From NCBI RefSeq assembly GCF_013377085.1, contig NZ_JACAAX010000019.1, forward strand, positions 1-64,000: a DNA stretch of 64,000 nt. Direction: 5' to 3'. A model generated the notes under the pieces. The model made no database searches. It was given only the letters and a program-made list of their open reading frames with translations, and had not been told where the DNA came from. A program made the translations under genes and the position numbers. Of this stretch, positions 1-64,000 are shown in pieces. The stretch comes from Rhodoplanes sp. (GTDB lineage: Bacteria; Pseudomonadota; Alphaproteobacteria; Rhizobiales; Xanthobacteraceae). How positions within the stretch are numbered: position 1 is the stretch's first letter; each line of letters starts with the position of its first letter.

Positions 1-113
1 GGCCCGCGCCGTGCGCCGACCGCGCCCCGGCCGGCCCGGTCCCGCGCGGACCGCCCGGCGCCAGCCCGCCCCCGTCAATCCACGAGACAGAAGTTCACGA
101 GAAAGACGTTCAG
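1..113. other. Left edge, no gene assigned
   Basis: Very GC-rich sequence up to the start of hydN. It may contain the 3' end of an upstream gene, but no frame gives a recognisable protein. A weak purine stretch (gagaaag) lies about 10 nt before the hydN ATG. Confidence 0.3.
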
Positions 114-662
114 ATGAATCGCCTCATCGTCTCCGAACCATCCAAGTGCATCGGATGCCGGACCTGCGAGATCGCCTGTGTTCTCGCGCATTCGAAGAGC
201 AACGACGTCGACGCGATGTCGAAGAAGGACTTCGCGCCGCGCCTCAAGCTGATCCGGACGCTGAATATCTCCACGCCGGTGACGTGCCATCACTGCGACG
301 ACGCGCCCTGCCTCAACGCCTGCCCGGCCGGCGCCATCGTCTATCGGGCCGACACCGTCCAGGTCGACCAGGAGCGCTGCATCGGCTGCAAGACCTGCGT
401 GGTCGCCTGCCCGTTCGGCGCCATGGACGTGATCTCGGTGCCGGCAAGGCGCGCCTTCGCGGGCGTGCAGATCGCCAACGGCATGAAGGCCGAGGCGCAC
501 AAATGCGACCTCTGCCTCGGCCGCGACGGCGGCCCGGCCTGCGCCGAGGTGTGCCCGACCAAGGCGCTGCACGTCATGGACGAGGCCGCGCTGGAGACAA
601 CCCGCCGGCTGCGCCAGCAACGGGCCGCCGTCGAGGCCGCGACGTTCGGCGCGGTCGCCTGA
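114..662 (+). CDS. hydN: HydN-type 4x[4Fe-4S] ferredoxin, formate dehydrogenase electron partner
   Basis: Predicted cytoplasmic electron-transfer protein of 182 aa that would take electrons from the adjacent formate dehydrogenase. Sixteen cysteines fall into four clusters: CIGCRTCEIAC near residue 12, CHHCDDAPCLNAC near 61, CIGCKTCVVAC near 85 and CDLC with a PACAEVC partner near 125-140. This is the HydN/HycB/DmsB ferredoxin pattern. No signal peptide is present. It sits 56 nt upstream of fdhF on the same strand, which matches hydN-fdhF pairing in formate hydrogenlyase systems. The family call is firm. The specific name rests on the neighbour, and a HycB-like role in a hydrogenlyase complex is equally possible. 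Confidence 0.85.
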   Translation: MNRLIVSEPSKCIGCRTCEIACVLAHSKSNDVDAMSKKDFAPRLKLIRTLNISTPVTCHHCDDAPCLNACPAGAIVYRADTVQVDQERCIGCKTCVVACPFGAMDVISVPARRAFAGVQIANGMKAEAHKCDLCLGRDGGPACAEVCPTKALHVMDEAALETTRRLRQQRAAVEAATFGAVA

Positions 663-718
663 ACGAGACCCCTTCGCGTCGCCCGAGCGACGTCCCTTTC
701 ACACCGTGAGGTGACACC

Positions 719-2893
719 ATGGACAAGCACATTTCCGTCTGCCCGTATTGCGGCTCCGGCTGCAAGTTCAACCTGCTGGTCGAGAACGACAAGGTCGTCG
801 GGGTCGAGCCGCTCAACGGCGTGACCAACCAGGGCGAGCTCTGCCTGAAGGGCTGGTACGGCTTCGACTTCGTCAACGACACCAAGATCCTCACCCCGCG
901 CCTCAAGCAGCCGATGCTGCGCAGGTCGCGCACCGAGCCGTTCCAGGCGGTGTCGTGGGACGAGGCGATCGCCTTCACGGCCAAGCGCCTCTCCGAGATC
1001 AAGAGCAAGCACGGCCCCGATTCGATCATGCTGACCGGTTCCTCGCGCGGCACCGGCAACGAATCGAACTACGTCGCGCAGAAATTCGCCCGCGCCGTGA
1101 TCGGCACCAACAATATCGACTGCTGCGCCCGCGTCTGCCACGGCCCCTCGGTCGCCGGCCTGATGGTGACGCTCGGCAACGGCGCCATGTCGAACTCGAT
1201 CTGCGAGATCGAGGACACCGACTGCATCCTGTGCTTCGGCTACAATGCCGCCGACAGCCATCCGATCGTCGCCCGCCGGATCATCAAGGCGAAGGAGAAG
1301 GGCGCGAAAATCATCGTCTGCGACCCGCGCCACATCGAGACGGCGCGCATCGCCGACCAGTGGCTGGCGCTCAAGAACGGCTCCAACATGGCGCTGGTCA
1401 ACGCCTTCGCCAATGTGCTGATCACCGAGGGCCTCTACGACAAGACTTACGTGGCGAAATACACGGAGGGCTTCGAAGAGTACAAGGCGACGGTCGCCAA
1501 ATACACGCCCGAATACGTCGAGGAGATCACGGGCCTGAAGGCCTCCGAGATCCGCGAGGCGATGCGGACCTACGCGGCCGCCAAGTCGGCCACCATCCTG
1601 TGGGGCATGGGCGTCACCCAGTGGGGCCAGGCCGTCGACGTGGTGAAGGGCCTGTCCGGCCTCGCGCTGCTCACCGGCAATCTCGGCCGGCCGAATGTCG
1701 GCGTCGGCCCGGTGCGCGGCCAGAACAACGTCCAGGGCGCCTGCGACATGGGCGCGCTGCCGAACGTCTTCCCCGGCTACTATTACGTCACCGACGCCGA
1801 GGCGCGCGCCAGGTTCGCCAAGGCCTGGGGCGTGCCGAGCCTGCCCGACAAGGTGGGCCTGTCGATCACCGACGTGCCGCACGCCGCCGAGGCCGGCAAG
1901 CTCAAGGCGATGTACATCTTCGGCGAGGATCCGGCCCAGACGGAGCCCGATCTCGCCACGGTGCGCAAGGGCTTCGAGGCGCTCGAGCTGATCATCGTGC
2001 AGGACATCTTCATGACCAAGACGGCGATGTTCGCCGACGTCATCCTGCCGGCGACCTCGTGGGGCGAGCACGACGGCATCTTCTCCTCCGCCGACCGCGG
2101 CTTCCAGCGCTTCTACAAGGCCGTGAACGCCAAGGGCGACGTCAAGCACGACTGGGAGATCTACGGCCTGATGGCGAAGGCCTTGGGCTACGGCGGCATC
2201 GACTATCACTCGACCGAAGAGATCTGGAACGAGCTGATCTCGCTGTGCCACCTCTACAAGGGCGCGACCTACGAGAAGCTCGCCGGCCTCGGCTACGTCC
2301 AGTGGCCGTGCCCCGACGAGAGCCATCCCGGCACGCCGTGGCTCTACGAGGGCAACCAGTTCCAGACCAAGAGCGGCAAGGGCCTGCTGTTCGCCGCCGA
2401 GTGGCGCCCGCCGCTGGAGAAGGTCGACGAGGAGTATCCGCTCGGCCTGTGCACGGTGCGCGAGGTCGGCCACTACTCGTGCCGCTCGATGACCGGCAAC
2501 TGCAACGCGCTGGCGACGCTGGCCGACGAGCCCGGCTACGTCACCATCAATCCGAAGGACGCCGCCAAGGTCGGCGTCAAGGACCAGGAGCTCGTCTGGG
2601 TGCAGTCGCGCCGCGGCAAGGTGATCGCCCGGGCGAGCATCACCGACCGCACCAATGTCGGCGCCGTCTACATGACCTACCAGTGGTGGATCGGCGCCTG
2701 CAACGAGCTCACGGTCCATCACGTCGACCCGATCTCGAAGACGCCGGAATACAAGTATTCGGCCGTGCGCCTCGAGACGATCGCCGACCAGGTGTGGGCC
2801 GAGACCTTCGTCCAGCAGGAATACGGGAACCTCAAGGCCAAGCTGGCCAAGGCCGCGACCCCGGTCGCGGCCCGGGTTTCCGAGCCGGCGTGA
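719..2893 (+). CDS. fdhF: Formate dehydrogenase H-type catalytic subunit, cysteine form
   Basis: Molybdopterin enzyme of 724 aa that oxidises formate to CO2. It follows E. coli FdhF closely along its whole length (about 715 aa there). The N-terminal [4Fe-4S] site is C8, C11, C15 and C42. The active site reads CCARVCHGPSVAGL: Cys140 (codon TGC at 1136-1138) occupies the position of Sec140 in E. coli, followed by the conserved His141, so this is a selenium-independent version. No twin-arginine signal is present, so it is cytoplasmic. The ATG at 719 follows a gtgaggtgac stretch. It lies between hydN and hypA and probably works with a hydrogenase outside the window (formate hydrogenlyase). A stand-alone role with another acceptor cannot be excluded. 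Confidence 0.93.
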   Translation: MDKHISVCPYCGSGCKFNLLVENDKVVGVEPLNGVTNQGELCLKGWYGFDFVNDTKILTPRLKQPMLRRSRTEPFQAVSWDEAIAFTAKRLSEIKSKHGPDSIMLTGSSRGTGNESNYVAQKFARAVIGTNNIDCCARVCHGPSVAGLMVTLGNGAMSNSICEIEDTDCILCFGYNAADSHPIVARRIIKAKEKGAKIIVCDPRHIETARIADQWLALKNGSNMALVNAFANVLITEGLYDKTYVAKYTEGFEEYKATVAKYTPEYVEEITGLKASEIREAMRTYAAAKSATILWGMGVTQWGQAVDVVKGLSGLALLTGNLGRPNVGVGPVRGQNNVQGACDMGALPNVFPGYYYVTDAEARARFAKAWGVPSLPDKVGLSITDVPHAAEAGKLKAMYIFGEDPAQTEPDLATVRKGFEALELIIVQDIFMTKTAMFADVILPATSWGEHDGIFSSADRGFQRFYKAVNAKGDVKHDWEIYGLMAKALGYGGIDYHSTEEIWNELISLCHLYKGATYEKLAGLGYVQWPCPDESHPGTPWLYEGNQFQTKSGKGLLFAAEWRPPLEKVDEEYPLGLCTVREVGHYSCRSMTGNCNALATLADEPGYVTINPKDAAKVGVKDQELVWVQSRRGKVIARASITDRTNVGAVYMTYQWWIGACNELTVHHVDPISKTPEYKYSAVRLETIADQVWAETFVQQEYGNLKAKLAKAATPVAARVSEPA

Positions 2894-2910
2894 CGACGGG
2901 CGCCGGGAAA

Positions 2911-2976
2911 TGACGAGTGCTCTCCCCGCATGCGGGGAGAGGTGACGAGTGCCTCTCCCCGCATGCGGGGAGAGGT
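2911..2976. repeat. Two tandem copies of a palindromic intergenic repeat
   Basis: Two near-identical units of about 33 bp (2911-2943 and 2942-2976), each containing a perfect palindrome centred on GCATGC with arms CTCTCCCCGCA/TGCGGGGAGAG (2920-2941 and 2952-2975). They fill the fdhF-hypA gap. Each can form an 11-12 bp stem in RNA. They look like REP-type elements of GC-rich alphaproteobacteria and might attenuate transcription between fdhF and hypA, but no T-run follows. Confidence 0.85.
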
Positions 2977-2994
2977 CGAGCAAGGACACGAAAC

Positions 2995-3336
2995 GTGCAC
3001 GAGCTGACGATCTGCGACAATCTGATCGGCATGCTCGCGGCCGAGCGCCGCAGGCGCGGCTTCACGGCCGTCACGCGGCTCAAGATCGAGATCGGCCGGC
3101 TGAGCTGCCTCGATCCGGAGGCGTTGCGCTACGCCTTCGACATATCCGTCCGCGATACCTTCATGCACGGCGCGACGCTCGAGATCGAGCGCCCCCGCGG
3201 CCGCGCGACCTGCCTCGATTGCGGCACCGCCGTCGAGGTCGACACCCGCCTCGACGCCTGCCCGCATTGCGGCGGCGTCCGCCTCGACCCCACCGGGGGC
3301 GATAAGATGCGTCTGATCGAGATGGAGATCCGATGA
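2995..3336 (+). CDS. hypA: Hydrogenase maturation nickel-delivery protein HypA
   Basis: A 113-aa protein from the GTG at 2995, chosen because it gives the canonical start (M)HELTI, in which the His after Met is the nickel ligand. An upstream in-frame ATG would read through the palindromic repeats and is unlikely. The zinc ribbon is visible as CLDC near residue 73 and CPHC near 90. The family hands Ni2+ to [NiFe]-hydrogenase or urease precursors with HypB. The stop TGA overlaps the next start (ATGATG), implying translational coupling to the small Cys/His-rich ORF that follows. Confidence 0.93.
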   Translation: MHELTICDNLIGMLAAERRRRGFTAVTRLKIEIGRLSCLDPEALRYAFDISVRDTFMHGATLEIERPRGRATCLDCGTAVEVDTRLDACPHCGGVRLDPTGGDKMRLIEMEIR

Positions 3337-3506
3337 TGTGCGAGCACTGTGGACGCGATCACGCGCCGCGGACCGAAGCGCGGAGTCCGGCTGATCACGC
3401 CGCCGGTCCGGCGCAGGACGCGCCCCGAAAGATCGGCGGCGACGCGCCGCCGCCGGCGGGCCACCCGCATGACGGACGCTCGGCGGCCGCCGATCCGGCC
3501 GCCTGA
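3336..3506 (+). CDS. 56-aa Cys/His-containing peptide resembling the HypB N-terminus
   Basis: Short ORF that begins at ATG 3336 (or 3333) inside the hypA stop codon and ends at TGA 3504. The product starts MCEHCGRDH, like the CxxCG metal-binding leader of HypB, then becomes Ala/Pro-rich with scattered His and Asp. The GTPase domain that should follow is absent, and hypC starts 22 nt later. Position (hypA-X-hypC) and start motif suggest a hypB remnant or a stand-alone nickel-binding peptide. A full hypB may exist elsewhere in the genome. Homology is inferred from the motif and position only. Confidence 0.5.
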   Translation: MCEHCGRDHAPRTEARSPADHAAGPAQDAPRKIGGDAPPPAGHPHDGRSAAADPAA

Positions 3507-3528
3507 GCGAACCGCGAAAGCGCGCGCC

Positions 3529-3876
3529 ATGTGCATCGCCCTCCCCCGAAAGGTCGTCGCCGTCGTCGACCCCGCGCGCGCCATCGTGGCGCTCGCAGCC
3601 GACGACGGCGCGGCCGGCGAGGCCGAGACGGTGTCGGCGGCGCTGCTCGTCGACGACGAGCGCGGCGTCGACGCGCTGGTCGGCGCCTGGATGCTGGTCC
3701 ATGCCGGCTTCGCCCTCGCCGTCATCGACGAGGAGGATGCGCGGTCCCGCCTGCAAATGTTCGCCGCCATGCGCGGCGATCCGGGCAGGCTCGACCTGTC
3801 GGATCTTCACGCCGAGCTCGATCCCGATCTGAACGCCGCCGCAGCGCCTAAGCCGCGCCGCCTCGACGTGATCTGA
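3529..3876 (+). CDS. hypC: Hydrogenase maturation chaperone HypC/HupF family
   Basis: A 115-aa protein from the ATG at 3529, starting MCIALP, the HypC signature in which Cys2 binds the Fe(CN)2CO precursor and the hydrogenase large subunit. It keeps the family beta-barrel pattern (VGAWMLVHAGFALAVIDEEDA). The last 30 residues are a Pro/Ala-rich extension beyond the usual 75-95 aa. It is the last gene of the hydN-fdhF-hypA-hypC run. The frame is open upstream to 3349, but only the MCIALP start is credible. Confidence 0.9.
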   Translation: MCIALPRKVVAVVDPARAIVALAADDGAAGEAETVSAALLVDDERGVDALVGAWMLVHAGFALAVIDEEDARSRLQMFAAMRGDPGRLDLSDLHAELDPDLNAAAAPKPRRLDVI

Positions 3877-4081
3877 TCAGAACGGGAGCGCAACTCGATC
3901 CACGGCCTCGGCCGACGGCGCGCCCCGACGTCGCCGGTCACAGTCGCATAACCGTGTTGCACAATCGACGACGCTCGCGGCGACATAGAGGTTCCACCGA
4001 TAGGCCGCGTTCCAGTAACATAGTATAGTCGACGGCGATGCGGCCGTTTCTCGGCATCTGGACCCCCCCGGCCCCACTCCC

Positions 4082-4981
4082 ATGCAAGAGAAGCTTCAAT
4101 TCCTGCTCGCCCTCGCCCGCGAAAAGCATTTCGGCCGGGCGGCGCAGGTCTGCGGCGTGTCGCAGCCGAACCTGTCGGCGGCGATCAAGCAGCTCGAATC
4201 CCTGCTCGGCGTGCCGCTGGTCGATCGCGGCGCCCGCTTTCTCGGCTTCACACCGGAGGGCGAGCGCGTGCTCGAATGGGCGCGCCGGATCGTCGGCGAC
4301 GTGCGCGCCATGCATGCCGACATCGAGACCATGAAGCTCGGCCTCAAGGGGCATCTGCGCATCGCCGCCATCCCGACCGCGCTGCCGGTGATCTACCGGC
4401 TGACCTCGGCGTTCTGGCAGCGCCATCCCGGCATCAAGATCTCGATCGCCTCGCACACCTCGACCGAGGTGCTGTCGCTGCTCGAGAACCTGGAGGCCGA
4501 TGCCGGCCTCACCTATCTGGACAACGAGCCGGTCGGCCGCGTCTCCGAGGTGCCGCTCTATCGCGAGCGCTACTATCTGGTGACGCCCGGCGATGGCCCG
4601 TTCGCCGGCCGCGCCTCGGTCACCTGGGAGGAGGTGGCGACGCTGCCGCTCTGCCTGCTGACGCCCGACATGCAGAACCGCCGCATCATCGACCGCATCT
4701 TCAAGGAGGTCGGCATCGAGGTCGAGCCGATGCTCGAATCGAGCTCGATCGTCGTGCTGGCGACGCATCTGCGCTCGGGCCAGCTCTCCACCGTGATGCC
4801 CCGCGTGATGGCGGAGGAGCTGGCCATGCCGGCCGCGATCGCCTCGATCCCGATCGTCGCGCCCGACGCCTCGACGCTGATCGGCCTCGTGGTGGCCAAG
4901 CGCGACCCGCAGCCGCCCCTCACCGCGGCGCTGATCGCCGAGGCGCGCCTGCTCGCACCGAGCCTCGCCTCGATGATGTGA
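4082..4981 (+). CDS. LysR-family transcriptional regulator
   Basis: A 299-aa LysR protein. The winged helix-turn-helix covers residues 1-60 (FGRAAQVCGVSQPNLSAAIKQL) and a LysR substrate-binding domain follows from about residue 90 to 290. LysR genes of this type often accompany formate dehydrogenase operons, so control of the upstream fdh/hyp genes is a reasonable guess, but the ligand is unknown. It is codirectional with hypC, with a 205-bp gap in which I see no convincing promoter. The start ATG follows a C-rich run without a clear ribosome binding site. Confidence 0.85.
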   Translation: MQEKLQFLLALAREKHFGRAAQVCGVSQPNLSAAIKQLESLLGVPLVDRGARFLGFTPEGERVLEWARRIVGDVRAMHADIETMKLGLKGHLRIAAIPTALPVIYRLTSAFWQRHPGIKISIASHTSTEVLSLLENLEADAGLTYLDNEPVGRVSEVPLYRERYYLVTPGDGPFAGRASVTWEEVATLPLCLLTPDMQNRRIIDRIFKEVGIEVEPMLESSSIVVLATHLRSGQLSTVMPRVMAEELAMPAAIASIPIVAPDASTLIGLVVAKRDPQPPLTAALIAEARLLAPSLASMM

Positions 4982-5011
4982 GAGCGGCCACCGAACGGCC
5001 CGCATCGCGGC

Positions 5012-5584
5012 TCAGCGCGAAGGCTTGCCCCGTCCACGACGGAGCTTCGCGGCGCCGCTCGGCTTCGCGGCCTTCGCACCTGACCGCTTCGCCGCGCCGG
5101 CCTTGTGATCGGCGGCGTGCTCGGGCGCGGCAGCAAGCGGGTGCGCATGCCCATGATCATGGCCGTGCCGGTGCGCCGACGCCGGCGCCTCCGGCACGAT
5201 GTAGAGATGCCCGTGCCGCACGCCACGCTGCGTCGTCACGCTGTCGGCGAAGGCCGAGACCTCGCGCACCGAGCCGCGCAGCACCGCGATCTCCAGGCAG
5301 TCCTCGTGCGAGAGATGCACGTGCATGGTGGCCACCGAGAGATCGTGGTGATCGTGCTGGCTGTTGGTGAGCCGGCGGGCGAGGTCGCGGGTCTCGTGCT
5401 CGTAGACATAGGCGAGCGCCGCGAAGCACTGCGCGCCGGTGGCGTGCCGGGTGCGCTCGGCCTGGTCGGCCTGCCGGACCATGTCGCGGATCGCCTCCGA
5501 CCGATTCTGATACCCGCGCCGCGCGCACAGCGCGTCGAGCGCCTCCAGGAGTTCGTCGTCGATCGCGATCGTGACCCGTTGCAT
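5012..5584 (-). CDS. nikR: Nickel-responsive regulator NikR with His-rich C-terminal tail
   Basis: A 190-aa protein. The first ~135 residues are NikR: a ribbon-helix-helix DNA-binding domain ([14 protein letters not shown]) and an ACT-like nickel domain with the HVHLSHEDC ligand motif (the H-x-H...C of E. coli NikR). The remaining ~55 residues are an unusual extension with [11 protein letters not shown], then Ala/Lys/Arg-rich sequence, possibly a Ni-storing or DNA-tethering tail. Usual length is about 133 aa. It is divergent from a TonB receptor operon and next to the hyp genes, consistent with nickel-dependent control of metal uptake. Confidence 0.92.
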
Positions 5585-5783
5585 GAGATCCCCTCGTCCA
5601 TGCGCCGGCGTCGTGGCGTTCCGAGACGAGACCGCCGGCGCGCGACCCTAGGCCGACGATGCCGTCTTGTCACGCCGGGCACCGCGACCGACGGGTCCTG
5701 AGCGCGACGAGGACACCGCCGGTGCTCCGAACAGATCCGGACCGGATGCGGCCGCGACACGGCGCAGGAAAACCCGCCATGCC

Positions 5784-5844
5784 GTATGACGTTTCTGTTG
5801 TTTGTTCCTAATGACGGTGTTACGAAATTGATCATTGATCATAC
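5784..5844. promoter_or_regulatory. Candidate metal-regulator half-sites upstream of the TonB operon
   Basis: GTATGA at 5784-5789 and TCATAC at 5839-5844 form an inverted pair like the NikR half-sites of E. coli, but 49 bp apart rather than 16. A GATCATTGATCAT direct repeat overlaps the right half. The site lies in the nikR-TonB intergenic region. It is suggestive only. Confidence 0.3.
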
Positions 5845-5881
5845 CGGCGCCGCGGTGGCGCCGGAAGGGCATGCCGAACCC

Positions 5882-8257
5882 ATGTGTCGCGACCTCGTGT
5901 CCCGTTGCTCCTGCCAGCCGCGTCCCGGCCGCTCCCGTTCCGATTCGGCCGCGCTCCTCGGCACCCTCTCGGCCTCGGTGTCGGGCATGACGCTGGTCCG
6001 CATCGCCATGCTGACGGCGATGCCCTCACTCTTTGTCCCGGCCGCGGCGCAGGACGCCGCGCCGGCGACGCCGCCGGAACAACGCGCCGCCGCGCCGCAG
6101 TCCCCCTCCCACCTGCCGACCCTGGTGGTGACGGCGCCGCGGCGCGCCGCTCGGGCGCCATCGTCGACGACGCGCGGCGGCACCCGGACCGCCGCGCCGG
6201 CGACGCCCGCCCCGGCGGCTCCCGCCGGCGCCTCCGCCGGCACGGGTGGCGGCGGCCTGATGAGCACCGGCCCGGGCGGCGACGGCGGCCCCGGCCGCGG
6301 GCAGCTCTCCACCGCGGCCTCGGCCCAGCCGGCGGCCAGCACCACGCTCGACGCGGCCTGGATCAGCCGCGTGCCGATCGCCAGCTATGGCGACCTGTTC
6401 CGGCCGGTGCCCGGCGTCAACATCTCGAATTTTGGCCAGGGCGCCATCGGCTACGGCATCGCCCTGCGGGGCTTCACCGAGGCCGAGCACGGCCGCGACG
6501 TCGCCTATGCGATCGACGGCGTGCCGATCAACATCGTCTCGTCGATCCACACGCCGAACTACGTCGATCTCAACACGCTGATCCCGGAGACCGTGAGGAG
6601 CATCGAGATCATCCGCGGCCCGTTCTCGGTGGAGTTCGGCGATTCCAATCTCGGCGGCTCGGTGAAGATCGAGACCAAGCGCTCGGAGCCGTTCTCCACC
6701 GCCACCGCCTCGGGCGGCTCCTTCGCCACCGGCCGCGGCCTTCTCACGCTGAGCAGCCGGGGCGGCGCGTGGGAGCCCTATGTGGCGTGGGAGGGCTACC
6801 GCACCGAGGGCTGGCGCGACAACAGCTTCATCGACCGCTACAACGGCTTCAACAAGGCCTCGACCAAGGTCGGCGAGGACGGCGTGCTGTCGCTGCGCGT
6901 CCAGGCCTACGGCACCGACTACGGCGCCCCGAGCTACATCAACCGCGACGCCGTGCTGGCCGGGACGCTCTCGCCGAGGACGGCGGTCAACGGCACCGAC
7001 GGCGGCAGCCGCTACTACGAGAACCTGGTGGCCAACTACGTCGCCGGCGCCACCGACCAGGAGCTCTCGGGCGTCCTGTTCGTCAGCCACGATCTGTTCG
7101 ACCGCTTCGCCGATTTCGGCGGCGGCCAGCGCTGGCAGCACGACGAGCGCAGCACCGCCGGCGGCACCATCCGCAAGGTGTGGACCGGTGCGCTGGCCGA
7201 GCGGCTGCCGCTCCAGATCCTGGTCGGCGCCAACTGGCGCAGCGACTCGATCGGCACGTTCCAGGGCAGGACCGTCGCCCGCCACCTCACCACGCCGACG
7301 CTCAGCGCCGCCACCGAGCAGACCAACCTGGCCGGCTTCGCGCAGATCCAGGTGAAGCCGGCCGAGTGGCTGAAGATCACGGGCGGCGGCCGCTTCGACC
7401 AGTTCTTCTACGACGTGACGGACCACCTCGCCCCGCTGAACTCGACCACGATCTCGCCCAACATCCCGACCCCGAAGGCCGGCGTGTCGATCACCCCGGC
7501 CTCGTGGCTCGAGCTCTACGGCAATTACGGCCAGGGCTTCCGCAGCATCGACTCCGTGCTCGAGCTGATCGGCAATCCCGGCATCAAGCCGTTCAGGATC
7601 GAGAGCGAGGAGGTCGGCGCCCGGTTCAAGCTCGATCGCCTCAGCGTCCAGGGCGACGTGTGGACGACCACGTCGGAGAACGAGTCGTTCCAGGCGGCGC
7701 CCGGCCTGCCGGTGACGTTTTTGGGCGCGGCGCGGCGCGAGGGCTTCGACATCGATACCCGCTTCGCCGTGGTGCGCGAGACCGGCACCAACGTCGCGCT
7801 GTTCGCCAATTACGGCGCCGTGCGAGCGCTGTTGTTGAACAGCGCGCCCTCCTGGTACGTGCCGAACGTGCCGGCCTATGTCGCCAATGTCGGCGTCGAC
7901 TTCGACATCGCCACCCGCGGGACCGAGCGGCTGTTCGGCTCGGCCTATGTCACCTTGGTCGGCAGGAAGTACCTCACCCAGGACGGCCTGCTGACCACCT
8001 CGCCCTATTCGCGCGTCACCGGGCGGCTGAATTACGCCTTCGGCGACGGCTGGACCGCCTTCACCCAGGCGACCTGGTATCCGGGCGACACGACGAGCGA
8101 GATCGCGATCAATTTCGGCGACGTGGTCAACGCCTCCTCGGCCGACATCTACACCAGCCCGCAGGCCCGCCTCACCATGCTGGCCGGGCTCATCTACCGG
8201 TTCGGCGGACCGCCGGCCGCCGCGCCCCGCCCCACCACCAAGATGGTCGTGCCATGA
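5882..8257 (+). CDS. TonB-dependent outer-membrane receptor, probably nickel-related
   Basis: Outer-membrane beta-barrel receptor of about 791 aa. A long N-terminal export signal is followed by a Pro/Ala/Gly-rich stretch, the plug domain (near YGDLFRPVPGVNISNFG and VRSIEIIRGPFSVEFGDSN) and a barrel that ends IYRFGG. I use ATG 5882; ATG 5987 in the same frame gives a shorter signal, and 5786 is possible but less likely. The start of the DUF4198 gene overlaps the stop codon (ATGA). Adjacency to nikR and a DUF4198 gene suggests Ni or Co chelate uptake. The substrate is inferred from context only. Confidence 0.85.
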   Translation: MCRDLVSRCSCQPRPGRSRSDSAALLGTLSASVSGMTLVRIAMLTAMPSLFVPAAAQDAAPATPPEQRAAAPQSPSHLPTLVVTAPRRAARAPSSTTRGGTRTAAPATPAPAAPAGASAGTGGGGLMSTGPGGDGGPGRGQLSTAASAQPAASTTLDAAWISRVPIASYGDLFRPVPGVNISNFGQGAIGYGIALRGFTEAEHGRDVAYAIDGVPINIVSSIHTPNYVDLNTLIPETVRSIEIIRGPFSVEFGDSNLGGSVKIETKRSEPFSTATASGGSFATGRGLLTLSSRGGAWEPYVAWEGYRTEGWRDNSFIDRYNGFNKASTKVGEDGVLSLRVQAYGTDYGAPSYINRDAVLAGTLSPRTAVNGTDGGSRYYENLVANYVAGATDQELSGVLFVSHDLFDRFADFGGGQRWQHDERSTAGGTIRKVWTGALAERLPLQILVGANWRSDSIGTFQGRTVARHLTTPTLSAATEQTNLAGFAQIQVKPAEWLKITGGGRFDQFFYDVTDHLAPLNSTTISPNIPTPKAGVSITPASWLELYGNYGQGFRSIDSVLELIGNPGIKPFRIESEEVGARFKLDRLSVQGDVWTTTSENESFQAAPGLPVTFLGAARREGFDIDTRFAVVRETGTNVALFANYGAVRALLLNSAPSWYVPNVPAYVANVGVDFDIATRGTERLFGSAYVTLVGRKYLTQDGLLTTSPYSRVTGRLNYAFGDGWTAFTQATWYPGDTTSEIAINFGDVVNASSADIYTSPQARLTMLAGLIYRFGGPPAAAPRPTTKMVVP

Positions 8258-9099
8258 GAGTCCGAAGCCCCGCCCCGCTCGCGACGCTCGCGCTTGCTGT
8301 CGTTACGCTTGCTGTCGCCGCGCTCGCCTGCGGCCCCGCCGCCGCGCACGACCTGTGGATCTCTTCGACCGGCACCGGCGCCGAGGCCCGCGTCGTCGTC
8401 AACTACGGCCATCCGGGCGACCGGCCGCCGCCGCTCGCCGACAAGGTGCTGGACATCGCCGCGACGACCGCGTCCGGCAGCACGTCGCTCGCACCGAGGC
8501 TCGCGCCCGCCGTCGTCGACGGCACCTTCGTGCTCGCCGCGCCGTGGTCGGGCGACGCGCTGCTCGCGGCGCGCTACGACAACGGTTTTTGGGTGGAGAC
8601 GCCGGACGGCACCTGGCGCAACAGCAGCCGGCTCGTCTATCAGGACGCCAAGGCCGCCTTGTGGTCGATCAAGTTCGCCAAGGCGCTGGTCGGCCCCGGC
8701 GCGCCGTGGCGGACCGTCCTGGGCCACGAGCTGGAGATCGTTCCGCTCGCCGATCCGGCCGCCCTGACGGTCGGATCGCGCCTGCCGGTGCGGGTGCTGT
8801 TCCGCGGCAAGCCGCTCGCCGGCATCGCGGTCGAGCGCGGCGACGGCGTCACCCCGATGGCCGAGAAGGACATGCCGACCTTCCGCACGAACGAGGCCGG
8901 CATCGCCGAGATCCCCATCGCGCGCGTCGGCCCGCATCTGCTCGCGGTCGACCACGACGTGACGCCGCCGAAGCTGCCGACGCTCGCCGACCGCGATCTC
9001 TACAACGCGACCCTGATGCTCGACGTGCCGCCCCGCCGAGGCAGCCGGCACGGCAGGGGCGCAGACACGCGCAACCGACCCGAGGGAGACCACTCGTGA
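8254..9099 (+). CDS. DUF4198 periplasmic protein, probable nickel/cobalt uptake partner
   Basis: A 281-aa protein with a clear signal peptide (hydrophobic stretch 8-25, cleavage near AAAHDLW). The mature protein starts AHDLW, typical of DUF4198 proteins, which co-occur with Ni/Co transporters. The C-terminal part resembles an Ig-like domain (SRLPVRVLFRGKPLAGI). Start overlaps the TonB receptor stop (ATGA) and its stop overlaps the next start (GTGA), so the three genes are one operon. Molecular function is not established for the family. Confidence 0.8.
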   Translation: MRVRSPAPLATLALAVVTLAVAALACGPAAAHDLWISSTGTGAEARVVVNYGHPGDRPPPLADKVLDIAATTASGSTSLAPRLAPAVVDGTFVLAAPWSGDALLAARYDNGFWVETPDGTWRNSSRLVYQDAKAALWSIKFAKALVGPGAPWRTVLGHELEIVPLADPAALTVGSRLPVRVLFRGKPLAGIAVERGDGVTPMAEKDMPTFRTNEAGIAEIPIARVGPHLLAVDHDVTPPKLPTLADRDLYNATLMLDVPPRRGSRHGRGADTRNRPEGDHS

Positions 9100-9491
9100 C
9101 ACACCGGACCACGTCTTTCGCGGCCGCGCTGGCGATCCTGCTGGCAATCCCGGTGGCCGTCCCGGCGCAGGATCAGGCCATCAAGGCGATCCCGTTCGAG
9201 CCCGGCGATCAATCCTATGTCCTGCTGCTGAAGGGGCCGCCGGACACGCGATCGTTCCGCTCGGGCCTCGTCACGCTGGCGCCGGGCAAGTCGATCGGCG
9301 TGCACAATTCCGGCGTCAACGAGGAGATGCTGGTGCCGCTCGAAGGCGAGGGCGAGTTGCGTTTCCCAAACCGCACCGTGCGCATCGCGCCCGGCATGGT
9401 CACGTATGCGCCGGCGCATTCCGAGCACGACGTGATCAACACCGGCACGACCCGGCTGCGCTACATCTTCATCACGGCGAAGGCGGAGTGA
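9096..9491 (+). CDS. Exported small cupin-domain protein
   Basis: A 131-aa protein from GTG 9096, overlapping the previous stop. It has an N-terminal signal peptide (to about residue 24, PAQDQA), then a single cupin barrel with GVHNSGVNEEMLVPLEGEGEL and MVTYAPAHSEHDVINTG providing His/Glu metal ligands. Last gene of the TonB-DUF4198-cupin operon. It may bind metal or a metal chelate in the periplasm. Function unknown. Confidence 0.8.
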   Translation: MTHRTTSFAAALAILLAIPVAVPAQDQAIKAIPFEPGDQSYVLLLKGPPDTRSFRSGLVTLAPGKSIGVHNSGVNEEMLVPLEGEGELRFPNRTVRIAPGMVTYAPAHSEHDVINTGTTRLRYIFITAKAE

Positions 9492-9544
9492 CGGGCGACC
9501 ACTGGTTCACGCCAATACCGGTCGGCTGATGGGCCGGTCCGTCC

Positions 9545-11050
9545 TCACACCACCTTGCCGGGATTGAGGATGCCCTTGGGGTCGAGCGCGGTCTTCAGCA
9601 TCCGCATCAGGTCGAGCGCGACCGGGTCCTTGACGCGCGGCAGATAGTCCCGCTTCATCACGCCGATGCCGTGCTCGGCCGAGATCGAGCCGCCGCGGGC
9701 CAGCACCTCGGCGAACACCGCGTCCGACATGTCGTCCCAGCGGGCCAGATAGGCCGCCTTGTCGGCGCCGACCGGCTGGCTGACGTTGAAATGGATGTTG
9801 CCGTCGCCGAGATGGCCGAACGGCACCGGCCGGCAGCCCGGCACGACGCGCAGCGCCGCCACGGTCGCGGCGCGGATGAAATCCGGCACGGCGGCGACCG
9901 GCACCGAGACGTCCTGCTTGATCGAGCCGCCCTCGAACTTCTGCGCCTCGGCGACGAGCTCGCGCAGCCGCCAGAAAGCGGCCCGGTGCTCCAGGCTCTC
10001 CGCCATCGCGGCGTCGGCGACGAGACCGCGCTCGAGGCCGAGCGCCAGCGTCTCCTCCATCAGGTCGCGCAGGCCGCGGCGCACGCCCGACGACAATTCG
10101 ATCAGCACGTACCAGAGATGCGGCGCGGCCAGCGGATCGCGCAGGCCGGTGCCGTGGCGGAGCGCGAAATCGACGCAGATGCGCGCCATCAGCTCGAAGC
10201 TGGTGAGATTGTCGCCGGCGCGGTCCTGCATCAGGCCGAGCAGCGCCGGCGCCGCCTCGGGCGAGGCGACGGCGACGACCGCGGTCTCGATCGATTTCGG
10301 CGCCGGAAACAGCTTCAGCACGGCCGCCGTGATGACGCCGAGCGTGCCCTCCGCGCCCATGAACAGGTGCTTGAGCTCGTAGCCGGTGTTGTCCTTCTTG
10401 AGCTTGTTGAGGCCGTGCCAGACGCGCCCGTCCGGCAGCACCACCTCGAGGCCGAGCACGAGGTCGCGGGCGACCCCGTAGGCGAGCGCCGCGGTGCCGC
10501 CGGCATTGGTCGAGAGGTTGCCGCCGATCGTGCAGCTCCCCTCGGCGCCGAGCGACAGCGGAAACAGCCGGTCGACTCCGGCGGCCGCGGTCTGCAGCAC
10601 GACGCCGGCCTCGCACGTCATGGTGTTGGAGGCGGGATCGATCTCGCGGATGCGGTCGAGCCGCGTCAGCGACAGCAGGATCTCGCCCGAGAACGGGATC
10701 TGGCCGCCGACCAGGCCCGTATTGCCGCCCTGCAGCACCACGGGCACGCCGAGCTCGCCGGCGAGCGCCAGGATGGCGGCAACCTCGTCGACCGAGCCGG
10801 GCCGCAGCACCACGGGCGTGCGCCCGTGATAGAGGCCGCGCGGCTCCTCCAGGAAATCGGCCTGCGCGGCCGGGTCCGTGACGGCATGATGCTCGCCGAC
10901 GAGGGCGACGAAGCGGGGGCGAGCTCTTCGGGTGCGAGGGGTTTGCGGAACGGTTTGTTCATTTGCGCGGGACTTTAGCGCGTTCTGGCGGGCGTGTGGA
11001 TGGTCGCTCGGGGCCTTCTTGCCTCTCCCCCCTTGTGCTACGGCATGCAC
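9545..11050 (-). CDS. FAD-linked oxidase, D-2-hydroxyacid dehydrogenase family (GlcD/D2HGDH-like)
   Basis: Flavoprotein oxidising D-lactate, D-2-hydroxyglutarate or a related 2-hydroxyacid. The PCMH-type FAD domain (VVLQGGNTGLVGGQIP, GAEGSCTIGGNLSTNAGG) covers roughly residues 70-255. The C-terminal FAD-oxidase domain has GHLGDGNIHFN and the closing SAEHGIG motif. The first ~45 residues (Arg/Gln-rich) do not look like the family. A better start, ATG at 10962 giving MNKPFRKPLAPEELAP, lies in another frame and would join this one if the G5 run at 10915-10919 had one more base. So the 5' end is either a natural frameshift or a sequence error. The IS3-family element begins about 6 bp upstream of the called start. 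Confidence 0.82.
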   Translation of the reverse strand: MHAVAQGGRGKKAPSDHPHARQNALKSRANEQTVPQTPRTRRARPRFVALVGEHHAVTDPAAQADFLEEPRGLYHGRTPVVLRPGSVDEVAAILALAGELGVPVVLQGGNTGLVGGQIPFSGEILLSLTRLDRIREIDPASNTMTCEAGVVLQTAAAGVDRLFPLSLGAEGSCTIGGNLSTNAGGTAALAYGVARDLVLGLEVVLPDGRVWHGLNKLKKDNTGYELKHLFMGAEGTLGVITAAVLKLFPAPKSIETAVVAVASPEAAPALLGLMQDRAGDNLTSFELMARICVDFALRHGTGLRDPLAAPHLWYVLIELSSGVRRGLRDLMEETLALGLERGLVADAAMAESLEHRAAFWRLRELVAEAQKFEGGSIKQDVSVPVAAVPDFIRAATVAALRVVPGCRPVPFGHLGDGNIHFNVSQPVGADKAAYLARWDDMSDAVFAEVLARGGSISAEHGIGVMKRDYLPRVKDPVALDLMRMLKTALDPKGILNPGKVV

Positions 11051-11140
11051 AGAACTGTGAAATGGACCCTGTGCCGAGGACCACTGGGGCGGCGTTCATA
11101 ATTGGAAACTCGGCCGCTCCGATCTTCTGATATCATGCTG

Positions 11141-12058
11141 CTAATCGTTTTGTCTGCGGCTTTTGTTGGTGTGGGCATGTGGGCAACGCGGGAGCGTTGT
11201 CCACATGCCCACAGCCTCGGCGGCCCGACCGGAACGCCACACCGCCATCGGGGTGCGATAGCCGAGCGCCTGGTGGAGCCGCTGCTCGTTGTAGAAGGCG
11301 ATCCACGCGGCGATGCCGGCCTTCGCCTCGCGGCCGTCGGCGTAGTGCTTCAGATAGACGTCCTCGTGTTTGAGCGAGCGCCACAGGCGCTCGATGAACA
11401 CGTTGTCCATCCAGCGGCCGCGGCCGTCCATCGAGACCCGGATGCCGGCCTCGAGCAGCGCGCCGGTGAAGGCCGCCGAGGTGAACTGGCAGCCCTGGTC
11501 GGTGTTGAAGATCTCCGGCTTGCCGAACCGCGCCATCGCGTCCTCGAGTGCCGCCAGGCAGAACGAGGTGTCCAGCGTGTTCGACAGCCGCCACGCCAGC
11601 ACGGCCCGGCTCGCCCAGTCGATGATCGCCACCAGATAGAGAAAGCCGCGGCCGATCGGGATGTAGGTGATGTCGGCGGCCCACACCTGGTTCGGCCGCT
11701 CGATCGACAGATCCCGCAGCAGATAGGGGAACACCTTGTGGCCCGGCGCCGGCTTCGACGTGTTCGGCTTCGGCCCCAGCGCCGCGATCCCCATCAGCCG
11801 CATCAGGCGCTGCACGCGCTTGCGGTTGATGACCCGTCCCTCGGCCCGGAGCGTTGCCGTCAGTCGACGCGAGCCGTAGAACGGCCAGGCGGTGAACAGC
11901 TCGTCGATCCGCCGCATCAAGACGAGATCGTTGTCGTTGGCCGGCCGCGCAGGCCGGTAGACGCTCGATCGCGCCACCCCGAGCAATGCACATTGCCGCC
12001 GGACCGACAGCGACTCGTCGCTGCGATCGAGCATTTGTCTCCGGTCCGCCGCGCTCAT
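11141..12058 (-). CDS. IS3-family transposase OrfB (DDE integrase domain)
   Basis: A 305-aa transposase with HTH_21 region ([11 protein letters not shown]) and rve core: the first D in WAADITYIP, the second in FNTDQGCQF, and the E in [20 protein letters not shown]. Full length for the family. The start ATG overlaps the orfA stop (ATGA). It appears intact. Confidence 0.93.
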
Positions 12059-12357
12059 CTGCCGGACCTCCTGACTAAAATATCTCGCTCCACCGTCAAC
12101 TGGCCGATTTTCGCGTAGAGGTCGTCGACCGTCTTCTGCGCGAGCTTATCGGCGTCCACACCCACGTTTGCGTCGAACGCCCGCGCCGCGTTGTCCAAGA
12201 GCAGCTTCTTCCAGGCGTAAACCCGGTTGGGATGCACCTCGTAGCGCTTCGCCAGATCGGCCACCGTCGCCTGCTCGCGGATCGCCTCCAGCGCAATCTT
12301 CGCCTTCAGCCCCGCGTCGATCTTCCGTCTCGTTCTCTTCGTCATCGTCCGCTCCAT
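12055..12357 (-). CDS. IS3-family transposase OrfA (HTH_Tnp_1)
   Basis: A 100-aa helix-turn-helix protein ([32 protein letters not shown]) with a C-terminal leucine-zipper-like stretch that pairs with OrfB. It is the first ORF of the IS3-family element. Confidence 0.9.
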
Positions 12358-12420
12358 CTACCAAACGGAGCGACCGATTTCCAACTTGCACCCTGGCCCC
12401 AAAGCCCGGGTCCACTTCAC

Positions 12421-12948
12421 TTCGTGATTGATGCGGCGGGACCGTTCCAGGCGTATGGCGACGATCCATACCGGCTGGCGCGGCTCTGCCTCCGCAATGC
12501 GATCCATTATGCCGACTTGTCCGACGATGCGACCTTAACGGCTGGGATTACGGCGCTGAACGCCGAGGCTGTCGCGGTCGGGCGGTTCGCATTATCGGGC
12601 GTATCCAGCGTGCCCTGCATCTCGGCGGCGGTCGTGAGCGCCTTCAGCGAAGGATTGGACACAATCGCGCTGATCGAGTCGGCGATAGTTCCCGGCAACC
12701 GCGCTCCCCGCGCGCTCTGTCGTCGAATCGATTCTCCGCCAGACTGGCGCCCCGTTGCGGCTATGGCGCGGCAGACGATGGCGAACCCACCTCGGCTCGA
12801 CGGAGCCCCGCAACGTGCAATTCACCTTCGGCGGCCCGACGCGGTGGGCCAATCTAATCGGTGCCCCCGATCTCGTCCTCTTCCCGCGCACCTTCCGGGC
12901 CGAGTCGGGCGTGTTCCGCGCCGGCCTCGAACTCGGGGTCCTCCACTC
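12421..12948 (+). pseudogene. Broken saccharopine dehydrogenase-like gene fragment
   Basis: The reading frame from 12421 gives FVIDAAGPFQAYGDDPYRLA, then VAVGRFALSGVSSVP and IVPGNRAPR, the interior of a saccharopine-dehydrogenase-like NAD(P) domain. Near 12715 the frame breaks and continues in another frame as SVVESILRQTGAPLRLW...LIGAPDLVLFPRTF, until an IS66 remnant starts near 12949. The 5' part is missing at the IS3-element right end. It is truncated at both ends and frameshifted, so non-functional. Confidence 0.75.
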
Positions 12949-13142
12949 CCCTGGCCATCATGCCAGACGACCTTCGGAAGATCGCCGCGGCGCCCTCTGA
13001 AGACAAACAAGTTGCCGTCGTGCGGATTGCGCTTCAAGGTCTCTTGCCCGATCAGAGCTAGGCCCGGGACTCTTTTGCGCATGTCGGTGTGCCCGGTCGC
13101 CAGCCACACTTGAACGCCGCTGCCGATCTGGATAATCGGCGC
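12949..13142 (-). pseudogene. IS66-family TnpB, C-terminally truncated
   Basis: The frame reads VWLATGHTDMRKRVPG, ETLKRNPHDGNLFVFRG and VVWHDGQG, the first half of IS66 TnpB. It then runs into the saccharopine-like fragment at about 12949. It overlaps the end of tnpA, as in intact IS66 elements. Confidence 0.7.
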
Positions 13143-13564
13143 TCCAACACGTCGAGAACCCGTCCCAGCGCAGCGCCATCGACCCCGGCATCGACCCGGA
13201 TTCGCCGGCCTCCGCCGAGATCAATCGCCATCACGCTTGGCTCCGGACGTGGCCGCGCGGAAGATGCAGGGGGCCGCCCTTCGTCTACCGGCGCGACCAA
13301 TCGAGACTCCGATCTCGCACCATCGCCGATCTCGACAGTCACGAACGCCGGCAGATCGAACGTCCCGGCAATCCCGATAACGCCGAGTGCGGCAAGCCGC
13401 CGCCACTTGAACACCTGAGCCGGAAACAACCCGTGCCGCCGCGCGACGTTCGACAGGTTCGCGCCGGGCTCACTCCCCTCAGAGACGATCTTCAGCTTCT
13501 CCTCGACGCTGAAGCGTCGACGCCGCTCCACGCGGCCGCGGACTTCCCAACGGGCTTGGGACAT
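13058..13564 (-). CDS. IS66-family TnpA accessory protein
   Basis: A 168-aa protein starting MSQARWEVRGRVERRRRFS. The HTH region (EEKLKIVSEGSEPGANLSNV, ARRHGLFPAQVFKWRR) is typical of IS66 TnpA/OrfA, and the C-terminus has the usual IDLGGGRRIRVDAG segment. It seems intact, but the element has lost most of tnpB and all of tnpC here. An upstream in-frame start at 13603 is less likely. Confidence 0.8.
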   Translation of the reverse strand: MSQARWEVRGRVERRRRFSVEEKLKIVSEGSEPGANLSNVARRHGLFPAQVFKWRRLAALGVIGIAGTFDLPAFVTVEIGDGARSESRLVAPVDEGRPPASSARPRPEPSVMAIDLGGGRRIRVDAGVDGAALGRVLDVLERRLSRSAAAFKCGWRPGTPTCAKESRA

Positions 13565-13724
13565 GGATCTTGCGCCATCGCTAGCTTCATCACCAAGCCG
13601 CATACCGCCAGATTCCCTTCCCGCTCAGAAGGCGGTCTTGGTCGGGCACATACGGTCCTAAACCCCAGGCCCACTTCAGTCTGGGTGGGGCTCGCCATTC
13701 TCAAGTCTCGCCAATTATGCCGAA
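13565..13724. other. Junction between IS66 remnant and catabolic island
   Basis: No gene seen. It should contain the outer end of the IS66 remnant, but I could not identify a terminal repeat. This is the left boundary of the accessory catabolic island. Confidence 0.4.
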
Positions 13725-14144
13725 TCAAACAGTACCCAGTGCGAGCGCATTGTGCGCGCACGCTGCGCTGCAGGCTGGCCGCCCAGCGCAGATGTCGCAT
13801 TTGATCACATGGCCGACCTCCGCCTCGTACACAATGCCCGCATAGGCGCAGCCAACGGTGCACAACAGGCAACCCACGCAACGGCGGTCGTCCCATTCGA
13901 TCACCCCGGTTTCGCCGTTCTTGGTCAAGGCACCAGACGGACACGTACCCACGCAGCCCGGATCGCTGCATTGGAGACACAGCACGACCTCGAACGCGCC
14001 GCTCACCTCGTCCATAAGAATGCGGATGCGCGACTGCGTGATATCATTGGTCGCTGATTTCTGCTGCGCGCAGGCGACCATGCAGGAAAGGCAGCCCTGA
14101 CAGCGTTCGCGCTGGTAGTGGATTGCGCCGACGCCCTTGTGCAT
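13725..14144 (-). CDS. DmsB/FdhB-type 4Fe-4S ferredoxin, partner of the adjacent molybdoenzyme
   Basis: A 139-aa protein with cysteine groups CQGCLSCMVAC, CLQCSDPGCVGTC, CVGCLLCTVGC and CDICAGRPACSAAC, enough for up to four [4Fe-4S] clusters. No signal peptide. I chose ATG 14144, which follows AGGGGGAG closely; an in-frame ATG at 14162 overlaps the upstream gene. It lies 8 bp after a flavoprotein and a DMSO-reductase-family enzyme on the same strand, so it probably moves electrons between them. Physiological acceptor unknown. Confidence 0.85.
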   Translation of the reverse strand: MHKGVGAIHYQRERCQGCLSCMVACAQQKSATNDITQSRIRILMDEVSGAFEVVLCLQCSDPGCVGTCPSGALTKNGETGVIEWDDRRCVGCLLCTVGCAYAGIVYEAEVGHVIKCDICAGRPACSAACAHNALALGTV

Positions 14145-14152
14145 GACTCCCC

Positions 14153-15412
14153 CTATCGCCACATTTGCGACATCAGCAGCCGTCCGGCTTCCCGGGGCCT
14201 TGCCAGAAATGCGGCCTTGACCGGCGACAGGTCGATCCGACCTAGAATGATATGCTTCATGATTCCGGCATCGAAGACGTCGTCGATCGTGGAAATGCCG
14301 ACCAGGCGCCCCTCTTGCAGCATGATCTGGCGGTAGATGTATCCGTCATCGTCGGCATCTTCGTGGATCTCAAATCCCGCGACCTCGGAGGGTGGCTGAT
14401 TGATGCCGACCGAAATCAGATGGTGACCGAAGAAGTGATAGGTATTGAGCGGAATCGCACCCGCGTAGCGCTCTGTGCCATTGCCATCAGCCATATTGGC
14501 GCCGGCCGTGCGACCCTGCGCTGCGGCACCCGGCAGAATGCCGTTGACAACGCCTCCGCCCCAGAATCCGGGTGTTTCGGCGACGTCGCCGGCTGCCCAG
14601 ATGCCGGGCTCACTCGTGCGCATGAGCTCGTCGACCACGATGCCTCGGTTCACCTTGACGCCAGACCCCACGAGATAGTCGGTCACCGGCTTCACGCCGG
14701 CGGCGACCATCAGGAGATCGGCGACGATCGTCGCGCCGTCGTTCAGCGTCACGACATACTTGCCGGCTTCACGCGCGACGGCCACCGGGCTGCGGTTGGT
14801 CCTGATCTCGATGCCTTCGGCCATGAACGAACGCGCGATCATCTCGCCCGCCCGTGGACTGGCGCATTCGCGCAGGATGCGATCACAGATTTCGACCACC
14901 GTCACGGTGATGCCCGCCTTGGCCATGCTCTCGACCGCGTGCATGGCGCACAACCCCCCACCAATCACGACCGCGCTCGCGGCGTGACGTAGCGCGTCGC
15001 GCAGCTCGATTGCGTCGTTCATCGTGCGCAGCACGTGGAACGGCACCTCGCGAAGGCCTGGAATGGGCGGTGTGGCCGGAGACGCGCCGGTGGCTAGCAA
15101 AAGTCGGTCGTATCGCCATTCGTCTCCCGAGCCTGTCCGGACGATCTTCGTATCGGGTTGGACAGCCGTCACCGTGGTGCCCCGCACCAACGTGACGTTG
15201 TTGCGAGCAAAGTGGGCCTCGTCACACAAGCTGATGTCGTCCGGCTGTTTCTGCGACGACACGATGTAGGGCAAGATCGTCGGCGAATAGGGTAGTCGCG
15301 GTTCGCGGGTCAGGACCGTCAGCGACCCGTCGACGTCCCGCTTGCGGATCGCGATGATCGCCTGCAGCGCGGCGTGACTGCTGCCGACCACGAGATATTT
15401 GCTCTCTTGCAT
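14153..15412 (-). CDS. FAD/NAD(P)-dependent pyridine nucleotide-disulfide-type oxidoreductase
   Basis: A 419-aa two-dinucleotide-domain flavoprotein. FAD site near the N-terminus (YLVVGSSHAALQAI), NAD(P) site VVIGGGLCAMHAVESM near residue 150, and the second FAD motif GIWAAGDVAE near 275. It resembles rubredoxin/nitrite-reductase-type NAD(P)H oxidoreductases. ATG 15412 is preceded by GGGAG at good spacing; the longer ORF has no such site. Placed between a molybdoenzyme gene and a ferredoxin gene, it probably links that enzyme to NAD(P)(H). The first glycine-rich motif is GSSHAA rather than GxGxxG, a mild departure. Confidence 0.85.
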   Translation of the reverse strand: MQESKYLVVGSSHAALQAIIAIRKRDVDGSLTVLTREPRLPYSPTILPYIVSSQKQPDDISLCDEAHFARNNVTLVRGTTVTAVQPDTKIVRTGSGDEWRYDRLLLATGASPATPPIPGLREVPFHVLRTMNDAIELRDALRHAASAVVIGGGLCAMHAVESMAKAGITVTVVEICDRILRECASPRAGEMIARSFMAEGIEIRTNRSPVAVAREAGKYVVTLNDGATIVADLLMVAAGVKPVTDYLVGSGVKVNRGIVVDELMRTSEPGIWAAGDVAETPGFWGGGVVNGILPGAAAQGRTAGANMADGNGTERYAGAIPLNTYHFFGHHLISVGINQPPSEVAGFEIHEDADDDGYIYRQIMLQEGRLVGISTIDDVFDAGIMKHIILGRIDLSPVKAAFLARPREAGRLLMSQMWR

Positions 15413-15479
15413 ATAGAGACTCCCATCGCGCTCTTGACACAACGACGCGCGTTGCTGTGCGACGCAATAGTTTCCCTCG

Positions 15480-17708
15480 TCACGGGCGGCTCGGCTCGGC
15501 TGCCTTTGCCAATTCGTCCGATGTCCCGTCCGTTCTCGCTCTGAACGGACCACCCAGCTTGCCTCTGGACGGCGGCTCCGCCTTCTCGAGCCGGCAGATG
15601 GTCCCCCGCAGCGGCACCGAGCCGCAGATCGGCTCGCGAGGCCGGTCGTCGGACAAAATCACGTTGATGTTCGACTCGAAGCAGCCGTGGTCCGGAGTGT
15701 CGACCTCGGGAAACCACCAGCCGTGCTGGGCACTGACGACGCGAGGATCGAGGTCCTGAGTAATTCGAACCTTGAGGCGCACCCGCTCACCTTTGACACG
15801 CGGTGTTTCGATCCATACCCAATCCCCGTTCGATACGTTCTGCTGCCGCGCCACTTCCGGATGAATGTCGAGCAAGGGGTCCGGTGATTGCGTCCTCAGG
15901 GCTCTGATCTGCCGTCCGGACGAGTGATAGAACTGGAGTGCCCTCGCACCGGTAATGAGGATGTAGGGATACTCCTTCATGAGGTCGGGCGTGCTGACAG
16001 GCCCCTCCTGCAGCTCGGAATAGGAGGGGAGCGGATCGTAGCCGTGCTTCTCGAAGATCGTCGAAAACAGCTCGACCTTGCCGGTCGGAGTTCGGAATCG
16101 GCCTTGCTCGTATTGGGGGAATTTGCGATCGACCTCGATATAGCCGCGCTGCTTGAGCTCGGCGAAGCTCAGGCCCGTGCCCCTGACCCGGAACTCGTTG
16201 AATTCGGCCATCGATCTCCAGGGCAGATATTTCGGATCCGCCCATGGAATCCGCTTGGCGAGATCAATCGCGATCTGGACGTCGTCGCGACATTCGGGCG
16301 GCGGCTCGATCGCCTTCTGTCGCGCCGCGACGCAGCTCAGATACACCTCGTCGCAGCAGTCGTCCCGCTCGAGCCAAGTCGTCGCCGGCAGCACGTAGTC
16401 GGCGAGCTCCGCGGTCGGGGTCATGAAGAAGTCCAGCACGACGAAGCATTCGAGATTCTTGAACGCATCCCAGGCTCGACGCGTATTCTGCATGTTCACC
16501 ACGGGATTTCCCCCTGCGAGCAGGAGCGCTTTGAGCGGGTAAGGCTCGCCGGTGAGCATCGCCTCGGTGAACACGGCCGGATGCACGAACAGGAACAGAG
16601 GATCGGCCCCGGAGATGAGCGGATACTCCGCACCGCCGAGTCGATCGGCATTCACCTCCGGCGGCAATTTGCAGAAATTGATGATGCCCCCGGTCGTGAC
16701 GAAACCAGGCAGAGAGCCGGCCAGCAGATTCCCACCTTGCACGCCGATATTCCCGGTTATCGCCGCGAGAATGGCGGTCGCCCGCACCGTCTGGGTGGAA
16801 TTGATATTCTGCTCGATGCCGATGCGGCGGTGAAGGGCGGCAGGCTTCGTCGTCGCATACAGGCGCGCCGCCTCCCGGATCTTGTCCGCCGTCAACCAGG
16901 TCAGTGGTGCGGCCCACTCGGGTGTGCATGTCCTGATGTGAGCCGCGAGCTCGTCGAATCCGTGACAATAGCGCGCAACGAACTCGCTGTCGTAGAGCTG
17001 CTCCGTGATGATGGTGTGAATCATCGCCAGCACCAGCGCCACGTCGGTTCCAGGCCGGATCGGCAACCAGATGTCCGCCATGGCCGCGAGCGACGTGCGC
17101 CGGGGATCGACGACGATCAATTTTGCGCCGTTCTTCTCGACCGCGTCGACGAGATCGCGCCCCCGCCCGGGATGACTGATCGTCGGATTCGCTCCGATCA
17201 CCAGGACGCATTTCGACGACAGGTAGTCGGGGCCCTGCTCCTGACACACGGATTGCCCTATCGTCGCAAACTCCCCGACCATCGACGGGGCGTAGCAAAT
17301 GTGCAGATCGGTGTTGAGGACGTTCGGCGTGCCTATCGCGCTCGCCAACAGCCGCGCGAAGAACAGCGCTTGCCTCGGCGCAGTGCCATGAAACGTCCCC
17401 AGCGATTTCGCCCCGTTCGTCTCCCTGATCCGCGTGAGCCGGGCCGCTATGTCGTCTAGAGCCTCGTCCCACGACACTCGCTCCCACTTCCCCTCGCCTT
17501 TGGCTCCGGCCCGCCGAAGAGGATGCCGCAGCCGATCGGGGTGCCCGGCAAATGCGGCGTAGTTGGTTCCTTTCACGCAGATGTAGCCTCTGCTGTTCGG
17601 ATGATCGGGGTCGCCCTTGATGCTCTTGACCCGTCCGTCTTCGACCTCGACCAGGACACCACACTCGGAGTGGCACTCTTGACAGACGGTTCTGATGACT
17701 GTGCTCAT
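15480..17708 (-). CDS. DMSO-reductase-family molybdopterin enzyme of unknown substrate
   Basis: A 742-aa Mo/W bis-MGD enzyme without a signal peptide, so cytoplasmic. [4Fe-4S] ligands C9, C12, C16 and C44 (CQECHSEC, YICVKG). The presumed metal ligand is Cys138 in LHICYAPSMVGEF. The fold and several segments (IVVDPRRTSLAAMADIWLP, DFFMTPTAELADYVLPATTW, TPTGKVELFSTIFEKHGYDP) recall acetylene hydratase. However, the catalytic Asp of that enzyme next to the second cluster Cys is His13 here, and the Cys/Sec-His pair of formate dehydrogenases is Cys-Tyr. So neither function should be assumed. With the flavoprotein and ferredoxin downstream it forms a likely NAD(P)-linked soluble complex. Confidence 0.85.
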   Translation of the reverse strand: MSTVIRTVCQECHSECGVLVEVEDGRVKSIKGDPDHPNSRGYICVKGTNYAAFAGHPDRLRHPLRRAGAKGEGKWERVSWDEALDDIAARLTRIRETNGAKSLGTFHGTAPRQALFFARLLASAIGTPNVLNTDLHICYAPSMVGEFATIGQSVCQEQGPDYLSSKCVLVIGANPTISHPGRGRDLVDAVEKNGAKLIVVDPRRTSLAAMADIWLPIRPGTDVALVLAMIHTIITEQLYDSEFVARYCHGFDELAAHIRTCTPEWAAPLTWLTADKIREAARLYATTKPAALHRRIGIEQNINSTQTVRATAILAAITGNIGVQGGNLLAGSLPGFVTTGGIINFCKLPPEVNADRLGGAEYPLISGADPLFLFVHPAVFTEAMLTGEPYPLKALLLAGGNPVVNMQNTRRAWDAFKNLECFVVLDFFMTPTAELADYVLPATTWLERDDCCDEVYLSCVAARQKAIEPPPECRDDVQIAIDLAKRIPWADPKYLPWRSMAEFNEFRVRGTGLSFAELKQRGYIEVDRKFPQYEQGRFRTPTGKVELFSTIFEKHGYDPLPSYSELQEGPVSTPDLMKEYPYILITGARALQFYHSSGRQIRALRTQSPDPLLDIHPEVARQQNVSNGDWVWIETPRVKGERVRLKVRITQDLDPRVVSAQHGWWFPEVDTPDHGCFESNINVILSDDRPREPICGSVPLRGTICRLEKAEPPSRGKLGGPFRARTDGTSDELAKAAEPSRP

Positions 17709-17736
17709 GACGTGGCTCTCGATCGTGTGTACCGCG

Positions 17737-17904
17737 TCACGGCTGCCGCCGATCTCGGATCTCGGCCGGAACCACAGGCGCTCGGCTTCCCCGCTTCTCG
17801 CGGCCGGCCGGATAGACGTAGGGCCCGATGCGTAGGATCAGCGCGGCCGCAATCACCAGCGCACCCGCGAAGCCCCAAAGAACCGGAGCGTAGGAGCCCG
17901 CCAA
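17737..17904 (-). CDS. Possible 55-aa single-span membrane peptide or MFS gene remnant
   Basis: An ORF that starts TTG at 17904, seven bases after GAGGGAG. It reads LAGSYAPVLWGFAGALVIAA, ALILRIGPYVYPAGREKR and a charged tail: one transmembrane helix followed by a basic cytoplasmic end. This resembles the last helix and tail of oxalate/formate-type MFS transporters. It lies between the MFS gene and the molybdoenzyme gene. It could be a real small protein or the 3' remnant of a lost transporter. Confidence 0.35.
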   Translation of the reverse strand: MAGSYAPVLWGFAGALVIAAALILRIGPYVYPAGREKRGSRAPVVPAEIRDRRQP

Positions 17905-17947
17905 TGACGCACTCCCTCGACGCGCTCCGGCCCCCGGGGCGGTCAAC

Positions 17948-19327
17948 TCACGGCGAGACCTCTTCCAGCACCCTGCCCTTGGTCTCGACCGCGAATACCG
18001 CAACGATCACGCCCGCCGCCGCGGCGACGAGGCCGAAGGCCAGGAACACGTTCTCCAACCCCCCGCCGATCATCATGCCGATTGCGGTCGGGCCAATCAT
18101 GGAGGCGATATTTCGCCAAGCGCCGCCGGCACCGACGCCGATCGCCCGCGCCCTCGTCGGATAGAGCTCGGGCGTATAGAGATAAATGCCGATCGACAGC
18201 ACCGACGAGCAGAAGAAGGCGATGCACACCACGACGAGAACGCGTTCGGCGCTGCCGACACCGAAGATCCAGAGCGAGAGAAGCGAGGCGGCCACTCCAA
18301 AGAACGCCAGCGCGAACCACGGGCGCCGGCCGACATAATCGATGGTCAGCGCGCAGGTGAGCGTCCCGAACAAGCCGGCGACCTGGGTGATCAATCCGTA
18401 CTGCAGCGACTGTGCAAGTGGCAGGTTGAAGACGGTGCGGTACATGGTCGGCACCCAGACGATCAGGCCGAAGGTGAAGAGAAAGGCGGCGAACCACATC
18501 GTCCACACGACGAGTGTGCGACGCAGGTAGTGCGGCCCGAAGAGGTCCGACCACGACGCCGGCTTCTCGTGCGTGGATACGACCGCCTGCACAGGCGGCA
18601 GCGGTTTTCTGGTCGACCTTTCAGTCGCCCGCTCGATACGTGCGAGCGCCGCCTCGGCTTCGGTGTCACGTCCCCGCACCGCCAGCCACCTCGGCGACTC
18701 CGGAATCAGTCGCTGCATGAAGACGGCCAGGATCGCCGGCAGGGCCCCGATGATGAACATGTACTGCCAGCCGAAGGTCGGAACCACCCAGCTGCCGAGG
18801 AAGCCGGCACACACCAGGCCGATCGGGAAGATCAACTCGTACAAGAGCACGAAGCGACCACGGCCCTTGGCCCGGGTGATTTCGCTGATGTAGACGGCGG
18901 CGATCGGAACCTCACCGCCCAGGCCGATCCCCTGCAAGGCGCGGAACGCGACCAATGACTGGTAGTCCCAGGCGAACGCACAGGCGAGACTCATGACCGA
19001 GAGCACGAGCAACGACCAGACCATCGCGGGCACGCGGCCGTAGCGCTGCGCGACCCACCCGAAGAACAGCGCGCCGATAAGCTGGCCGACATAGCCGACG
19101 GAGATCATGAAGCCGACCTGCGTGGGTGTCAGCTTCCACAGCGGAACGAGCGCCGGCAGGACGAAGGCGATCGCGAGCCCGTCGAACGCATCGAAGAACG
19201 TCGCGACGCCGATGACCACCCGCGCCTTGATGTGCCAAGTCGAGATCGGCATCCGCTCGATTCGAGCGACGACATCGTCGACCTTCGAACAACAGGAGCC
19301 GGAAGATTTCAGACTGGTGCTGATCAT
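17948..19327 (-). CDS. MFS transporter, sugar/aromatic-acid symporter type
   Basis: A 459-aa inner-membrane protein with about 12 predicted helices and the MFS loop motifs (GWVAQRYGRVPAM, and DYVGRRPW in the second half; PESPRWL after helix 6). It fits the metabolite:H+ symporter group that imports aromatic or heterocyclic carboxylates and sugars. ATG 19327 has GAGGGAATT in front; the longer ORF lacks this. Its neighbours are the two molybdoenzyme systems of the island, so it probably imports their substrate. Substrate not predictable. Confidence 0.88.
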   Translation of the reverse strand: MISTSLKSSGSCCSKVDDVVARIERMPISTWHIKARVVIGVATFFDAFDGLAIAFVLPALVPLWKLTPTQVGFMISVGYVGQLIGALFFGWVAQRYGRVPAMVWSLLVLSVMSLACAFAWDYQSLVAFRALQGIGLGGEVPIAAVYISEITRAKGRGRFVLLYELIFPIGLVCAGFLGSWVVPTFGWQYMFIIGALPAILAVFMQRLIPESPRWLAVRGRDTEAEAALARIERATERSTRKPLPPVQAVVSTHEKPASWSDLFGPHYLRRTLVVWTMWFAAFLFTFGLIVWVPTMYRTVFNLPLAQSLQYGLITQVAGLFGTLTCALTIDYVGRRPWFALAFFGVAASLLSLWIFGVGSAERVLVVVCIAFFCSSVLSIGIYLYTPELYPTRARAIGVGAGGAWRNIASMIGPTAIGMMIGGGLENVFLAFGLVAAAAGVIVAVFAVETKGRVLEEVSP

Positions 19328-19590
19328 AATTCCCTCACGTAGGCTATCGAGTCGATCACGACAGTGACGCGGCGCCGAAGAGCGCGGACCGCAATCGCAA
19401 ACGTTTTCGGGGGTATTCACGTTTCTGATTAGCGGAGTGTTCGACCCACAGGCACGCGGGTGTCGGTGCATTCGTAAGAGCTTTTTCCGTTCGCAGGCCG
19501 TTCAACCATCTGCCTGCGCCGGGCCAATCGATCCCGATCGGTCGGACCGCCGCTGGTGGGTCTCCTTCGCAAGGACGAACGAATCGGCGC

Positions 19591-20892
19591 CTATCGACTG
19601 TCGGAGGTTCCGACGCCCCAGCGCGCCATCATCTTCACCTTCTCCAGGCACGCGGTGATGCCGACGCTGTGCATCACCTGGCCGGTCCCGCAGCGGTCGC
19701 CATCCACCAGCGCGTTGCGAAGCCGGAACTCGAGCGGATCCATGCCGACGCGCCTGGCGGCGATGTCCATCATCGTTTCGATTGCCACGCTCGGCTGGGA
19801 CATGCCGAATCCACGGAACGGGGCGCTCTGCGAGGTGTTGGTGTAGACGGTCCAGACCTCGGCAGACTGGTTCGGAATCCGGTAGGTTCCGGACCCGATC
19901 ATGGCCGCCTTCCCGCTCGAGATGCACGCCGTCGATCCGTACGCTCCCGCGTTGGAAATGTGCGTGCGATGGATGGCCGTGAGCGTGCCGTCGCGCTTGA
20001 GGCCGAGCTTGAAGGTCATGTAGTGGGGCGCCTTGGTCGATCCGTACACCATGTTGTCGTGCATCGACATCGCCCAGCGCACTGGCCGCCTGACCTTCAG
20101 CGCGAGCGCGGCGACGTTCGGCTCGATCGTCATCTGGCCTTTCTGACCGAAGCCGCCGCCGACCGCCGGAACGATGACACGCACCTTGTTCAGGGGCAGC
20201 CCGAGCGCCTGGGCGAGAGTGCCGCTGACCATGAACGGCACCTGCGTGTTGCTCCACACCGTCACGCCGCCGACGGCCTCCGGACGGACCAGGCAGGCAT
20301 GCGGCTCGATCGGCACCGATCTCTGCCCCGACGTCGAAATCGTCTCCTCCACGATGATGTCGGCCTCGGCGAACCCCTTGTCGACGTCGCCATGGATCTG
20401 CTGCAGGCAATCGTGGCCGAACACCATGATCCTGTTGCCCTTGCAGAGCTTCTCCTGGCCCTCCTCGTGGATGATCGGGGCATCCGGCTTCATGGCCTCG
20501 CGGGCGTCGAACACGGCCGGCAGCGGCTCGTATTTCACGTCGATCAGCTCGACCGCCGCATGTGCGATCTCTTCGGTATCGGCCGCCACCAGTGCGACGA
20601 TCTCCCCGCGGTAGCGGACCTTCGTGTCGGCGAAGATCGGCTGCTCCTTGACGATCTGGCCGGTGACGTTGTCGGCGAGGTCGCGGGCGGTGGCGACCCC
20701 ACGCACGCCCGGAAGGCGTTCGGCTCGGCTGGTGTCGATGGAGACGATTCTGGCGTGATGCTCGGAGCTGAGGAGCCCCCTTGCGTGGAGCATGCCGGGC
20801 AGATGCATGTCGCCGACATAGAGGACTTGCCCGGTCACCTGCTGCTCGGCGTCCGTGCGAGGGCGCCGTTTTCCGACTTCAGCGAAATTCAT
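19591..20892 (-). CDS. Molybdenum hydroxylase large subunit, N-terminal half (NdhL-like)
   Basis: A 433-aa protein equal to the N-terminal half of a xanthine-dehydrogenase-family large subunit. The N-terminal a/b hammerhead domain (residues 10-130) has VTGQVLYVGDMHLPG. The first Mo-pterin domain carries VPAVGGGFGQKG and the conserved Arg loop APFRGFGMSQPSVAIE. It ends about where the second Mo domain should begin; that domain is encoded separately at 21413-23347. The split is the same as in nicotinate dehydrogenase of Eubacterium barkeri (NdhL/NdhM). The ATG is preceded by GGGAG and overlaps the 2Fe-2S gene by 14 bp. Likely role: hydroxylation of an N-heterocycle or aromatic acid. Confidence 0.85.
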   Translation of the reverse strand: MNFAEVGKRRPRTDAEQQVTGQVLYVGDMHLPGMLHARGLLSSEHHARIVSIDTSRAERLPGVRGVATARDLADNVTGQIVKEQPIFADTKVRYRGEIVALVAADTEEIAHAAVELIDVKYEPLPAVFDAREAMKPDAPIIHEEGQEKLCKGNRIMVFGHDCLQQIHGDVDKGFAEADIIVEETISTSGQRSVPIEPHACLVRPEAVGGVTVWSNTQVPFMVSGTLAQALGLPLNKVRVIVPAVGGGFGQKGQMTIEPNVAALALKVRRPVRWAMSMHDNMVYGSTKAPHYMTFKLGLKRDGTLTAIHRTHISNAGAYGSTACISSGKAAMIGSGTYRIPNQSAEVWTVYTNTSQSAPFRGFGMSQPSVAIETMMDIAARRVGMDPLEFRLRNALVDGDRCGTGQVMHSVGITACLEKVKMMARWGVGTSDSR

Positions 20893-21385
20893 GGCTGCGC
20901 TCCCACCCTTGCTTTGCTTGTTCCCGCAGATCTTTGGCGGCGGCGAGCACCGCCTGCACCGGTTTGACGTAACCGGTGCATCGGCACATGTTGCCGGCGA
21001 GGCCTTCCTTGACGTCCTCCTCGGTCGGGTCGGTGTTCCTGTCGAGCAGCGCCTTCGCCGACAGGATCATGCCGGGTGTGCAGAATCCGCACTGGCTCGC
21101 GGCGAGATCTTTGAAATGCACCTGCAATGGATGAAGCGTCGTGGCGCCCAGGCTCTCGATGGTCTCGATGTGCGCGCCGTCGACGCTGATGGCGAGGACG
21201 AGACAGGCGTTGACCGTGATCCCGTCCATGATCACCGTGCAAGCGCCGCACTCGCCCTGTTCGCACGAGCGCTTCGCGCTCGTCATCTGCAGCTCTTCGC
21301 GAAGCATGTCCAGGAGCGTCAGATTTGGCTCAACGGACATCGTTACATCTTGCGAATTCAACCGGAACCGAATCTCTTGCTTCAT
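20879..21385 (-). CDS. Molybdenum hydroxylase 2x[2Fe-2S] small subunit (NdhS/CoxS-like)
   Basis: A 168-aa protein. The plant-type [2Fe-2S] site is CEQGECGACTVIMDG with a distal Cys (NAC), and the second cluster is CGFCTPG with CRCTGY. This is full length for the small subunit of the xanthine dehydrogenase family. ATG 21385 has AAGGTG upstream; a GTG three codons earlier is an alternative. It lies between the FAD/Mo fusion gene and the large-subunit half, with an overlap and a short gap, so the three subunits are cotranscribed. Confidence 0.93.
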   Translation of the reverse strand: MKQEIRFRLNSQDVTMSVEPNLTLLDMLREELQMTSAKRSCEQGECGACTVIMDGITVNACLVLAISVDGAHIETIESLGATTLHPLQVHFKDLAASQCGFCTPGMILSAKALLDRNTDPTEEDVKEGLAGNMCRCTGYVKPVQAVLAAAKDLREQAKQGWERSHEFR

Positions 21386-21412
21386 GGTGATCACCTTGGT
21401 GGCGTCGGGCGT

Positions 21413-23347
21413 TCACGCCGTCGCGTCCGCGTCTCGCAGGCGTTTGTCCTGCAGCTTGCGCAACACCTTTTCGGGCGATGCCGGCAGGTCGAAGATTCGA
21501 ATTCCGACCGCATCGTCGATCGCGTTGAGAATGGCGGGGGTCGGCGTGATCGCCGTGATCTCTCCGCACGCCTTGGCCCCGAACGGTCCGTTCTGCTCGG
21601 GCACCTCGACGAAGGCGGCATGGATGTTCGGCATGTCGAGCGAGGTTGCGATCGGATAGTTGGACAGGTCTTTCGGCTCGAATGCCGGATTGAAGCCGGA
21701 CGGCTCATCCACCGGCGACAGGCCGGGATAGGCGTCCTCGCGCAATGCCCAGCCGACCGCCTGCATCGCCCCACCCTCGACCTGCCCCTCCACCAGAATC
21801 GGGCTGATCGCCTTGCCGCAGTCGACCACCGAATAGAGATCCCTGACGGACACGACGCCGGTTTCGGTATCGACGTCGACGTCGACTGCGGAGGCGATGT
21901 AGTAGAACGAGGCGATGGTATCACCCTGAAGTCCGCGGCCCGGCGGCGAACTCTTCGGAAAGTAGGTGGCCGAACTGTTGGGAAGCTGCCGGAACGCGAA
22001 GTGCGAGAGGGCCGCCGCCTCCGGAATGGAGATGAAGGTGTTGGTGCCCGGTTCGGTGTCGACGATCACCCCCGGCTCGAGGGCGAGGCGTTCGACCGGA
22101 ACATTGAGCTTCTTCGAAGCGGAATCGAGCAGGACGGTCCTGATCTGCGCCGCGGCCGCCAGGGCGGCATTGCCACCGGCGAAGGTCTGGCGCGAGGAAA
22201 CGGTGCCCCAGTCGTAAGGGCTGGTCCCGGTGTCGGCCTGATGGACCGTGACCTGATCCACGGTGACCCCGAGCGCCTCGGCGACGATGGTGGCGATGAC
22301 GGTCGTCGACCCCTGACCGATGTCGCAGCCGCCCGCCTGCACGACGACGCTGCCATCCTCGCGCATCTGCATGTTGATCGAATAGGGATTGGGCACCCCC
22401 CCGGGAACGGTGCAGGAGTAGAATGTCCCGGCGACGCCGCGGCCTCTTTTGACGACGGGCCGGGCCATGGCCGGCCGCTCGCCACCGGCGAGCGCCAGCG
22501 CATCCTCCAGGCTGCGTTGCGCGAGCACCGGTGCGATCTGGGCGCGGTACCAGGCGCTGGCACGCAGGTCGGTGATCGGGGAGATCGCCTCGGCGACGAG
22601 CGGGAGAGCCCTTCGAACTTCGTCGCCGGTCGCGGGTCGCCCGCGCAAGGCGTTTTCGAAGGCCGTCGCCCGGACCACGGTCGGGGCCACCGAACCGAGC
22701 GCCAGGCAGACGCGCTCGAACGATCGCCCGTCTGCGCTCAGGGTCACCGAGGCCGCCGCATTGGCGATCGAGATCGTCATCGCCCTCCGGTTGCCTAGTT
22801 TGTGGAATGCGGATCCGCTGCGACCGCCGTTGAGCGGGATGCCGACGGCGACGATCAATTCGTTCTTCGCGAGGCAGTTCTTCTTCGGCCCGATCAGGAG
22901 ATCGCGGACCGCCAGGGTCTTTCGCCCCTGATTGCTGGCGACCTCGATGGTCGCATCGAGCGCGACCAGCGCCGCAATGAGGTCGCCGGCAGGCGACGCC
23001 GTTCCGAGATTGCCACCGATCGTTCCGAGATTGCGGACCTGCGGTCCGGCCGCTTCACGTGCCGCCTGTGCGAGGACGTTCGCATGGTCCCGGATCAGGT
23101 CCGACGCGAGCAGGTCCGTGAACGTGGTGCGGGAGCCGATGCGGAGCGCATCGCCGTCTCGGCGGATGAACTTCAGCTCGTCGATCCTCTTGAGGTCGAC
23201 GACGCAGCGGGGATTGATCTGTCGGGCATTCAGCGAGACGATGAGATCGGTGCCGCCGGCGATGACGACCGCATCCGGACCTCGCTCGTCGAGGATCGCG
23301 AGGGCCTCGGGAAGGGTCGTTGGGCGAACATAATCGAATGGCTTCAT
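21413..23347 (-). CDS. Fused FAD subunit plus C-terminal Mo domain of a molybdenum hydroxylase
   Basis: A 644-aa fusion. Residues 1 to about 290 are the CoxM/NdhF-type FAD domain (VIAGGTDLIVSLN, LGTIGGNLGTASPAGD). From about residue 315 the protein is the second Mo-pterin domain of the large subunit (NdhM equivalent), with QAGGCDIGQGSTTV and the active-site region PFGAKACGEITAITPTPAIL, where the GE supplies the catalytic Glu. ATG 23347 follows GGAGGG at good spacing; the longer ORF is not supported. The order fusion-small-large is unlike common coxMSL layouts. I know of no characterised enzyme with this FAD-NdhM fusion, so I regard the architecture as unusual. All catalytic elements seem present across the three genes. 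Confidence 0.85.
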   Translation of the reverse strand: MKPFDYVRPTTLPEALAILDERGPDAVVIAGGTDLIVSLNARQINPRCVVDLKRIDELKFIRRDGDALRIGSRTTFTDLLASDLIRDHANVLAQAAREAAGPQVRNLGTIGGNLGTASPAGDLIAALVALDATIEVASNQGRKTLAVRDLLIGPKKNCLAKNELIVAVGIPLNGGRSGSAFHKLGNRRAMTISIANAAASVTLSADGRSFERVCLALGSVAPTVVRATAFENALRGRPATGDEVRRALPLVAEAISPITDLRASAWYRAQIAPVLAQRSLEDALALAGGERPAMARPVVKRGRGVAGTFYSCTVPGGVPNPYSINMQMREDGSVVVQAGGCDIGQGSTTVIATIVAEALGVTVDQVTVHQADTGTSPYDWGTVSSRQTFAGGNAALAAAAQIRTVLLDSASKKLNVPVERLALEPGVIVDTEPGTNTFISIPEAAALSHFAFRQLPNSSATYFPKSSPPGRGLQGDTIASFYYIASAVDVDVDTETGVVSVRDLYSVVDCGKAISPILVEGQVEGGAMQAVGWALREDAYPGLSPVDEPSGFNPAFEPKDLSNYPIATSLDMPNIHAAFVEVPEQNGPFGAKACGEITAITPTPAILNAIDDAVGIRIFDLPASPEKVLRKLQDKRLRDADATA

Positions 23348-23670
23348 CTCAGTCCCTCCGGATCGGCCTTGACTGCCGCATTCCGCCTTGGGGGTGATGT
23401 GTCCGCACAACGACCGTGCCAAGCCGTCACCGCGGAGACCGCCGTTTCCGATGTCAGCTCAATTGTGTTAGCAGCAGAGTCGGAAGCGCGGACACTGATC
23501 CGGTCCCATCGCCTCGCGATATTTCCTGTTGTCCAGATCGCGGCCCGAGCTTGCATCATTGCCCACCCGTTCCGGGCGTGTCAGCGTTGGTTCGATTTCG
23601 GCCTTGGTTTCATCTCGACGCGAATTCACGCCTGTTCACGTGAATAAGGACTTGTCGGGGAGGCATTTAT

Positions 23671-23712
23671 TGAACATGCTCATGTTTGAACGCGTTCATG
23701 CTTATGTCAAGC
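23671..23712 (-). promoter_or_regulatory. Promoter/operator copy A, upstream of the hydroxylase operon and tetR
   Basis: A 42-bp element nearly repeated at 30489-30530. Read on the minus strand it has TTGACA (23710-23705), a 17-bp spacer and AAACAT (23687-23682), a plausible sigma-70 promoter for the hydroxylase operon. The spacer carries the perfect palindrome TGAACGCGTTCA (23687-23698), and an imperfect TGAACATG/CATGTTTGA inverted pair follows. It lies between the hydroxylase operon and the divergent tetR gene, so TetR-type repression is the simplest model. The leader to 23347 is about 330 bp and otherwise empty. Confidence 0.7.
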
Positions 23713-23749
23713 AGAGAGATGTGGGTCCTGGATCGGGAATGTTACGGAT

Positions 23750-24505
23750 GTGGACGAAATGAGCGCGAAGCGCGGTACCGACCATACGACGCCGACCGCG
23801 GCGCCTGCACCAGGGCGACGCGAGCGCAACAAGATCGAGAAATTGCGTCGCATCAAAGAAGCGGCAATGGAGCTCTTCACGCGGAAGGGCTTCGACGACA
23901 CCACCACCAGGGAGATTGCGGCCGCGGCGGACGTGGGCTTGGGAACCGTCTTCATTTACGCTGCGAACAAGCGCGATCTTCTCTTCTTGATCGCGAACGA
24001 CGGGTTGGAAGGCGTGGAGGAGCGGGCGCACGCCTGCCTCGATCCGACGGCCCCACTGCTCGAGAACCTGCTCAACATCTTCCGGCACCATTACGAGTTT
24101 TTCTGTCGCCAGCCGGCTCTGTCGCGGCTCGTTCTGCGCGAGATGGCGTTCTACGAGGCCGGCGCACAGGCTCGCCCCTTCCAGGAGACCCGGGAAGCGC
24201 TCATCAGACTGCTCGGGAAAGCCGTGCAGGCGGCGATCGACCGGAACACGGTATCGCCCGGAGACACCCCGCAGTTCGTCGGCTGGACTCTGTTCTGTAT
24301 CTATCAGGTGGAACTTCGTCGGTGGATCTCGCAGGATGACCTCTGCCTGCGCGAAGGAATGGATCACTTGCAGCGGGCCCTGAAAGTCGTGATTCGCGGA
24401 CTCGATCCGACCGCCGAGGCCCTGTCTGTGGGCCGTCCGCCCGCTGCCGCGACCGACAAGACCCCGCCGCGCAAGGTGCCGCGGGCGGTACGCAGCACCA
24501 GATAG
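23750..24505 (+). CDS. TetR-family transcriptional regulator
   Basis: A 251-aa regulator with a TetR HTH (residues 30-75: RIKEAAMELFTRKGFDDTTT, REIAAAADVGLGTVFIYAAN) and a ligand-binding C-terminal domain. Start is GTG 23750 or ATG 23759. It is divergent from the hydroxylase operon and near operator copy A, which is also present before the creatinase-like operon. It is therefore the best candidate for the regulator of both. Ligand unknown. Confidence 0.88.
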   Translation: MDEMSAKRGTDHTTPTAAPAPGRRERNKIEKLRRIKEAAMELFTRKGFDDTTTREIAAAADVGLGTVFIYAANKRDLLFLIANDGLEGVEERAHACLDPTAPLLENLLNIFRHHYEFFCRQPALSRLVLREMAFYEAGAQARPFQETREALIRLLGKAVQAAIDRNTVSPGDTPQFVGWTLFCIYQVELRRWISQDDLCLREGMDHLQRALKVVIRGLDPTAEALSVGRPPAAATDKTPPRKVPRAVRSTR

Positions 24506-24507
24506 GG

Positions 24508-24525
24508 GCAGGCCGCACGGCCTGC
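24508..24525. terminator. Stem-loop between convergent tetR and iclR
   Basis: GCAGGCCG and CGGCCTGC form an 8-bp stem just after the tetR stop. No T-run follows on either strand, so intrinsic termination is uncertain. Confidence 0.4.
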
Positions 24526-24591
24526 GCGGCACAAGGATTTCAAGCGCCGCATATCGGCGTCTCCGGGCGAGATACGACGAGCCGGGCCGCC

Positions 24592-25311
24592 CTATTCAAC
24601 TCCTGCCCGACCGAGGCTGGCGATCAGAAATTGCTTTGCTTCGAGCAGACTCCCTGAAATTGGGTTCTTCAATCTCGACACACGTGCGGCCGGGACCGGA
24701 ACCGAGATGGTCGCATAGCCGCCGCGGGGCAGCGGAAGAGCGATCCCGACGGCGCAAACGCCGATCGTGTTCTCCTCCCGATCCAGCGCGAAGCCGGTTC
24801 TGCGAACAGCCGTCAGTTCATCGAGCAGCGCCGCCAAGGGCTTCACCGTCCGTCGGTCACGCCGCTCGAATGCCGACCCTATGCAACTGTTCACCGCGGC
24901 ATCGGGGAGTTCGGCCAGATAAGCCTTGCCGTTCGCTGTGCAGCAGAGTGGGAGACTCTCTCCTATCGAGGAAACGACTTGTAGACGTTGATTGCCCGGG
25001 ATCTGATCGACGACGAGCAGACGACGACCGCATACCATGGCGACCACGACAGTCTCCTGAAGCTCCTCCGAAAGCGCGACCAGGACCTCTCTCGCATTCG
25101 CCGGAATGGCAGCGGGCATCGAGGCTGCCAGGTGCAGCCATCCCGGCCCGAGCCTCACACCCGTTCCGGACCCCACGGGCACGACCAACCGCTCTCTTTC
25201 GAGCGCGGCGACGAGTCGTTGCACCGTGGACCGCGCGAGCGACGTGTGCGACGCGATCGCGCCGAGACTCAGGCCCTGTGGCGCGTCTTGGAGCGCATCG
25301 AGAACGGTCAT
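24592..25311 (-). CDS. IclR-family transcriptional regulator
   Basis: A 239-aa IclR protein. The N-terminal winged HTH (LSLGAIASHTSLARSTVQRL) is followed by the effector domain with GESLPLCCTANGKAYLA and LDREENTIGVCAVGIALPL. The N-terminus is slightly short: the frame stays open upstream to give EIDIKIIRRA before this Met, but no standard start codon is present there. It lies downstream of the aldehyde dehydrogenase gene on the same strand, 210 bp away, and probably regulates the catabolic genes together with the TetR protein. Ligand unknown. Confidence 0.85.
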   Translation of the reverse strand: MTVLDALQDAPQGLSLGAIASHTSLARSTVQRLVAALERERLVVPVGSGTGVRLGPGWLHLAASMPAAIPANAREVLVALSEELQETVVVAMVCGRRLLVVDQIPGNQRLQVVSSIGESLPLCCTANGKAYLAELPDAAVNSCIGSAFERRDRRTVKPLAALLDELTAVRRTGFALDREENTIGVCAVGIALPLPRGGYATISVPVPAARVSRLKNPISGSLLEAKQFLIASLGRAGVE

Positions 25312-25521
25312 GGCTCGGCGAATGATCTTGATGTCGATCTCCGCACGCGACGACCGGCGCGAAACGGCTGCTGCGCAGATGCACGTTCAGCACGCCAACA
25401 TCCAGACCTACGCGGAAAGAGCCGCCTCGGATCGACGAGCCCGTTTGGCCGATCTGGTGGGGCCGGACGTCCCGCCCCACCAGGCCGACGATCATGCGTC
25501 AGTCTCCCGGCACCGTGCCGG

Positions 25522-27153
25522 TCAGCCGCGCGTCATGGTGCCGTCCCAGGTCGAAACCTTGGCGGGCACGGCCTTGCCGGTAAACCACGTGGTCGTGACG
25601 TTCTTGGTCTCGGTGTAGAAGATGAAGCCGTCACGGCCCATGCAGTGCAAGTCGCCGAAGAAGGACTGCTTGTGGCCGGTGAAGCCGAAGACGCCGAGCG
25701 GCACGGGAATGCCGACGTTGACGCCGACCATGCCACCGTCGGTCCGGTAGGCGAACTCGCGGGCGTAGTGCCCGCTTTCGGTGTAGATCACCGAGCCATT
25801 GGCGAAGCGGTTCGCGTTCATGACCTTCAGCCCCTCTTCGAAGCTGTCGACCCGCTTGATGCACAGGACCGGCCCGAAGATCTCTTCACGCCCGCAGGTC
25901 ATATCCTCGGTCACGTGGTCGAAAATGGTCGGACCGATGAAGAAGCCCTTGTCGCAGCCCTCGGCAACCTTCGGGTTGCGACCATCCAGCACGAGCTTCG
26001 CTCCTTCCTTGATGGCGGTGTCGATCCATCCGAGCACGAAGCTCTTGTGGCCTTCGTTCACCACCGGGCCGAGATCCGAGGCCTTGTCGTAAGCGGCGCC
26101 GAGCTTCATGCCCTTCGCGAGCGAAACAATCATTTCGACCAGGGCGTCGGCAATCTTGTTCTCCACCACCACCACCGGCAGTGCCATGCAGCGCTCACCG
26201 GCGCAGCCGCAGAACGAGTTGATGATGCCCTGAGCGGTGCGCTCGAGGACGGCATCCGACAGCACCAACGCGTGGTTCTTGGCCTCGGTCAGCGCCTGCA
26301 CCCGTTTTCCGTTCGACGCCGCCGTCGCATAGACGTGCAGGCCGACCTGGGTCGAGCCGACGAAGCTGACTCCCTTGATGGCCGGATGCCGCAGGAAGAT
26401 CTCGGCCTCGTTACGGCTCGTGGTGACGATGTTGAGCACGCCGTCCGGCAGGCCTGCCTCCTTCCACAACTCGGTGATGCGCAGCGCGCATTGCGGCGCG
26501 TAGCTCGCCGCCTTCAGGACCATGCAGTTCCCGGTCACGACGCAGATCGGAACCATCCACCCCTGCGGGATCATGGCCGGGAAGTTCCACGGCGCGATGC
26601 CGGCGAAGACGCCCATCGGCTCGCGAAACTGGACGGTGTCGTAGCCGGACGAGACATTGAAGAGCGACTCGCCCTTCATCATCTGGGGCGCCCCACAGGC
26701 GAACTCGACAACCTCGATGACCTTGAGGATATCGCCCTTCGCCTCGTCCCACTTCTTGCCGTTCTCCTGGGCGCACAGGCGCGTCAATTCGTCCAGATGC
26801 TCGTCGAGCAGCGCCTTCATCCTGAACATGACCTGGGCCCGCACCGTCACTGGCGTGTCGCGCCAGGCCGGAAACGCCTTGACGGCGGCGTCGATCGCCT
26901 CCTCGACCTCCTCCGCCGTGCACTGCGGCGCCCGCGCGATCACGGCCCCGGTCGAAGGATCGTGGCAGGGCATCGTCCTGGTCGACTTCGATGCCTTCCA
27001 CCGGCCACCCACACCGTAGTGCAGCGTCCTCGGGCGCTCGCCGCTGATCGAATCGAGGGGAGCGTCGTCGGCGATGTGGAAATAGCGTGCCTGCAGGTCC
27101 GGATCGGAGCCACGCACTTTGGGCGCACCAGGCTGTATCGTCGTCGCGGTCAC
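25522..27153 (-). CDS. CoA-acylating aldehyde dehydrogenase, methylmalonate-semialdehyde dehydrogenase type
   Basis: A 543-aa ALDH. The nucleophile is in CGCAGERCMALPVVV. The usual general-base Glu is replaced as in methylmalonate-semialdehyde dehydrogenases (ALTEAKNHALVLSDA), which use CoA rather than water to release an acyl-CoA. Other ALDH motifs: APWNFPAMIP and EEIFGPVL. The N-terminus is about 40 aa longer than MmsA/IolA. GTG 27153 is preceded by AAAGGAG. In the island it would turn a semialdehyde from ring cleavage into a CoA thioester. The substrate is inferred from family only; valine/propionate metabolism is less likely given the neighbours. Confidence 0.88.
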   Translation of the reverse strand: MTATTIQPGAPKVRGSDPDLQARYFHIADDAPLDSISGERPRTLHYGVGGRWKASKSTRTMPCHDPSTGAVIARAPQCTAEEVEEAIDAAVKAFPAWRDTPVTVRAQVMFRMKALLDEHLDELTRLCAQENGKKWDEAKGDILKVIEVVEFACGAPQMMKGESLFNVSSGYDTVQFREPMGVFAGIAPWNFPAMIPQGWMVPICVVTGNCMVLKAASYAPQCALRITELWKEAGLPDGVLNIVTTSRNEAEIFLRHPAIKGVSFVGSTQVGLHVYATAASNGKRVQALTEAKNHALVLSDAVLERTAQGIINSFCGCAGERCMALPVVVVENKIADALVEMIVSLAKGMKLGAAYDKASDLGPVVNEGHKSFVLGWIDTAIKEGAKLVLDGRNPKVAEGCDKGFFIGPTIFDHVTEDMTCGREEIFGPVLCIKRVDSFEEGLKVMNANRFANGSVIYTESGHYAREFAYRTDGGMVGVNVGIPVPLGVFGFTGHKQSFFGDLHCMGRDGFIFYTETKNVTTTWFTGKAVPAKVSTWDGTMTRG

Positions 27154-27401
27154 GGAATTCTCCTTTGCGCATGTGTCGGAGCCGCCAGGAGCGGCATGCT
27201 GCGAAATCAGGCCGAACCAAGCATCACGAAACTCGGATCATGCCCGGCGTTCATGCCGCCGGGCCTGCGGGGTCCGAGAGGTAGGTCGGCCGGGGGCACG
27301 CGTTTCGCGGTACCCGACAGTGCCTCACCGGCGGGCCTCGCCCCCCTGCCCGACTGCGTTCGCTTCGTATCGCCGGAACGGCTCTCCGCTCCGGAGTCTG
27401 T

Positions 27402-27434
27402 CGGGCGAACGCTCCGTCGCGGAGCATTCGCCCG
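27402..27434. terminator. Strong stem-loop between the SDR and aldehyde dehydrogenase genes
   Basis: Arms CGGGCGAA/TTCGCCCG and GCTCCG/CGGAGC separated by one mismatch form a 14-bp stem with a TCG loop, 17 bp after the SDR stop on the minus strand. No T-run. It may attenuate transcription or stabilise the 3' end. The rest of the 297-bp gap (27154-27450) holds no recognisable gene. Confidence 0.5.
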
Positions 27435-27450
27435 CAGACCTCCGGCGCCG

Positions 27451-28257
27451 TCAGCGGAATGAAATGTGCTGTCCGCAGTGCGCGATGATCGTCTGGCCGG
27501 TGATGGCCGAGGACTCGTCGGACGCCAGGAAGACGCAGACGCTTCCCAGCTCCGATTCCTCGGCCGGGCGCAGGAGCGAGTAGTTCTTCATTTCCCGCCT
27601 GATCGTCTCGTCGATGGAGCTGCCCGACGCCTTCGCGCGACCGTCCATCACCTTGAGGAAGCGCTCGCCCTTCACGGCCGCTGCGCTGAGGCAATTGACG
27701 CGAATGTTGTACTCGCCGACCTCCTGGGCCAACGTCTCCGTCAGACCGATCACGCCCATCTTGGCGCAGCAGTATCCGGCCCGCATGGGATAGCCGGACC
27801 GCCCGTCGCCGGTACGACCGCCTTCTGCGCCGATGTTGATGATCACGCCGCTCTTGGCCGCGATCATGTGCTTCAGCGACTCGCGGGCGCACAGCATGCT
27901 TCCGGTCAGATCGACGGCCAGGATCTCGTTCCAGCCGTCGAGCGTCAGGTCGACCACGTTCGCGGTCGGACCGCCGATGCCGCTGTTGTTCACCAGGATG
28001 TCGATGCGGCCGAAGGTCTTCACGGCCTCGGCCACCATGTCGATGATCGCCTGCTCCTTGGTGACGTCGCACTCGATGGCCTTGGCGACGCCGCCCATGG
28101 CGGTGAGCTCCTGCACGGTCGCCGCCAGATTGGCCTTGTTGCGTGCCGCGAGCACCACCTTCGCGCCCTCGCTCACGTAGGACTTGGCGATCGCCTTGCC
28201 GATGCCGCTGCCGCCGCCCGTGATGATCGCGACCTTGTCCTTCAGTCTCTGTCCCAT
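27451..28257 (-). CDS. Short-chain dehydrogenase/reductase
   Basis: A 268-aa SDR. Cofactor motif GGGSGIGKAIA, NNSG near residue 90, and active site YCCAK near residue 165. The Ser usually about 12-13 residues before the Tyr is not obvious (the strand reads INIGAEGGRTGDG). ATG 28257 follows GGAGACAGGAC. Third in the operon after the creatinase-like and isochorismatase-fold genes. It probably oxidises a hydroxy intermediate to the aldehyde or ketone used next; substrate unknown. Confidence 0.85.
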   Translation of the reverse strand: MGQRLKDKVAIITGGGSGIGKAIAKSYVSEGAKVVLAARNKANLAATVQELTAMGGVAKAIECDVTKEQAIIDMVAEAVKTFGRIDILVNNSGIGGPTANVVDLTLDGWNEILAVDLTGSMLCARESLKHMIAAKSGVIINIGAEGGRTGDGRSGYPMRAGYCCAKMGVIGLTETLAQEVGEYNIRVNCLSAAAVKGERFLKVMDGRAKASGSSIDETIRREMKNYSLLRPAEESELGSVCVFLASDESSAITGQTIIAHCGQHISFR

Positions 28258-28342
28258 GTCCTGTCTCCGTTGATGAGTTGATCCACGCGCTCGGGCGGAG
28301 ACCTCCGCCACGGCGGCGCGTCCGATATGACGCCGTCCGACG

Positions 28343-28954
28343 TCAGCGAGCGTCGAGGCGCGAGATGACGTCCGCCGTCGGGCAGACCATGGCGATGTTG
28401 TTGATCATCCGCAGGGCCGCGTCGCAGCTCGCCTTGTCGGCGCCCGAGGACGCGTCCGAGGGAACCACCAGGTTGTAGTAGAGGTCCGACGCCTGCCAGA
28501 CCGAGGCGAGCACCACCATGTCGGTCGCCACGCCGGCCAGCACGAGGGTCCGCACGCCCAGATCCTTCAGAACCTGGTCGAGATCGTTGTTGGCGAACAT
28601 GCTGAAGGGGAAGTTGCCGATGACGGGCTCGCCGCGGGCGGGCGCCACCTCCTTGATGACCTCGATGTCCTTCGAGTTCGGCATGTTGACGCCGCTCGTC
28701 ACGGTGGACCAGAAGCGCCCGAGAACCGGGGCGCTGCCGGCCTTGGTCGGATCCGTGACCGCATTCACGTAGATGACGGGCAGCTTGCGCTCGCGGAACG
28801 CCCCGAGAAGCGCCTGCTGCTTGGGAAGGATCCCCGATTCGTGGGTCGCCTTGGCGTGGCCGACATGCGCGACCCGTCCTTCCGGGTCGCAGATCGCATG
28901 TTGCATGTGCAGCAGTATCAGGGCGGGCTTCCCGACGATCTTCCAGTCGCTCAT
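28343..28954 (-). CDS. Isochorismatase-fold (cysteine hydrolase family) protein lacking the catalytic triad
   Basis: A 203-aa protein with the cysteine-hydrolase fold: strand ALILLHMQHAICDPEGR, then FSMFANNDLDQVLKDLGVR and LVLAGVATDMVVLAS. By eye, the triad of active members is missing: the Asp of the DMQ motif is His, the Lys before the SAF-like segment is not Lys (VIGNFPFSMF), and the Cys after GVAT is absent (DMVV). Some family members without this Cys are known from genomes. So amidohydrolase activity should not be assumed. ATG 28954 has GAGGAG upstream. It follows the creatinase-like gene by 74 bp. Confidence 0.8.
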   Translation of the reverse strand: MSDWKIVGKPALILLHMQHAICDPEGRVAHVGHAKATHESGILPKQQALLGAFRERKLPVIYVNAVTDPTKAGSAPVLGRFWSTVTSGVNMPNSKDIEVIKEVAPARGEPVIGNFPFSMFANNDLDQVLKDLGVRTLVLAGVATDMVVLASVWQASDLYYNLVVPSDASSGADKASCDAALRMINNIAMVCPTADVISRLDAR

Positions 28955-29028
28955 CACTGTCTCCTCATTGGCAGCGCGTCCCGGGGGTGGGCTGTTCGCC
29001 TTCGCCCTCCGGGGCGCCGATCGCCGTT

Positions 29029-30219
29029 TCACAGAACGACGATCTGTCTCGGGAACTGGTGGAGTCGGATGGGGGCACCCGTCGTCGTGAGGTAATTGTC
29101 GCAACACGGGCAGAAGGCGCCGGGCCGCACCATCACCGGATGGACGGCGATGTTGGTGTTCGGTTGGATCTTCCACAGCTCGTCCGGTCGCAGCATCGGA
29201 CGATCCACCAGGGACTGGCCCTGTCCGTGTCCGAACGAGCGCACGGGCGGGAAGTATCCGTTCTTGATGCAGTAGTCCTTGAACCTGTTCCACAGATCCG
29301 CCGGATCGGCTCCCGGGACGAGCGCGGCGACCGTCATGTCCTGCGCCTCGAGCCCGGCTGCGAGCGTGTCCTTGAGAACCTGAGGAGGCTCCTTGCCGAC
29401 CGTGTAGGCACGCATCACTTCCGTGTAGTAGCCGCCGGGTCCATTGACCTCGATCAGCACCGTGACCTGGTCGCCTTCCCGGATCACCCGGTTCTGGAAT
29501 CGGGGAACGTCGAACGGCACGATGGTGCCGAGCGGACCGGATCCGACCTGGACGAGACCTCGCTCGCTGCCGTGCTTGCTGAGAAAGCAGTGCGCCTCGG
29601 CGTAGACGTCGATGTCGCGCTTGCCCGGTTGGATGATCGTCTTGAGCTCTTCGAGACAAGCGTCCTGCAGCGAGGCCGCACATTTGACGAGCTCGATCTC
29701 CTCGGCGCTCTTGGGAACGCGGATCTCGTCGAGCCAGTCTGTCGCGTCCACGAACCTGGCACCGGGCAGGTTCTGGACGACGTGCTCGAAGAACGTGACC
29801 GGGATCGTGGAACGCTCGACCCATCCGATGGTCGGGCGCGGCCGCTCCTTCAGCACGCCCACCGCCAGCTCCGCGTCGTAGGTGCTGGTGTAGGGGAGCG
29901 TCGAGAAATAGACGTTGCCCAGCTTCTTCTTGATCCCGCGCGCCGCGTAGGGAGGCGGCCAATTGTCGTTCGGCGGCTCTGATCCACAGACGATCGTCGT
30001 CATCTCGTCGTCGACCGGGAAGATGACGGTCATCGGGAACTGATGCCGCGCCGTCAGGTCGGTGAACCATCGAATGGTGCCGCCCATGTATTCTTCGGAA
30101 TTTTGCATCACGAGGTAATCGATCTTCTTCTCGATCATCTTCTCGCGGACGGCCTTCCAGCGGCGCTCCAGCTCGGCCGTCGAAACACTTCGGGTCAATC
30201 TCTGTTTGGGGTCTTCCAT
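29029..30219 (-). CDS. Creatinase/M24-family (pita-bread fold) protein
   Basis: A 396-aa protein with the two-domain layout of creatinase and aminopeptidase P: an N-terminal domain to about residue 165, then the pita-bread domain. The metal-ligand positions are poorly kept: the Asp..Asp pair reads LIEVNGPGGYYTEVMRAY (both Glu), the late Glu region is NIAVHPVMVR, and the last ligand region is CCDNYLTT. The catalytic-type GHGQGQSL His is present. This favours a non-metal creatinase-like C-N hydrolase over a peptidase. ATG 30219 follows GGAG. First gene of the operon whose promoter is copy B of the repeated operator. Confidence 0.8.
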   Translation of the reverse strand: MEDPKQRLTRSVSTAELERRWKAVREKMIEKKIDYLVMQNSEEYMGGTIRWFTDLTARHQFPMTVIFPVDDEMTTIVCGSEPPNDNWPPPYAARGIKKKLGNVYFSTLPYTSTYDAELAVGVLKERPRPTIGWVERSTIPVTFFEHVVQNLPGARFVDATDWLDEIRVPKSAEEIELVKCAASLQDACLEELKTIIQPGKRDIDVYAEAHCFLSKHGSERGLVQVGSGPLGTIVPFDVPRFQNRVIREGDQVTVLIEVNGPGGYYTEVMRAYTVGKEPPQVLKDTLAAGLEAQDMTVAALVPGADPADLWNRFKDYCIKNGYFPPVRSFGHGQGQSLVDRPMLRPDELWKIQPNTNIAVHPVMVRPGAFCPCCDNYLTTTGAPIRLHQFPRQIVVL

Positions 30220-30488
30220 AGCCGCTAGCTCCTGATCGAGGTGGCGTCCTGCCCGCATGTCGTCATCGAGGTGGTCAGTCATCGTGATCGACGACTCGCA
30301 GGCCGCGCCTCGGCACGAGGCGCCGTCGTCGCAGCAACCCCCGCCCGCAAGACGATGCCCTGCGCACGGTCCGCGTGCCGTTCCGGCGTTCCGGCGCGCG
30401 CGGAAGTGTCGAGCCCGGGAACTCGCGTCGATCCTTCTGACAAGACCGCATCGGCTGTTCGTACTCTGCAGCCCAGGCGGGACCTATA

Positions 30489-30530
30489 TGAACATGATCA
30501 TAATTGATCGCGTTCATTGTTGTGTCAAGC
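30489..30530 (-). promoter_or_regulatory. Promoter/operator copy B, upstream of the creatinase-like operon
   Basis: A 42-bp element with about 33 of 42 bases identical to the one at 23671-23712, same orientation. On the minus strand: TTGACA (30528-30523), 17-bp spacer, AATTAT (30505-30500). The operator palindrome is here TGATCGCGTTCA with an extra ATGATCAT palindrome beside it. It lies about 270 bp upstream of the creatinase-like start. An IS256 fragment begins only about 30 bp beyond, so the promoter has narrowly escaped truncation. Confidence 0.7.
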
Positions 30531-30559
30531 TGCCAAACATCGAACCGCTGTAAGGAGCT

Positions 30560-30846
30560 CTACGGATGGCCCGTCTCGACGCCGTGAGGGCGTTCTCGGC
30601 CATCCGGTGCGGGTCGAGGAGGCCGGAGAAGTGGCTTCCCTTGCGCAGCTTGGGGACACGCAGCTCGACCGCGCCGGCCCGGGTCTGCCGGTCGCGGTCT
30701 CGGTACCGGTTGCGCTGGGCGAGCCGCTCGGCGCTCTTCTCGCCATAGGCCGCGCGGGTCCGGCTCTCGATCTCCAGCTCCATCAGCCACTGGGCGGCGA
30801 AGCCGATCATCTCCCGCAGCACCTCGGCGTCGGGGGCCTTCTCCAC
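30560..30846 (-). pseudogene. IS256-family transposase, N-terminal fragment
   Basis: Reads EKAPDAEVLREMIGFAAQWL, AAYGEKSAERLAQRNRYRDR and VPKLRKGSHFSGLLDPHRMA, the start of an IS256 (Mutator-type) transposase. It breaks off after about 85 residues (ENALTA). It marks the right boundary of the catabolic island. Confidence 0.8.
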
Positions 30847-30857
30847 GAGAGCGTGCA

Positions 30858-31288
30858 GGTCCTTTCTATCGTCGATCTTCGGTGGTTCCTCGGTTGCGTT
30901 GCGTGTCGCAACCCAACCCCACCGGCGGACCGTCGATGACCCCTTTCGACGCCGCTCGCTACGGCGCTATGGGGGGCGCGCTCGCGAGCGGCGCCACAAC
31001 CGCCCTGCTAACACCAACACCGGGGACATGACCGGCCCCGATCTTGAACAACCCGAGCCGGATGGGGTTGAACTCCGCTGCGGCCAATTCGTGAGGCCTC
31101 GGAGTCGAGGCACCCACGGCGAGGACCAAGGCGATGGGCGGCAGAGTGGAGACCACGAACCTACTTGGCGAGCGCGCTCACCAACTGGTGCGATCGGAGG
31201 CGAGCTGGGTCTTGTCCAGCTCGATGAGGTTCTCGGCGATGATGAGAGGAGCTGCGGCGCACGGGTAAGCCTCCGAGCCGGTTCCCCT
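30858..31288. other. Gap with prophage-like debris, no confident gene
   Basis: About 430 bp between the IS256 fragment and the terminase pseudogene. Minus-strand frames give short stretches such as IIAENLIELDKTQLAS, but none can be assigned to a family. Probably decayed phage DNA. Confidence 0.4.
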
Positions 31289-32191
31289 CTAGCCCCGCGT
31301 CGTCCGATACCGTGTTTGCAAGTTCCGGCTGATGTTGCGCTCGCGGACCCAGCCGAGGAGCTGGGAAAGGGCATCAACGTGGTCGTCATAGCGGCCGCCG
31401 GGGAACGAGAGGAGCTCGCGACGGAAGGCATCGAGCCAGGGTGCGCGGGCCAGAAGGAAGATCTACCCGGCTTCGATCATCGGAGTGACGGCCTGCAGGC
31501 GAACGACCTTGTCGCCCAGCGGCTGACGCTGGATGATCGGGATCTGCCCGTACAGGTCTTGGATCAGCGGGATGCCAGAGCCTGCCGCCTCGATCAGCGT
31601 CGTGGCGTTGTGACGACGGGCCTCCTCGACGATCCGCTTGCGAAACGCCGGGAAGTCGAGCCGGACGCGGATGACGTCCAGGATGTCGACCTGCCGGGCT
31701 CCCCGGACCATCGCCACGATGCCGACCGAGTCGTCGTTGACCTCGTGATCCTTCATCGCGATGTCCCAGCTCACGACCATGGTGTCGTACTGTCCGCGCT
31801 GGGGCTGGCCATCGTAGGTCTGGAACCACGACCAAGTCACGAGCCCGCCCTGGTCGGGGATCGGCTGTTGTTGGTACTGGGCTTCGAAGGTGCGAGACCC
31901 CAGGTCCTCCTTGATCTGGTCGAGCACGTGCCGCGGCTCCCGGACCGGATCGAGGATGTCCCCGGTCTTGCGATGGTGAACCCGTCCCGCCCCGATCGGC
32001 AGGATCGGGTCGGTCTCGGCGATGGCCGGGATGCAGCGATGATCCCAGCCGCCCCGGTCGAGCAGGAGCCCGGCGAGGTCTTCGGCATGGAGACGCTGCA
32101 TCACCACGACGATCGCGTCCTCGGCCTTGTTGTCCAGGCGCGAGCCGACCGTCCTGTTGTTTTCCGGCGAGAGCTGACCCCGGCTTTCCAC
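31289..32191 (-). pseudogene. Phage terminase large subunit, truncated and with an in-frame stop
   Basis: The C-terminal nuclease part of a TerL: VVMQRLHAEDLAGLLL, FEAQYQQQPIPDQGG, TMVVSWDIAMKDHEVNDDSV (first nuclease Asp) and DDHVDALSQLLGW (late Asp). The frame is stopped by TAG at 31463-31465 just after TPMIEAG, then continues IFLLARAPWLDAFRRELLSF to a stop at 31289. The N-terminal ATPase half is missing at the IS21 junction near 32191. It is dead, and evidence of an old prophage. Confidence 0.75.
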
Positions 32192-32225
32192 CGAGAACTG
32201 ACCCGGCTTGATGATGGTTGCGGGG

Positions 32226-32870
32226 TCAGGTGGCCGTCAAGTTCCGAGGCTTTTCCTTTGTCGGTTTTGCGGCCTTCGCCGAGCTGCTCTTGAAGCGGAA
32301 GCTGTCGTTTCCGGTTTCGAGGATGTGGCAGTGGTGGGTGAGGCGGTCGAGCAGCGCGGTGGTCATCTTGGCGTCGCCGAAGACCGTGGCCCATTCGCTG
32401 AAGCCGAGATTGGTGGTGATGACGACGCTGGTCCGCTCATAGAGCTTGCTGAGCAGGTGGAAGAGCAACGCGCCGCCTGAAGCACTGAACGGCAGATATC
32501 CGAGTTTGTCGAGGATGACGAGATCGGAGTGGACGAGCCGGCCGGCGATCTGTCCGGCCTTTCCTCGAGTCTTTTCCAGTTCGAGAGCATTGACGAGTTC
32601 GATGGTGGAGAAGAAGCGGACCCGCTTGTGGTGTTGCTCGACAGCCTGGACGCCGAGCGCCGTGGCGATGTGCGTCTTTCCCGTCCCGGGACCTCCGACC
32701 AGGACGACGTTGTGAGCGTCTTGCAGGAACTCGCAGCGATGGAGTTGACGAACCAGAGCCTCGTCGACCTTGCTGCTGGCAAAGTCGAAGCCGCTGAGGT
32801 CCCGATAGGCCGGAAAGCGGGCGGCCTTCAGCTGATAGGCGGTCGATCGGGCCCGCTTTCTGGCGATGAT
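32226..32870 (-). pseudogene. IS21-family IstB ATPase, N-terminally truncated
   Basis: The frame reads [20 protein letters not shown], then the Walker A motif [28 protein letters not shown] (Walker B) and [19 protein letters not shown], to a stop at 32226. No start codon remains, because an IS630-type transposase gene begins at about 32866. Terminal repeats of the IS21 type (ctgacccc.ggctttccac / ctgaccc.ggcttgat) are visible at about 32175-32212. Confidence 0.8.
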
Positions 32871-33867
32871 GCGTCGGCAGACGAACAGTGCCGTTCATCG
32901 GCGCATGAACGTGCTGCTGCTGTTGGATGACGGGTGGTCGGTCGGCCGGATCTGCGAGGCGTTGTTCATCGATGAAGGCACGGTGCGGGAGCATCGCGCT
33001 CTGTACGAGACGCAAGGCCGGGTCGGGGTGGAGCGGCTGGCCTATCAGGGCGCGAGCGGCCCGTTGCGCCGTGATCAGATCGCCGCCCTGGAAGCGTTCG
33101 TCGACCGAGAAGTGCCGCAGACGGCGCGCGAGGTGTGCGCCTTCGTGGCGCGCCGGTTCGGTGTCCATTACGGTCCGAATGCCCTGTCGAAGCTCCTGAA
33201 GCGGCTGGGGTTCGTGTTCAAGAAGCCGAAGAGCGTGCCGGCCAAGGCGGACGCGGCGGTGCAGCGGCGCTTCGTCGCGGAGACGCTGATGGACGCGGCG
33301 GGGCCTGCGGCACCGCTCTATTTCGTCGATGCGACGCACCCCTCCTACACGGGGCGCCCGGCGCACGGCTGGATCCGGCGGGGCCGCACCGTCGAGCTGA
33401 AGTCCAACCACGGCCGCAGCCGGATCAACATCAATGGCGCGCTCCTCTGGCCGGACCGCACCCTGGTCCATCGCCAGGAGGAGCTGATCACCAGCGCCGC
33501 GATGATCCGCCTCTACGACGACCTGCAGGCGCTCCATCCGCAGGCGAAGCGGATCTCGGTCGTCATCGACAATGCCCGCTACAACCGGTCCCGCGAGCTG
33601 CGCACCTATCTGGAGAAACCGGGCTGTCGCATCGTGCCGGTCTATCTGCCGAGCTACGCCCCGAATCTCAACCTGATCGAGCGGTTCTGGCATTTCATGA
33701 AGCGGAAGGTTCTGTTCAACAGGGCCTATGCGAAGTTCGCCCTGTTCGAGCAAGCCTTCCACGACTTCTTCCAACGGCTCGACCACCACGCCGCCGAGCT
33801 CCGATCCATCCTCACCGACCGATTCCACTACATCGGCTCGGCCGAAAACGGAATTTCCGCCGCGTAG
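32866..33867 (+). CDS. IS630-family transposase
   Basis: A 333-aa DDE transposase. N-terminal HTH ([20 protein letters not shown]), a second winkle ([20 protein letters not shown]), then the DDE residues: D in [13 protein letters not shown] in [13 protein letters not shown] and E in [15 protein letters not shown]. The first residues overlap the broken istB and the N-terminus looks slightly short, so activity is uncertain. A TA-rich sequence (ttatatat) after the stop fits IS630 TA targeting. Confidence 0.85.
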
Positions 33868-34155
33868 CGTTATATATTCAGTCGTGTGAACGATGTTGAT
33901 TCGAGCCGCGTTTTCCTCCGGGGCGTTCTGCCCCTGCCTGCTGCCGAGCGCGACCGGCTACCGAGCAGACGGGCCACTCGTATTCCCCGGCGGTATAGCG
34001 CCGGATCGCGCGCAGTTCTTCATTGGCCTGACGAGATAGCCAGCGGAAGACGGAACCGACCTCCGAGAAGTCACGCTCATCGGAGACGATCACGTGCCGG
34101 GACCTGAGAAGCAATCCGTCCGGCCCGTCCTTCCCAATGAACCCGGCGCTTAACT
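33868..34155. other. Gap after the IS630 transposase, no confident gene
   Basis: A minus-strand ORF (33878-34234, 118 codons) has a plausible central stretch (RSRHVIVSDERDFSEVGSVF, RWLSRQANEELRAIRRY), but it overlaps the zinc-ribbon gene and matches no family I know. It may be a decayed gene. Confidence 0.3.
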
Positions 34156-34413
34156 CTATAGCTGCGAAAGCATCACCTTCCGCCGCTCGATCTGGTCGAC
34201 GCTGAAGTGCACCCGAGTCCGGCAATAGGGACAATCGACCGACGGCTCGCCCGTGATGGCGAGCCGTCGGTTTGATTCATTGCCTTGGCAGACCGCCTTT
34301 TGAAACGCGATGAGCCGCAGGCACCCAGCGTTGGTACAGCGAACCGTCAGATACCATTCCTCGACTGCGCGAAGACCGTCGCCTGTGGAATCCGACTTTA
34401 CAAGAGTTACCAT
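34156..34413 (-). CDS. Small zinc-ribbon hypothetical protein
   Basis: An 85-aa protein (96 aa if the ATG at 34446 is used). Two Cys pairs, VRCTNAGC and DCPYC, spaced about 35 residues apart, suggest a zinc ribbon. The C-terminus VHFSVDQIERRKVMLSQL is helical. Similar small proteins are common in Bradyrhizobium-like genomes. Function unknown. Close to cspA on the same strand. Confidence 0.55.
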   Translation of the reverse strand: MVTLVKSDSTGDGLRAVEEWYLTVRCTNAGCLRLIAFQKAVCQGNESNRRLAITGEPSVDCPYCRTRVHFSVDQIERRKVMLSQL

Positions 34414-34442
34414 TGTTTGCCCGGCGGAGCGCCGGAACGCGG

Positions 34443-34646
34443 TCACTTGACCTTTAGGTTCTCCGCCGAGGATTTTCCGCGGTTGCTGACGATTTCATAC
34501 TCGACGTTCTGGCCTTCGTTGAGCGAGCTGAGCCCAGCCCGCTCAACTGCCGAGATATGAACGAACACGTCCTGTCCACCGCCTTGCGGTTGGATGAAGC
34601 CGTAGCCCTTCGTCGCGTTGAACCACTTTACCGTTCCGGTCGCCAT
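34443..34646 (-). CDS. cspA: Cold-shock protein, CspA family
   Basis: A 67-aa single cold-shock domain with both RNA-binding motifs: KGYGFIQ (RNP1) and [10 protein letters not shown] (RNP2). It starts [14 protein letters not shown]. Full length for the family. Binds single-stranded RNA/DNA in the cytoplasm. It is divergent from the HU-like gene across a 500-bp gap. Confidence 0.95.
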
Positions 34647-34783
34647 TTGAGGAGATCTCCAGAGCCTTGCTAACGAACGCCGCAGGCTGCTCGATCGAGC
34701 GGGATTGCGCAAGGACTTTCCTCGCCCGTGATTTTCTGACCCGCCTGCCACCCGCCAGCCCGCTCCCTCGGCACGCCCCCCAT

Positions 34784-34855
34784 CCCATTTCCGTGACGTC
34801 CGTCCCCTCCCGTTTCCGTCGCCCCCGGCGCGCGGTACCGTCCCATTTCCGTGAC
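34784..34855 (+). repeat. Three short direct repeats in the cspA-HU gap
   Basis: CCCATTTCCGTGAC at 34784 and 34842 are identical, and CCCGTTTCCGTCG at 34809 is a close relative. Such repeated motifs resemble the multiple end repeats of IS21-type elements. The rest of the 34647-35150 gap holds no recognisable gene. Confidence 0.6.
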
Positions 34856-35150
34856 ACGGTCCTCGCCCGTCAGCCCGACGAACAGAGCCGCCCCGCGCGA
34901 AATGGACGCCTCTTCGTCTGCCGGCAAACTCGTGGACGACATCCCGGGCTGGAACCGGGGGACACTGGGGACCAGCGAACCCGTCGAGCGGGGCACCCCA
35001 GCCGCTCCCATCCACCGCATCGCAATCTCAGGAAAAGGCGGTTGTATCGGCTCTATCGCGATTGCGAATCTATCCCGCCACCGGTAGCACAGCGCCTCAC
35101 GTCCTGGACTGTAGAGCCGGTCCGGAAGCAATCTCGAACGGAGAACCTAG

Positions 35151-35540
35151 ATGGCCAAGGCGAAGACCAGGAAGCCCGCAACGAAGACCAAAGCCAGCAA
35201 GCCCGAAGCTGCAGCCATCCGTCCGGTCAAGGAGACCATGACGAAATCGGCGCTGATCAACTACCTCGCCGAACAGCACGAGCTTCCGCGCAAGACCGCG
35301 GCCTCGATCTATGCGAGCTTGGAGAGCCTGTTCCTGGGCTCTGTGCACCCCCGCGGGGTCGGTGAGTTCGTCCTCCCGGGCCTGCTGAAGGTGAACCTCC
35401 GCAAGGTGCCGGCGCGCAAGGCGGGCACGCTGGTCCGCAATCCGGCCACTGGCGAGATGGTCAAGGGTGCTGCAAAGCCGGCCAGCGTGCGCGTGCGGAT
35501 TCGCGCCCTGTCGAAGCTGAAGGCGGCGGCTGCGCCGTAA
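35151..35540 (+). CDS. HU-like DNA-binding protein with Lys/Ala-rich N-terminus
   Basis: A 129-aa protein. Residues 1-25 are a basic KAKTRKPATKTKASK tail; from about residue 28 an HU/IHF-type fold follows (MTKSALINYLAEQHELPRKT, FVLPGLLKVNLRKVPARKAG). The DNA-clasping arm RNPATGEMVKGAAKPASVRV keeps the RNPxTG proline. Likely a nucleoid protein. ATG follows acggagaacctag with GGAG. Confidence 0.88.
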   Translation: MAKAKTRKPATKTKASKPEAAAIRPVKETMTKSALINYLAEQHELPRKTAASIYASLESLFLGSVHPRGVGEFVLPGLLKVNLRKVPARKAGTLVRNPATGEMVKGAAKPASVRVRIRALSKLKAAAAP

Positions 35541-35644
35541 GGCTTACGAAAGTGCTGGACCGGGATGTGGCATCGTTCACGCCCGGTCCGCCACCGTTCC
35601 GCGTCGGTACCGACACGGCGACCACGACAGTCCAGTGACGTCGG

Positions 35645-36331
35645 TCATGTTTGCGCAAACGCCGCGAACTGCAGAACCGCCACATAGTGACAAGCCGCGC
35701 CAACAAGCACAAAGGCGTGCCAAATCGCGTTCTGGAAACGCAGGCTCCGCCAACCGTGAAAGATGACACCGATCGAGTACAGCACGCCACCCGCGGCGAG
35801 AAGCCAGAAAATCGAGTATGGGAGCGATGCGATGAAAGACCACACCGTCACGCCGCTCCAACCGAGAAGCAGGTAGAGTACAACCGACACGCGATCGAAC
35901 CGGCCCGGCAGGGCGAGTTTCAGCAGGATGCCCACGCCTGCCGTCAGCCAAACGCCGGCAAGCAGACCGCCCGAGGTTACGCTGTCCTTCAGCTGCGTGA
36001 TGAACGGCGTGTAGGTTCCGGCTATCAACAAGTAGATAGCGGAGTGGTCGAAGCGGCGGAGAATCCACTTCGTGGGAGAGACCGGCCACATGTTGTATAT
36101 GCCGGAGATCCCGAGCATCGCTGCAAGAGCGGTGGCGTAGGCCAAAACGGCCGCGACCACGATGCTTTCCGTTGAGCGGGTCGCGACGAGGGCGACGATA
36201 ATAACGGCTCCAATCAAGCCGAAGCACATACCGATCGCGTGGATCACGCCATCGGCGATGATCTCGCCGCGGTCGTAATCCCACGAGAACCCGGCAGGCT
36301 GTTTATGGTCCATCACCGCTCGTGTCCCCAT
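35645..36331 (-). CDS. PAQR / hemolysin III family membrane protein
   Basis: A 228-aa seven-helix membrane protein. Conserved His and Asp: GVIHAIG near the first helix, FDHSAIYLLIAGTYTP in the middle and WHAFVLVGAACHYVAVLQF at the end, the three-His/Asp pattern of YqfA/HlyIII. Start at ATG 36331 (MGTRAVMDHKQ) or 36313. Family function is poorly defined (membrane homeostasis). Confidence 0.9.
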   Translation of the reverse strand: MGTRAVMDHKQPAGFSWDYDRGEIIADGVIHAIGMCFGLIGAVIIVALVATRSTESIVVAAVLAYATALAAMLGISGIYNMWPVSPTKWILRRFDHSAIYLLIAGTYTPFITQLKDSVTSGGLLAGVWLTAGVGILLKLALPGRFDRVSVVLYLLLGWSGVTVWSFIASLPYSIFWLLAAGGVLYSIGVIFHGWRSLRFQNAIWHAFVLVGAACHYVAVLQFAAFAQT

Positions 36332-36684
36332 GAGGATCGATCGCCTACGATGCTTGCCGGGGGACAGAGTCCCGATTCGGCGGCACTCTCGGCGCATCGG
36401 GGGGCGGCATTGTGGCGCCGCGTTCACGAGAGTCAGAGCGCGGGCAATTATGTCTGCTCAGGGGCCTCGTCGGCCGGGCGACCAGCGAGACGCCCCGGTG
36501 GCCATGCTGCCGGCGAGCCGCCGCGCATTCGCCGGCCCCACCACGCGCCCGATCAGTCTCCGCACGTCGTTCCCCGTTAGCCTTCTCGACGAATATCCGC
36601 GGGAGTGGCCGGCGTGTTACAGCCTGCGAACTCCCGCCGTGGTAGGAACCCCGCCATTGGTCTTGGCAGACGCGGAATGATCCA

Positions 36685-36789
36685 ATGAACATCGTCGGCG
36701 ACGGTCGGCTTCTGGGGTTCAACAAAGGCGACTGGGCCTTCTTTATCGTTGGGTGCCTGCTCTCCGGCGCACTCACGCTCCTCATCTGA
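36685..36789 (+). CDS. 34-aa single-span membrane peptide
   Basis: A short ORF starting MNIVGDGRLLGFNKGDW, followed by a hydrophobic helix FFIVGCLLSGALTLLI and a stop. The LGxxxGDW-hydrophobic layout matches tiny membrane proteins annotated in related genomes. Weak ribosome site (cggaatgatcca). The preceding gap, 36332-36684, shows nothing else. Confidence 0.45.
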   Translation: MNIVGDGRLLGFNKGDWAFFIVGCLLSGALTLLI

Positions 36790-36808
36790 TCCCCCGATCT
36801 CACCCGAT

Positions 36809-36873
36809 CCCGTAAGGTCAAAATACTGAACGCTGGACGATTCGTTCAGCATTCAATATTTTGACCTTACGGG
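36809..36873. repeat. 65-bp inverted repeat
   Basis: Perfect 17-bp outer arms CCCGTAAGGTCAAAATA (36809-36825) and the reverse complement (36857-36873), with a second inner pair CTGAACG/CGTTCAG (36826-36832, 36843-36849). It folds as a long cruciform. It may be a MITE, a recombination site or a strong terminator. It adjoins the broken YeeE gene. Confidence 0.85.
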
Positions 36874-37079
36874 TTAAGCTTCTTGCGAGAACGCGGGGCG
36901 CCGCTCCAAGACACCGAGGATCTGCCGCTGTTCATGTCGGCGATGACGGCCCGCTGGAGATCGGTCAGATCGCCCCTGGTGCTGGCACCAAGCACAGGTC
37001 TGAGAGTCGCTTTTGCGTCTCCTGGGCCTGCCGGCTCCGAGCCAATCGCAAGCATGACAGCATGGTCTCGGCGAGAGCG

Positions 37080-37491
37080 ATGGCCACGCTCGCCGACAGC
37101 CCAGCAGGCGGCTGGCGCAGCCGCGCGTCATGATCATGCCGGCGCTGAAAATCAAGCCGCCGATGACGGCGCCCGACAGGCTGCCGCGCTGGGCGAGCTG
37201 CCGCGCCTCGGAGACATCCGGCCGGCCGAGCAGGATGAAGGCTTGCGTCCACACCACCGCGGTGGCGAAGGCCATCAGCCAGATCGCGACCTTCTGGCCG
37301 ACATGGCCGTGAAAGAACTCGATCGACGCGGCGCGCAGGCAGAAGCGGCTCCTTTGCGCCGCGAACCCGAAGGCCGCCCCGACGGCGACGCCGCCGAGCG
37401 CCAGCACGGGGCCATCGCCCAAGGTTTCGATGATCGTGATCAGATCCACGCGTGCCACGCCTCTGCGGCCCTCGGGGGCCGAGCCGGACAA
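37080..37491 (-). pseudogene. YeeE/YedE-family sulfur transporter, C-terminally truncated
   Basis: About 135 residues of a YeeE/YedE-type membrane protein: helices around VLALGGVAVGAAFGFAAQ and GAVIGGLIFSAGMIMTRGCA, with the conserved Cys motifs RSRFCLRAA and TRGCASRLL. After SRLLG the frame turns into low-quality Arg/Ser-rich sequence and the second half is missing. The family takes up thiosulfate or sulfide-level sulfur. Next to the ttr operon this fits handling of the thiosulfate made from tetrathionate. Confidence 0.65.
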
Positions 37492-37584
37492 GCATGCGGG
37501 GCTACGAATGCGTCAGCCTTGACAAACCATAACAAGGCCGTCGGCGAGCTGCGGCTCGACGCTCGCAGCCGGCCCGTGCCAGGA

Positions 37585-40500
37585 TCAGGCCCGTGCGATA
37601 CGAGCCGGCAATCCCTGCCGCACGGCGGTGCCGACCACCGGATCGAGCCACACGGCCGGCTCCTTGCGGGTCGGATCACCGAGGCCGAGATCGTTGAGGC
37701 AAATCCCGGCGGCGAGCGCCGGCTTCACCGGCTGCGTCGTCGCGCCGATCGTATGCGGGCGCGCGCCGAGTTCCTTGTGGCCGTAGCCGTGCTCGATCGC
37801 GATCACGCCCTTCATCACGCCATGGCGCACCAACGCGGTGCCGACCACGCTGCCGCCGGGCGTAGAAATGCGCACGTGGTCGCCGTTGCGGATGCCGAGG
37901 ACAGCCGCATCGTCGACATGCAGCGCCACCGGGTTGTCGACATGGATACCGCGCAGCCGGTCCAGCCCGATCGAGTAGCTGTTCAGCAGCACGGATTTCT
38001 GTGAGCACAGCAGCATCGGCCACTCGGCCGTCGAAAAATGTTGGCGCATCGCCGAGCCGTCCGAAAAAGCTGGTGCGGTCCATTGCGGCACACCGACGAA
38101 GCGCTGGCCCGTGACGGCGCTGCGGGCGGTGCCGACCTGCTCGTTGTAGACCTGCAGGGCGCGCGGGAACTTCTGCGCCATCTGGTCGCCCTGATAGGCC
38201 TGGTTCACCGGCTGGTACCGACCGCCGCGCGTAAACACATGCGCGGCCTTGCGCCACTCCTCGTCCTTCAACGTCGCCTGCAGCAGTGGGACGAGGCGGT
38301 CGACCCCGGTGAGGGCCATGTCGTCGTCGCTCGCGTCGGCCACCGGCTTCTGTCCGGCGAACGCGACATTCGCGGCGGCGCGAAGATACCAGTCGGTGCC
38401 ACGGTCGAGCGCCAGCGGCGTGCCGGCCGCGTCCTTCATGGCGTTGGCGCCGAACCCTGGCAGACCGAGCGCCTTGGCGCAGGCGATGAAGAAGCTTTCC
38501 AGGCCGACCTGCTCGCCGTCCTTGGTCTTCGCGAGCGGTGGCTCGACGACGGGCCAGCGCGCCGTCGAGACGCGGGTCGGCACGCCGTGCCAGGGCGAGG
38601 CGAAGCCCCAGCTCTCGTACAAGAGCGAGTCGGGCACTATGTAGTCGGCGTACGCGACCGTCTCGTTGATGAACGGATCGATCGCGATGATCAACGGCAG
38701 ACGCTTCGGATCCTTCAGGGGCGCGTCGACCTGCGCCCGCAGGCCCGGGATCCCGTAGATCGGATTGGTGTTCCACAGGATCAGCGCCTTGAGCGCATAC
38801 GGATAGCCGGAGAGCGCCGCCGAAAACCATTCGGTGCCGAGCTGCGGGGCCGCCGGGTACCAGGGCTGCGCCGCCGGATACGGCTTACCCGCGTCCTTCT
38901 TGATCTTGAACTCGCCGGAGCGCTCATAGGGCACATTGCGCGACAGCGGCGTGCCCTTCGGCGTAACGGCGCCGTCGAAGCTGGCGAGATTGTAGCGCGG
39001 CCCGGGACCTTCGGCCGGGAAGGCGCCGCCCGACGCCATGGTGCCGCCTTTGGCGTTGAGATTGCCGATCAGCGTGTTGAGCGTCACCAGCGCGAAGGCG
39101 TTGTAGAAGCCGTTGCCCGCCATGGTGCCGCCATGGCTGTTCACCGCCGCCTTCTTGCCGTGGCTGCTGAACTCTCTTGCCAGTCCCTCGATCACCTCGG
39201 CCGGGATGCCGCATTCCGCCGCGTAGTCGGCGATCGTATGGCGGTCGGCACTCTCGCGCAGCAGATCGAAGGACGAGCGCAGCCGAAGAGTCTTGTCGCC
39301 GACCGCGAAGGAGGCGTCGACCAGCAGCGTCGCCGGTCCGACGGGCCCATCGTGCGCGACCAGCGCGCCGCTGCCGGGCTCGACCACCACGAACGCGTCC
39401 TTGTCGGTGTACTTGTCGCCCTCGATGGGAAGGCCGAGATCGGAGGCGCGCAGGAAGAAGCCCTCGCGCGGATGGTTCGATTCGGCGATCACCAGATGGG
39501 TGGCGTTCGACCACGACGGCTCGCCGGCGGCGGTCGCCGCCTTGGCGTTCGGCTGGGCGAGGAATTTTTCGTCGTAGCGCCGGTTCTCGATGATCCAGCG
39601 GATCATCGCCATGGCGAAGGCGCCGTCGGTCGACGGCCGGATGGGAATCCAGCGGCCGCGGTGGCGCGCCGCCATCGAGTCCGAATGGCCGAGGACCGGA
39701 TCGACCACGACATAGTCGAGCTTGCCGTCGGTTCGTCCGCGCGCGAGCTGCCAGCCCTGCCGCTTGAACGGATTGCCGGCATTGGCGGGCGCCGTGCCGC
39801 AGAAGATGACGAACTCGGCATTGGCGAAATCCGGCTTGGCGTGCGGCATCTGCTTGACGTCGCCGAACACGGCACCGGAGCCGGACCGGTAGGAGCCGCC
39901 GCAATAGGCGCCGTGACCGACGAAGTTGATCGAGCCGAACGCCTGCTGCACGAACCGCTTGGCGAAATTTTCGCGGCCTTCGTTGGTCGAGGACAGGAAG
40001 GCGAGCTGGTTCTGCTTCGGCCCGAGGTCGGGCCGCGCCGGATCGATCGGGGCGGTGCTGTGGATGGCGCGCAGCCCGTCGACATGACCTTCGCCGAACA
40101 GGTTGCCGCCTTCGATCACCTCGGCGAGGAGCTGCTCGAACGGGATCGGCTGCCACTTGGCGCCGCCGCGCGGGCCGACGCGCTTGAGCGGGGTGGTGAT
40201 GCGGAACGGACTCTCCATCTGGGCCAGCATGGCGGCGCCGCGGCCGCAGGCGGTCGAGCGGTCGCGCAGGCCCTGCTCGCCCTGCCGCGACAGTGCGACG
40301 AAGCTGTCGCGGATCGAGGTCTCGGGCGGCAGCGCCGGATCGGTCGAGAGCGGATGGAACGGATTGCCGGCGACCCGCACGACCCGGCCGCTCGCCTTGT
40401 CGACGCGCACCCGCACGCCGCAATAGGTCGTGCAGCCCATGCACATGGTGTAGCTGACCTGCTGGCCGGCGTTCGGCGCCAGCGCGCCGGTCGCCGGATC

Positions 40501-40674
40501 GACCGTGTATTCGGGCAGGAGCGACGCGCCGTGAATGTTGGCGGCCGCGGCCTTGGGAGCGAGCGAGTCGACGACGCCGTCGACCACCTTGCGGCCCGTG
40601 TCGGCATAGCCGACCGCGAAGGTCGCGAGCCCGCCGACGGCGACGCCCGATTTCAGCAGGGTTCTGCGGTCCAT
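37585..40674 (-). CDS. ttrA: Tetrathionate reductase catalytic subunit TtrA
   Basis: A 1029-aa molybdopterin enzyme of the DMSO reductase family that reduces tetrathionate to thiosulfate. N-terminal twin-arginine signal DRRTLLKSGVAVGG, so periplasmic. [4Fe-4S] site CMGCTTYCG with a later Cys (STACGRG). The Mo ligand is in GHGAYCGGSYRSGSG. Length and layout match TtrA (about 1020 aa). It is the last gene of ttrSR-ttrBCA, 9 bp after ttrC. Arsenate and selenate reductases are excluded by the neighbours. Confidence 0.93.
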   Translation of the reverse strand: MDRRTLLKSGVAVGGLATFAVGYADTGRKVVDGVVDSLAPKAAAANIHGASLLPEYTVDPATGALAPNAGQQVSYTMCMGCTTYCGVRVRVDKASGRVVRVAGNPFHPLSTDPALPPETSIRDSFVALSRQGEQGLRDRSTACGRGAAMLAQMESPFRITTPLKRVGPRGGAKWQPIPFEQLLAEVIEGGNLFGEGHVDGLRAIHSTAPIDPARPDLGPKQNQLAFLSSTNEGRENFAKRFVQQAFGSINFVGHGAYCGGSYRSGSGAVFGDVKQMPHAKPDFANAEFVIFCGTAPANAGNPFKRQGWQLARGRTDGKLDYVVVDPVLGHSDSMAARHRGRWIPIRPSTDGAFAMAMIRWIIENRRYDEKFLAQPNAKAATAAGEPSWSNATHLVIAESNHPREGFFLRASDLGLPIEGDKYTDKDAFVVVEPGSGALVAHDGPVGPATLLVDASFAVGDKTLRLRSSFDLLRESADRHTIADYAAECGIPAEVIEGLAREFSSHGKKAAVNSHGGTMAGNGFYNAFALVTLNTLIGNLNAKGGTMASGGAFPAEGPGPRYNLASFDGAVTPKGTPLSRNVPYERSGEFKIKKDAGKPYPAAQPWYPAAPQLGTEWFSAALSGYPYALKALILWNTNPIYGIPGLRAQVDAPLKDPKRLPLIIAIDPFINETVAYADYIVPDSLLYESWGFASPWHGVPTRVSTARWPVVEPPLAKTKDGEQVGLESFFIACAKALGLPGFGANAMKDAAGTPLALDRGTDWYLRAAANVAFAGQKPVADASDDDMALTGVDRLVPLLQATLKDEEWRKAAHVFTRGGRYQPVNQAYQGDQMAQKFPRALQVYNEQVGTARSAVTGQRFVGVPQWTAPAFSDGSAMRQHFSTAEWPMLLCSQKSVLLNSYSIGLDRLRGIHVDNPVALHVDDAAVLGIRNGDHVRISTPGGSVVGTALVRHGVMKGVIAIEHGYGHKELGARPHTIGATTQPVKPALAAGICLNDLGLGDPTRKEPAVWLDPVVGTAVRQGLPARIARA

Positions 40675-40683
40675 GGCGGCCTC

Positions 40684-41787
40684 CTAGGCGTGCGCGAGCG
40701 TGGTGCCGCGATCGGCGGCACGCACGGGCGGCACCACGATGGTGAGAACGACGAAGCAGAAGGCCCACAGGCCGAGCGTACCGGCGATGCCGAGCAGCCC
40801 GTCGTGGCCGAGCGGAAGCTCGTAGACGTAGAGCCCGGCGCCGGTCTTCGGCACGGTCTGGCCGCCGATGAGCACGGTCCAGCGGAACATCCAGGCGGCG
40901 TGCAGGCCGAGCAGACCGGCGATCCAGGACCAGCCGGCCGGCCGCGCCCACAGCAGCGCCAGCGGAAGCACGGTCGCAGCCGCGGCCCAGATCGCCGTGA
41001 CCTGCCAGGCGCGATGGTCGGCGACGCTCGCCAGCGCCTGCGCATGGGTCGCGTCGAGCCCGAGGGCCCCGATGGCGAACCAGGCGAGGCCGAGCACGAT
41101 GGTGGTGACGAGACCGACCATCATCCAGCGCGCCGCGAGGCCGTCGGCCGCCTCGTCGGTCTCACCCGACAAGCGGCCGATCAGCAGCACCAACCCGGCA
41201 GCGCCGCTGAACGCCGTCGCGGCGAACTGGAGCGGCAGGAACGGCGTGTTCCACAGCGGCCGCGCCCGCACGACCATGGTCTCCATGCCGGTGTAGAGCA
41301 GGATCAGCAAGGCGAAGGCCAAGGTCCAGGCGCCGAGCAGCTTGGTCAGGCGCGGCACCGGACGCGGGCCGAAGGCGATCGTCCGTTGCAGCCGGCTGAG
41401 CGGATCAGCGCCGCCCTGCGCACCCGCGGCATAAAAGTCCGGCTTCAGCGCCGCCCAGGCATAGACGAGCAGGCCGCCCACATAGGCCGGGATGAAGAAG
41501 GCCCCCCAGGCCATCCACGAGCCCAGGTTGGGATGCGCGTAGAAGCGCCAGAACCGGCCCGGCTGGTGCAGGTCGGCGAGCAGCGCCACCGGCGCCACCA
41601 GGGCGCAGGCGAGCGCCCCGATCAGCGCCAGGCGGGCGAAGCCGCGCTGGGCCGGACGGTCGAGCACGAAACCCGGCAGCGACATCACGAAGCAGGCGAC
41701 CGACAGGCCGATCAGGAAGAAGTACTGAACGGCCCAGGGCAGCCAGGTGACCTCGCGCGACACGTTGACGACCTCGAGGATGCTCAT
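40684..41787 (-). CDS. ttrC: Tetrathionate reductase membrane subunit TtrC (NrfD family)
   Basis: A 367-aa integral membrane protein with about 9-10 helices, of the NrfD/PsrC family, which oxidises quinol and feeds TtrB. It starts MSILEVVNVSREVTWLPWA. The start overlaps the ttrB stop (ATGA at 41784-41787), so the longer ORF start at 41817 is rejected. Confidence 0.92.
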   Translation of the reverse strand: MSILEVVNVSREVTWLPWAVQYFFLIGLSVACFVMSLPGFVLDRPAQRGFARLALIGALACALVAPVALLADLHQPGRFWRFYAHPNLGSWMAWGAFFIPAYVGGLLVYAWAALKPDFYAAGAQGGADPLSRLQRTIAFGPRPVPRLTKLLGAWTLAFALLILLYTGMETMVVRARPLWNTPFLPLQFAATAFSGAAGLVLLIGRLSGETDEAADGLAARWMMVGLVTTIVLGLAWFAIGALGLDATHAQALASVADHRAWQVTAIWAAAATVLPLALLWARPAGWSWIAGLLGLHAAWMFRWTVLIGGQTVPKTGAGLYVYELPLGHDGLLGIAGTLGLWAFCFVVLTIVVPPVRAADRGTTLAHA

Positions 41788-42536
41788 GTGTGCTGCTCCG
41801 TCGTGCTCGGGCGCCACAAGGTGGGCTCACCCTCGACCTTGCCGGTGAGCCGCTCGTCGAGGCCGAGATAGAAGACATGCGGCCTGGTGCCGAGCTCCGG
41901 CTTCAAGACCTTGGCGTCGCCCCTGGCGACCAGCTTGGAGACGGCGCTCTTCGGGTCTTCGAGATCCCCGAAGATGCGGGCGCCGCCGACGCAGGATTCG
42001 ACGCAGGCCGGCAGCAGGCCGGCCTCGACCCGATGGGCGCAGAGCGTGCACTTGTCGGCTTTCCGGGTGACGTGATTGATGAAGCGCGCGTCGTACGGAC
42101 AGGCCTGGACGCAGTAGGCGCAGCCGACGCATTTGTCCGCGTCGACGACCACGATTCCGTCCGCGCGCTGAAACGTCGCTCCGACCGGACAGACCGGGAT
42201 GCACGGCGCATCGGTGCAGTGATTGCAGAGTCGAGGCAGCATCACCATGGCGGCGCGGCCGGCCTCCTCGACCTCGTAGGTCGAGACGATGGTGCGGAAA
42301 GAGTCCTCCGGCACCGCGTTCTCGTAGATGCACGACACCGTGCAGGCCTGACAGCCGATGCACTTGCCGACATCGACCACCATGGCGAAGCGGTGCTTGT
42401 CGCCTGCTGCGGCCGGAGAGGCGGCCGCGGGTGACGGGGCGCCCGCGGCCGGCGCCGCGCTCGCCGGCGCGGCACTCGCCGCCCCGACCGTCACCACGCC
42501 GATGGCGCGCAGGAAATCACGTCGGGTGTCGAGCAT
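41784..42536 (-). CDS. ttrB: Tetrathionate reductase iron-sulfur subunit TtrB
   Basis: A 250-aa periplasmic ferredoxin with twin-arginine signal TRRDFLRAIGVVTVG, an Ala/Pro-rich spacer and four [4Fe-4S] groups: CIGCQACTVSC, CNHCTDAPCIPVC, CVGCAYCVQAC and CTLCAHR with ACVESC. It carries electrons from TtrC to TtrA. First of the structural genes; the upstream gap to ttrR holds an 18-bp palindrome. Confidence 0.93.
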   Translation of the reverse strand: MLDTRRDFLRAIGVVTVGAASAAPASAAPAAGAPSPAAASPAAAGDKHRFAMVVDVGKCIGCQACTVSCIYENAVPEDSFRTIVSTYEVEEAGRAAMVMLPRLCNHCTDAPCIPVCPVGATFQRADGIVVVDADKCVGCAYCVQACPYDARFINHVTRKADKCTLCAHRVEAGLLPACVESCVGGARIFGDLEDPKSAVSKLVARGDAKVLKPELGTRPHVFYLGLDERLTGKVEGEPTLWRPSTTEQHT

Positions 42537-42650
42537 GCCGGCTTCCTCCCGCGGCGGAGGCGTGACAGCGTCGAGGCGCCGCCCCCGCAGCGCGGCAGAA
42601 CCCTACGCCGCAGGCTGATCCGCGAACATTTGGAGCTTTCCCGCAGGCGG

Positions 42651-42668
42651 TTAGGGGTTAACCCCTAA
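42651..42668. promoter_or_regulatory. Perfect 18-bp palindrome upstream of ttrB, candidate TtrR site
   Basis: TTAGGGGTTAACCCCTAA, located right after the ttrR stop codon and about 115 bp before the ttrB start on the minus strand. The symmetry nearly extends to flanking GCGG/CCGC. A LuxR/FixJ-type regulator such as TtrR would bind such a dyad. Assignment is by position only. Confidence 0.6.
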
Positions 42669-42680
42669 GCCGCGCCGCCC

Positions 42681-43319
42681 CTACCCCACCCCGCCGACCA
42701 GCGTCAGCATGCGGGCGAGGTCGGCACCGGTGGTCGCCGCCATCTTCTCCATCGCGTTGTGGCGGTGGATTTCCACGGTCTTCAGGCTGATGCCGAGGAC
42801 GTGCGCAATCGCCTTGTTCTGCTTGCCGGCGGCAACGAGCTGCGCCACCTCGCGCTCGCGCGCCGTGAGCGCGGCGAGGCGCGCCCGGATCGCGTCGGTC
42901 TCGCGCGTCTCCTCTCGCCGCGTATGGGCGAGCCGCAGGGCCTGCTGGATGCGCTCGATCAGAAGCTGGTTGTTGAGCGGCTTCTCGATGAAGTCGAGAG
43001 CGCCGGTGCGCATCGCCCGCACCGCCATCGGCACGTCGCCGTGTCCCGAGATGACGATCACGGGCAGCACGGCACCGCGGCGCACCAGCTCCTCGTGCAG
43101 CTCGAGCCCGCTCATGCCGGGCATGCGCACGTCGGTGACCAGACAGGCCGTCCGACCGGGATCGTGCTCGGCCAGGAACGCATCGGCCGACGCGAACGAT
43201 CGCACCGCGAGGCCGAGCGGCGTCAGAAGCCATTCGAGCGAGTGGCGCATCGCGTCGTCGTCGTCGACGATGTAGACGATCGGCTCGTCGCCCGTCCCGC
43301 CGCTCGTCATACCGCTCAT
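42681..43319 (-). CDS. ttrR: Tetrathionate response regulator TtrR (FixJ/LuxR type)
   Basis: A 212-aa two-domain regulator. The receiver has the acidic pocket VDDDD, phospho-acceptor Asp in LVTDVRMPGMSG, and Lys in IEKPLNN. The C-terminal LuxR HTH reads LTAREREVAQLVAAGKQNKA and GISLKTVEIHRHNAMEKM. The start overlaps the ttrS stop (ATGA). Phosphorylated by TtrS, it should activate ttrBCA. Confidence 0.92.
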   Translation of the reverse strand: MSGMTSGGTGDEPIVYIVDDDDAMRHSLEWLLTPLGLAVRSFASADAFLAEHDPGRTACLVTDVRMPGMSGLELHEELVRRGAVLPVIVISGHGDVPMAVRAMRTGALDFIEKPLNNQLLIERIQQALRLAHTRREETRETDAIRARLAALTAREREVAQLVAAGKQNKAIAHVLGISLKTVEIHRHNAMEKMAATTGADLARMLTLVGGVG

Positions 43320-45139
43320 GCCGCCGCTCCTTCTGCCGCGGTCGCGCGCGGCAGCCACAGCCGCATCACGGTACCGCCGCCGGCACCGAGGCTCGCCTGC
43401 AGGCGCCCGCGATGCTCCTCGACGATCGAGTGGCACAGCGCCAGCCCGAGGCCGAGCCCATCCGGCTTGGTGGTGAAGAACGGCTCGAACAGCCGCGCCC
43501 GCACCTCCTCGGTCATGCCCGCCCCCTGATCCGCCACCGTGATGGCGACGCCGCCCTCCTCGGATCGCGCTTCGACCCGCACGGTCCACGGTCCGGCACC
43601 GTGACCCGCCGACGCGTCGACCGCGTTCTGCAACAGGTTGAGCAGCACCTGCTGAAGCTGGATGCGGTCGCCCATCACGGCGGGCAGCGCCGGCACCACC
43701 ACGGTCTCGATCCGCACGCCGGTGCGACGCGCCAGCCCCTCGAACAGCTCGACGGCCTCGGCCACCACCTCGCCCGCATCGATGACGGCCTGTGTCGGCT
43801 CCCGCTTGCGCACGAAGGCACGCATGCGCTGGATCACCTGGGCGGCGCGCTCGGCCTGCTGGCGGATCAGGCGCGTGCCCTGCATCAGCGCCGTGGTGTC
43901 GACCGGGCTCGCCTTCAGGCGCAGCTCACACCCGTCGGCATAGTTGGCGATCGCCGCGAGCGGCTGGTTGAGCTCGTGTGCCATGCCGCCGGCCATCTCG
44001 CCGAGGATCGAGAGCCGTGCCGCGTGGTCGAGCTCCTTGCGGTGCAGCGCCTCCTGCTCCTCGACGCGCCGGCGCCGCTCGATCTCGTGGCGCAGATCGC
44101 CATTGACGGTGGCGAGCTCGGCGGTGCGGCGGCGCACCAGCCGCTCGACCCGCAGCACATGCACGGCCCAGGCGCCGAGAGCGATGCCGAGCACCGCCAG
44201 GAGCTGCCAGTAGCGCGCCAGCACGTCGCGCGCGCTGATGTGGCGAAGCGGCTCGTAAGGCCCGATCTTGAGGTCGCGGAAGGCCTCGTGGACGGGCTGA
44301 TAGTCGAGCGGCACGGTCCAGGCGGCAGCGCCGGCGGGCGGATCGAAGGTGAGCAGCGCGGTGGCCACCCGCTTCGCCATGGCGGTCGGTGTGCCCCGCA
44401 GCTTGGCGAACGGCCAGTCGGGATAGACGCGGCTCGACAGCGCGCAGGCCGTGGCGCTGGTCGGCATCGGCGCCAGCACCCGCAGCGCACCGGGGGCGAG
44501 CGCCCCTTCGGCCTCGCGCTGCTCCTTGACGCAGCCGCGGACGATTCCGGCGTCGACCCGGTTCGCCACTACGGCGTCGATCACCCGGGTCATCGGAAAG
44601 CCGACGCTGTCCAGGCCGGAAAAATCCCGGAACGGATCGAGGCCGGCGGCGGCAAACTCCCGCCACGCCGCCTGGAACCCGCCGAATGCCGTGGTGCCGA
44701 CGATCGCCACCCGCTTACCGGCGAGATCGGCGAGCGTCCGGAGGTCGCGGCGGTCGGCGCGCACCAGTACGGCCGAGGCGACAGGCGCGCCGGAGTCGAG
44801 AGTGGCGATCCGGCTCACCCCCTGTGCGCTTTCGAGCTCGACATAGTGGCCCGGGTTGGTGATGAGGAAATCGATTTCGGCTCCAGCGACCGCTCGATCG
44901 AGGCCGGCGTGGTCGAGAGGGACGAGTCGCACCGTCGTGCCGGGTAGTCCGGTCTCGATCGCCCGCGCGGTGGGGCCCCACTCCTCAAGGCTGTGCTCGG
45001 CCCCGAGAAACGCCAGCACGCCGACCCGGATCGTCTCGGCGCGCATCTCTCCGCCGCTGAGCACCAAGCCCACGACCGAGACCCAAAGGGTCAAGATCGT
45101 CCTCAGCAGGGCCGCGTGCTCGGAGGTCGAGCTCTTCAA
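43316..45139 (-). CDS. ttrS: Tetrathionate sensor histidine kinase TtrS
   Basis: About 607 aa. The N-terminal signal (LLRTILTLWVSVVGLVLSG) is followed by a periplasmic PhnD-like binding domain (residues 30-290), a membrane helix (LLAVLGIALGAWAVHVL), a HisKA domain with phospho-His in GGMAHELNQPLAAIANYA and an HATPase domain (LLNLLQNAVDAS, DQGAGM, GLGLGLAL). This is the TtrS architecture. I prefer the TTG at 45139, which follows GAGG and directly precedes the signal peptide; ATG 45199 has no ribosome site. Confidence 0.9.
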   Translation of the reverse strand: MKSSTSEHAALLRTILTLWVSVVGLVLSGGEMRAETIRVGVLAFLGAEHSLEEWGPTARAIETGLPGTTVRLVPLDHAGLDRAVAGAEIDFLITNPGHYVELESAQGVSRIATLDSGAPVASAVLVRADRRDLRTLADLAGKRVAIVGTTAFGGFQAAWREFAAAGLDPFRDFSGLDSVGFPMTRVIDAVVANRVDAGIVRGCVKEQREAEGALAPGALRVLAPMPTSATACALSSRVYPDWPFAKLRGTPTAMAKRVATALLTFDPPAGAAAWTVPLDYQPVHEAFRDLKIGPYEPLRHISARDVLARYWQLLAVLGIALGAWAVHVLRVERLVRRRTAELATVNGDLRHEIERRRRVEEQEALHRKELDHAARLSILGEMAGGMAHELNQPLAAIANYADGCELRLKASPVDTTALMQGTRLIRQQAERAAQVIQRMRAFVRKREPTQAVIDAGEVVAEAVELFEGLARRTGVRIETVVVPALPAVMGDRIQLQQVLLNLLQNAVDASAGHGAGPWTVRVEARSEEGGVAITVADQGAGMTEEVRARLFEPFFTTKPDGLGLGLALCHSIVEEHRGRLQASLGAGGGTVMRLWLPRATAAEGAAA

Positions 45140-45473
45140 GATGGGAGCCTCGTAATGGGAAGCGTGCGCCGCAAGTGGTGCAGCCGGGCAGGAAGACATC
45201 GTGGAGCAGAGCAGGCCCGAAGTTCCCTGACCCTTGTCAATCGCATGGCGCCGATCGATCAGGACAGCAATGCCCGATCGGTACGCCGAAAGTGGTCTGC
45301 AGAGACCGCCGAGCGGCAGATGCGTTCGTCGGCGCAAGCATCATACGACCTCTTCTATCCAGGCGCGACTGACCAACGACGCATCCGATCGCAGGCATCG
45401 CTGCAGGTGCGGCCCAACCGCGTGCCGCACCATTCCGACCAGGCTCCCGATCCCGCCAAAGTGGACGATCGGC
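45140..45473. other. Gap upstream of ttrS, no gene recognised
   Basis: No family-like frame seen. It should contain the ttrS promoter, but I could not pick out -35/-10 boxes. Confidence 0.35.
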
Positions 45474-45716
45474 TCAGAACGGCCTGCACCCGACCCGGAA
45501 CGTCTTCTCCGCCTCCGGCGTCAGCGCCACTGCCTCGATGTCGGCGCAAAAACTCTCCCACCGAACCAGCGCGGCTACCGCCTCCAGCGGATCGCCGTTC
45601 TCCGACAGCGCCGCCCGCCGCCTGTCCGCGTCGACAAACCCCGGCTCCCCCATCGTCCCGCCCCGCAGAATCAACTCCTCGGCGATGAGATTCGCGCGGT
45701 GGGCCGGGTCAGCCAA
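45474..45716 (-). pseudogene. IS5-type transposase N-terminal fragment
   Basis: Reads GTMGEPGFVDADRRRAALSE, PLEAVAALVRWESFCADIEA and EAEKTFRVGCRPF, similar to the first ~70 residues of IS5/IS1182-like transposases, then stops. The rest of the element is missing. Confidence 0.55.
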
Positions 45717-45790
45717 CTATTCGAGGTGCCATCAGGTCGACGGTGACCTGCCCCTGAATAATCATCCAGCGGCGATTTGAGCCTCGGCCC

Positions 45791-46297
45791 TTAATACGCC
45801 ATGCGGCGTGGGGTGAGCAACCGGCCGACACGCGGAGCTTTCAGGTGGCGCAGCGTGGTGGTCGGTTGCGGTGAGGTGGTCGGCGTAGGCCGCCGGGGTC
45901 TGGCAGGCGAGCAAGGAGTGCGGCCTCGCCGTGTCGTAACCGGCGATCCAGGCGGCGATCGCCTGGCGGCATGGTCGAGGCCGAAGAGCAGGCTCTCGTT
46001 CAACGGTTCATCACGCATGCGGCCGTTGACGGATTCGATGTAGCCGTTCTGCATCGGCTTGCCGCGCTCACCGATCAGCACCGTCAGTTCACGGGCGACG
46101 CGCTTGCCCGAGCTCGAGGTGTCGGGGATCGCAGCCAAGCATTCGTGCGTCACGTCGTCGACCACGTTGAGGATGCGGAACCTGCGATCGCCGGCCAACT
46201 GGTCGTGGACGAAGTCGAGCGACCAGCAGGCGTCGACCCCAGCCGATCTCCGATTCAGAACTCGATGATCGGCACACTCCGCCCTCACGAACCTCAA
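45791..46297 (-). pseudogene. IS3-family OrfB remnant with internal deletion
   Basis: Contains WSLDFVHDQLAGDRRFRILN, VVDDVTHECLAAIPDT and RVARELTVLIGERGKP, then jumps straight to MQNGYIESVNGRMRDEPLNE. The roughly 30-residue segment with the second catalytic Asp is missing, and downstream sequence is frameshifted. The deletion joins two GKP segments. Confidence 0.75.
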
Positions 46298-46317
46298 CAG
46301 AAGGGTAAGCGTCGCTT

Positions 46318-46593
46318 TCAGGCCACGTCTGTGAGGGCTTGTGGAGGCGCATAGGCCCAGGGCAGCAGGTCGTCGATGCGGCTGTTCGGGTGGCCGTCGA
46401 CGATCCGGGTGATGACGTCGGCGAGATAGACCTGCGGATCGACGCCGGCGAGCTTGCAGGTCTCGACCAGCGAAGCGACGACGGCCCTGTGCTCGGCGCC
46501 CCCATCCGAACCGGCGAAGAGCGCGTTCTTGCGGTTCAGTGCGATCGGGCGGATCGATCGTTCGACGACGTTGGAGTCGATGCGGTCGTGCTC
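46318..46593 (-). pseudogene. IS66-family TnpC C-terminal fragment
   Basis: Reads SNVVERSIRPIALNRKNALF, AGSDGGAEHRAVVASLVETC and RIDDLLPWAYAP, the end of an IS66 transposase including the C-terminal DDLLPW motif. The upstream part is lost. Distinct from the IS66 remnant at 12.9-13.6 kb. Confidence 0.8.
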
Positions 46594-46745
46594 AGCCCTC
46601 TCATCGCGTTGCTCCCCTCGAGGATTGCACAGGTCTGCAGACTTCGCAGCAAGAGGCGCCGGTCGGCTCCATGCCGGCCGTTCTCGGCGCCTCGTCGGTC
46701 GCGGATCCCGGCGGCTGACCGGGTCCCACGTCACCGGAACATGCC

Positions 46746-48839
46746 CTAGGTGGCCGTTGCCAGGACGACCAAGCCGTCGGCGGCCTTCACGCCCTGCCCT
46801 TCGGGCAGCACGAACAGCGGGTTGATCTCCGCCTCCCGCAGCCGTTCGCCGAGACTCCAGACCATCTCGGCAAACGCCTCGATCGCCGCACGGAGAGCCG
46901 CTACGTCCGCGCGCGGCCTGCCGCGATAGCCGTGGAGGAGCGGCGCCATCTTCAGCTCGGCAATCATCGCCTCGGCATCGCCGGGCATCAGCGGCAGCGG
47001 TCGAAGTGCCGTGTCCTCGAGGAGCTCCGCGGCGACGCCGCCCATCCCGAGCAGGATCGCGGGGCCGAGCTGCGGATCGCGATGAACGCCCAGAATCACC
47101 TCGACGCCGCCGCTCACGCGCTCCTGCACGAGAAACCCTTCGATATCGCCCCCCGATTCGCCGCCGAGGCGCGCGGCCATGTCCCGGCAGCGCGCGCCGA
47201 CCTCGTCGGGCACCACACCGACCACAACCCCGCCGACCTCCGTCTTGTGCGCGATATGGCGCGACAGGATCTTCAGGACGACGGGCCCGTCGCCGAGCCG
47301 GTGCGCCGCCGCCTGCGCTTCGTCGGGCGTCGCTGTGACGAGCTCCGTGACCGGCCGGATGCCGAACCGCGCGAACAACGCCTTGCTCTCGGCCTCGTTC
47401 AGGGGACCGTCCCCGAGGTGCTTGCCCGCCGCGGACGCGGCTCCGGAACGGGGTTCGATCGCCGGCATGCGAGCAGGTCGTTCCGATGCGGCCCGCAGCG
47501 CCGAGAGGGCTGTGACGCAGCCTTCCGGACTCGCGAAGGCCGGGACGCCCGCCCGGTTGAGGGCGTTGACGATGTGCGGCGCCTCCGGGCTCACATAGGC
47601 GACGATCGGTTTCGTGGTTCGCGCCAGCGCCTCGATGACGGGGCGCGCGACGAGGTCGGGCTGCCCGAGCGCCGACGAGCCGACGATCGTCACGATCGCA
47701 TCGTAGGTGGGGCTGTCGGACAGCAGCGACAGCACCGTCCGGAACAGCTCCGGCCGCAGCCCGGCGAGCGTGACGTCGACCGGATTCCGGTCGAGCGCGG
47801 CATCCGGGATGTCCAGCGCCATGAGCCCCTGCGCCGTCGTCTCGTCGGGCGCCGGCAGCGAAAAATCCGCGAGGCCTGCATTGTCGGCGATCAGGGTCGC
47901 GGCGCCGCCCGTCGTGGTGACGACCGCGAGGCGGTTGCCGGCGAGCAGACGCCCGGTCGCCAGCGCAGCCGGTATGTCGAGCAGGTCCGAGAAGGTCTGT
48001 GCCCTGATGATGCCGAGCTGCCGAAACAGCGCGTCGTAGACCCGGTCCGAGCCCGCGAGCGCGCCGGTGTGCGACACGGCCGATCTCGCTCCCGTTTCCG
48101 ATCGCCCCACCTTGTAGGCGACCAGCCGCTTGCCGCGCTGGGCCGCCTTCGCGGCGCTGGCGCGAAAGCGGTCTGAGTTTCTCACGCCCTCGATGTAGAG
48201 CGCGATCACCGACGTGGCGTCGTCGTCGACCAAGTGATCGACGAAGTCCGAGATGTCGAGATCGGCCTCGTTTCCGGTCGCGACCAGCTTCGAGAAGCCG
48301 ATGCCGCGGGCGGCGCCACGCGACAGCAGGGAGCCGAGAATCCCGCCGCTCTGCGACACCAGCGCGACCGACCCGGACACGAAGCCGTCCAGCTCCATGG
48401 CGCCGCTCGCCGACAGCATGATCTTGTCGGTGACATTGGCCAGCCCGATCGTGTTCGGCCCGAGCAGCCGCATGGCGCCGGCCGCCTCCTTCAGGGCGCA
48501 CTGCCGGCGGCGCCCCTCCTCCCCCGACTCGCCGAAGCCGCTCGCCAGAACAACGGCGCCCACCGCCCCGGCGCGGGCGAGCTGCTCCACGGCCGACACG
48601 GCGCGGTCGGCGCCGAGCAACACGAGCCCGACGTCGGGGACCTCCGGCAGGGAGGCGACGTCGGGGTAGCACACGCGGCTGCCGACCCGGTCATAGCGCG
48701 GGTTCACCGGATAGATGGCGCCTGCGAAGCCATGCTTCTCCAGATAGGCGATCGGTCGACCGATCAGCTTGCCCGGATCCGAGGATGCCCCGACCACGGC
48801 GATGCTGCGCGGATGGAAGAGGCGGCCGACGGCGCTCAC
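46746..48839 (-). CDS. ADP-forming acyl-CoA synthetase (acetate-CoA ligase family)
   Basis: A 697-aa protein in the fused alpha-beta arrangement: CoA-binding domain (SIAVVGASSDPGKLIGRP), succinyl-CoA-ligase-like domain with the phospho-His segment AVSHTGALAGSD, and a C-terminal ATP-grasp domain (LNEAESKALFARFGIRPVTE, GPVVLKILSRHIAHKTEVGG). It activates or releases a carboxylate through its CoA ester with ATP. GTG start 48839 overlaps the upstream enoyl-CoA hydratase stop. Substrate not predictable; the operon suggests an imported organic acid. Confidence 0.9.
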   Translation of the reverse strand: MSAVGRLFHPRSIAVVGASSDPGKLIGRPIAYLEKHGFAGAIYPVNPRYDRVGSRVCYPDVASLPEVPDVGLVLLGADRAVSAVEQLARAGAVGAVVLASGFGESGEEGRRRQCALKEAAGAMRLLGPNTIGLANVTDKIMLSASGAMELDGFVSGSVALVSQSGGILGSLLSRGAARGIGFSKLVATGNEADLDISDFVDHLVDDDATSVIALYIEGVRNSDRFRASAAKAAQRGKRLVAYKVGRSETGARSAVSHTGALAGSDRVYDALFRQLGIIRAQTFSDLLDIPAALATGRLLAGNRLAVVTTTGGAATLIADNAGLADFSLPAPDETTAQGLMALDIPDAALDRNPVDVTLAGLRPELFRTVLSLLSDSPTYDAIVTIVGSSALGQPDLVARPVIEALARTTKPIVAYVSPEAPHIVNALNRAGVPAFASPEGCVTALSALRAASERPARMPAIEPRSGAASAAGKHLGDGPLNEAESKALFARFGIRPVTELVTATPDEAQAAAHRLGDGPVVLKILSRHIAHKTEVGGVVVGVVPDEVGARCRDMAARLGGESGGDIEGFLVQERVSGGVEVILGVHRDPQLGPAILLGMGGVAAELLEDTALRPLPLMPGDAEAMIAELKMAPLLHGYRGRPRADVAALRAAIEAFAEMVWSLGERLREAEINPLFVLPEGQGVKAADGLVVLATAT

Positions 48840-49651
48840 GTCCTCGGCTCCCGACGGTCGGTCTTGGCCAGGAACGCCGCGACGGACTCGCGATGCGCCT
48901 TACTAGTGTAGCACATCGCCTGTGCCTCCCGTCCGAGCGCGAAGACCTGCTCCTCGGCCAGCTCGAAGGTGCGGTCGAGGATCGACTTCGCGAGTGCCAG
49001 CGCGACCGGCGAGCCGCGGCCGAGCTCGGCGGCCCACGCGTGCGCCTCCGTCACCAGGTCGGCATCGGTCGCGAGCCGGTCGGCGAGCCCGATCCGAAGC
49101 GCCTCGTCGGCCTTTACGCGCCGACCCGAGAAGATCAGCTCCTTGGCGCGCGACAGGCCGATCCGTCGCGGCAGGAAATACAGGCCGCCGCCGTCGGGAA
49201 CGAGACCGCGCTGGATGAAGCTCATCGCGAACACGGCGCTCTCGGACGCGACGATGAAATCGCAGCATAGAGCCATGTCGCAGCCGAGCCCGACCGCCGC
49301 ACCATTGACCGCGGCGATCGTCGGCTTGCCCATCTGATGCAGGCCGGCGATGCTGCGATGGGTCTTCCTCTGGCGACGCCATCCATTGAAGGCGATCTCG
49401 CCCGGCGGCTCCTGCAGCCGGGCCTGCATACCCGACACGTCGCCGCCGGCGCAGAACGCCGCGCCCTTTCCGGTGATCACAACGGCCCGCACGGCGTCGT
49501 CCTCGGCGATCCGGTCGAGAACCGCGATCAGCTCCGCGCGCATCGCATCATGGATGGCGTTGCGGACCTCGGGCCGGCACAGGGTCACGGTGGCGACGGT
49601 ATTCTCCACCGTGACGTCGATGAACTGCAGGGGATCGGGCATGTCGGTCAT
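48836..49651 (-). CDS. Enoyl-CoA hydratase/isomerase family protein
   Basis: A 271-aa crotonase-fold protein. The oxyanion-hole segments are ITGKGAAFCAGGDVSGM and AAVNGAAVGLGCDMALCCDF. It starts MTDMPDPLQF at ATG 49651, which overlaps the stop of the binding-protein gene (TGATG). It acts on the CoA thioester made by the neighbouring synthetase; reaction (hydration, isomerisation or hydrolysis) not determined. Confidence 0.9.
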   Translation of the reverse strand: MTDMPDPLQFIDVTVENTVATVTLCRPEVRNAIHDAMRAELIAVLDRIAEDDAVRAVVITGKGAAFCAGGDVSGMQARLQEPPGEIAFNGWRRQRKTHRSIAGLHQMGKPTIAAVNGAAVGLGCDMALCCDFIVASESAVFAMSFIQRGLVPDGGGLYFLPRRIGLSRAKELIFSGRRVKADEALRIGLADRLATDADLVTEAHAWAAELGRGSPVALALAKSILDRTFELAEEQVFALGREAQAMCYTSKAHRESVAAFLAKTDRREPRT

Positions 49652-50712
49652 CACTGTCGCTCTGCTCGGATGTTTGCGGCGGCGATCAGGCGTTGCCATC
49701 GCGCCGCCTCGGCTCGCACGTAGCGGTCCAGGTCCTCGGGGGTGCCGCCTTCGAGGGTGAGCCCCTCGAGATCCTTCAGCTTGGCGAACGCTTCCGACTC
49801 GACGGCGCGCCGCACCGACTGGTTCAGCACCTTCACGACGTCGGCCGGCGTTCCGGCCGGCGCATACAGCCCGTACCAGCTCTCGGCGACGTAGCCGGTC
49901 ACGCCGGATTCGGCGACGGTCGGCAGATCCGGGTAGAGGTCAGCGCGCGTGGCCGAGGTCACGGCCAGCGCCCGCAATTGACCGCTCTGGACATGCGAGG
50001 CGACGCTCGCTGCGGTCGTGAACATCACCTGGATTTGTCCGCCCATGAGGTCGGTGATGGCGGGGGCCGCCCCCTGGTAGGGGACATGGGTGAGGTCCAC
50101 AGCCGCGAGGTTCTTGAACAGCTCGCCGGCGAGATGCGCCGACGTGCCGATGCCGAAGGACCCGAAGTTGATCCGTCCCGGCTCCGCTTTGGCCGCGGCG
50201 ATCAACTCCTGCACGGAACGGTAGGGAAGCTGGGGATTGACGGCCACGACGTTGAACGACCGGGCGATCAACGCAACCGGCGTGAAGGCCTTGAACGTGT
50301 CGTAAGGCAGCTTCGGGTTCAAGCTCGGATTGACCGCATGGGCGAAGGTCGCCATCAGCAACGTGTAGCCGTCCGGCGGGCTGTTCGCGACCGCAGCCGA
50401 GCCCAGGATAGTGCCGGCCCCCGGTCGGTTCTCGACGATCACCCGCTGGCCGAGGGTCTTGCCCATCTCGTCGGCCAGCCGACGGGCGATCAGGTCGGTG
50501 CCCCCGCCAGCCGCGAAGGGCACGACGATTCTGACGACCCGGTCAGGATATGCGGCCGTCGCCGGGGCGACACCCGACAAGGTTGCGAGAACGACGGCGA
50601 ACAGACCCGCCGCGACTGTCCACACGAAACGCGAAGCGGCGCGCGGCTCGCCCGCGGGGCCCGACGCCCGGTCATCGCCCGCGCGACATTGATCGCCTTC
50701 TGATGTGCGCAT
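49651..50712 (-). CDS. Tripartite tricarboxylate transporter binding protein (TctC/Bug family)
   Basis: A 353-aa periplasmic receptor. The signal peptide is unusually far in (hydrophobic FVWTVAAGLFAVVLATLSG at residues 29-47), with a charged 28-aa leader. The mature part has IVVPFAAGGGTDLIARRLAD, PPDGYTLLMATFAHAVNPSL and VPYQGAAPAITDLMGGQIQV, all Bug-family signatures. ATG 50712 follows AGAGGAATC. No TctA/TctB membrane genes are nearby. First gene of the operon, divergent from a LysR gene. Confidence 0.9.
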   Translation of the reverse strand: MRTSEGDQCRAGDDRASGPAGEPRAASRFVWTVAAGLFAVVLATLSGVAPATAAYPDRVVRIVVPFAAGGGTDLIARRLADEMGKTLGQRVIVENRPGAGTILGSAAVANSPPDGYTLLMATFAHAVNPSLNPKLPYDTFKAFTPVALIARSFNVVAVNPQLPYRSVQELIAAAKAEPGRINFGSFGIGTSAHLAGELFKNLAAVDLTHVPYQGAAPAITDLMGGQIQVMFTTAASVASHVQSGQLRALAVTSATRADLYPDLPTVAESGVTGYVAESWYGLYAPAGTPADVVKVLNQSVRRAVESEAFAKLKDLEGLTLEGGTPEDLDRYVRAEAARWQRLIAAANIRAERQ

Positions 50713-50826
50713 GATTCCTCTGCGTTTCCCGGCCTTTTGGTTGCTCTCCCGGCGAAGGGAGGCTCGCTGACGTCGAGGTGCAGCTCGGCCGAGCGAGATG
50801 GTCGGCCGGAGGCGTCGTTGACTCAA

Positions 50827-50863
50827 CCAAATATTTGGCGCAGGTAGCATAACCAAAAGTTGG
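50827..50863. promoter_or_regulatory. LysR-type operator candidates in the divergent tctC-lysR gap
   Basis: Perfect palindrome CCAAATATTTGG (50827-50838) and a related CCAAAAGTTGG (50853-50863) just before the lysR ATG. Two such dyads in a divergent promoter region fit LysR autoregulation and activation of the tctC operon. Confidence 0.55.
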
Positions 50864-50871
50864 GCAAGCGA

Positions 50872-51765
50872 ATGCGCGGTCGACGGGTCCCCCTCAATCC
50901 GATCCGCACCTTCGAGGTCGCGGCGAGATGCCTGAGCTTCACGGCCGCCGCCAAGGAACTCAACGTCACGCAGGTCGCCGTCAGCCGGCAGATCCGTGCC
51001 CTCGAGGAGTACCTCGAGGTGTCGCTTTTCGAGCGGTCACACCGGTCGATCCGGCTCACGGAGAACGGCCAGCGCCTTTTTCCTGCGATCAATCGGGCAC
51101 TGGATGACATCGACGGGGCCGTCGCCGCGGTCAGCATGCGGGGTCGCCGCGACGTGTTGTCGGTGCACACGCACACGACATTCGGTCAGCGCTGGCTGAT
51201 CCCGCGGCTGCAACGCTTCCACGACCGATTTGCCGACATCGAGATCCGCTTGACCGCGTCCGCTCATCCGGTGATCGACGCACGCGCCAATCAGGTCGTG
51301 ATCCGGACCGGAACCGGCCGGTTCGACGGCTGCGACGCGGAATTCCTGGCCCCGGTAGAACTGATACCCGTCTGTACGAAGGCGCTCACGAAATCCTGGA
51401 AAGTCAAGAGCTCGCCCGCCAATCTCGCCCGGCACACGCTGCTGCATTCGCTGGCGCGACCGAACGACTGGGCGCAGTGGCTCGCATCGGTCGGCATGAC
51501 GACCATCGATGCGACGCGCGGACTGAAGTTCGAGAACTCCGTTCTCGCTTACGAGGCCGCCCTCCAGGGGATCGGCGTCGCGATGGGCGTGCGCGTCCTT
51601 GTCGCCCAGTACCTGCGCCTGGGGAGCCTCGTCGCTCCGTTCCCGCACGTGCTCCCGCTGGATCTCGGATACTATCTTCTCGTCTCCAAGGATCGACGCA
51701 TAAGCCCGGGAATCAAGGTCTTTCGCGACTGGTTACGCGACGAAATCAGCGCGGAGTTGAGCTGA
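50872..51765 (+). CDS. LysR-family regulator, GcvA-like
   Basis: A 297-aa protein. N-terminal HTH: LNPIRTFEVAARCLSFTAAA, KELNVTQVAVSRQIRALEEY. A LysR substrate-binding domain follows. The style is GcvA-like. ATG 50872 is preferred over TTG 50860. Divergent from the tctC-ECH-synthetase operon, which it probably controls. Confidence 0.9.
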   Translation: MRGRRVPLNPIRTFEVAARCLSFTAAAKELNVTQVAVSRQIRALEEYLEVSLFERSHRSIRLTENGQRLFPAINRALDDIDGAVAAVSMRGRRDVLSVHTHTTFGQRWLIPRLQRFHDRFADIEIRLTASAHPVIDARANQVVIRTGTGRFDGCDAEFLAPVELIPVCTKALTKSWKVKSSPANLARHTLLHSLARPNDWAQWLASVGMTTIDATRGLKFENSVLAYEAALQGIGVAMGVRVLVAQYLRLGSLVAPFPHVLPLDLGYYLLVSKDRRISPGIKVFRDWLRDEISAELS

Positions 51766-51799
51766 CCGTGGCTTCGAGCCACCGACAGCTTCGGCGCGG

Positions 51800-51987
51800 G
51801 ATCCACTTCGGCAGAGCATTCCACCGGCACACGTCGAGAGAACATAGACGACGGCGTCGAGAGCTTCGCGCACATCGACATCGCGCAGGCGCCCGCCGCG
51901 CCGCGCCCGCGAAACCGCCGGTGCCACCATCACCCATTCGGCGTCGGTGAGGTCGCTCGGATAACGAAGGCCGCGTCGCTCGGCCAT
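51800..51987 (-). pseudogene. IS5-family transposase N-terminal fragment
   Basis: Reads MAERRGLRYPSDLTDAEWVM, VAPAVSRARRGGRL and VDVREALDAVVYVLSTC, the start of an IS5-type (ISL2-like) transposase. It then degenerates. It abuts the end of the LysR gene. Confidence 0.7.
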
Positions 51988-52090
51988 GCGCCGGTGCGCG
52001 GGCTTCCACCCCGCAGGCTTGGGACCTATCAAGCCCCCGCAATGGACTCACATCCGGTTCACCAAACTCGACGTCTTCTCGGATCGGCTC

Positions 52091-53521
52091 TCAGACCTCG
52101 CGCCCGTCGACGATCTGCACGACGCGCAGATTGTTGGTCGTGCCGGCGCGGCCGAACGGGATGCCGGCGACGATGACGATGTGGTCGCCGGGCGCGGCGA
52201 AGCCCTCGTTGCGGGCCACGAAGGCGCCGCGCTCGACCATCTCCTCGTAGGAATCGACGTCGCCAGCCAGCGACGCGTGGACACCCCACAGCAGGCTCAT
52301 GCGGCGCGCCGTCGACTGGTGCGGCGTGATCGCCAGAATCGGCAGGCTCGGCCGCTTGCGCGCGATACGGGTCGCTGTGGTGCCGGACGACGTGAAGCCG
52401 ACGATGACGGGCGCACCGATCGTCTCGGCGAGATCCGCGGCGGCGGCCGCGACGGCATGCGGCGGCGTCTCCTCGCTGCCGGGCTGCGACGCCTGGACGA
52501 TCGAGCGGTACAGCTTGTGGCTCTCGGTGGCGCGGATGATCCGGTCCATCATCTCGACGGTCTCGACCGGGTAGCTGCCTGTCGCCGACTCGGCCGACAG
52601 CATGACGGCGTCGGCGCCGTCGTAGATCGCCGTGGCGACATCCGAGGCCTCGGCCCGCGTCGGGGTCGGGGCGCCGACCATCGAGTCGAGCATCTGGGTC
52701 GCGACGATCACGGGTTTCGCCGCCTGGCGGCACGCCCGCACGAGCTCCTTCTGCCGGCCGGGGACGTCCTCGTGGGGGATCTCGACGCCGAGATCGCCGC
52801 GCGCCACCATGACGCCGTCGGCGAGCCGAAGGATGTCGTCGATACAGTCGATCGCGCTCGGCTTCTCGATCTTGGCGATCAGGCCGGCATTGCTGCCGAC
52901 GAGCGCCCGCGCCTCGATGACGTCGGACGGCTTCTGAACGAACGACAGGGCCACCCAGTCGACCCCGAGCTCGAGCCCGAAGGCGAGGTCGGCCCGATCC
53001 TTGGCGGTGAGCGGCGAGACGTCGAGGACGGTGCCCGGCAGGTTCACGCCCTTGCGGTTGGAGATCACGCCGCCGAGGATCACCTCGGCGTCGATCGCCT
53101 CGCCGGTCACGCCGGTGACCCGCACGCGCACCCGGCCGTCGTCGATCAGCAGGTCGTGGCCGGGCATCACCGCGGCGAAGATCTCGGGATGCGGCAGCGG
53201 GATCGCATCGGCGACACCGTCGACGCCGCCGAGCACGAAGCGGATGCGCTCGCCTGCCGCAACCCGGATGGCGCCGCCCGCGATGGTACCGACGCGGATC
53301 TTCGGGCCCTGCAGATCCTGCAGGATGCCGATCGAGCTGCCGGTCTCGCTCTCCAGCGCCCGGATCGCCGCGTGGACGCGCGCGTGGTCCTCGTGAGTGC
53401 CATGGCTGAAATTCAGTCGGAACGTGTCCACTCCGGCGAACAACAAGGCGCGCAGCGTATCGGGAGTGGCGCTCGCCGGACCAACCGTGGCAACGATCTT
53501 CGCTCGACGAAACCGGCGCAT
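52091..53521 (-). CDS. pyk: Pyruvate kinase
   Basis: A 476-aa cytoplasmic enzyme converting phosphoenolpyruvate and ADP to pyruvate and ATP. Motifs: ATVGPAS, FRLNFSHGTHEDHARVHA, the catalytic Lys in GLIAKIEKPSAIDCIDDI, and VMVARGDLGVEIPHEDVPG. Full length. I take ATG 53521 (MRRFRRAKIVATVGP); a start 30 bp upstream is possible. It is divergent from the NtrC-type regulator gene, sharing a 598-bp control region. Confidence 0.95.
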   Translation of the reverse strand: MRRFRRAKIVATVGPASATPDTLRALLFAGVDTFRLNFSHGTHEDHARVHAAIRALESETGSSIGILQDLQGPKIRVGTIAGGAIRVAAGERIRFVLGGVDGVADAIPLPHPEIFAAVMPGHDLLIDDGRVRVRVTGVTGEAIDAEVILGGVISNRKGVNLPGTVLDVSPLTAKDRADLAFGLELGVDWVALSFVQKPSDVIEARALVGSNAGLIAKIEKPSAIDCIDDILRLADGVMVARGDLGVEIPHEDVPGRQKELVRACRQAAKPVIVATQMLDSMVGAPTPTRAEASDVATAIYDGADAVMLSAESATGSYPVETVEMMDRIIRATESHKLYRSIVQASQPGSEETPPHAVAAAAADLAETIGAPVIVGFTSSGTTATRIARKRPSLPILAITPHQSTARRMSLLWGVHASLAGDVDSYEEMVERGAFVARNEGFAAPGDHIVIVAGIPFGRAGTTNNLRVVQIVDGREV

Positions 53522-53633
53522 GTGCAACCTACCTGTTTGGACGCGCCGGACCATGCCCGGCGTCTGCCGACGGATCTGATCGCTCCGCCCTTCGGATTGC
53601 ACCGAAGAGCCGAGCGAGACGGTGTGGGTAACC

Positions 53634-53650
53634 GGAGACGTCACGTCTCC
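53634..53650. promoter_or_regulatory. Short palindrome upstream of pyk
   Basis: GGAGACGTCACGTCTCC, two 8-bp arms around one base, about 115 bp upstream of the pyruvate kinase start. Possible operator or leader hairpin; function unknown. Confidence 0.4.
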
Positions 53651-53773
53651 GCAATCGGCGTGCCAAGCCGTATCCTGTATGTAAGCGGCTTGATTATGCT
53701 GCGTTTCGTAAAACGAATGTGATGCCGACCGGCCCGTGGCGGATGGAATCCCGGAAAACCTCGCGAATTGACG

Positions 53774-53792
53774 TCCGGTTTTTCGGAAATCG
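53774..53792. promoter_or_regulatory. 19-bp element shared with the citrate operon control region
   Basis: TCCGGTTTTTCGGAAATCG, identical to 57542-57560. At this copy the left arm of the inverted repeat is degenerate. It lies in the pyk/regulator divergent gap and is a candidate binding site for the NtrC-type regulator encoded from 54120. Apart from this, the 53522-54119 gap shows two small hairpins and no gene. Confidence 0.65.
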
Positions 53793-54119
53793 CCTGTCGC
53801 TTCGGCGTGATCCCGATGTCTGTGGCACCGGCCGGACGGACGGCACCAGCGCCCTGATTTGAGCATTCCGGTGGCGAAATGCGGTCGATCGCCGACCCGC
53901 AGGGCCGGTATGTACAGTCTGCAGGGCGACCAGCGAGCGAAATGTCAGGGTCATCCGGTGTTGTCCGGCCGCTACGTAAGTTGCCATATTGTTGACGTCG
54001 CCCCCGTCGATCTAAGACCCTGTCGTCGTCGACTGCCGCGCCGTATGTGCAGGCTGGTCGGGGCGCCGGACCGTCGTACTCCCTTTGTCCCCCGTGCGCA
54101 GTCCGGCAGGAGGCCGATC

Positions 54120-55439
54120 GTGTCCGACCCGCAGGTGCTGATCATCGAGGACGATGCCGACGTCCGGCTCGGCTGCGTCCAGGCGCTGGCCCTCGAAGGC
54201 ATTCGGAGCCTGGGCGTCGAGTCCACCGAGAAGGCCCAGCGCCTGCTCGCGCCGGACTTCGCCGGCATCATCGTCTGCGACATCCGGCTTCCCGGACAGG
54301 ACGGCTTGTCCTTCATGCGTGATCTGCTGGCCCAGGACGCGGCGCTGCCCGTCATTCTCGTCACCGGACACGCCGACGTCGCGACCGCCGTGCAGGCGAT
54401 GCGGGACGGCGCCTACGATTTCATCGAGAAGCCGTTCACGTCCCAGCATCTGGTCGAGGTGGTGAAGCGCGCGCTGGAAAAGCGGGTCCTCACGCTCGAG
54501 GTGCGCGGCCTCAAGAAGCAGCTCGCCGGGCTCGGGAGCCTCGAGAGCCGCATCATCGGCCGCTCGCCGGCCATCGGACAGCTACGCCGGACGATCTCGG
54601 AGATCGCCACGACGTCGGCCGATGTGATGATCCTCGGCGAAACCGGGACCGGCAAGGAATTGGTGGCTCGCTGCCTCCACGACGCGTCGGGACGGCGCGG
54701 CCCGTTCGTCGCGCTCAACTGCGGCGGCCTGCCGGAGACGCTGTTCGACAGCGAGATCTTCGGTCACGAGGCCGGCGCCTTCTCGGGCGCGGTCAAGCGG
54801 CGGATCGGCAAGATCGAGCACGCCGCGCACGGCACGCTGTTTCTCGACGAGATCGAGAGCATGCCGATTCCGATGCAGATCAAGTTCCTGCGCGTGCTGC
54901 AGGAGCGGACCATCGAACGGCTCGGCTCCAATCAGCAGATTGCCGTGGACTTCCGCGTCATCGCCGCGACCAAGTCGGATCTGGCGGCGGAGAGCGCGGC
55001 GGGTCGGTTCCGCAACGACCTCTACTTCCGGCTCAACGTCGTGACGCTCGAGCTGCCGCCGCTGCGCACCCGTCGCGAGGACGTGCCGCTTCTGTTCGAG
55101 CATTTCGTGACGCAGGCGGCGCTCCGCCACGGGCGCGAGACGCCGGAGGTGAAGGAGGCGACGATTCGCGAGCTGATGGCCTATGGCTGGCCCGGGAACG
55201 TCCGCGAGTTGCGCAACTATGCCGAACGCCACGTTCTCGGCATCAAGATGTCGGCGACCTCGAACGACCGTCCGGTGCCGCTCGCCGAGGCCGTCGACCT
55301 GTTCGAGAAGTCGCTGATCGCCGAGGAGCTGCGCCGGCAGCACGGCAACGTGCTGCGTGCCGCCAAGACCCTGTCGACGGCGAAGTCGACCCTGTTCGAC
55401 AAGATCCGCAAGCACGGCATCGACAGCGAGCAGAGTTGA
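54120..55439 (+). CDS. Sigma-54-dependent response regulator, NtrC/DctD family
   Basis: A 439-aa activator from GTG 54120, which has AGGAGG seven bases upstream. The receiver domain has IIEDDAD, phospho-Asp in IIVCDIRLPGQDG and Lys in IEKPFTSQH. The AAA+ domain has Walker A GETGTGKELVAR, the sigma-54 contact loop GAFSGA (consensus GAFTGA) and Walker B GTLFLDEIES. A Fis-type HTH ends the protein (NVLRAAKTLSTAKSTLFDKI). It is convergent with the sensor kinase gene and close to a -24/-12 promoter before citS. The likely job is activation of the citrate operon. Confidence 0.92.
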   Translation: MSDPQVLIIEDDADVRLGCVQALALEGIRSLGVESTEKAQRLLAPDFAGIIVCDIRLPGQDGLSFMRDLLAQDAALPVILVTGHADVATAVQAMRDGAYDFIEKPFTSQHLVEVVKRALEKRVLTLEVRGLKKQLAGLGSLESRIIGRSPAIGQLRRTISEIATTSADVMILGETGTGKELVARCLHDASGRRGPFVALNCGGLPETLFDSEIFGHEAGAFSGAVKRRIGKIEHAAHGTLFLDEIESMPIPMQIKFLRVLQERTIERLGSNQQIAVDFRVIAATKSDLAAESAAGRFRNDLYFRLNVVTLELPPLRTRREDVPLLFEHFVTQAALRHGRETPEVKEATIRELMAYGWPGNVRELRNYAERHVLGIKMSATSNDRPVPLAEAVDLFEKSLIAEELRRQHGNVLRAAKTLSTAKSTLFDKIRKHGIDSEQS

Positions 55440-55503
55440 TCTCTCGGACGGGGTGCCGGCTGATCAGTTCGGCTCCGACAAACGATCTCGGCGAATGGGG
55501 CTT

Positions 55504-55634
55504 CCCCCCACCCCCAACCCCTCCCCGCCGCTTCGCGGGGGGAGGGGAGCAGAGGCGCTGCGGCTCCCCTCCCCCCGCGAGCGAAGCTCGTGGCGGGCGC
55601 GCCCCGGCGCGCCAAAGGAGTCGGGGGTGGGGGG
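55504..55634. repeat. REP/BIME-like palindromic block between convergent genes
   Basis: Outer arms CCCCCCACCCCC (55504-55515) and GGGGGTGGGGGG (55623-55634) enclose two GC-rich hairpins (about 55516-55549 and 55563-55606). Such blocks are widespread intergenic repeats in alphaproteobacteria. Here it could act as a bidirectional terminator for the regulator and kinase genes. Confidence 0.8.
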
Positions 55635-55675
55635 CGGTTCTTGCACTGACGGTCGTTTGTGTCGCCCCGAGCTGA

Positions 55676-57412
55676 TCACCCGGAAACCGTGTGGGATCGG
55701 GCGCTCGGCACCGTGCCCATCCCGCTGTCCGAAGCTCCGGCGCCGTCCGCCACCGGCTCTGCCGTGTCCGTCTCGTCTCCGCACAGCGGCAGCGCGAGGG
55801 TGAACACGGCCCCGCCCTGCGGCCCGTCGGCGGCCGTGAGCGAGCCGCCATAGATGCGGGCGATGTCGGCCGAGATGGCGAGACCGAGGCCGAGGCCGCC
55901 GCCGGTCTTGTCCTTGGTGGTGAAGAAGGGCTCGAAGATCCGGGTGAGGATGTCGGGCGCGAAGCCCGATCCGTTGTCGCTGACCGTCAGGACGGCCCGC
56001 GTGTCGGCCGCCTTCCAGGCGATCACGGCGACGGCGTCGGGGATCCCGCGGGTCGCGTCGAAGGCGTTGGAGATCAGATTCACCAGGATCTGCTCGATGC
56101 GGACGGCGTTGGCGTCGATGTGGATCGGCGTCTCGGGCGGTTCGAGCAGGATCTTCATGGGGTCGCGGTCGTGGCGGTGGCCGAGCAGAGCGAGCGCGCT
56201 CTCGACCGACCGGCCGAGATCGACCACCTCCCGCTCCGCGCTGGTGCGCCGCGCGAACGAGCGCAGGCGACTCGTCAGAATGCCCATCCGATCGACGAGA
56301 CGGACGATGCGCTCGAGATTCTCGCGCGCCGTCGTCTCGTCGCCGATGTCCAGAAAGCGGACGGTGTTCTCGGAGAGTGTCGCCAGCGCGGCGAGCGGCT
56401 GGTTGAGCTCGTGAGCGATACCGGCGGAGAGCTGGCCGATCACGGCCAGGTTCTCGGTGCGGATCAGTTCCTCCTGCATGGATTCGAGCTGGCGGTTTGC
56501 CTGGGCGCGCTCCTCGACCTCGGCCTGGAGGGCGGCGTTGGCGATCCTCAGCTCCGAGCTGCGTGCCTCCACCTTGTCCTCGAGGCTCTCGTAGGCGCGT
56601 TCGAGCGCGTGGCGCGCCGCATCGCGCTCGATCAGATAGTTGCGAAAGACGTCGACCGCCGCCGCCATCCGACCGATCTCGTTCGACCCCTCGAGGCCGA
56701 CGACCGACACGGTGCGATCCCCATCGGCGAGGCGGCGCATGGTCTCGGTGATGCGCTCGATCGGCTGGCCGATCGAACGAACGACGATGACGACGAAGAC
56801 GGCCATCAGCACGAGCGCACAGAAGAAGAGTGTCAGGTTGAGTCGCATCGCCTGCTGGAAGGTGGCGACGGCCTCCGCCCCCGACCGGTCGGCCCCGGCA
56901 TTATAGAAGGAGACGGCCGAGTTCATCGCCGCATTGACCGCGTCGAAAGCGAGGCGCGAAGGCCCGTTGACCAGCGCCGAGATCTCGTTGGCGGAGCGCG
57001 TGCCGAGAACGGCCCGCAGGTCCCGCTCCATGCCGAGATAGGTCTCCCAGGCCGTCATGGCCTCGGCGAAACGCTGCTTCTCGACCGGATCGGTGAGCCC
57101 GGTCGAGAAGGCACTGCTGAGCTCGGCGACGTCGTCGCGCCGGCGTTCCGCCGCGTCGAACACCTCGGCACGATCCCCGATCTCGGGCGTCAGGATGGCA
57201 CGGATGAAGCGCAGCCGATGGCTCGCCATCACGTATTTGATCTCGGACAGCGCGTGCACGGAGGGCAGCCAGCGGGCGTAGAGCTCCTTGGTGGCCCGGT
57301 CGACGATGGCGAGCGCCAGCAGCGACGACAGGCCGACCGCCGTGAGCAACAGCAGACTGAGCGCCATGGCGACGATCAGCCTGGCGCGGATCGTGACGTT
57401 CGAAAACCACAT
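55676..57412 (-). CDS. Membrane sensor histidine kinase, DctB/NtrB-like partner of the NtrC-type regulator
   Basis: A 578-aa kinase. TM1 at about residues 10-35, a periplasmic helical region to about 185 resembling four-helix-bundle sensors, TM2 (LTLFFCALVLMAVFVVIVV), HAMP, a coiled coil, HisKA with GIAHELNQPLAALATLSENT and HATPase (LVNLISNAFDATRG, DNGSGF, GGGLGLGLAI). The HELNQPLA box is typical of DctB/NtrB kinases paired with sigma-54 regulators. ATG 57412. Divergent from citS and convergent with the regulator. It probably senses citrate or a related acid outside the membrane; this is inferred from context. Confidence 0.88.
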   Translation of the reverse strand: MWFSNVTIRARLIVAMALSLLLLTAVGLSSLLALAIVDRATKELYARWLPSVHALSEIKYVMASHRLRFIRAILTPEIGDRAEVFDAAERRRDDVAELSSAFSTGLTDPVEKQRFAEAMTAWETYLGMERDLRAVLGTRSANEISALVNGPSRLAFDAVNAAMNSAVSFYNAGADRSGAEAVATFQQAMRLNLTLFFCALVLMAVFVVIVVRSIGQPIERITETMRRLADGDRTVSVVGLEGSNEIGRMAAAVDVFRNYLIERDAARHALERAYESLEDKVEARSSELRIANAALQAEVEERAQANRQLESMQEELIRTENLAVIGQLSAGIAHELNQPLAALATLSENTVRFLDIGDETTARENLERIVRLVDRMGILTSRLRSFARRTSAEREVVDLGRSVESALALLGHRHDRDPMKILLEPPETPIHIDANAVRIEQILVNLISNAFDATRGIPDAVAVIAWKAADTRAVLTVSDNGSGFAPDILTRIFEPFFTTKDKTGGGLGLGLAISADIARIYGGSLTAADGPQGGAVFTLALPLCGDETDTAEPVADGAGASDSGMGTVPSARSHTVSG

Positions 57413-57536
57413 CAAGGCGCGTCTCCCGGAAGGCCGGCCCGCCGTCGCCGGGGGCCGGATCGTCGCTCGATCTTAGGCCCGCTCGTCGTCACGCGGCAAC
57501 GAAACGCCGAGACATCCCGGGCTCCACGCCGCGAGC

Positions 57537-57560
57537 CGATTTCCGGTTTTTCGGAAATCG
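57537..57560. promoter_or_regulatory. Inverted-repeat enhancer candidate for the citrate operon
   Basis: CGATTTCCG and CGGAAATCG, 9-bp perfect arms around a GTTTTT spacer. The centre is about 118 bp upstream of the -24 element of the citS promoter, a usual distance for sigma-54 activator sites. The core recurs upstream of the regulator gene. A further dyad (CGGACACC...GGTGTCCG, 57576-57601) lies between enhancer and promoter. Confidence 0.7.
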
Positions 57561-57664
57561 CGCCGATCCGCGGTCCGGACACCCGGCCATGCCGGTGTCC
57601 GCAGACTTCCGGATGCGCTCGAAAAACCCGTTCATCGAGAGGGACTTGGAAACTCCGCGGCGCG

Positions 57665-57679
57665 TGGCACGGCGATTGC
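57665..57679 (+). promoter_or_regulatory. Sigma-54 (-24/-12) promoter of the citrate operon
   Basis: TGGCACGGCGATTGC, with GG and GC exactly 10 bp apart, a consensus match. It lies 131 bp upstream of the citS start codon and follows the enhancer candidate. It predicts RpoN-dependent expression of citS and the genes after it. Confidence 0.85.
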
Positions 57680-57809
57680 CAATCAGCAGAGCGTCGAAGA
57701 GTTCGAGCGCCACAAAAGTCATCCGCTCCGGCGAGACCGAGAGGTCGGCCCGAGCGCGAAAAGCGGCCAGTTCGATGTCGAGAAGAACGACAGGAATCAG
57801 GAGGACGTC

Positions 57810-59177
57810 GTGACGTTGCAGTTGGAAGGAACGCTCCCGGATCTGGCCGCCGCCACGGCCACGCGGGCAAAACCACGGGACGCGTGGTTGCATCTCTGGT
57901 GGAAGGTCGTCGACTTCAACATCGGCGTGGTGCCGCTGCCGATCTTCGTCGTGCTGGTCGGCCTCATCGGCTACTATTCCTGGATCGGCAAGCTCTCCGG
58001 CGAGATCACGATGGCGATCGGCCTCCTGTCGGTCGGCGGCTTCGCCTGCGGCGAGCTCGGCAAGCGCACCCCGATCCTCAACAAGGTCGGCGCGGCGGCG
58101 ATCTTCGCGACCTTCATCCCCTCCGCCCTCGCCTTCTATCACGTGCTGCCGTCCGAGGTGGTGCGGGTCACGACGGAATTCTCCAAGCAGAGCCAGTTCC
58201 TCTACCTGTTCATCGCCTGCATCATCGTCGGCTCGATCTTCGCGATGGACCGTCAGGTCCTGATCAAGGGCTTCCTGAAGATCTTCGTCCCGCTGGCGGT
58301 CGGCTCGATGGCGGCCGCCGTGGTCGGTACGTTGGTAGGCGTCGCGCTGGGCAAGTCGGCTTACGAGACCTTCTTCTTCATCGTCGTGCCGATCATGGCC
58401 GGCGGCGTCGGCGAAGGCGCCATCCCGCTGTCGATCGGCTATGCGGAGATCCTGCACCAGCCGCAGGGTGAGCTGTTCGCGACCGTGCTGCCCTGCGTGA
58501 TGCTCGGCAGCCTCACCGCCATCCTGCTCTCCGGCGCCCTCAACACGCTCGGCAAGCGCTATCCGCACCTGACCGGTGAAGGCCAGCTCCAGCCGGGTGT
58601 CTCCAACGATCTCGCGGCAACGGAAGAGAGGGTCGATCCGTCGACCATCGGCCCGAGCGTCGTCGCCGGCGCGCTGATCACGGCCTGCACGTTCTATCTG
58701 GTCGGTATGCTGGTATTCAAGCTCACCGGCCTGCCCGGGCCGGTCGCCATGCTGTTCCTGGCGGTTGCGATCAAGCTCGGCCGTCTGGTGTCGCCCAAGC
58801 TCCAGGCCGGTGCCGGCGTCGTCTACAAGTTCTTCCAGGTGGCCGTGACCTTCCCGCTGCTCTTCGCGGTCGGCGTCTCGATCACCCCGTGGGACAAGCT
58901 CGTCGCCGCCTTCAACTTCACCCATTTGGCGATTATCGTCTCGACCGTGGTGACGCTGATGGGGACCGGCTTCCTCGTCGGCAAGCGGATCGGCATGTAT
59001 CCGATCGAATCGGCTATCGTTAACGCCTGCCACTCGGGTCAGGGCGGCACCGGCGACGTCGCTATCCTCACCGCCGCCAACCGCATGGTTCTGATGCCAT
59101 TTGCGCAGATCGCCACCCGCATCGGTGGTGCTATCACGGTGACGGTGGTGCTGATCGTCCTGGCGCACATCGTCTGA
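57810..59177 (+). CDS. citS: 2-hydroxycarboxylate (citrate) transporter, CitS/2HCT family
   Basis: A 455-aa inner-membrane carrier. Eleven or so helices; family motifs GGVGEGAIPLSIGYAEILHQ and the second-half counterpart SGQGGTGDVAILTAANRM, the paired GGxG reentrant loops of CitS. GTG 57810 follows AGGAGG. It imports citrate (or malate) with Na+ or H+, possibly in exchange for acetate or succinate. It heads the citrate lyase genes, which makes citrate the likely substrate. Confidence 0.93.
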   Translation: MTLQLEGTLPDLAAATATRAKPRDAWLHLWWKVVDFNIGVVPLPIFVVLVGLIGYYSWIGKLSGEITMAIGLLSVGGFACGELGKRTPILNKVGAAAIFATFIPSALAFYHVLPSEVVRVTTEFSKQSQFLYLFIACIIVGSIFAMDRQVLIKGFLKIFVPLAVGSMAAAVVGTLVGVALGKSAYETFFFIVVPIMAGGVGEGAIPLSIGYAEILHQPQGELFATVLPCVMLGSLTAILLSGALNTLGKRYPHLTGEGQLQPGVSNDLAATEERVDPSTIGPSVVAGALITACTFYLVGMLVFKLTGLPGPVAMLFLAVAIKLGRLVSPKLQAGAGVVYKFFQVAVTFPLLFAVGVSITPWDKLVAAFNFTHLAIIVSTVVTLMGTGFLVGKRIGMYPIESAIVNACHSGQGGTGDVAILTAANRMVLMPFAQIATRIGGAITVTVVLIVLAHIV

Positions 59178-59193
59178 GGGAGTTCTCCCGAGA

Positions 59194-59231
59194 CCGGCGC
59201 GCGGCTCTTGGAGCGGCGCGCCGGCTTTCTT
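59194..59231 (+). terminator. Intrinsic terminator or attenuator between citS and citC
   Basis: Stem CCGGCGCGC/GCGCGCCGG (59194-59202, 59216-59224) followed by CTTTCTTC. It probably lets only part of the transcription from the citS promoter continue into the lyase genes. Confidence 0.65.
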
Positions 59232-59303
59232 CGAGCGGGATACACGCGGATCGCATCGTCCTGCATCCCATGATTGTACCCCGCTCAATCGAGAGTCGCA
59301 GCG

Positions 59304-60344
59304 ATGACAGACGACCTGCAGTCCTACACGATCGACCCGGAACGAGAGCCGGACGAACGCGAGGACATCCGCGACCTCCTCGCGAAATGCGGGCTCGACT
59401 ACGAGACCGGGGTGGAGGCGTTCGTCGTCTTCCGCCGCAAGCAGCGCCTGATGGCTTGCGCCGGTCTCGAGAAGAACATCGTCAAATGCGCGGCAATCGA
59501 TCCGGAGCTGAGAGGCGAGGCGCTGGGACTGAAGCTCCTCACCGAGGTGAGCCACCTCGCCTACGAACGCGGACACAGCCACCTGTTCCTCTACACCAAG
59601 CCGGACTGCGTGGAGTTCTTCCGGGCGTGCGGGTTCTATCTGCTGGCCGAGGTACCCGGGCTGGTGGCGCTGATGGAGAACACGCCTATCGGCATGAAGA
59701 CCTATTGCGACGGGTTGAAGCGGCTGCGCCGTCCGGGCGCCGTGATCGGCGCCATCGTGATGAACGCCAACCCGTTCACGCGCGGGCACCGGTATCTGGT
59801 CGAGCGCGCCGCCGCCGCCTGCGACTGCCTGCACGTCTTCGTCGTCGCCGAGGACGTCTCGCTGATCAAGTACCGGGACCGCTACGCGCTGGTCGCCGAG
59901 GGCATCGCCGACATCCCCCGGGTCATGCTGCACCACGGCTCCGAATACATGGTGTCGCGGGCGACCTTCTCGGCCTACTTCCTCAAGGAGAAGGGCCTGG
60001 TCGAGAACTGCTGCACGGCGATCGACCTGCTGATTTTCCGCAACCACATCGGCCCCGCGCTCGGCATCACCCACCGGTTCGTCGGCACCGAGCCGTTCTG
60101 TCGGACCACCTTCAAGTACAACGCCGACATGCGCCACTGGCTCCGCGACGACGTGTCGCCGGCGCCGGCCATCGAGGTGGTCGAGATCGAACGAACGCAA
60201 TCCGAGGACGTCGCGATCTCCGCCTCGGAGGTCCGCCGTCTCCTCGCTGCCGACGACTTCAACCGCATCCGTCGTCTCGTTCCGGCCGCCACGCTCGAGC
60301 TGCTCGAGACGAAATACCGCGTGCCTCGATCCTCCGCCGCCTGA
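59304..60344 (+). CDS. citC: [Citrate (pro-3S)-lyase] ligase CitC
   Basis: A 346-aa enzyme that acetylates the prosthetic group thiol of citrate lyase with acetate and ATP. The N-terminal GNAT-like domain (residues 20-130; [20 protein letters not shown]) is followed by the nucleotidyltransferase domain with [16 protein letters not shown] and the late [10 protein letters not shown] (ISxxxxR-type) motif. ATG 59304 (MTDDLQ) is preferred to 59274. First lyase gene after citS. Confidence 0.93.
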
Positions 60345-60415
60345 GAGCTCGACGCGGGCTCCCGGCCGACGGCACGTCGTCGCGCCTGCACAAAATTCAG
60401 AAAGGACGACATCTG

Positions 60416-60709
60416 ATGAAGATCGTGAGAGAGGCCCTGGCCGGGACGCTCGAGTCGAGCGACCTGATGGTCAGGATCGCGCCACGCGACGGCGAGCTCG
60501 CCATCGTGCTGCAGAGCGAGGTGGTCCACCAGTTCGGCGCCCAGATCGAGGCGGTCGCCCGGGATTGCCTGGCGCGCCTCGGCATCACCGAAGCCCTGGT
60601 CGTGATCGAGGACAAGGGTGCGCTCGACTGCGTGGTCGCGGCGCGGGTGCAGACGGCCGTCTCCCGCGCCGTCGACGAGTGGACCGCCGACTGGAGTGCC
60701 CTGTCATGA
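60416..60709 (+). CDS. citD: Citrate lyase acyl-carrier protein (gamma subunit) CitD
   Basis: A 97-aa carrier protein. Ser14 in [15 protein letters not shown] is the attachment site of the phosphoribosyl-dephospho-CoA group, as in Klebsiella CitD. The [16 protein letters not shown] segment is also conserved. ATG 60416 has aaagga upstream; the stop overlaps the citE start (ATGA). Confidence 0.95.
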
Positions 60710-61578
60710 AACTGCGCCGCAGCATGCTGTTCCTGCCGGGCGCCAACGCCGCGATGCTGTCGACGGCATACGTCTTCAAGCCCGACACGATCATGTTCGA
60801 CCTCGAGGACGCGGTTTCGTTGCGCGAAAAGGACGCCGCGCGCATCCTGGTGTTCCACGCGCTGCAAATGCCGGTATACCGCGACATCGAGACGGCGGTG
60901 CGCATCAACCCGCTGTCGACGCCCTTCGGCCTGAAGGATCTCGAAGCGGTGGTTCGCGCCGGGGTCGACGTGGTGCGCCTGCCCAAGACCGACACGGCCG
61001 ACGACGTGAAGGCCCTCGAGACCGAGGTCGAGCGCATCGAGCGCGACTGCGGCCGCGAGGTCGGCTCGACCAAGCTGATGGCGGCGATCGAGTCGGCGTC
61101 AGGTGTCGTCAACGCGGTGGCGATCGCCACCGCCTCGAAGCGGCTGGTCGGCATCGCGCTGGCCGGCTTCGACTACGTGATGGACATGCAGACCGAGCGC
61201 GGCGACGGCGCCGAGCTGTTCTACGCGCGCTGCGCCGTGCTTCACGCCGCCCGCTTCGCCAAGATCGACGCCTTCGACGTGGTGTTCTCGGACGTCAACG
61301 ACGACGAGGGTTTCCTCAAGGAGGTCGACCTGATCAGGCGGCTCGGCTTCAACGGCAAGTCGCTGATCAATCCGCGCCAGATCGACCTTCTGCACAACGC
61401 CTTCGCTCCCACCCAGGAGGAGGTCGACTACTCCCGCCGCGTCGTCGCCGCCGCCGAGCAGGGCGAGCGCCAGGGGCTCGGCGTGGTGTCGCTGAACGGA
61501 AAAATGATCGACGCCCCGGTGATCGAGCACGCGCGCGTGGTGCTGCGCCGGGCCGACGCCTCCGGCGTGCGCCAGTGA
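60706..61578 (+). CDS. citE: Citrate lyase beta subunit CitE (citryl-ACP lyase)
   Basis: A 290-aa TIM-barrel lyase splitting citryl-ACP to oxaloacetate and acetyl-ACP. Motifs: [35 protein letters not shown] (metal-binding E/D), [13 protein letters not shown] and [14 protein letters not shown]. Full length. Start overlaps the citD stop. Confidence 0.96.
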
Positions 61579-61592
61579 TCGAGGACCATGTC

Positions 61593-63110
61593 ATGACCGC
61601 AGCCATCCGAGAGCGCCTCGTCGGCGCCCCTCTGCCGCAAGGCCTCGAACCGTTCGCCGGCGTCACGGCCCACGCCCCCCATCTCGCCACCCGTGAGAGC
61701 AAGTACGGCCGCAAGCTGTGCAAGAGCCTGGAGGACGCGATCCGTGCCTCCGGCCTGAAGAACGGGATGACCATCTCGTTCCACCACGCGTTCCGCGAAG
61801 GCGACAAGACCATCAATCACGTCGTCGACACGCTGGCCGCCATGGGCTTCCGCGACCTGACGCTGGCGCCCTCGTCGCTCCTGTCGTGCAACGCGCCGCT
61901 GATAGAGCACATCAGGTCGGGCGTGATCCGCCGCATCTACACCTCCGGCATGCGCGGCAAGCTCGCCGAGGCGATCTCCAACGGCCTGATGGAGGAGCCC
62001 ATCAACGTGCATTCGCACGGCGGCCGCGTCCATCTCATCGACAGCGGCGAGCTGACCCTGGATGTCGCGTTCCTCGCCGTCGCCACGGCCGACGAGTTCG
62101 GCAACGCCAATGCGATCTCGGGCCGCTCGCGCTGCGGCTCGCTCGGCTACGCCATGGTCGACGCCGCCCGCGCCCGCAAGGTGGTGCTGCTCACCGAGGA
62201 GCTGGTCCCCTTCCCCAACACGCCGGCCTCGATCCGCCAGGACCAGGTCGATCTCGTCGTCAAGGTCGACCAGATCGGCGACCCGTCCAAGATCTCGGTC
62301 GGCGCGGCGCGCATCACCTCCAATCCGCGCGAGCTGCTGATCGCCCGGCTCGCCGCCGACGTCATGGAGCACGCCGGCTGGTTCGAGGACGGCTTCTCGC
62401 TGCAGACCGGCACGGGCGGCTCGGCGACCGCGACGGCGCGCTTCATCGAGCACCGCATGGTGAAGAAGGGCATCAAGGCCGCCTTCGCGCTCGGCGGCAT
62501 CACCGGCTCGATCGTCGACCTGCACAAGAAGGGGCTGATCGGCCGCATCCTCGACACCCAGAGCTTCGACGCGGTGGCGGCCCGGTCGCTGGCCGAGAAC
62601 CCGGAGCACTGGGAGATCTCGACCAACACCTACGCCAACCCCACCTCCAAGGGGGCGTGCAGCGACCGCGTCGACATGGTGATCCTCTCGGCCCTGGAGA
62701 TCGACCTCGGCTTCAACGTCAACGTCATCACCGGCTCCGACGGCGTCATGCGCGGCGCCTCCGGCGGCCATTCCGATGTCGCGGCCGGCGCCAACCTGCC
62801 GATCGTCGTCGGGCCGCTGATCCGCTCGCGCATCCCGACCGTGGTCGAGCGCTGCACCACCGTGGTGACGCCGGGCGAGACCATCGGCGTGCTGGTCACC
62901 GACCACGGCATCGCCGTCAACCCGAACCGGCCGGAGGTCGCCGACAGGCTGAAGGCGGCGGGCCTGCCTGTGACCACCATCGAGGACCTCTATGCGCGGG
63001 CGATCGCGCTCACCGGCAAGCCGCAGCCGATCGAGTTCCTCGACAAGGTCGTCGGCATCATCCGCTACCGCGACGGCTCGGTGATCGACGTCGTCCGCCA
63101 GGTGAAGTGA
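61593..63110 (+). CDS. citF: Citrate lyase alpha subunit CitF (citrate:acetyl-ACP transferase)
   Basis: A 505-aa CoA-transferase-type subunit that exchanges acetyl-ACP for citryl-ACP. Motifs: ISFHHAFREGDKTINHVVDT, SGRSRCGSLGYAMVDAA, TGTGGSATATARFIEHRMV and GASGGHSDVAAGANLPIVVG. ATG 61593 follows GAGG; a GTG at 61575 overlapping the citE stop is the alternative. Confidence 0.96.
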   Translation: MTAAIRERLVGAPLPQGLEPFAGVTAHAPHLATRESKYGRKLCKSLEDAIRASGLKNGMTISFHHAFREGDKTINHVVDTLAAMGFRDLTLAPSSLLSCNAPLIEHIRSGVIRRIYTSGMRGKLAEAISNGLMEEPINVHSHGGRVHLIDSGELTLDVAFLAVATADEFGNANAISGRSRCGSLGYAMVDAARARKVVLLTEELVPFPNTPASIRQDQVDLVVKVDQIGDPSKISVGAARITSNPRELLIARLAADVMEHAGWFEDGFSLQTGTGGSATATARFIEHRMVKKGIKAAFALGGITGSIVDLHKKGLIGRILDTQSFDAVAARSLAENPEHWEISTNTYANPTSKGACSDRVDMVILSALEIDLGFNVNVITGSDGVMRGASGGHSDVAAGANLPIVVGPLIRSRIPTVVERCTTVVTPGETIGVLVTDHGIAVNPNRPEVADRLKAAGLPVTTIEDLYARAIALTGKPQPIEFLDKVVGIIRYRDGSVIDVVRQVK

Positions 63111-63676
63111 TGGACGCGACCGCGGGCGACCGGCGGGCCGGCCCCGCCGTGACGATGGAGGCCATGCTGGCGGCCCGCGACCGCCGGGTGGAGCGGCGCC
63201 GGCAGGCCTTCGCCCGCCGGCCCGACGCGCCGATCGTCACCGTCTCGGTCGTCATGCCGGGGCCCGTGAAGGATTGTGTCCTGAGCCGCGAGGCCGCCAG
63301 TGCCGCACACGACGCGCTGGACCGCCTGCTCGCCGAGCGCCGGTGGTCGGCCACGACCGTCGCGGTCGAGGCCGGGCCGACCGGGGCGGAGGCGATGATC
63401 GCGGTCGAGGCCGACGCGCGCACCCTCAAGGCAGCGCTGGTGGCGCTGGAAGAAACCCATCCGCTCGGACGGTTGTGGGACCTCGACGTCGCCGCGTCGG
63501 CGGATCGCGCCGTGTCGCGGCGCGATCTCGGCCTGTCGCCGCGGCGCTGCCTGGTCTGCGAGGCGCCGGCCCATGCCTGCGCCCGCTCCCGCGCGCATCC
63601 GCACGCCACCCTGCTGGCCGTCATGGAGGAGAGGATCGATGCGTGGCTCGCTCGCCCCGCCGATCAGGCCGGCTGA
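63110..63676 (+). CDS. citX: Apo-citrate lyase phosphoribosyl-dephospho-CoA transferase CitX
   Basis: A 188-aa enzyme attaching the prosthetic group to CitD. Motifs: PIVTVSVVMPGPVKDCVLSR, HPLGRLWDLDV and LGLSPRRCLVCEAPAHACAR. ATG 63110 overlaps the citF stop by one base. Confidence 0.93.
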   Translation: MDATAGDRRAGPAVTMEAMLAARDRRVERRRQAFARRPDAPIVTVSVVMPGPVKDCVLSREAASAAHDALDRLLAERRWSATTVAVEAGPTGAEAMIAVEADARTLKAALVALEETHPLGRLWDLDVAASADRAVSRRDLGLSPRRCLVCEAPAHACARSRAHPHATLLAVMEERIDAWLARPADQAG

Positions 63677-64000
63677 CGGCGGCGCGCTGCTGCGCCGTCC
63701 CGTCGAGCGGGGCGACGTCGCGCGCCTCGCCGGAAAGCTCGCCGATCTCGTCGTCGATGCGCTGATGCGCGAGGTGCGGCTGACGCCCAAGCCGGGGCTG
63801 GTCGATCTGCGCAACACCGGGTCGCATCGCGACATGGACGTGTCGACCTTCGTGGCGTCCGCCGCCGCCATCCGGCCCGGGCTCGCCGGCTTCGTCGTCC
63901 TGGGCGCCGAGATCGCGCTCGCGCCGGCCGAGGCCGTCCTGGAACTGGCGCGGCCGGCCGGGATGGCCTGCGAGCGGGCCATGCTGGCCGCGACCGGCGG
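63639..64000 (+). CDS. citG: Triphosphoribosyl-dephospho-CoA synthase CitG (partial, runs off the window)
   Basis: An open frame from ATG 63639 to the window end, about 120 codons without a stop. It carries the CitG signatures LMREVRLTPKPGLVDLRNTG, SHRDMDVSTFVASAAAI and CERAMLAATGG. It makes the prosthetic-group precursor from ATP and dephospho-CoA. It overlaps citX by 38 bp; a start nearer VERGDVARLAG is possible. Confidence 0.9.
   Translation, partial: MRGSLAPPIRPADGGALLRRPVERGDVARLAGKLADLVVDALMREVRLTPKPGLVDLRNTGSHRDMDVSTFVASAAAIRPGLAGFVVLGAEIALAPAEAVLELARPAGMACERAMLAATG

Follow-up and report, generated by a model that had tools for sequence, protein, structure and literature searches.

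A predicted double-dyad operator-promoter shared by two catabolic operons beside a TetR-family regulator gene in Rhodoplanes sp.

The window analysed here is the whole stretch of 64,000 nucleotides at positions 1 to 64,000 of contig NZ_JACAAX010000019.1 from Rhodoplanes sp. (assembly GCF_013377085.1). Between approximately 12 and 38 kb its G+C content is 63-66%, compared with 65-73% on either side; transposase genes bound it, with IS66-type pieces and the core of an IS3-type integrase at 11.1-13.6 kb, a Mutator/IS256-type remnant ending at 30580-30581, and a gene for a DDE_3 transposase occupying 32866-33867. Given the lower G+C content coupled with the bounding transposase genes, this region would fit an acquired catabolic island. 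Two sets of genes on the minus strand are separated by genes for two regulators. The first set, predicted to form operon A, reads in the order of transcription:

21413 to 23347, minus strand: gene 1, an FAD subunit carrying a molybdopterin domain as a C-terminal fusion (reading frame open from 23422; likely start at 23347, after GGAGG)
20879 to 21394, minus strand: 2Fe-2S subunit
19591 to 20892, minus strand: N-terminal half of the molybdopterin subunit (Ald_Xan_dh_C and MoCoBD_1)
17948 to 19471, minus strand: MFS transporter sharing 82% identity with the MFS protein adjoining the orthologous tetR of Rhodoplanes tepidamans and R. elegans
15480 to 17708, minus strand: molybdopterin oxidoreductase of the formate dehydrogenase/DMSO reductase type (below the NCBIfam cut-offs), with an Fe4S4 domain at its N-terminus
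14153 to 15553, minus strand: flavoprotein (passes the NCBIfam cut-off as phenylglyoxylate dehydrogenase subunit epsilon)
13725 to 14162, minus strand: 4Fe-4S ferredoxin-type protein

The second set, predicted to form operon B, and the two regulator genes are:

29029 to 30219, minus strand: gene 1, a creatinase/prolidase-like M24 protein (reading frame open from 30282; likely start at 30219, after AGGAG)
28343 to 28999, minus strand: isochorismatase-fold hydrolase (start not fixed), with biuret hydrolase as its best solved match and RutB further down the match list
27451 to 28311, minus strand: short-chain dehydrogenase (SDR)
25522 to 27153, minus strand: aldehyde dehydrogenase (passes the NCBIfam cut-off as methylmalonate-semialdehyde dehydrogenase)
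24592 to 25311, minus strand: IclR-family regulator, 210 bp after the aldehyde dehydrogenase gene and possibly served by its own promoter
23759 to 24505, plus strand: TetR-family regulator of 248 amino acids (TetR_N, 1.4e-12; an in-frame GTG at 23750 is a possible start)

At E <= 1e-100, the FAD-molybdopterin fusion and the creatinase-like protein were each found in only one of 297 genomes of the order, that of the window itself. The fusion had no match among plasmids at 1e-60. With the creatinase-like protein, the genome of the window stood alone among six genomes of the genus at 1e-30, and three plasmid records encoded proteins 33.5-36.2% identical to it, the surroundings of the two inspected being different. 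The presence together of an aldehyde dehydrogenase of the methylmalonate-semialdehyde type, a short-chain dehydrogenase, an amidohydrolase resembling biuret hydrolase and a molybdenum hydroxylase suggests that the predicted pathway may degrade an N-heterocycle or an amide to a C3 semialdehyde.

Upstream of each set lies one copy of a 42-bp element, site A (23671-23712) between tetR and the hydroxylase operon and site B (30489-30530) before the creatinase-like operon, the layout given in a preliminary description of this DNA. The two copies have the same orientation, as had also been stated, and direct comparison gave 35 of 42 identical bases, so that the earlier count of about 33 was low. A pair this good is expected by chance approximately 5e-4 times (by a binomial estimate that takes in every pair within the window), and the best other match to either 42-mer in the window did not exceed 24/42. 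The parts of the two sites are as follows:

23671 to 23682, minus strand: site A dyad 1, TGAACATGCTCA, 10/12 palindromic, overlapping the -10 and start region
23682 to 23687, minus strand: site A -10-like hexamer AAACAT, 3/6
23687 to 23698, minus strand: site A dyad 2, TGAACGCGTTCA, a perfect palindrome in the promoter spacer
23705 to 23710, minus strand: site A -35 hexamer TTGACA
30489 to 30500, minus strand: site B dyad 1, TGAACATGATCA, 10/12 palindromic
30500 to 30505, minus strand: site B -10 hexamer AATTAT, 4/6
30505 to 30516, minus strand: site B dyad 2, TGATCGCGTTCA, 10/12 palindromic
30523 to 30528, minus strand: site B -35 hexamer TTGACA

Each site thus carries two 12-bp dyads of the TGAWCNNGWTCA type, 16 bp apart from centre to centre and overlaid on a predicted minus-strand promoter; dyad 1 of site A deviates from the TGAWCNNGWTCA form at one base. 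The dyads are followed by 6 bp and then TGTCAAG, which is CTTGACA on the minus strand. The preliminary description had noted the TTGACA, the 17-bp spacer, the -10-like hexamer and the dyad within the spacer, and had missed the second dyad of each site (23671-23682 and 30489-30500). The TTGACA, the spacer and the dyad were recovered at both sites; compared with the TATAAT-like hexamer of a sigma-70-type promoter, the -10 agrees at 4/6 in site B and is poor (3/6) in site A. A generic promoter scan of 23000-31000 called site B and not site A, and returned one further site (23584-23555), with 0.7 expected. With dyad 2 placed within the spacer and dyad 1 across the -10 and start region, a protein bound there would be expected to block the promoter.

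Judged from the promoters and ribosome sites, both leaders would measure approximately 270-330 nt, that of operon B being approximately 274 nt to its likely start at 30219. No known RNA element was matched between 14000 and 36000 at Rfam gathering scores. A blastn comparison of the two leaders at 1e-3 returned self-matches only, at a sensitivity too low to list even the 42-bp element. A candidate for a shared second site in leader A, TTCACGTGAA, was rejected, having one exact copy and two at <=1 mismatch against 1.07 expected.

The genome-wide motif scan that the preliminary description had called for was made over all 6.48 Mb (89 contigs). A 41-mer of the element, at <=3 mismatches, was found at sites A and B alone (reversed control, 0), as was the tandem dyad at <=3 mismatches. 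These scans rule out a dispersed repeat: two copies were present rather than many beside unrelated genes, and a putative operator placed at both operons without being scattered through the genome is what a local two-operon regulon predicts. The shorter pattern dyad-N6-TGTCAAG, at <=2 mismatches, matched sites A and B exactly and four further places with two mismatches; as the reversed control gave one, these four were not accepted as further members of the regulon.

The product of the gene at 23759-24505 belongs to the TetR family, as judged by its TetR_N domain, ten helices (mean pLDDT 89) and TetR-family neighbours in the PDB. Its relatives are rare, being found at E <= 1e-20 in four of 297 genomes of the order, its own included, and at 1e-25 in its own alone of 398 genomes of the phylum. 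A profile scan of named genomes provided 51 loci, and the 33 with stronger matches (L009-L041) were footprinted; the other 18 (L042-L059), whose matches were partial or weak, were set aside. The pattern comprised 27 specified positions set from the two sites of the window. In six of the 33 loci, the best position of the whole locus was upstream of tetR, with scores of 27/27 in L009, L012 and L013, 26 in L014, 23 in L011 and 22 in L010. Two more, L021 and L040, had their whole-locus best upstream of tetR at 21/27, a score near background, and in L024 a single dyad was separated from TTGACA by 8 bp in place of 6. At other positions of the 33 loci, best scores were 16-21: the 21 came from L034, where a tandem dyad closely follows tetR, and L033 was second with 20. 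Dyads lacking the promoter half were present in L038, at a score of 20, and in L018, whose 19 was equalled at another position. The element was absent from 22 of the 33 loci (Rhizobium, Ensifer, Roseomonas and others), whose TetR homologues are more distant or of other clades, and two of these, L025 and L035, had a lone TGAGC-type dyad. A palindrome at a promoter beside the regulator gene, as expected of an operator, is therefore kept with the orthologues in six to eight of 33 loci, apart from the altered spacing of L024.

On a tree of 32 TetR rows (excluding L040 and L041, whose reading frames are broken or short), the nine rows labelled as motif-bearing, of which L021 and L024 are weak cases, clustered, requiring three changes where shuffling gave a mean of 8.1 and none of 500 shuffles was as low, with mixed support along the motif-bearing part. 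Among ten aligned sites, chosen partly for their promoter half, TTGACA was present in all ten and A(A/T)NNAT followed 17 bp on in nine. The recurrence of TTGACA with 17-bp spacing at both sites of the window would also be expected if the shared element were merely a strong promoter of generic similarity with no common operator; we regard this as extremely unlikely, since the dyads, which a promoter does not need, recur at fixed spacing in L009, L012, L013 and L014 (26-27/27), and the window holds four exact dyads compared with 0.20 expected, three of them within sites A and B.

The genes behind the promoter vary among these loci. In Rhodoplanes tepidamans they encode an MFS transporter, an S15-type hydrolase and a 196-aa protein, a layout matched by R. 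elegans; L009 has the MFS and S15 hydrolase genes, and L013 likewise by homology. L012 has an ABC transporter, an S15 hydrolase and a cupin, L010 a DHDPS-like protein, an S15 hydrolase and TctC, L021 hydantoinase A (HyuA), and L024 an ABC transporter with hydantoinases A and B (HyuA/HyuB). The position of the IclR gene between the two operons invites the proposal that both sites are bound by some other regulator, whether IclR or one that is unlinked. This is most improbable, as the element accompanies tetR orthologues at loci where this IclR has no match: tblastn at 1e-8 found none in the 51 loci, as far as their flanks reach. With varying genes behind the promoter and an IclR without homologue there, the constant partner of the element is TetR.

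Footprinting ties site A to TetR, and site B is tied to it by motif identity, which together make a strong inference. Site B would thereby very probably place the creatinase-like/amidohydrolase/SDR/ALDH operon under the TetR protein predicted to control the molybdenum-hydroxylase operon. When the full pattern was sought at <=3 mismatches in the genomes of 12 relatives, four had one copy and eight had none (including genomes with weaker sites below the limit); none of these 12 genomes had a second copy, and hence none provided an independent two-operon case.

Site B could instead be a relic that no longer functions, left by an earlier duplication of the tetR promoter region, with operon B run by the IclR protein encoded after it. 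Site B abuts a truncated Mutator/IS256-type remnant, homology to which stops at 30580-30581. In addition, the window, L009 and L013 carry the sequence TACGGATG at the tetR start or immediately ahead of it, and this sequence appears again beside site B (30561-30568) at the same 32-nt offset. The flank of site B also agrees with the tetR side at 19 of 39 positions (P 0.008), a similarity noticed after the fact and so weak. Such a relic is nonetheless improbable: site B retains both dyads and TTGACA and has the better -10, five of the seven differences between the two sites fall in spacers and two in dyads, and on the leader side ungapped agreement is at chance level (33/110).

QacR is a regulator of drug resistance. 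Its operator of approximately 28 bp is bound by a pair of TetR-family homodimers, and is described as one long palindrome (PMC9210681), whereas the sites here have two separate dyads and precede catabolic genes. RolR of Corynebacterium glutamicum, also of the TetR type, regulates the catabolism of the aromatic compound resorcinol (PMC3086911), and a pair of its homodimers binds a 29-bp operator with two small palindromes, given as TGAAC-N4-GTTCA and TTCAT-N2-ATGAA (PMC9210681). The likeness lies in a TetR protein on double small palindromes, one of which in RolR has TGAAC half-sites. As that operator is described, however, sites A and B are not of the RolR type: their dyads are both of the form TGAWC-N2-GWTCA, with a 2-bp gap and one type of half-site, and they occur in another phylum, with other genes and at two operons. 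The TetR protein of the window matched the RolR structure (3aqs; PMC3086911) weakly in sequence (1.4e-05). AtsR recognizes TGCAA-N2-TTGCA, likewise palindromic over 12 bp, its 5-bp half-sites being separated by 2 bp, but is described with a single dyad, another half-site and a role in multidrug response (PMC9210681). The best solved match was FadR of Thermus thermophilus (PDB 3ang and 3anp; sequence 3.6e-10, fold TMq 0.55-0.60). Identity is 26%, and the acyl-CoA ligand of FadR should not be taken to apply to the protein here.

AtsR and RolR had the nearest described operators in the literature searched, which was thin on subscription journals and held no paper pairing a TetR protein with TGAACGCGTTCA. 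Searches of the same literature for a NicS/TetR/nicotinic acid operator and for a Rhodoplanes molybdenum hydroxylase found none, and those for a Rhodoplanes TetR operator returned off-topic papers alone.

Taken together, it is highly likely, as far as sequence can indicate, that the 42-bp element is the operator-promoter of the TetR protein, which would repress both minus-strand operons until released by an inducer. Because each site has a double dyad, and with RolR and QacR as precedents (PMC9210681), two TetR dimers may bind per site, one to each dyad, covering the spacer between -10 and -35 and the start region and so blocking RNA polymerase. A compound of the catabolic pathway would act as inducer and free TetR, leading to co-induction of the molybdenum-hydroxylase, MFS and redox genes from site A and of the creatinase-like, amidohydrolase, SDR and ALDH genes from site B. 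The preliminary description had presented the repeat as direct sequence evidence of one regulon, probably of TetR; the regulon is upheld by the element beside TetR orthologues and by its two copies, and "direct" is better replaced by strongly inferred.

As a kind, this would be a local TetR regulon of an ordinary sort, whose operator was not found in the literature searched; its particulars are the second operator copy and the exchanged catabolic genes in an IS-bounded island. DNA similarity at 1e-2 between 12-31 kb of the window and the two named Rhodoplanes loci was limited to MFS (81-82%), to tetR (71-72%) and the operator-promoter, and, in L009, to two short pieces (E 0.008), and the Rhodoplanes S15 hydrolase had no match in the genome of the window at 1e-60. 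Similarity so confined suggests that a core of regulator, operator and transporter stayed while the enzymes were exchanged, and that operon B came with the second operator. More speculatively, TetR and its double-dyad promoter, sometimes with one transporter, could form a portable induction cassette behind which catabolic genes are exchanged and whose regulon grows by operator copying; the second copy might then derive from a tetR-proximal segment, leaving TACGGATG as a relic of the tetR start, with the rest cut off by the IS between 30569 and 30580.

The locus provides a testable candidate operator for a group of TetR proteins in which the searches made found no characterised member. It would join two operons in one predicted pathway, that of the molybdenum hydroxylase, which has an unusual gene layout, and that of the amidohydrolase and aldehyde dehydrogenase, and may serve as an example of a regulator-promoter pair that is kept as the catabolic genes behind it are exchanged.

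The octamer TACGGATG occurs twice on the plus strand of the window, at 23743-23750 and 30561-30568, and lies at the same offset of 32 nt from each of the two operators, site A (23671-23712) and site B (30489-30530). It is also present at, or just before, the start of tetR in Rhodoplanes tepidamans (L009) and R. elegans (L013). Judged from sequence, the copy beside site B might conceivably be a relic of tetR. The catabolic region, lower in G+C, is flanked on either side by transposase genes or their remnants, the types being IS3-type, IS66-type, Mutator/IS256 and DDE_3:
11141-13603, transposase genes or remnants
30580-33867, transposase genes or remnants

Molybdenum enzymes were also encountered near other TetR relatives. 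In a Rhodobiaceae MAG (L032; 1211-3388 and 3728-4360), a 43% relative of TetR is accompanied by a divergent gene encoding a 38% homolog of the window's second molybdopterin oxidoreductase, and a degenerate dyad with TGTCAA 6 bp away lies between the two. Homologs of molybdenum-hydroxylase subunits were found less than 10 kb from more distant TetR relatives at five of the 33 loci compared (L026, L027, L033, L035, and L039). The hydroxylase of the window itself has an unusual gene split:
21413-23347, FAD subunit with a C-terminal molybdopterin domain fused to it
19591-20892, N-terminal molybdopterin half as a separate 433-aa protein

Dyads were also observed in other settings. One exact dyad, TGATCGTGATCA, stands alone in the window at 37431-37442, and locus L034 carries a tandem dyad, TGAACGCGTTCA-N4-AGATCGCGTTCT (position 2624), with the 16-bp spacing of the window's operators, located approximately 60 bp past the matched tetR stretch, rather than ahead of tetR. 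In an Azohydromonas relative (L038:9865-9905), two related dyads at 16-bp spacing precede tetR with no TTGACA half beside them, and hence the double dyad may predate this arrangement of the promoter.
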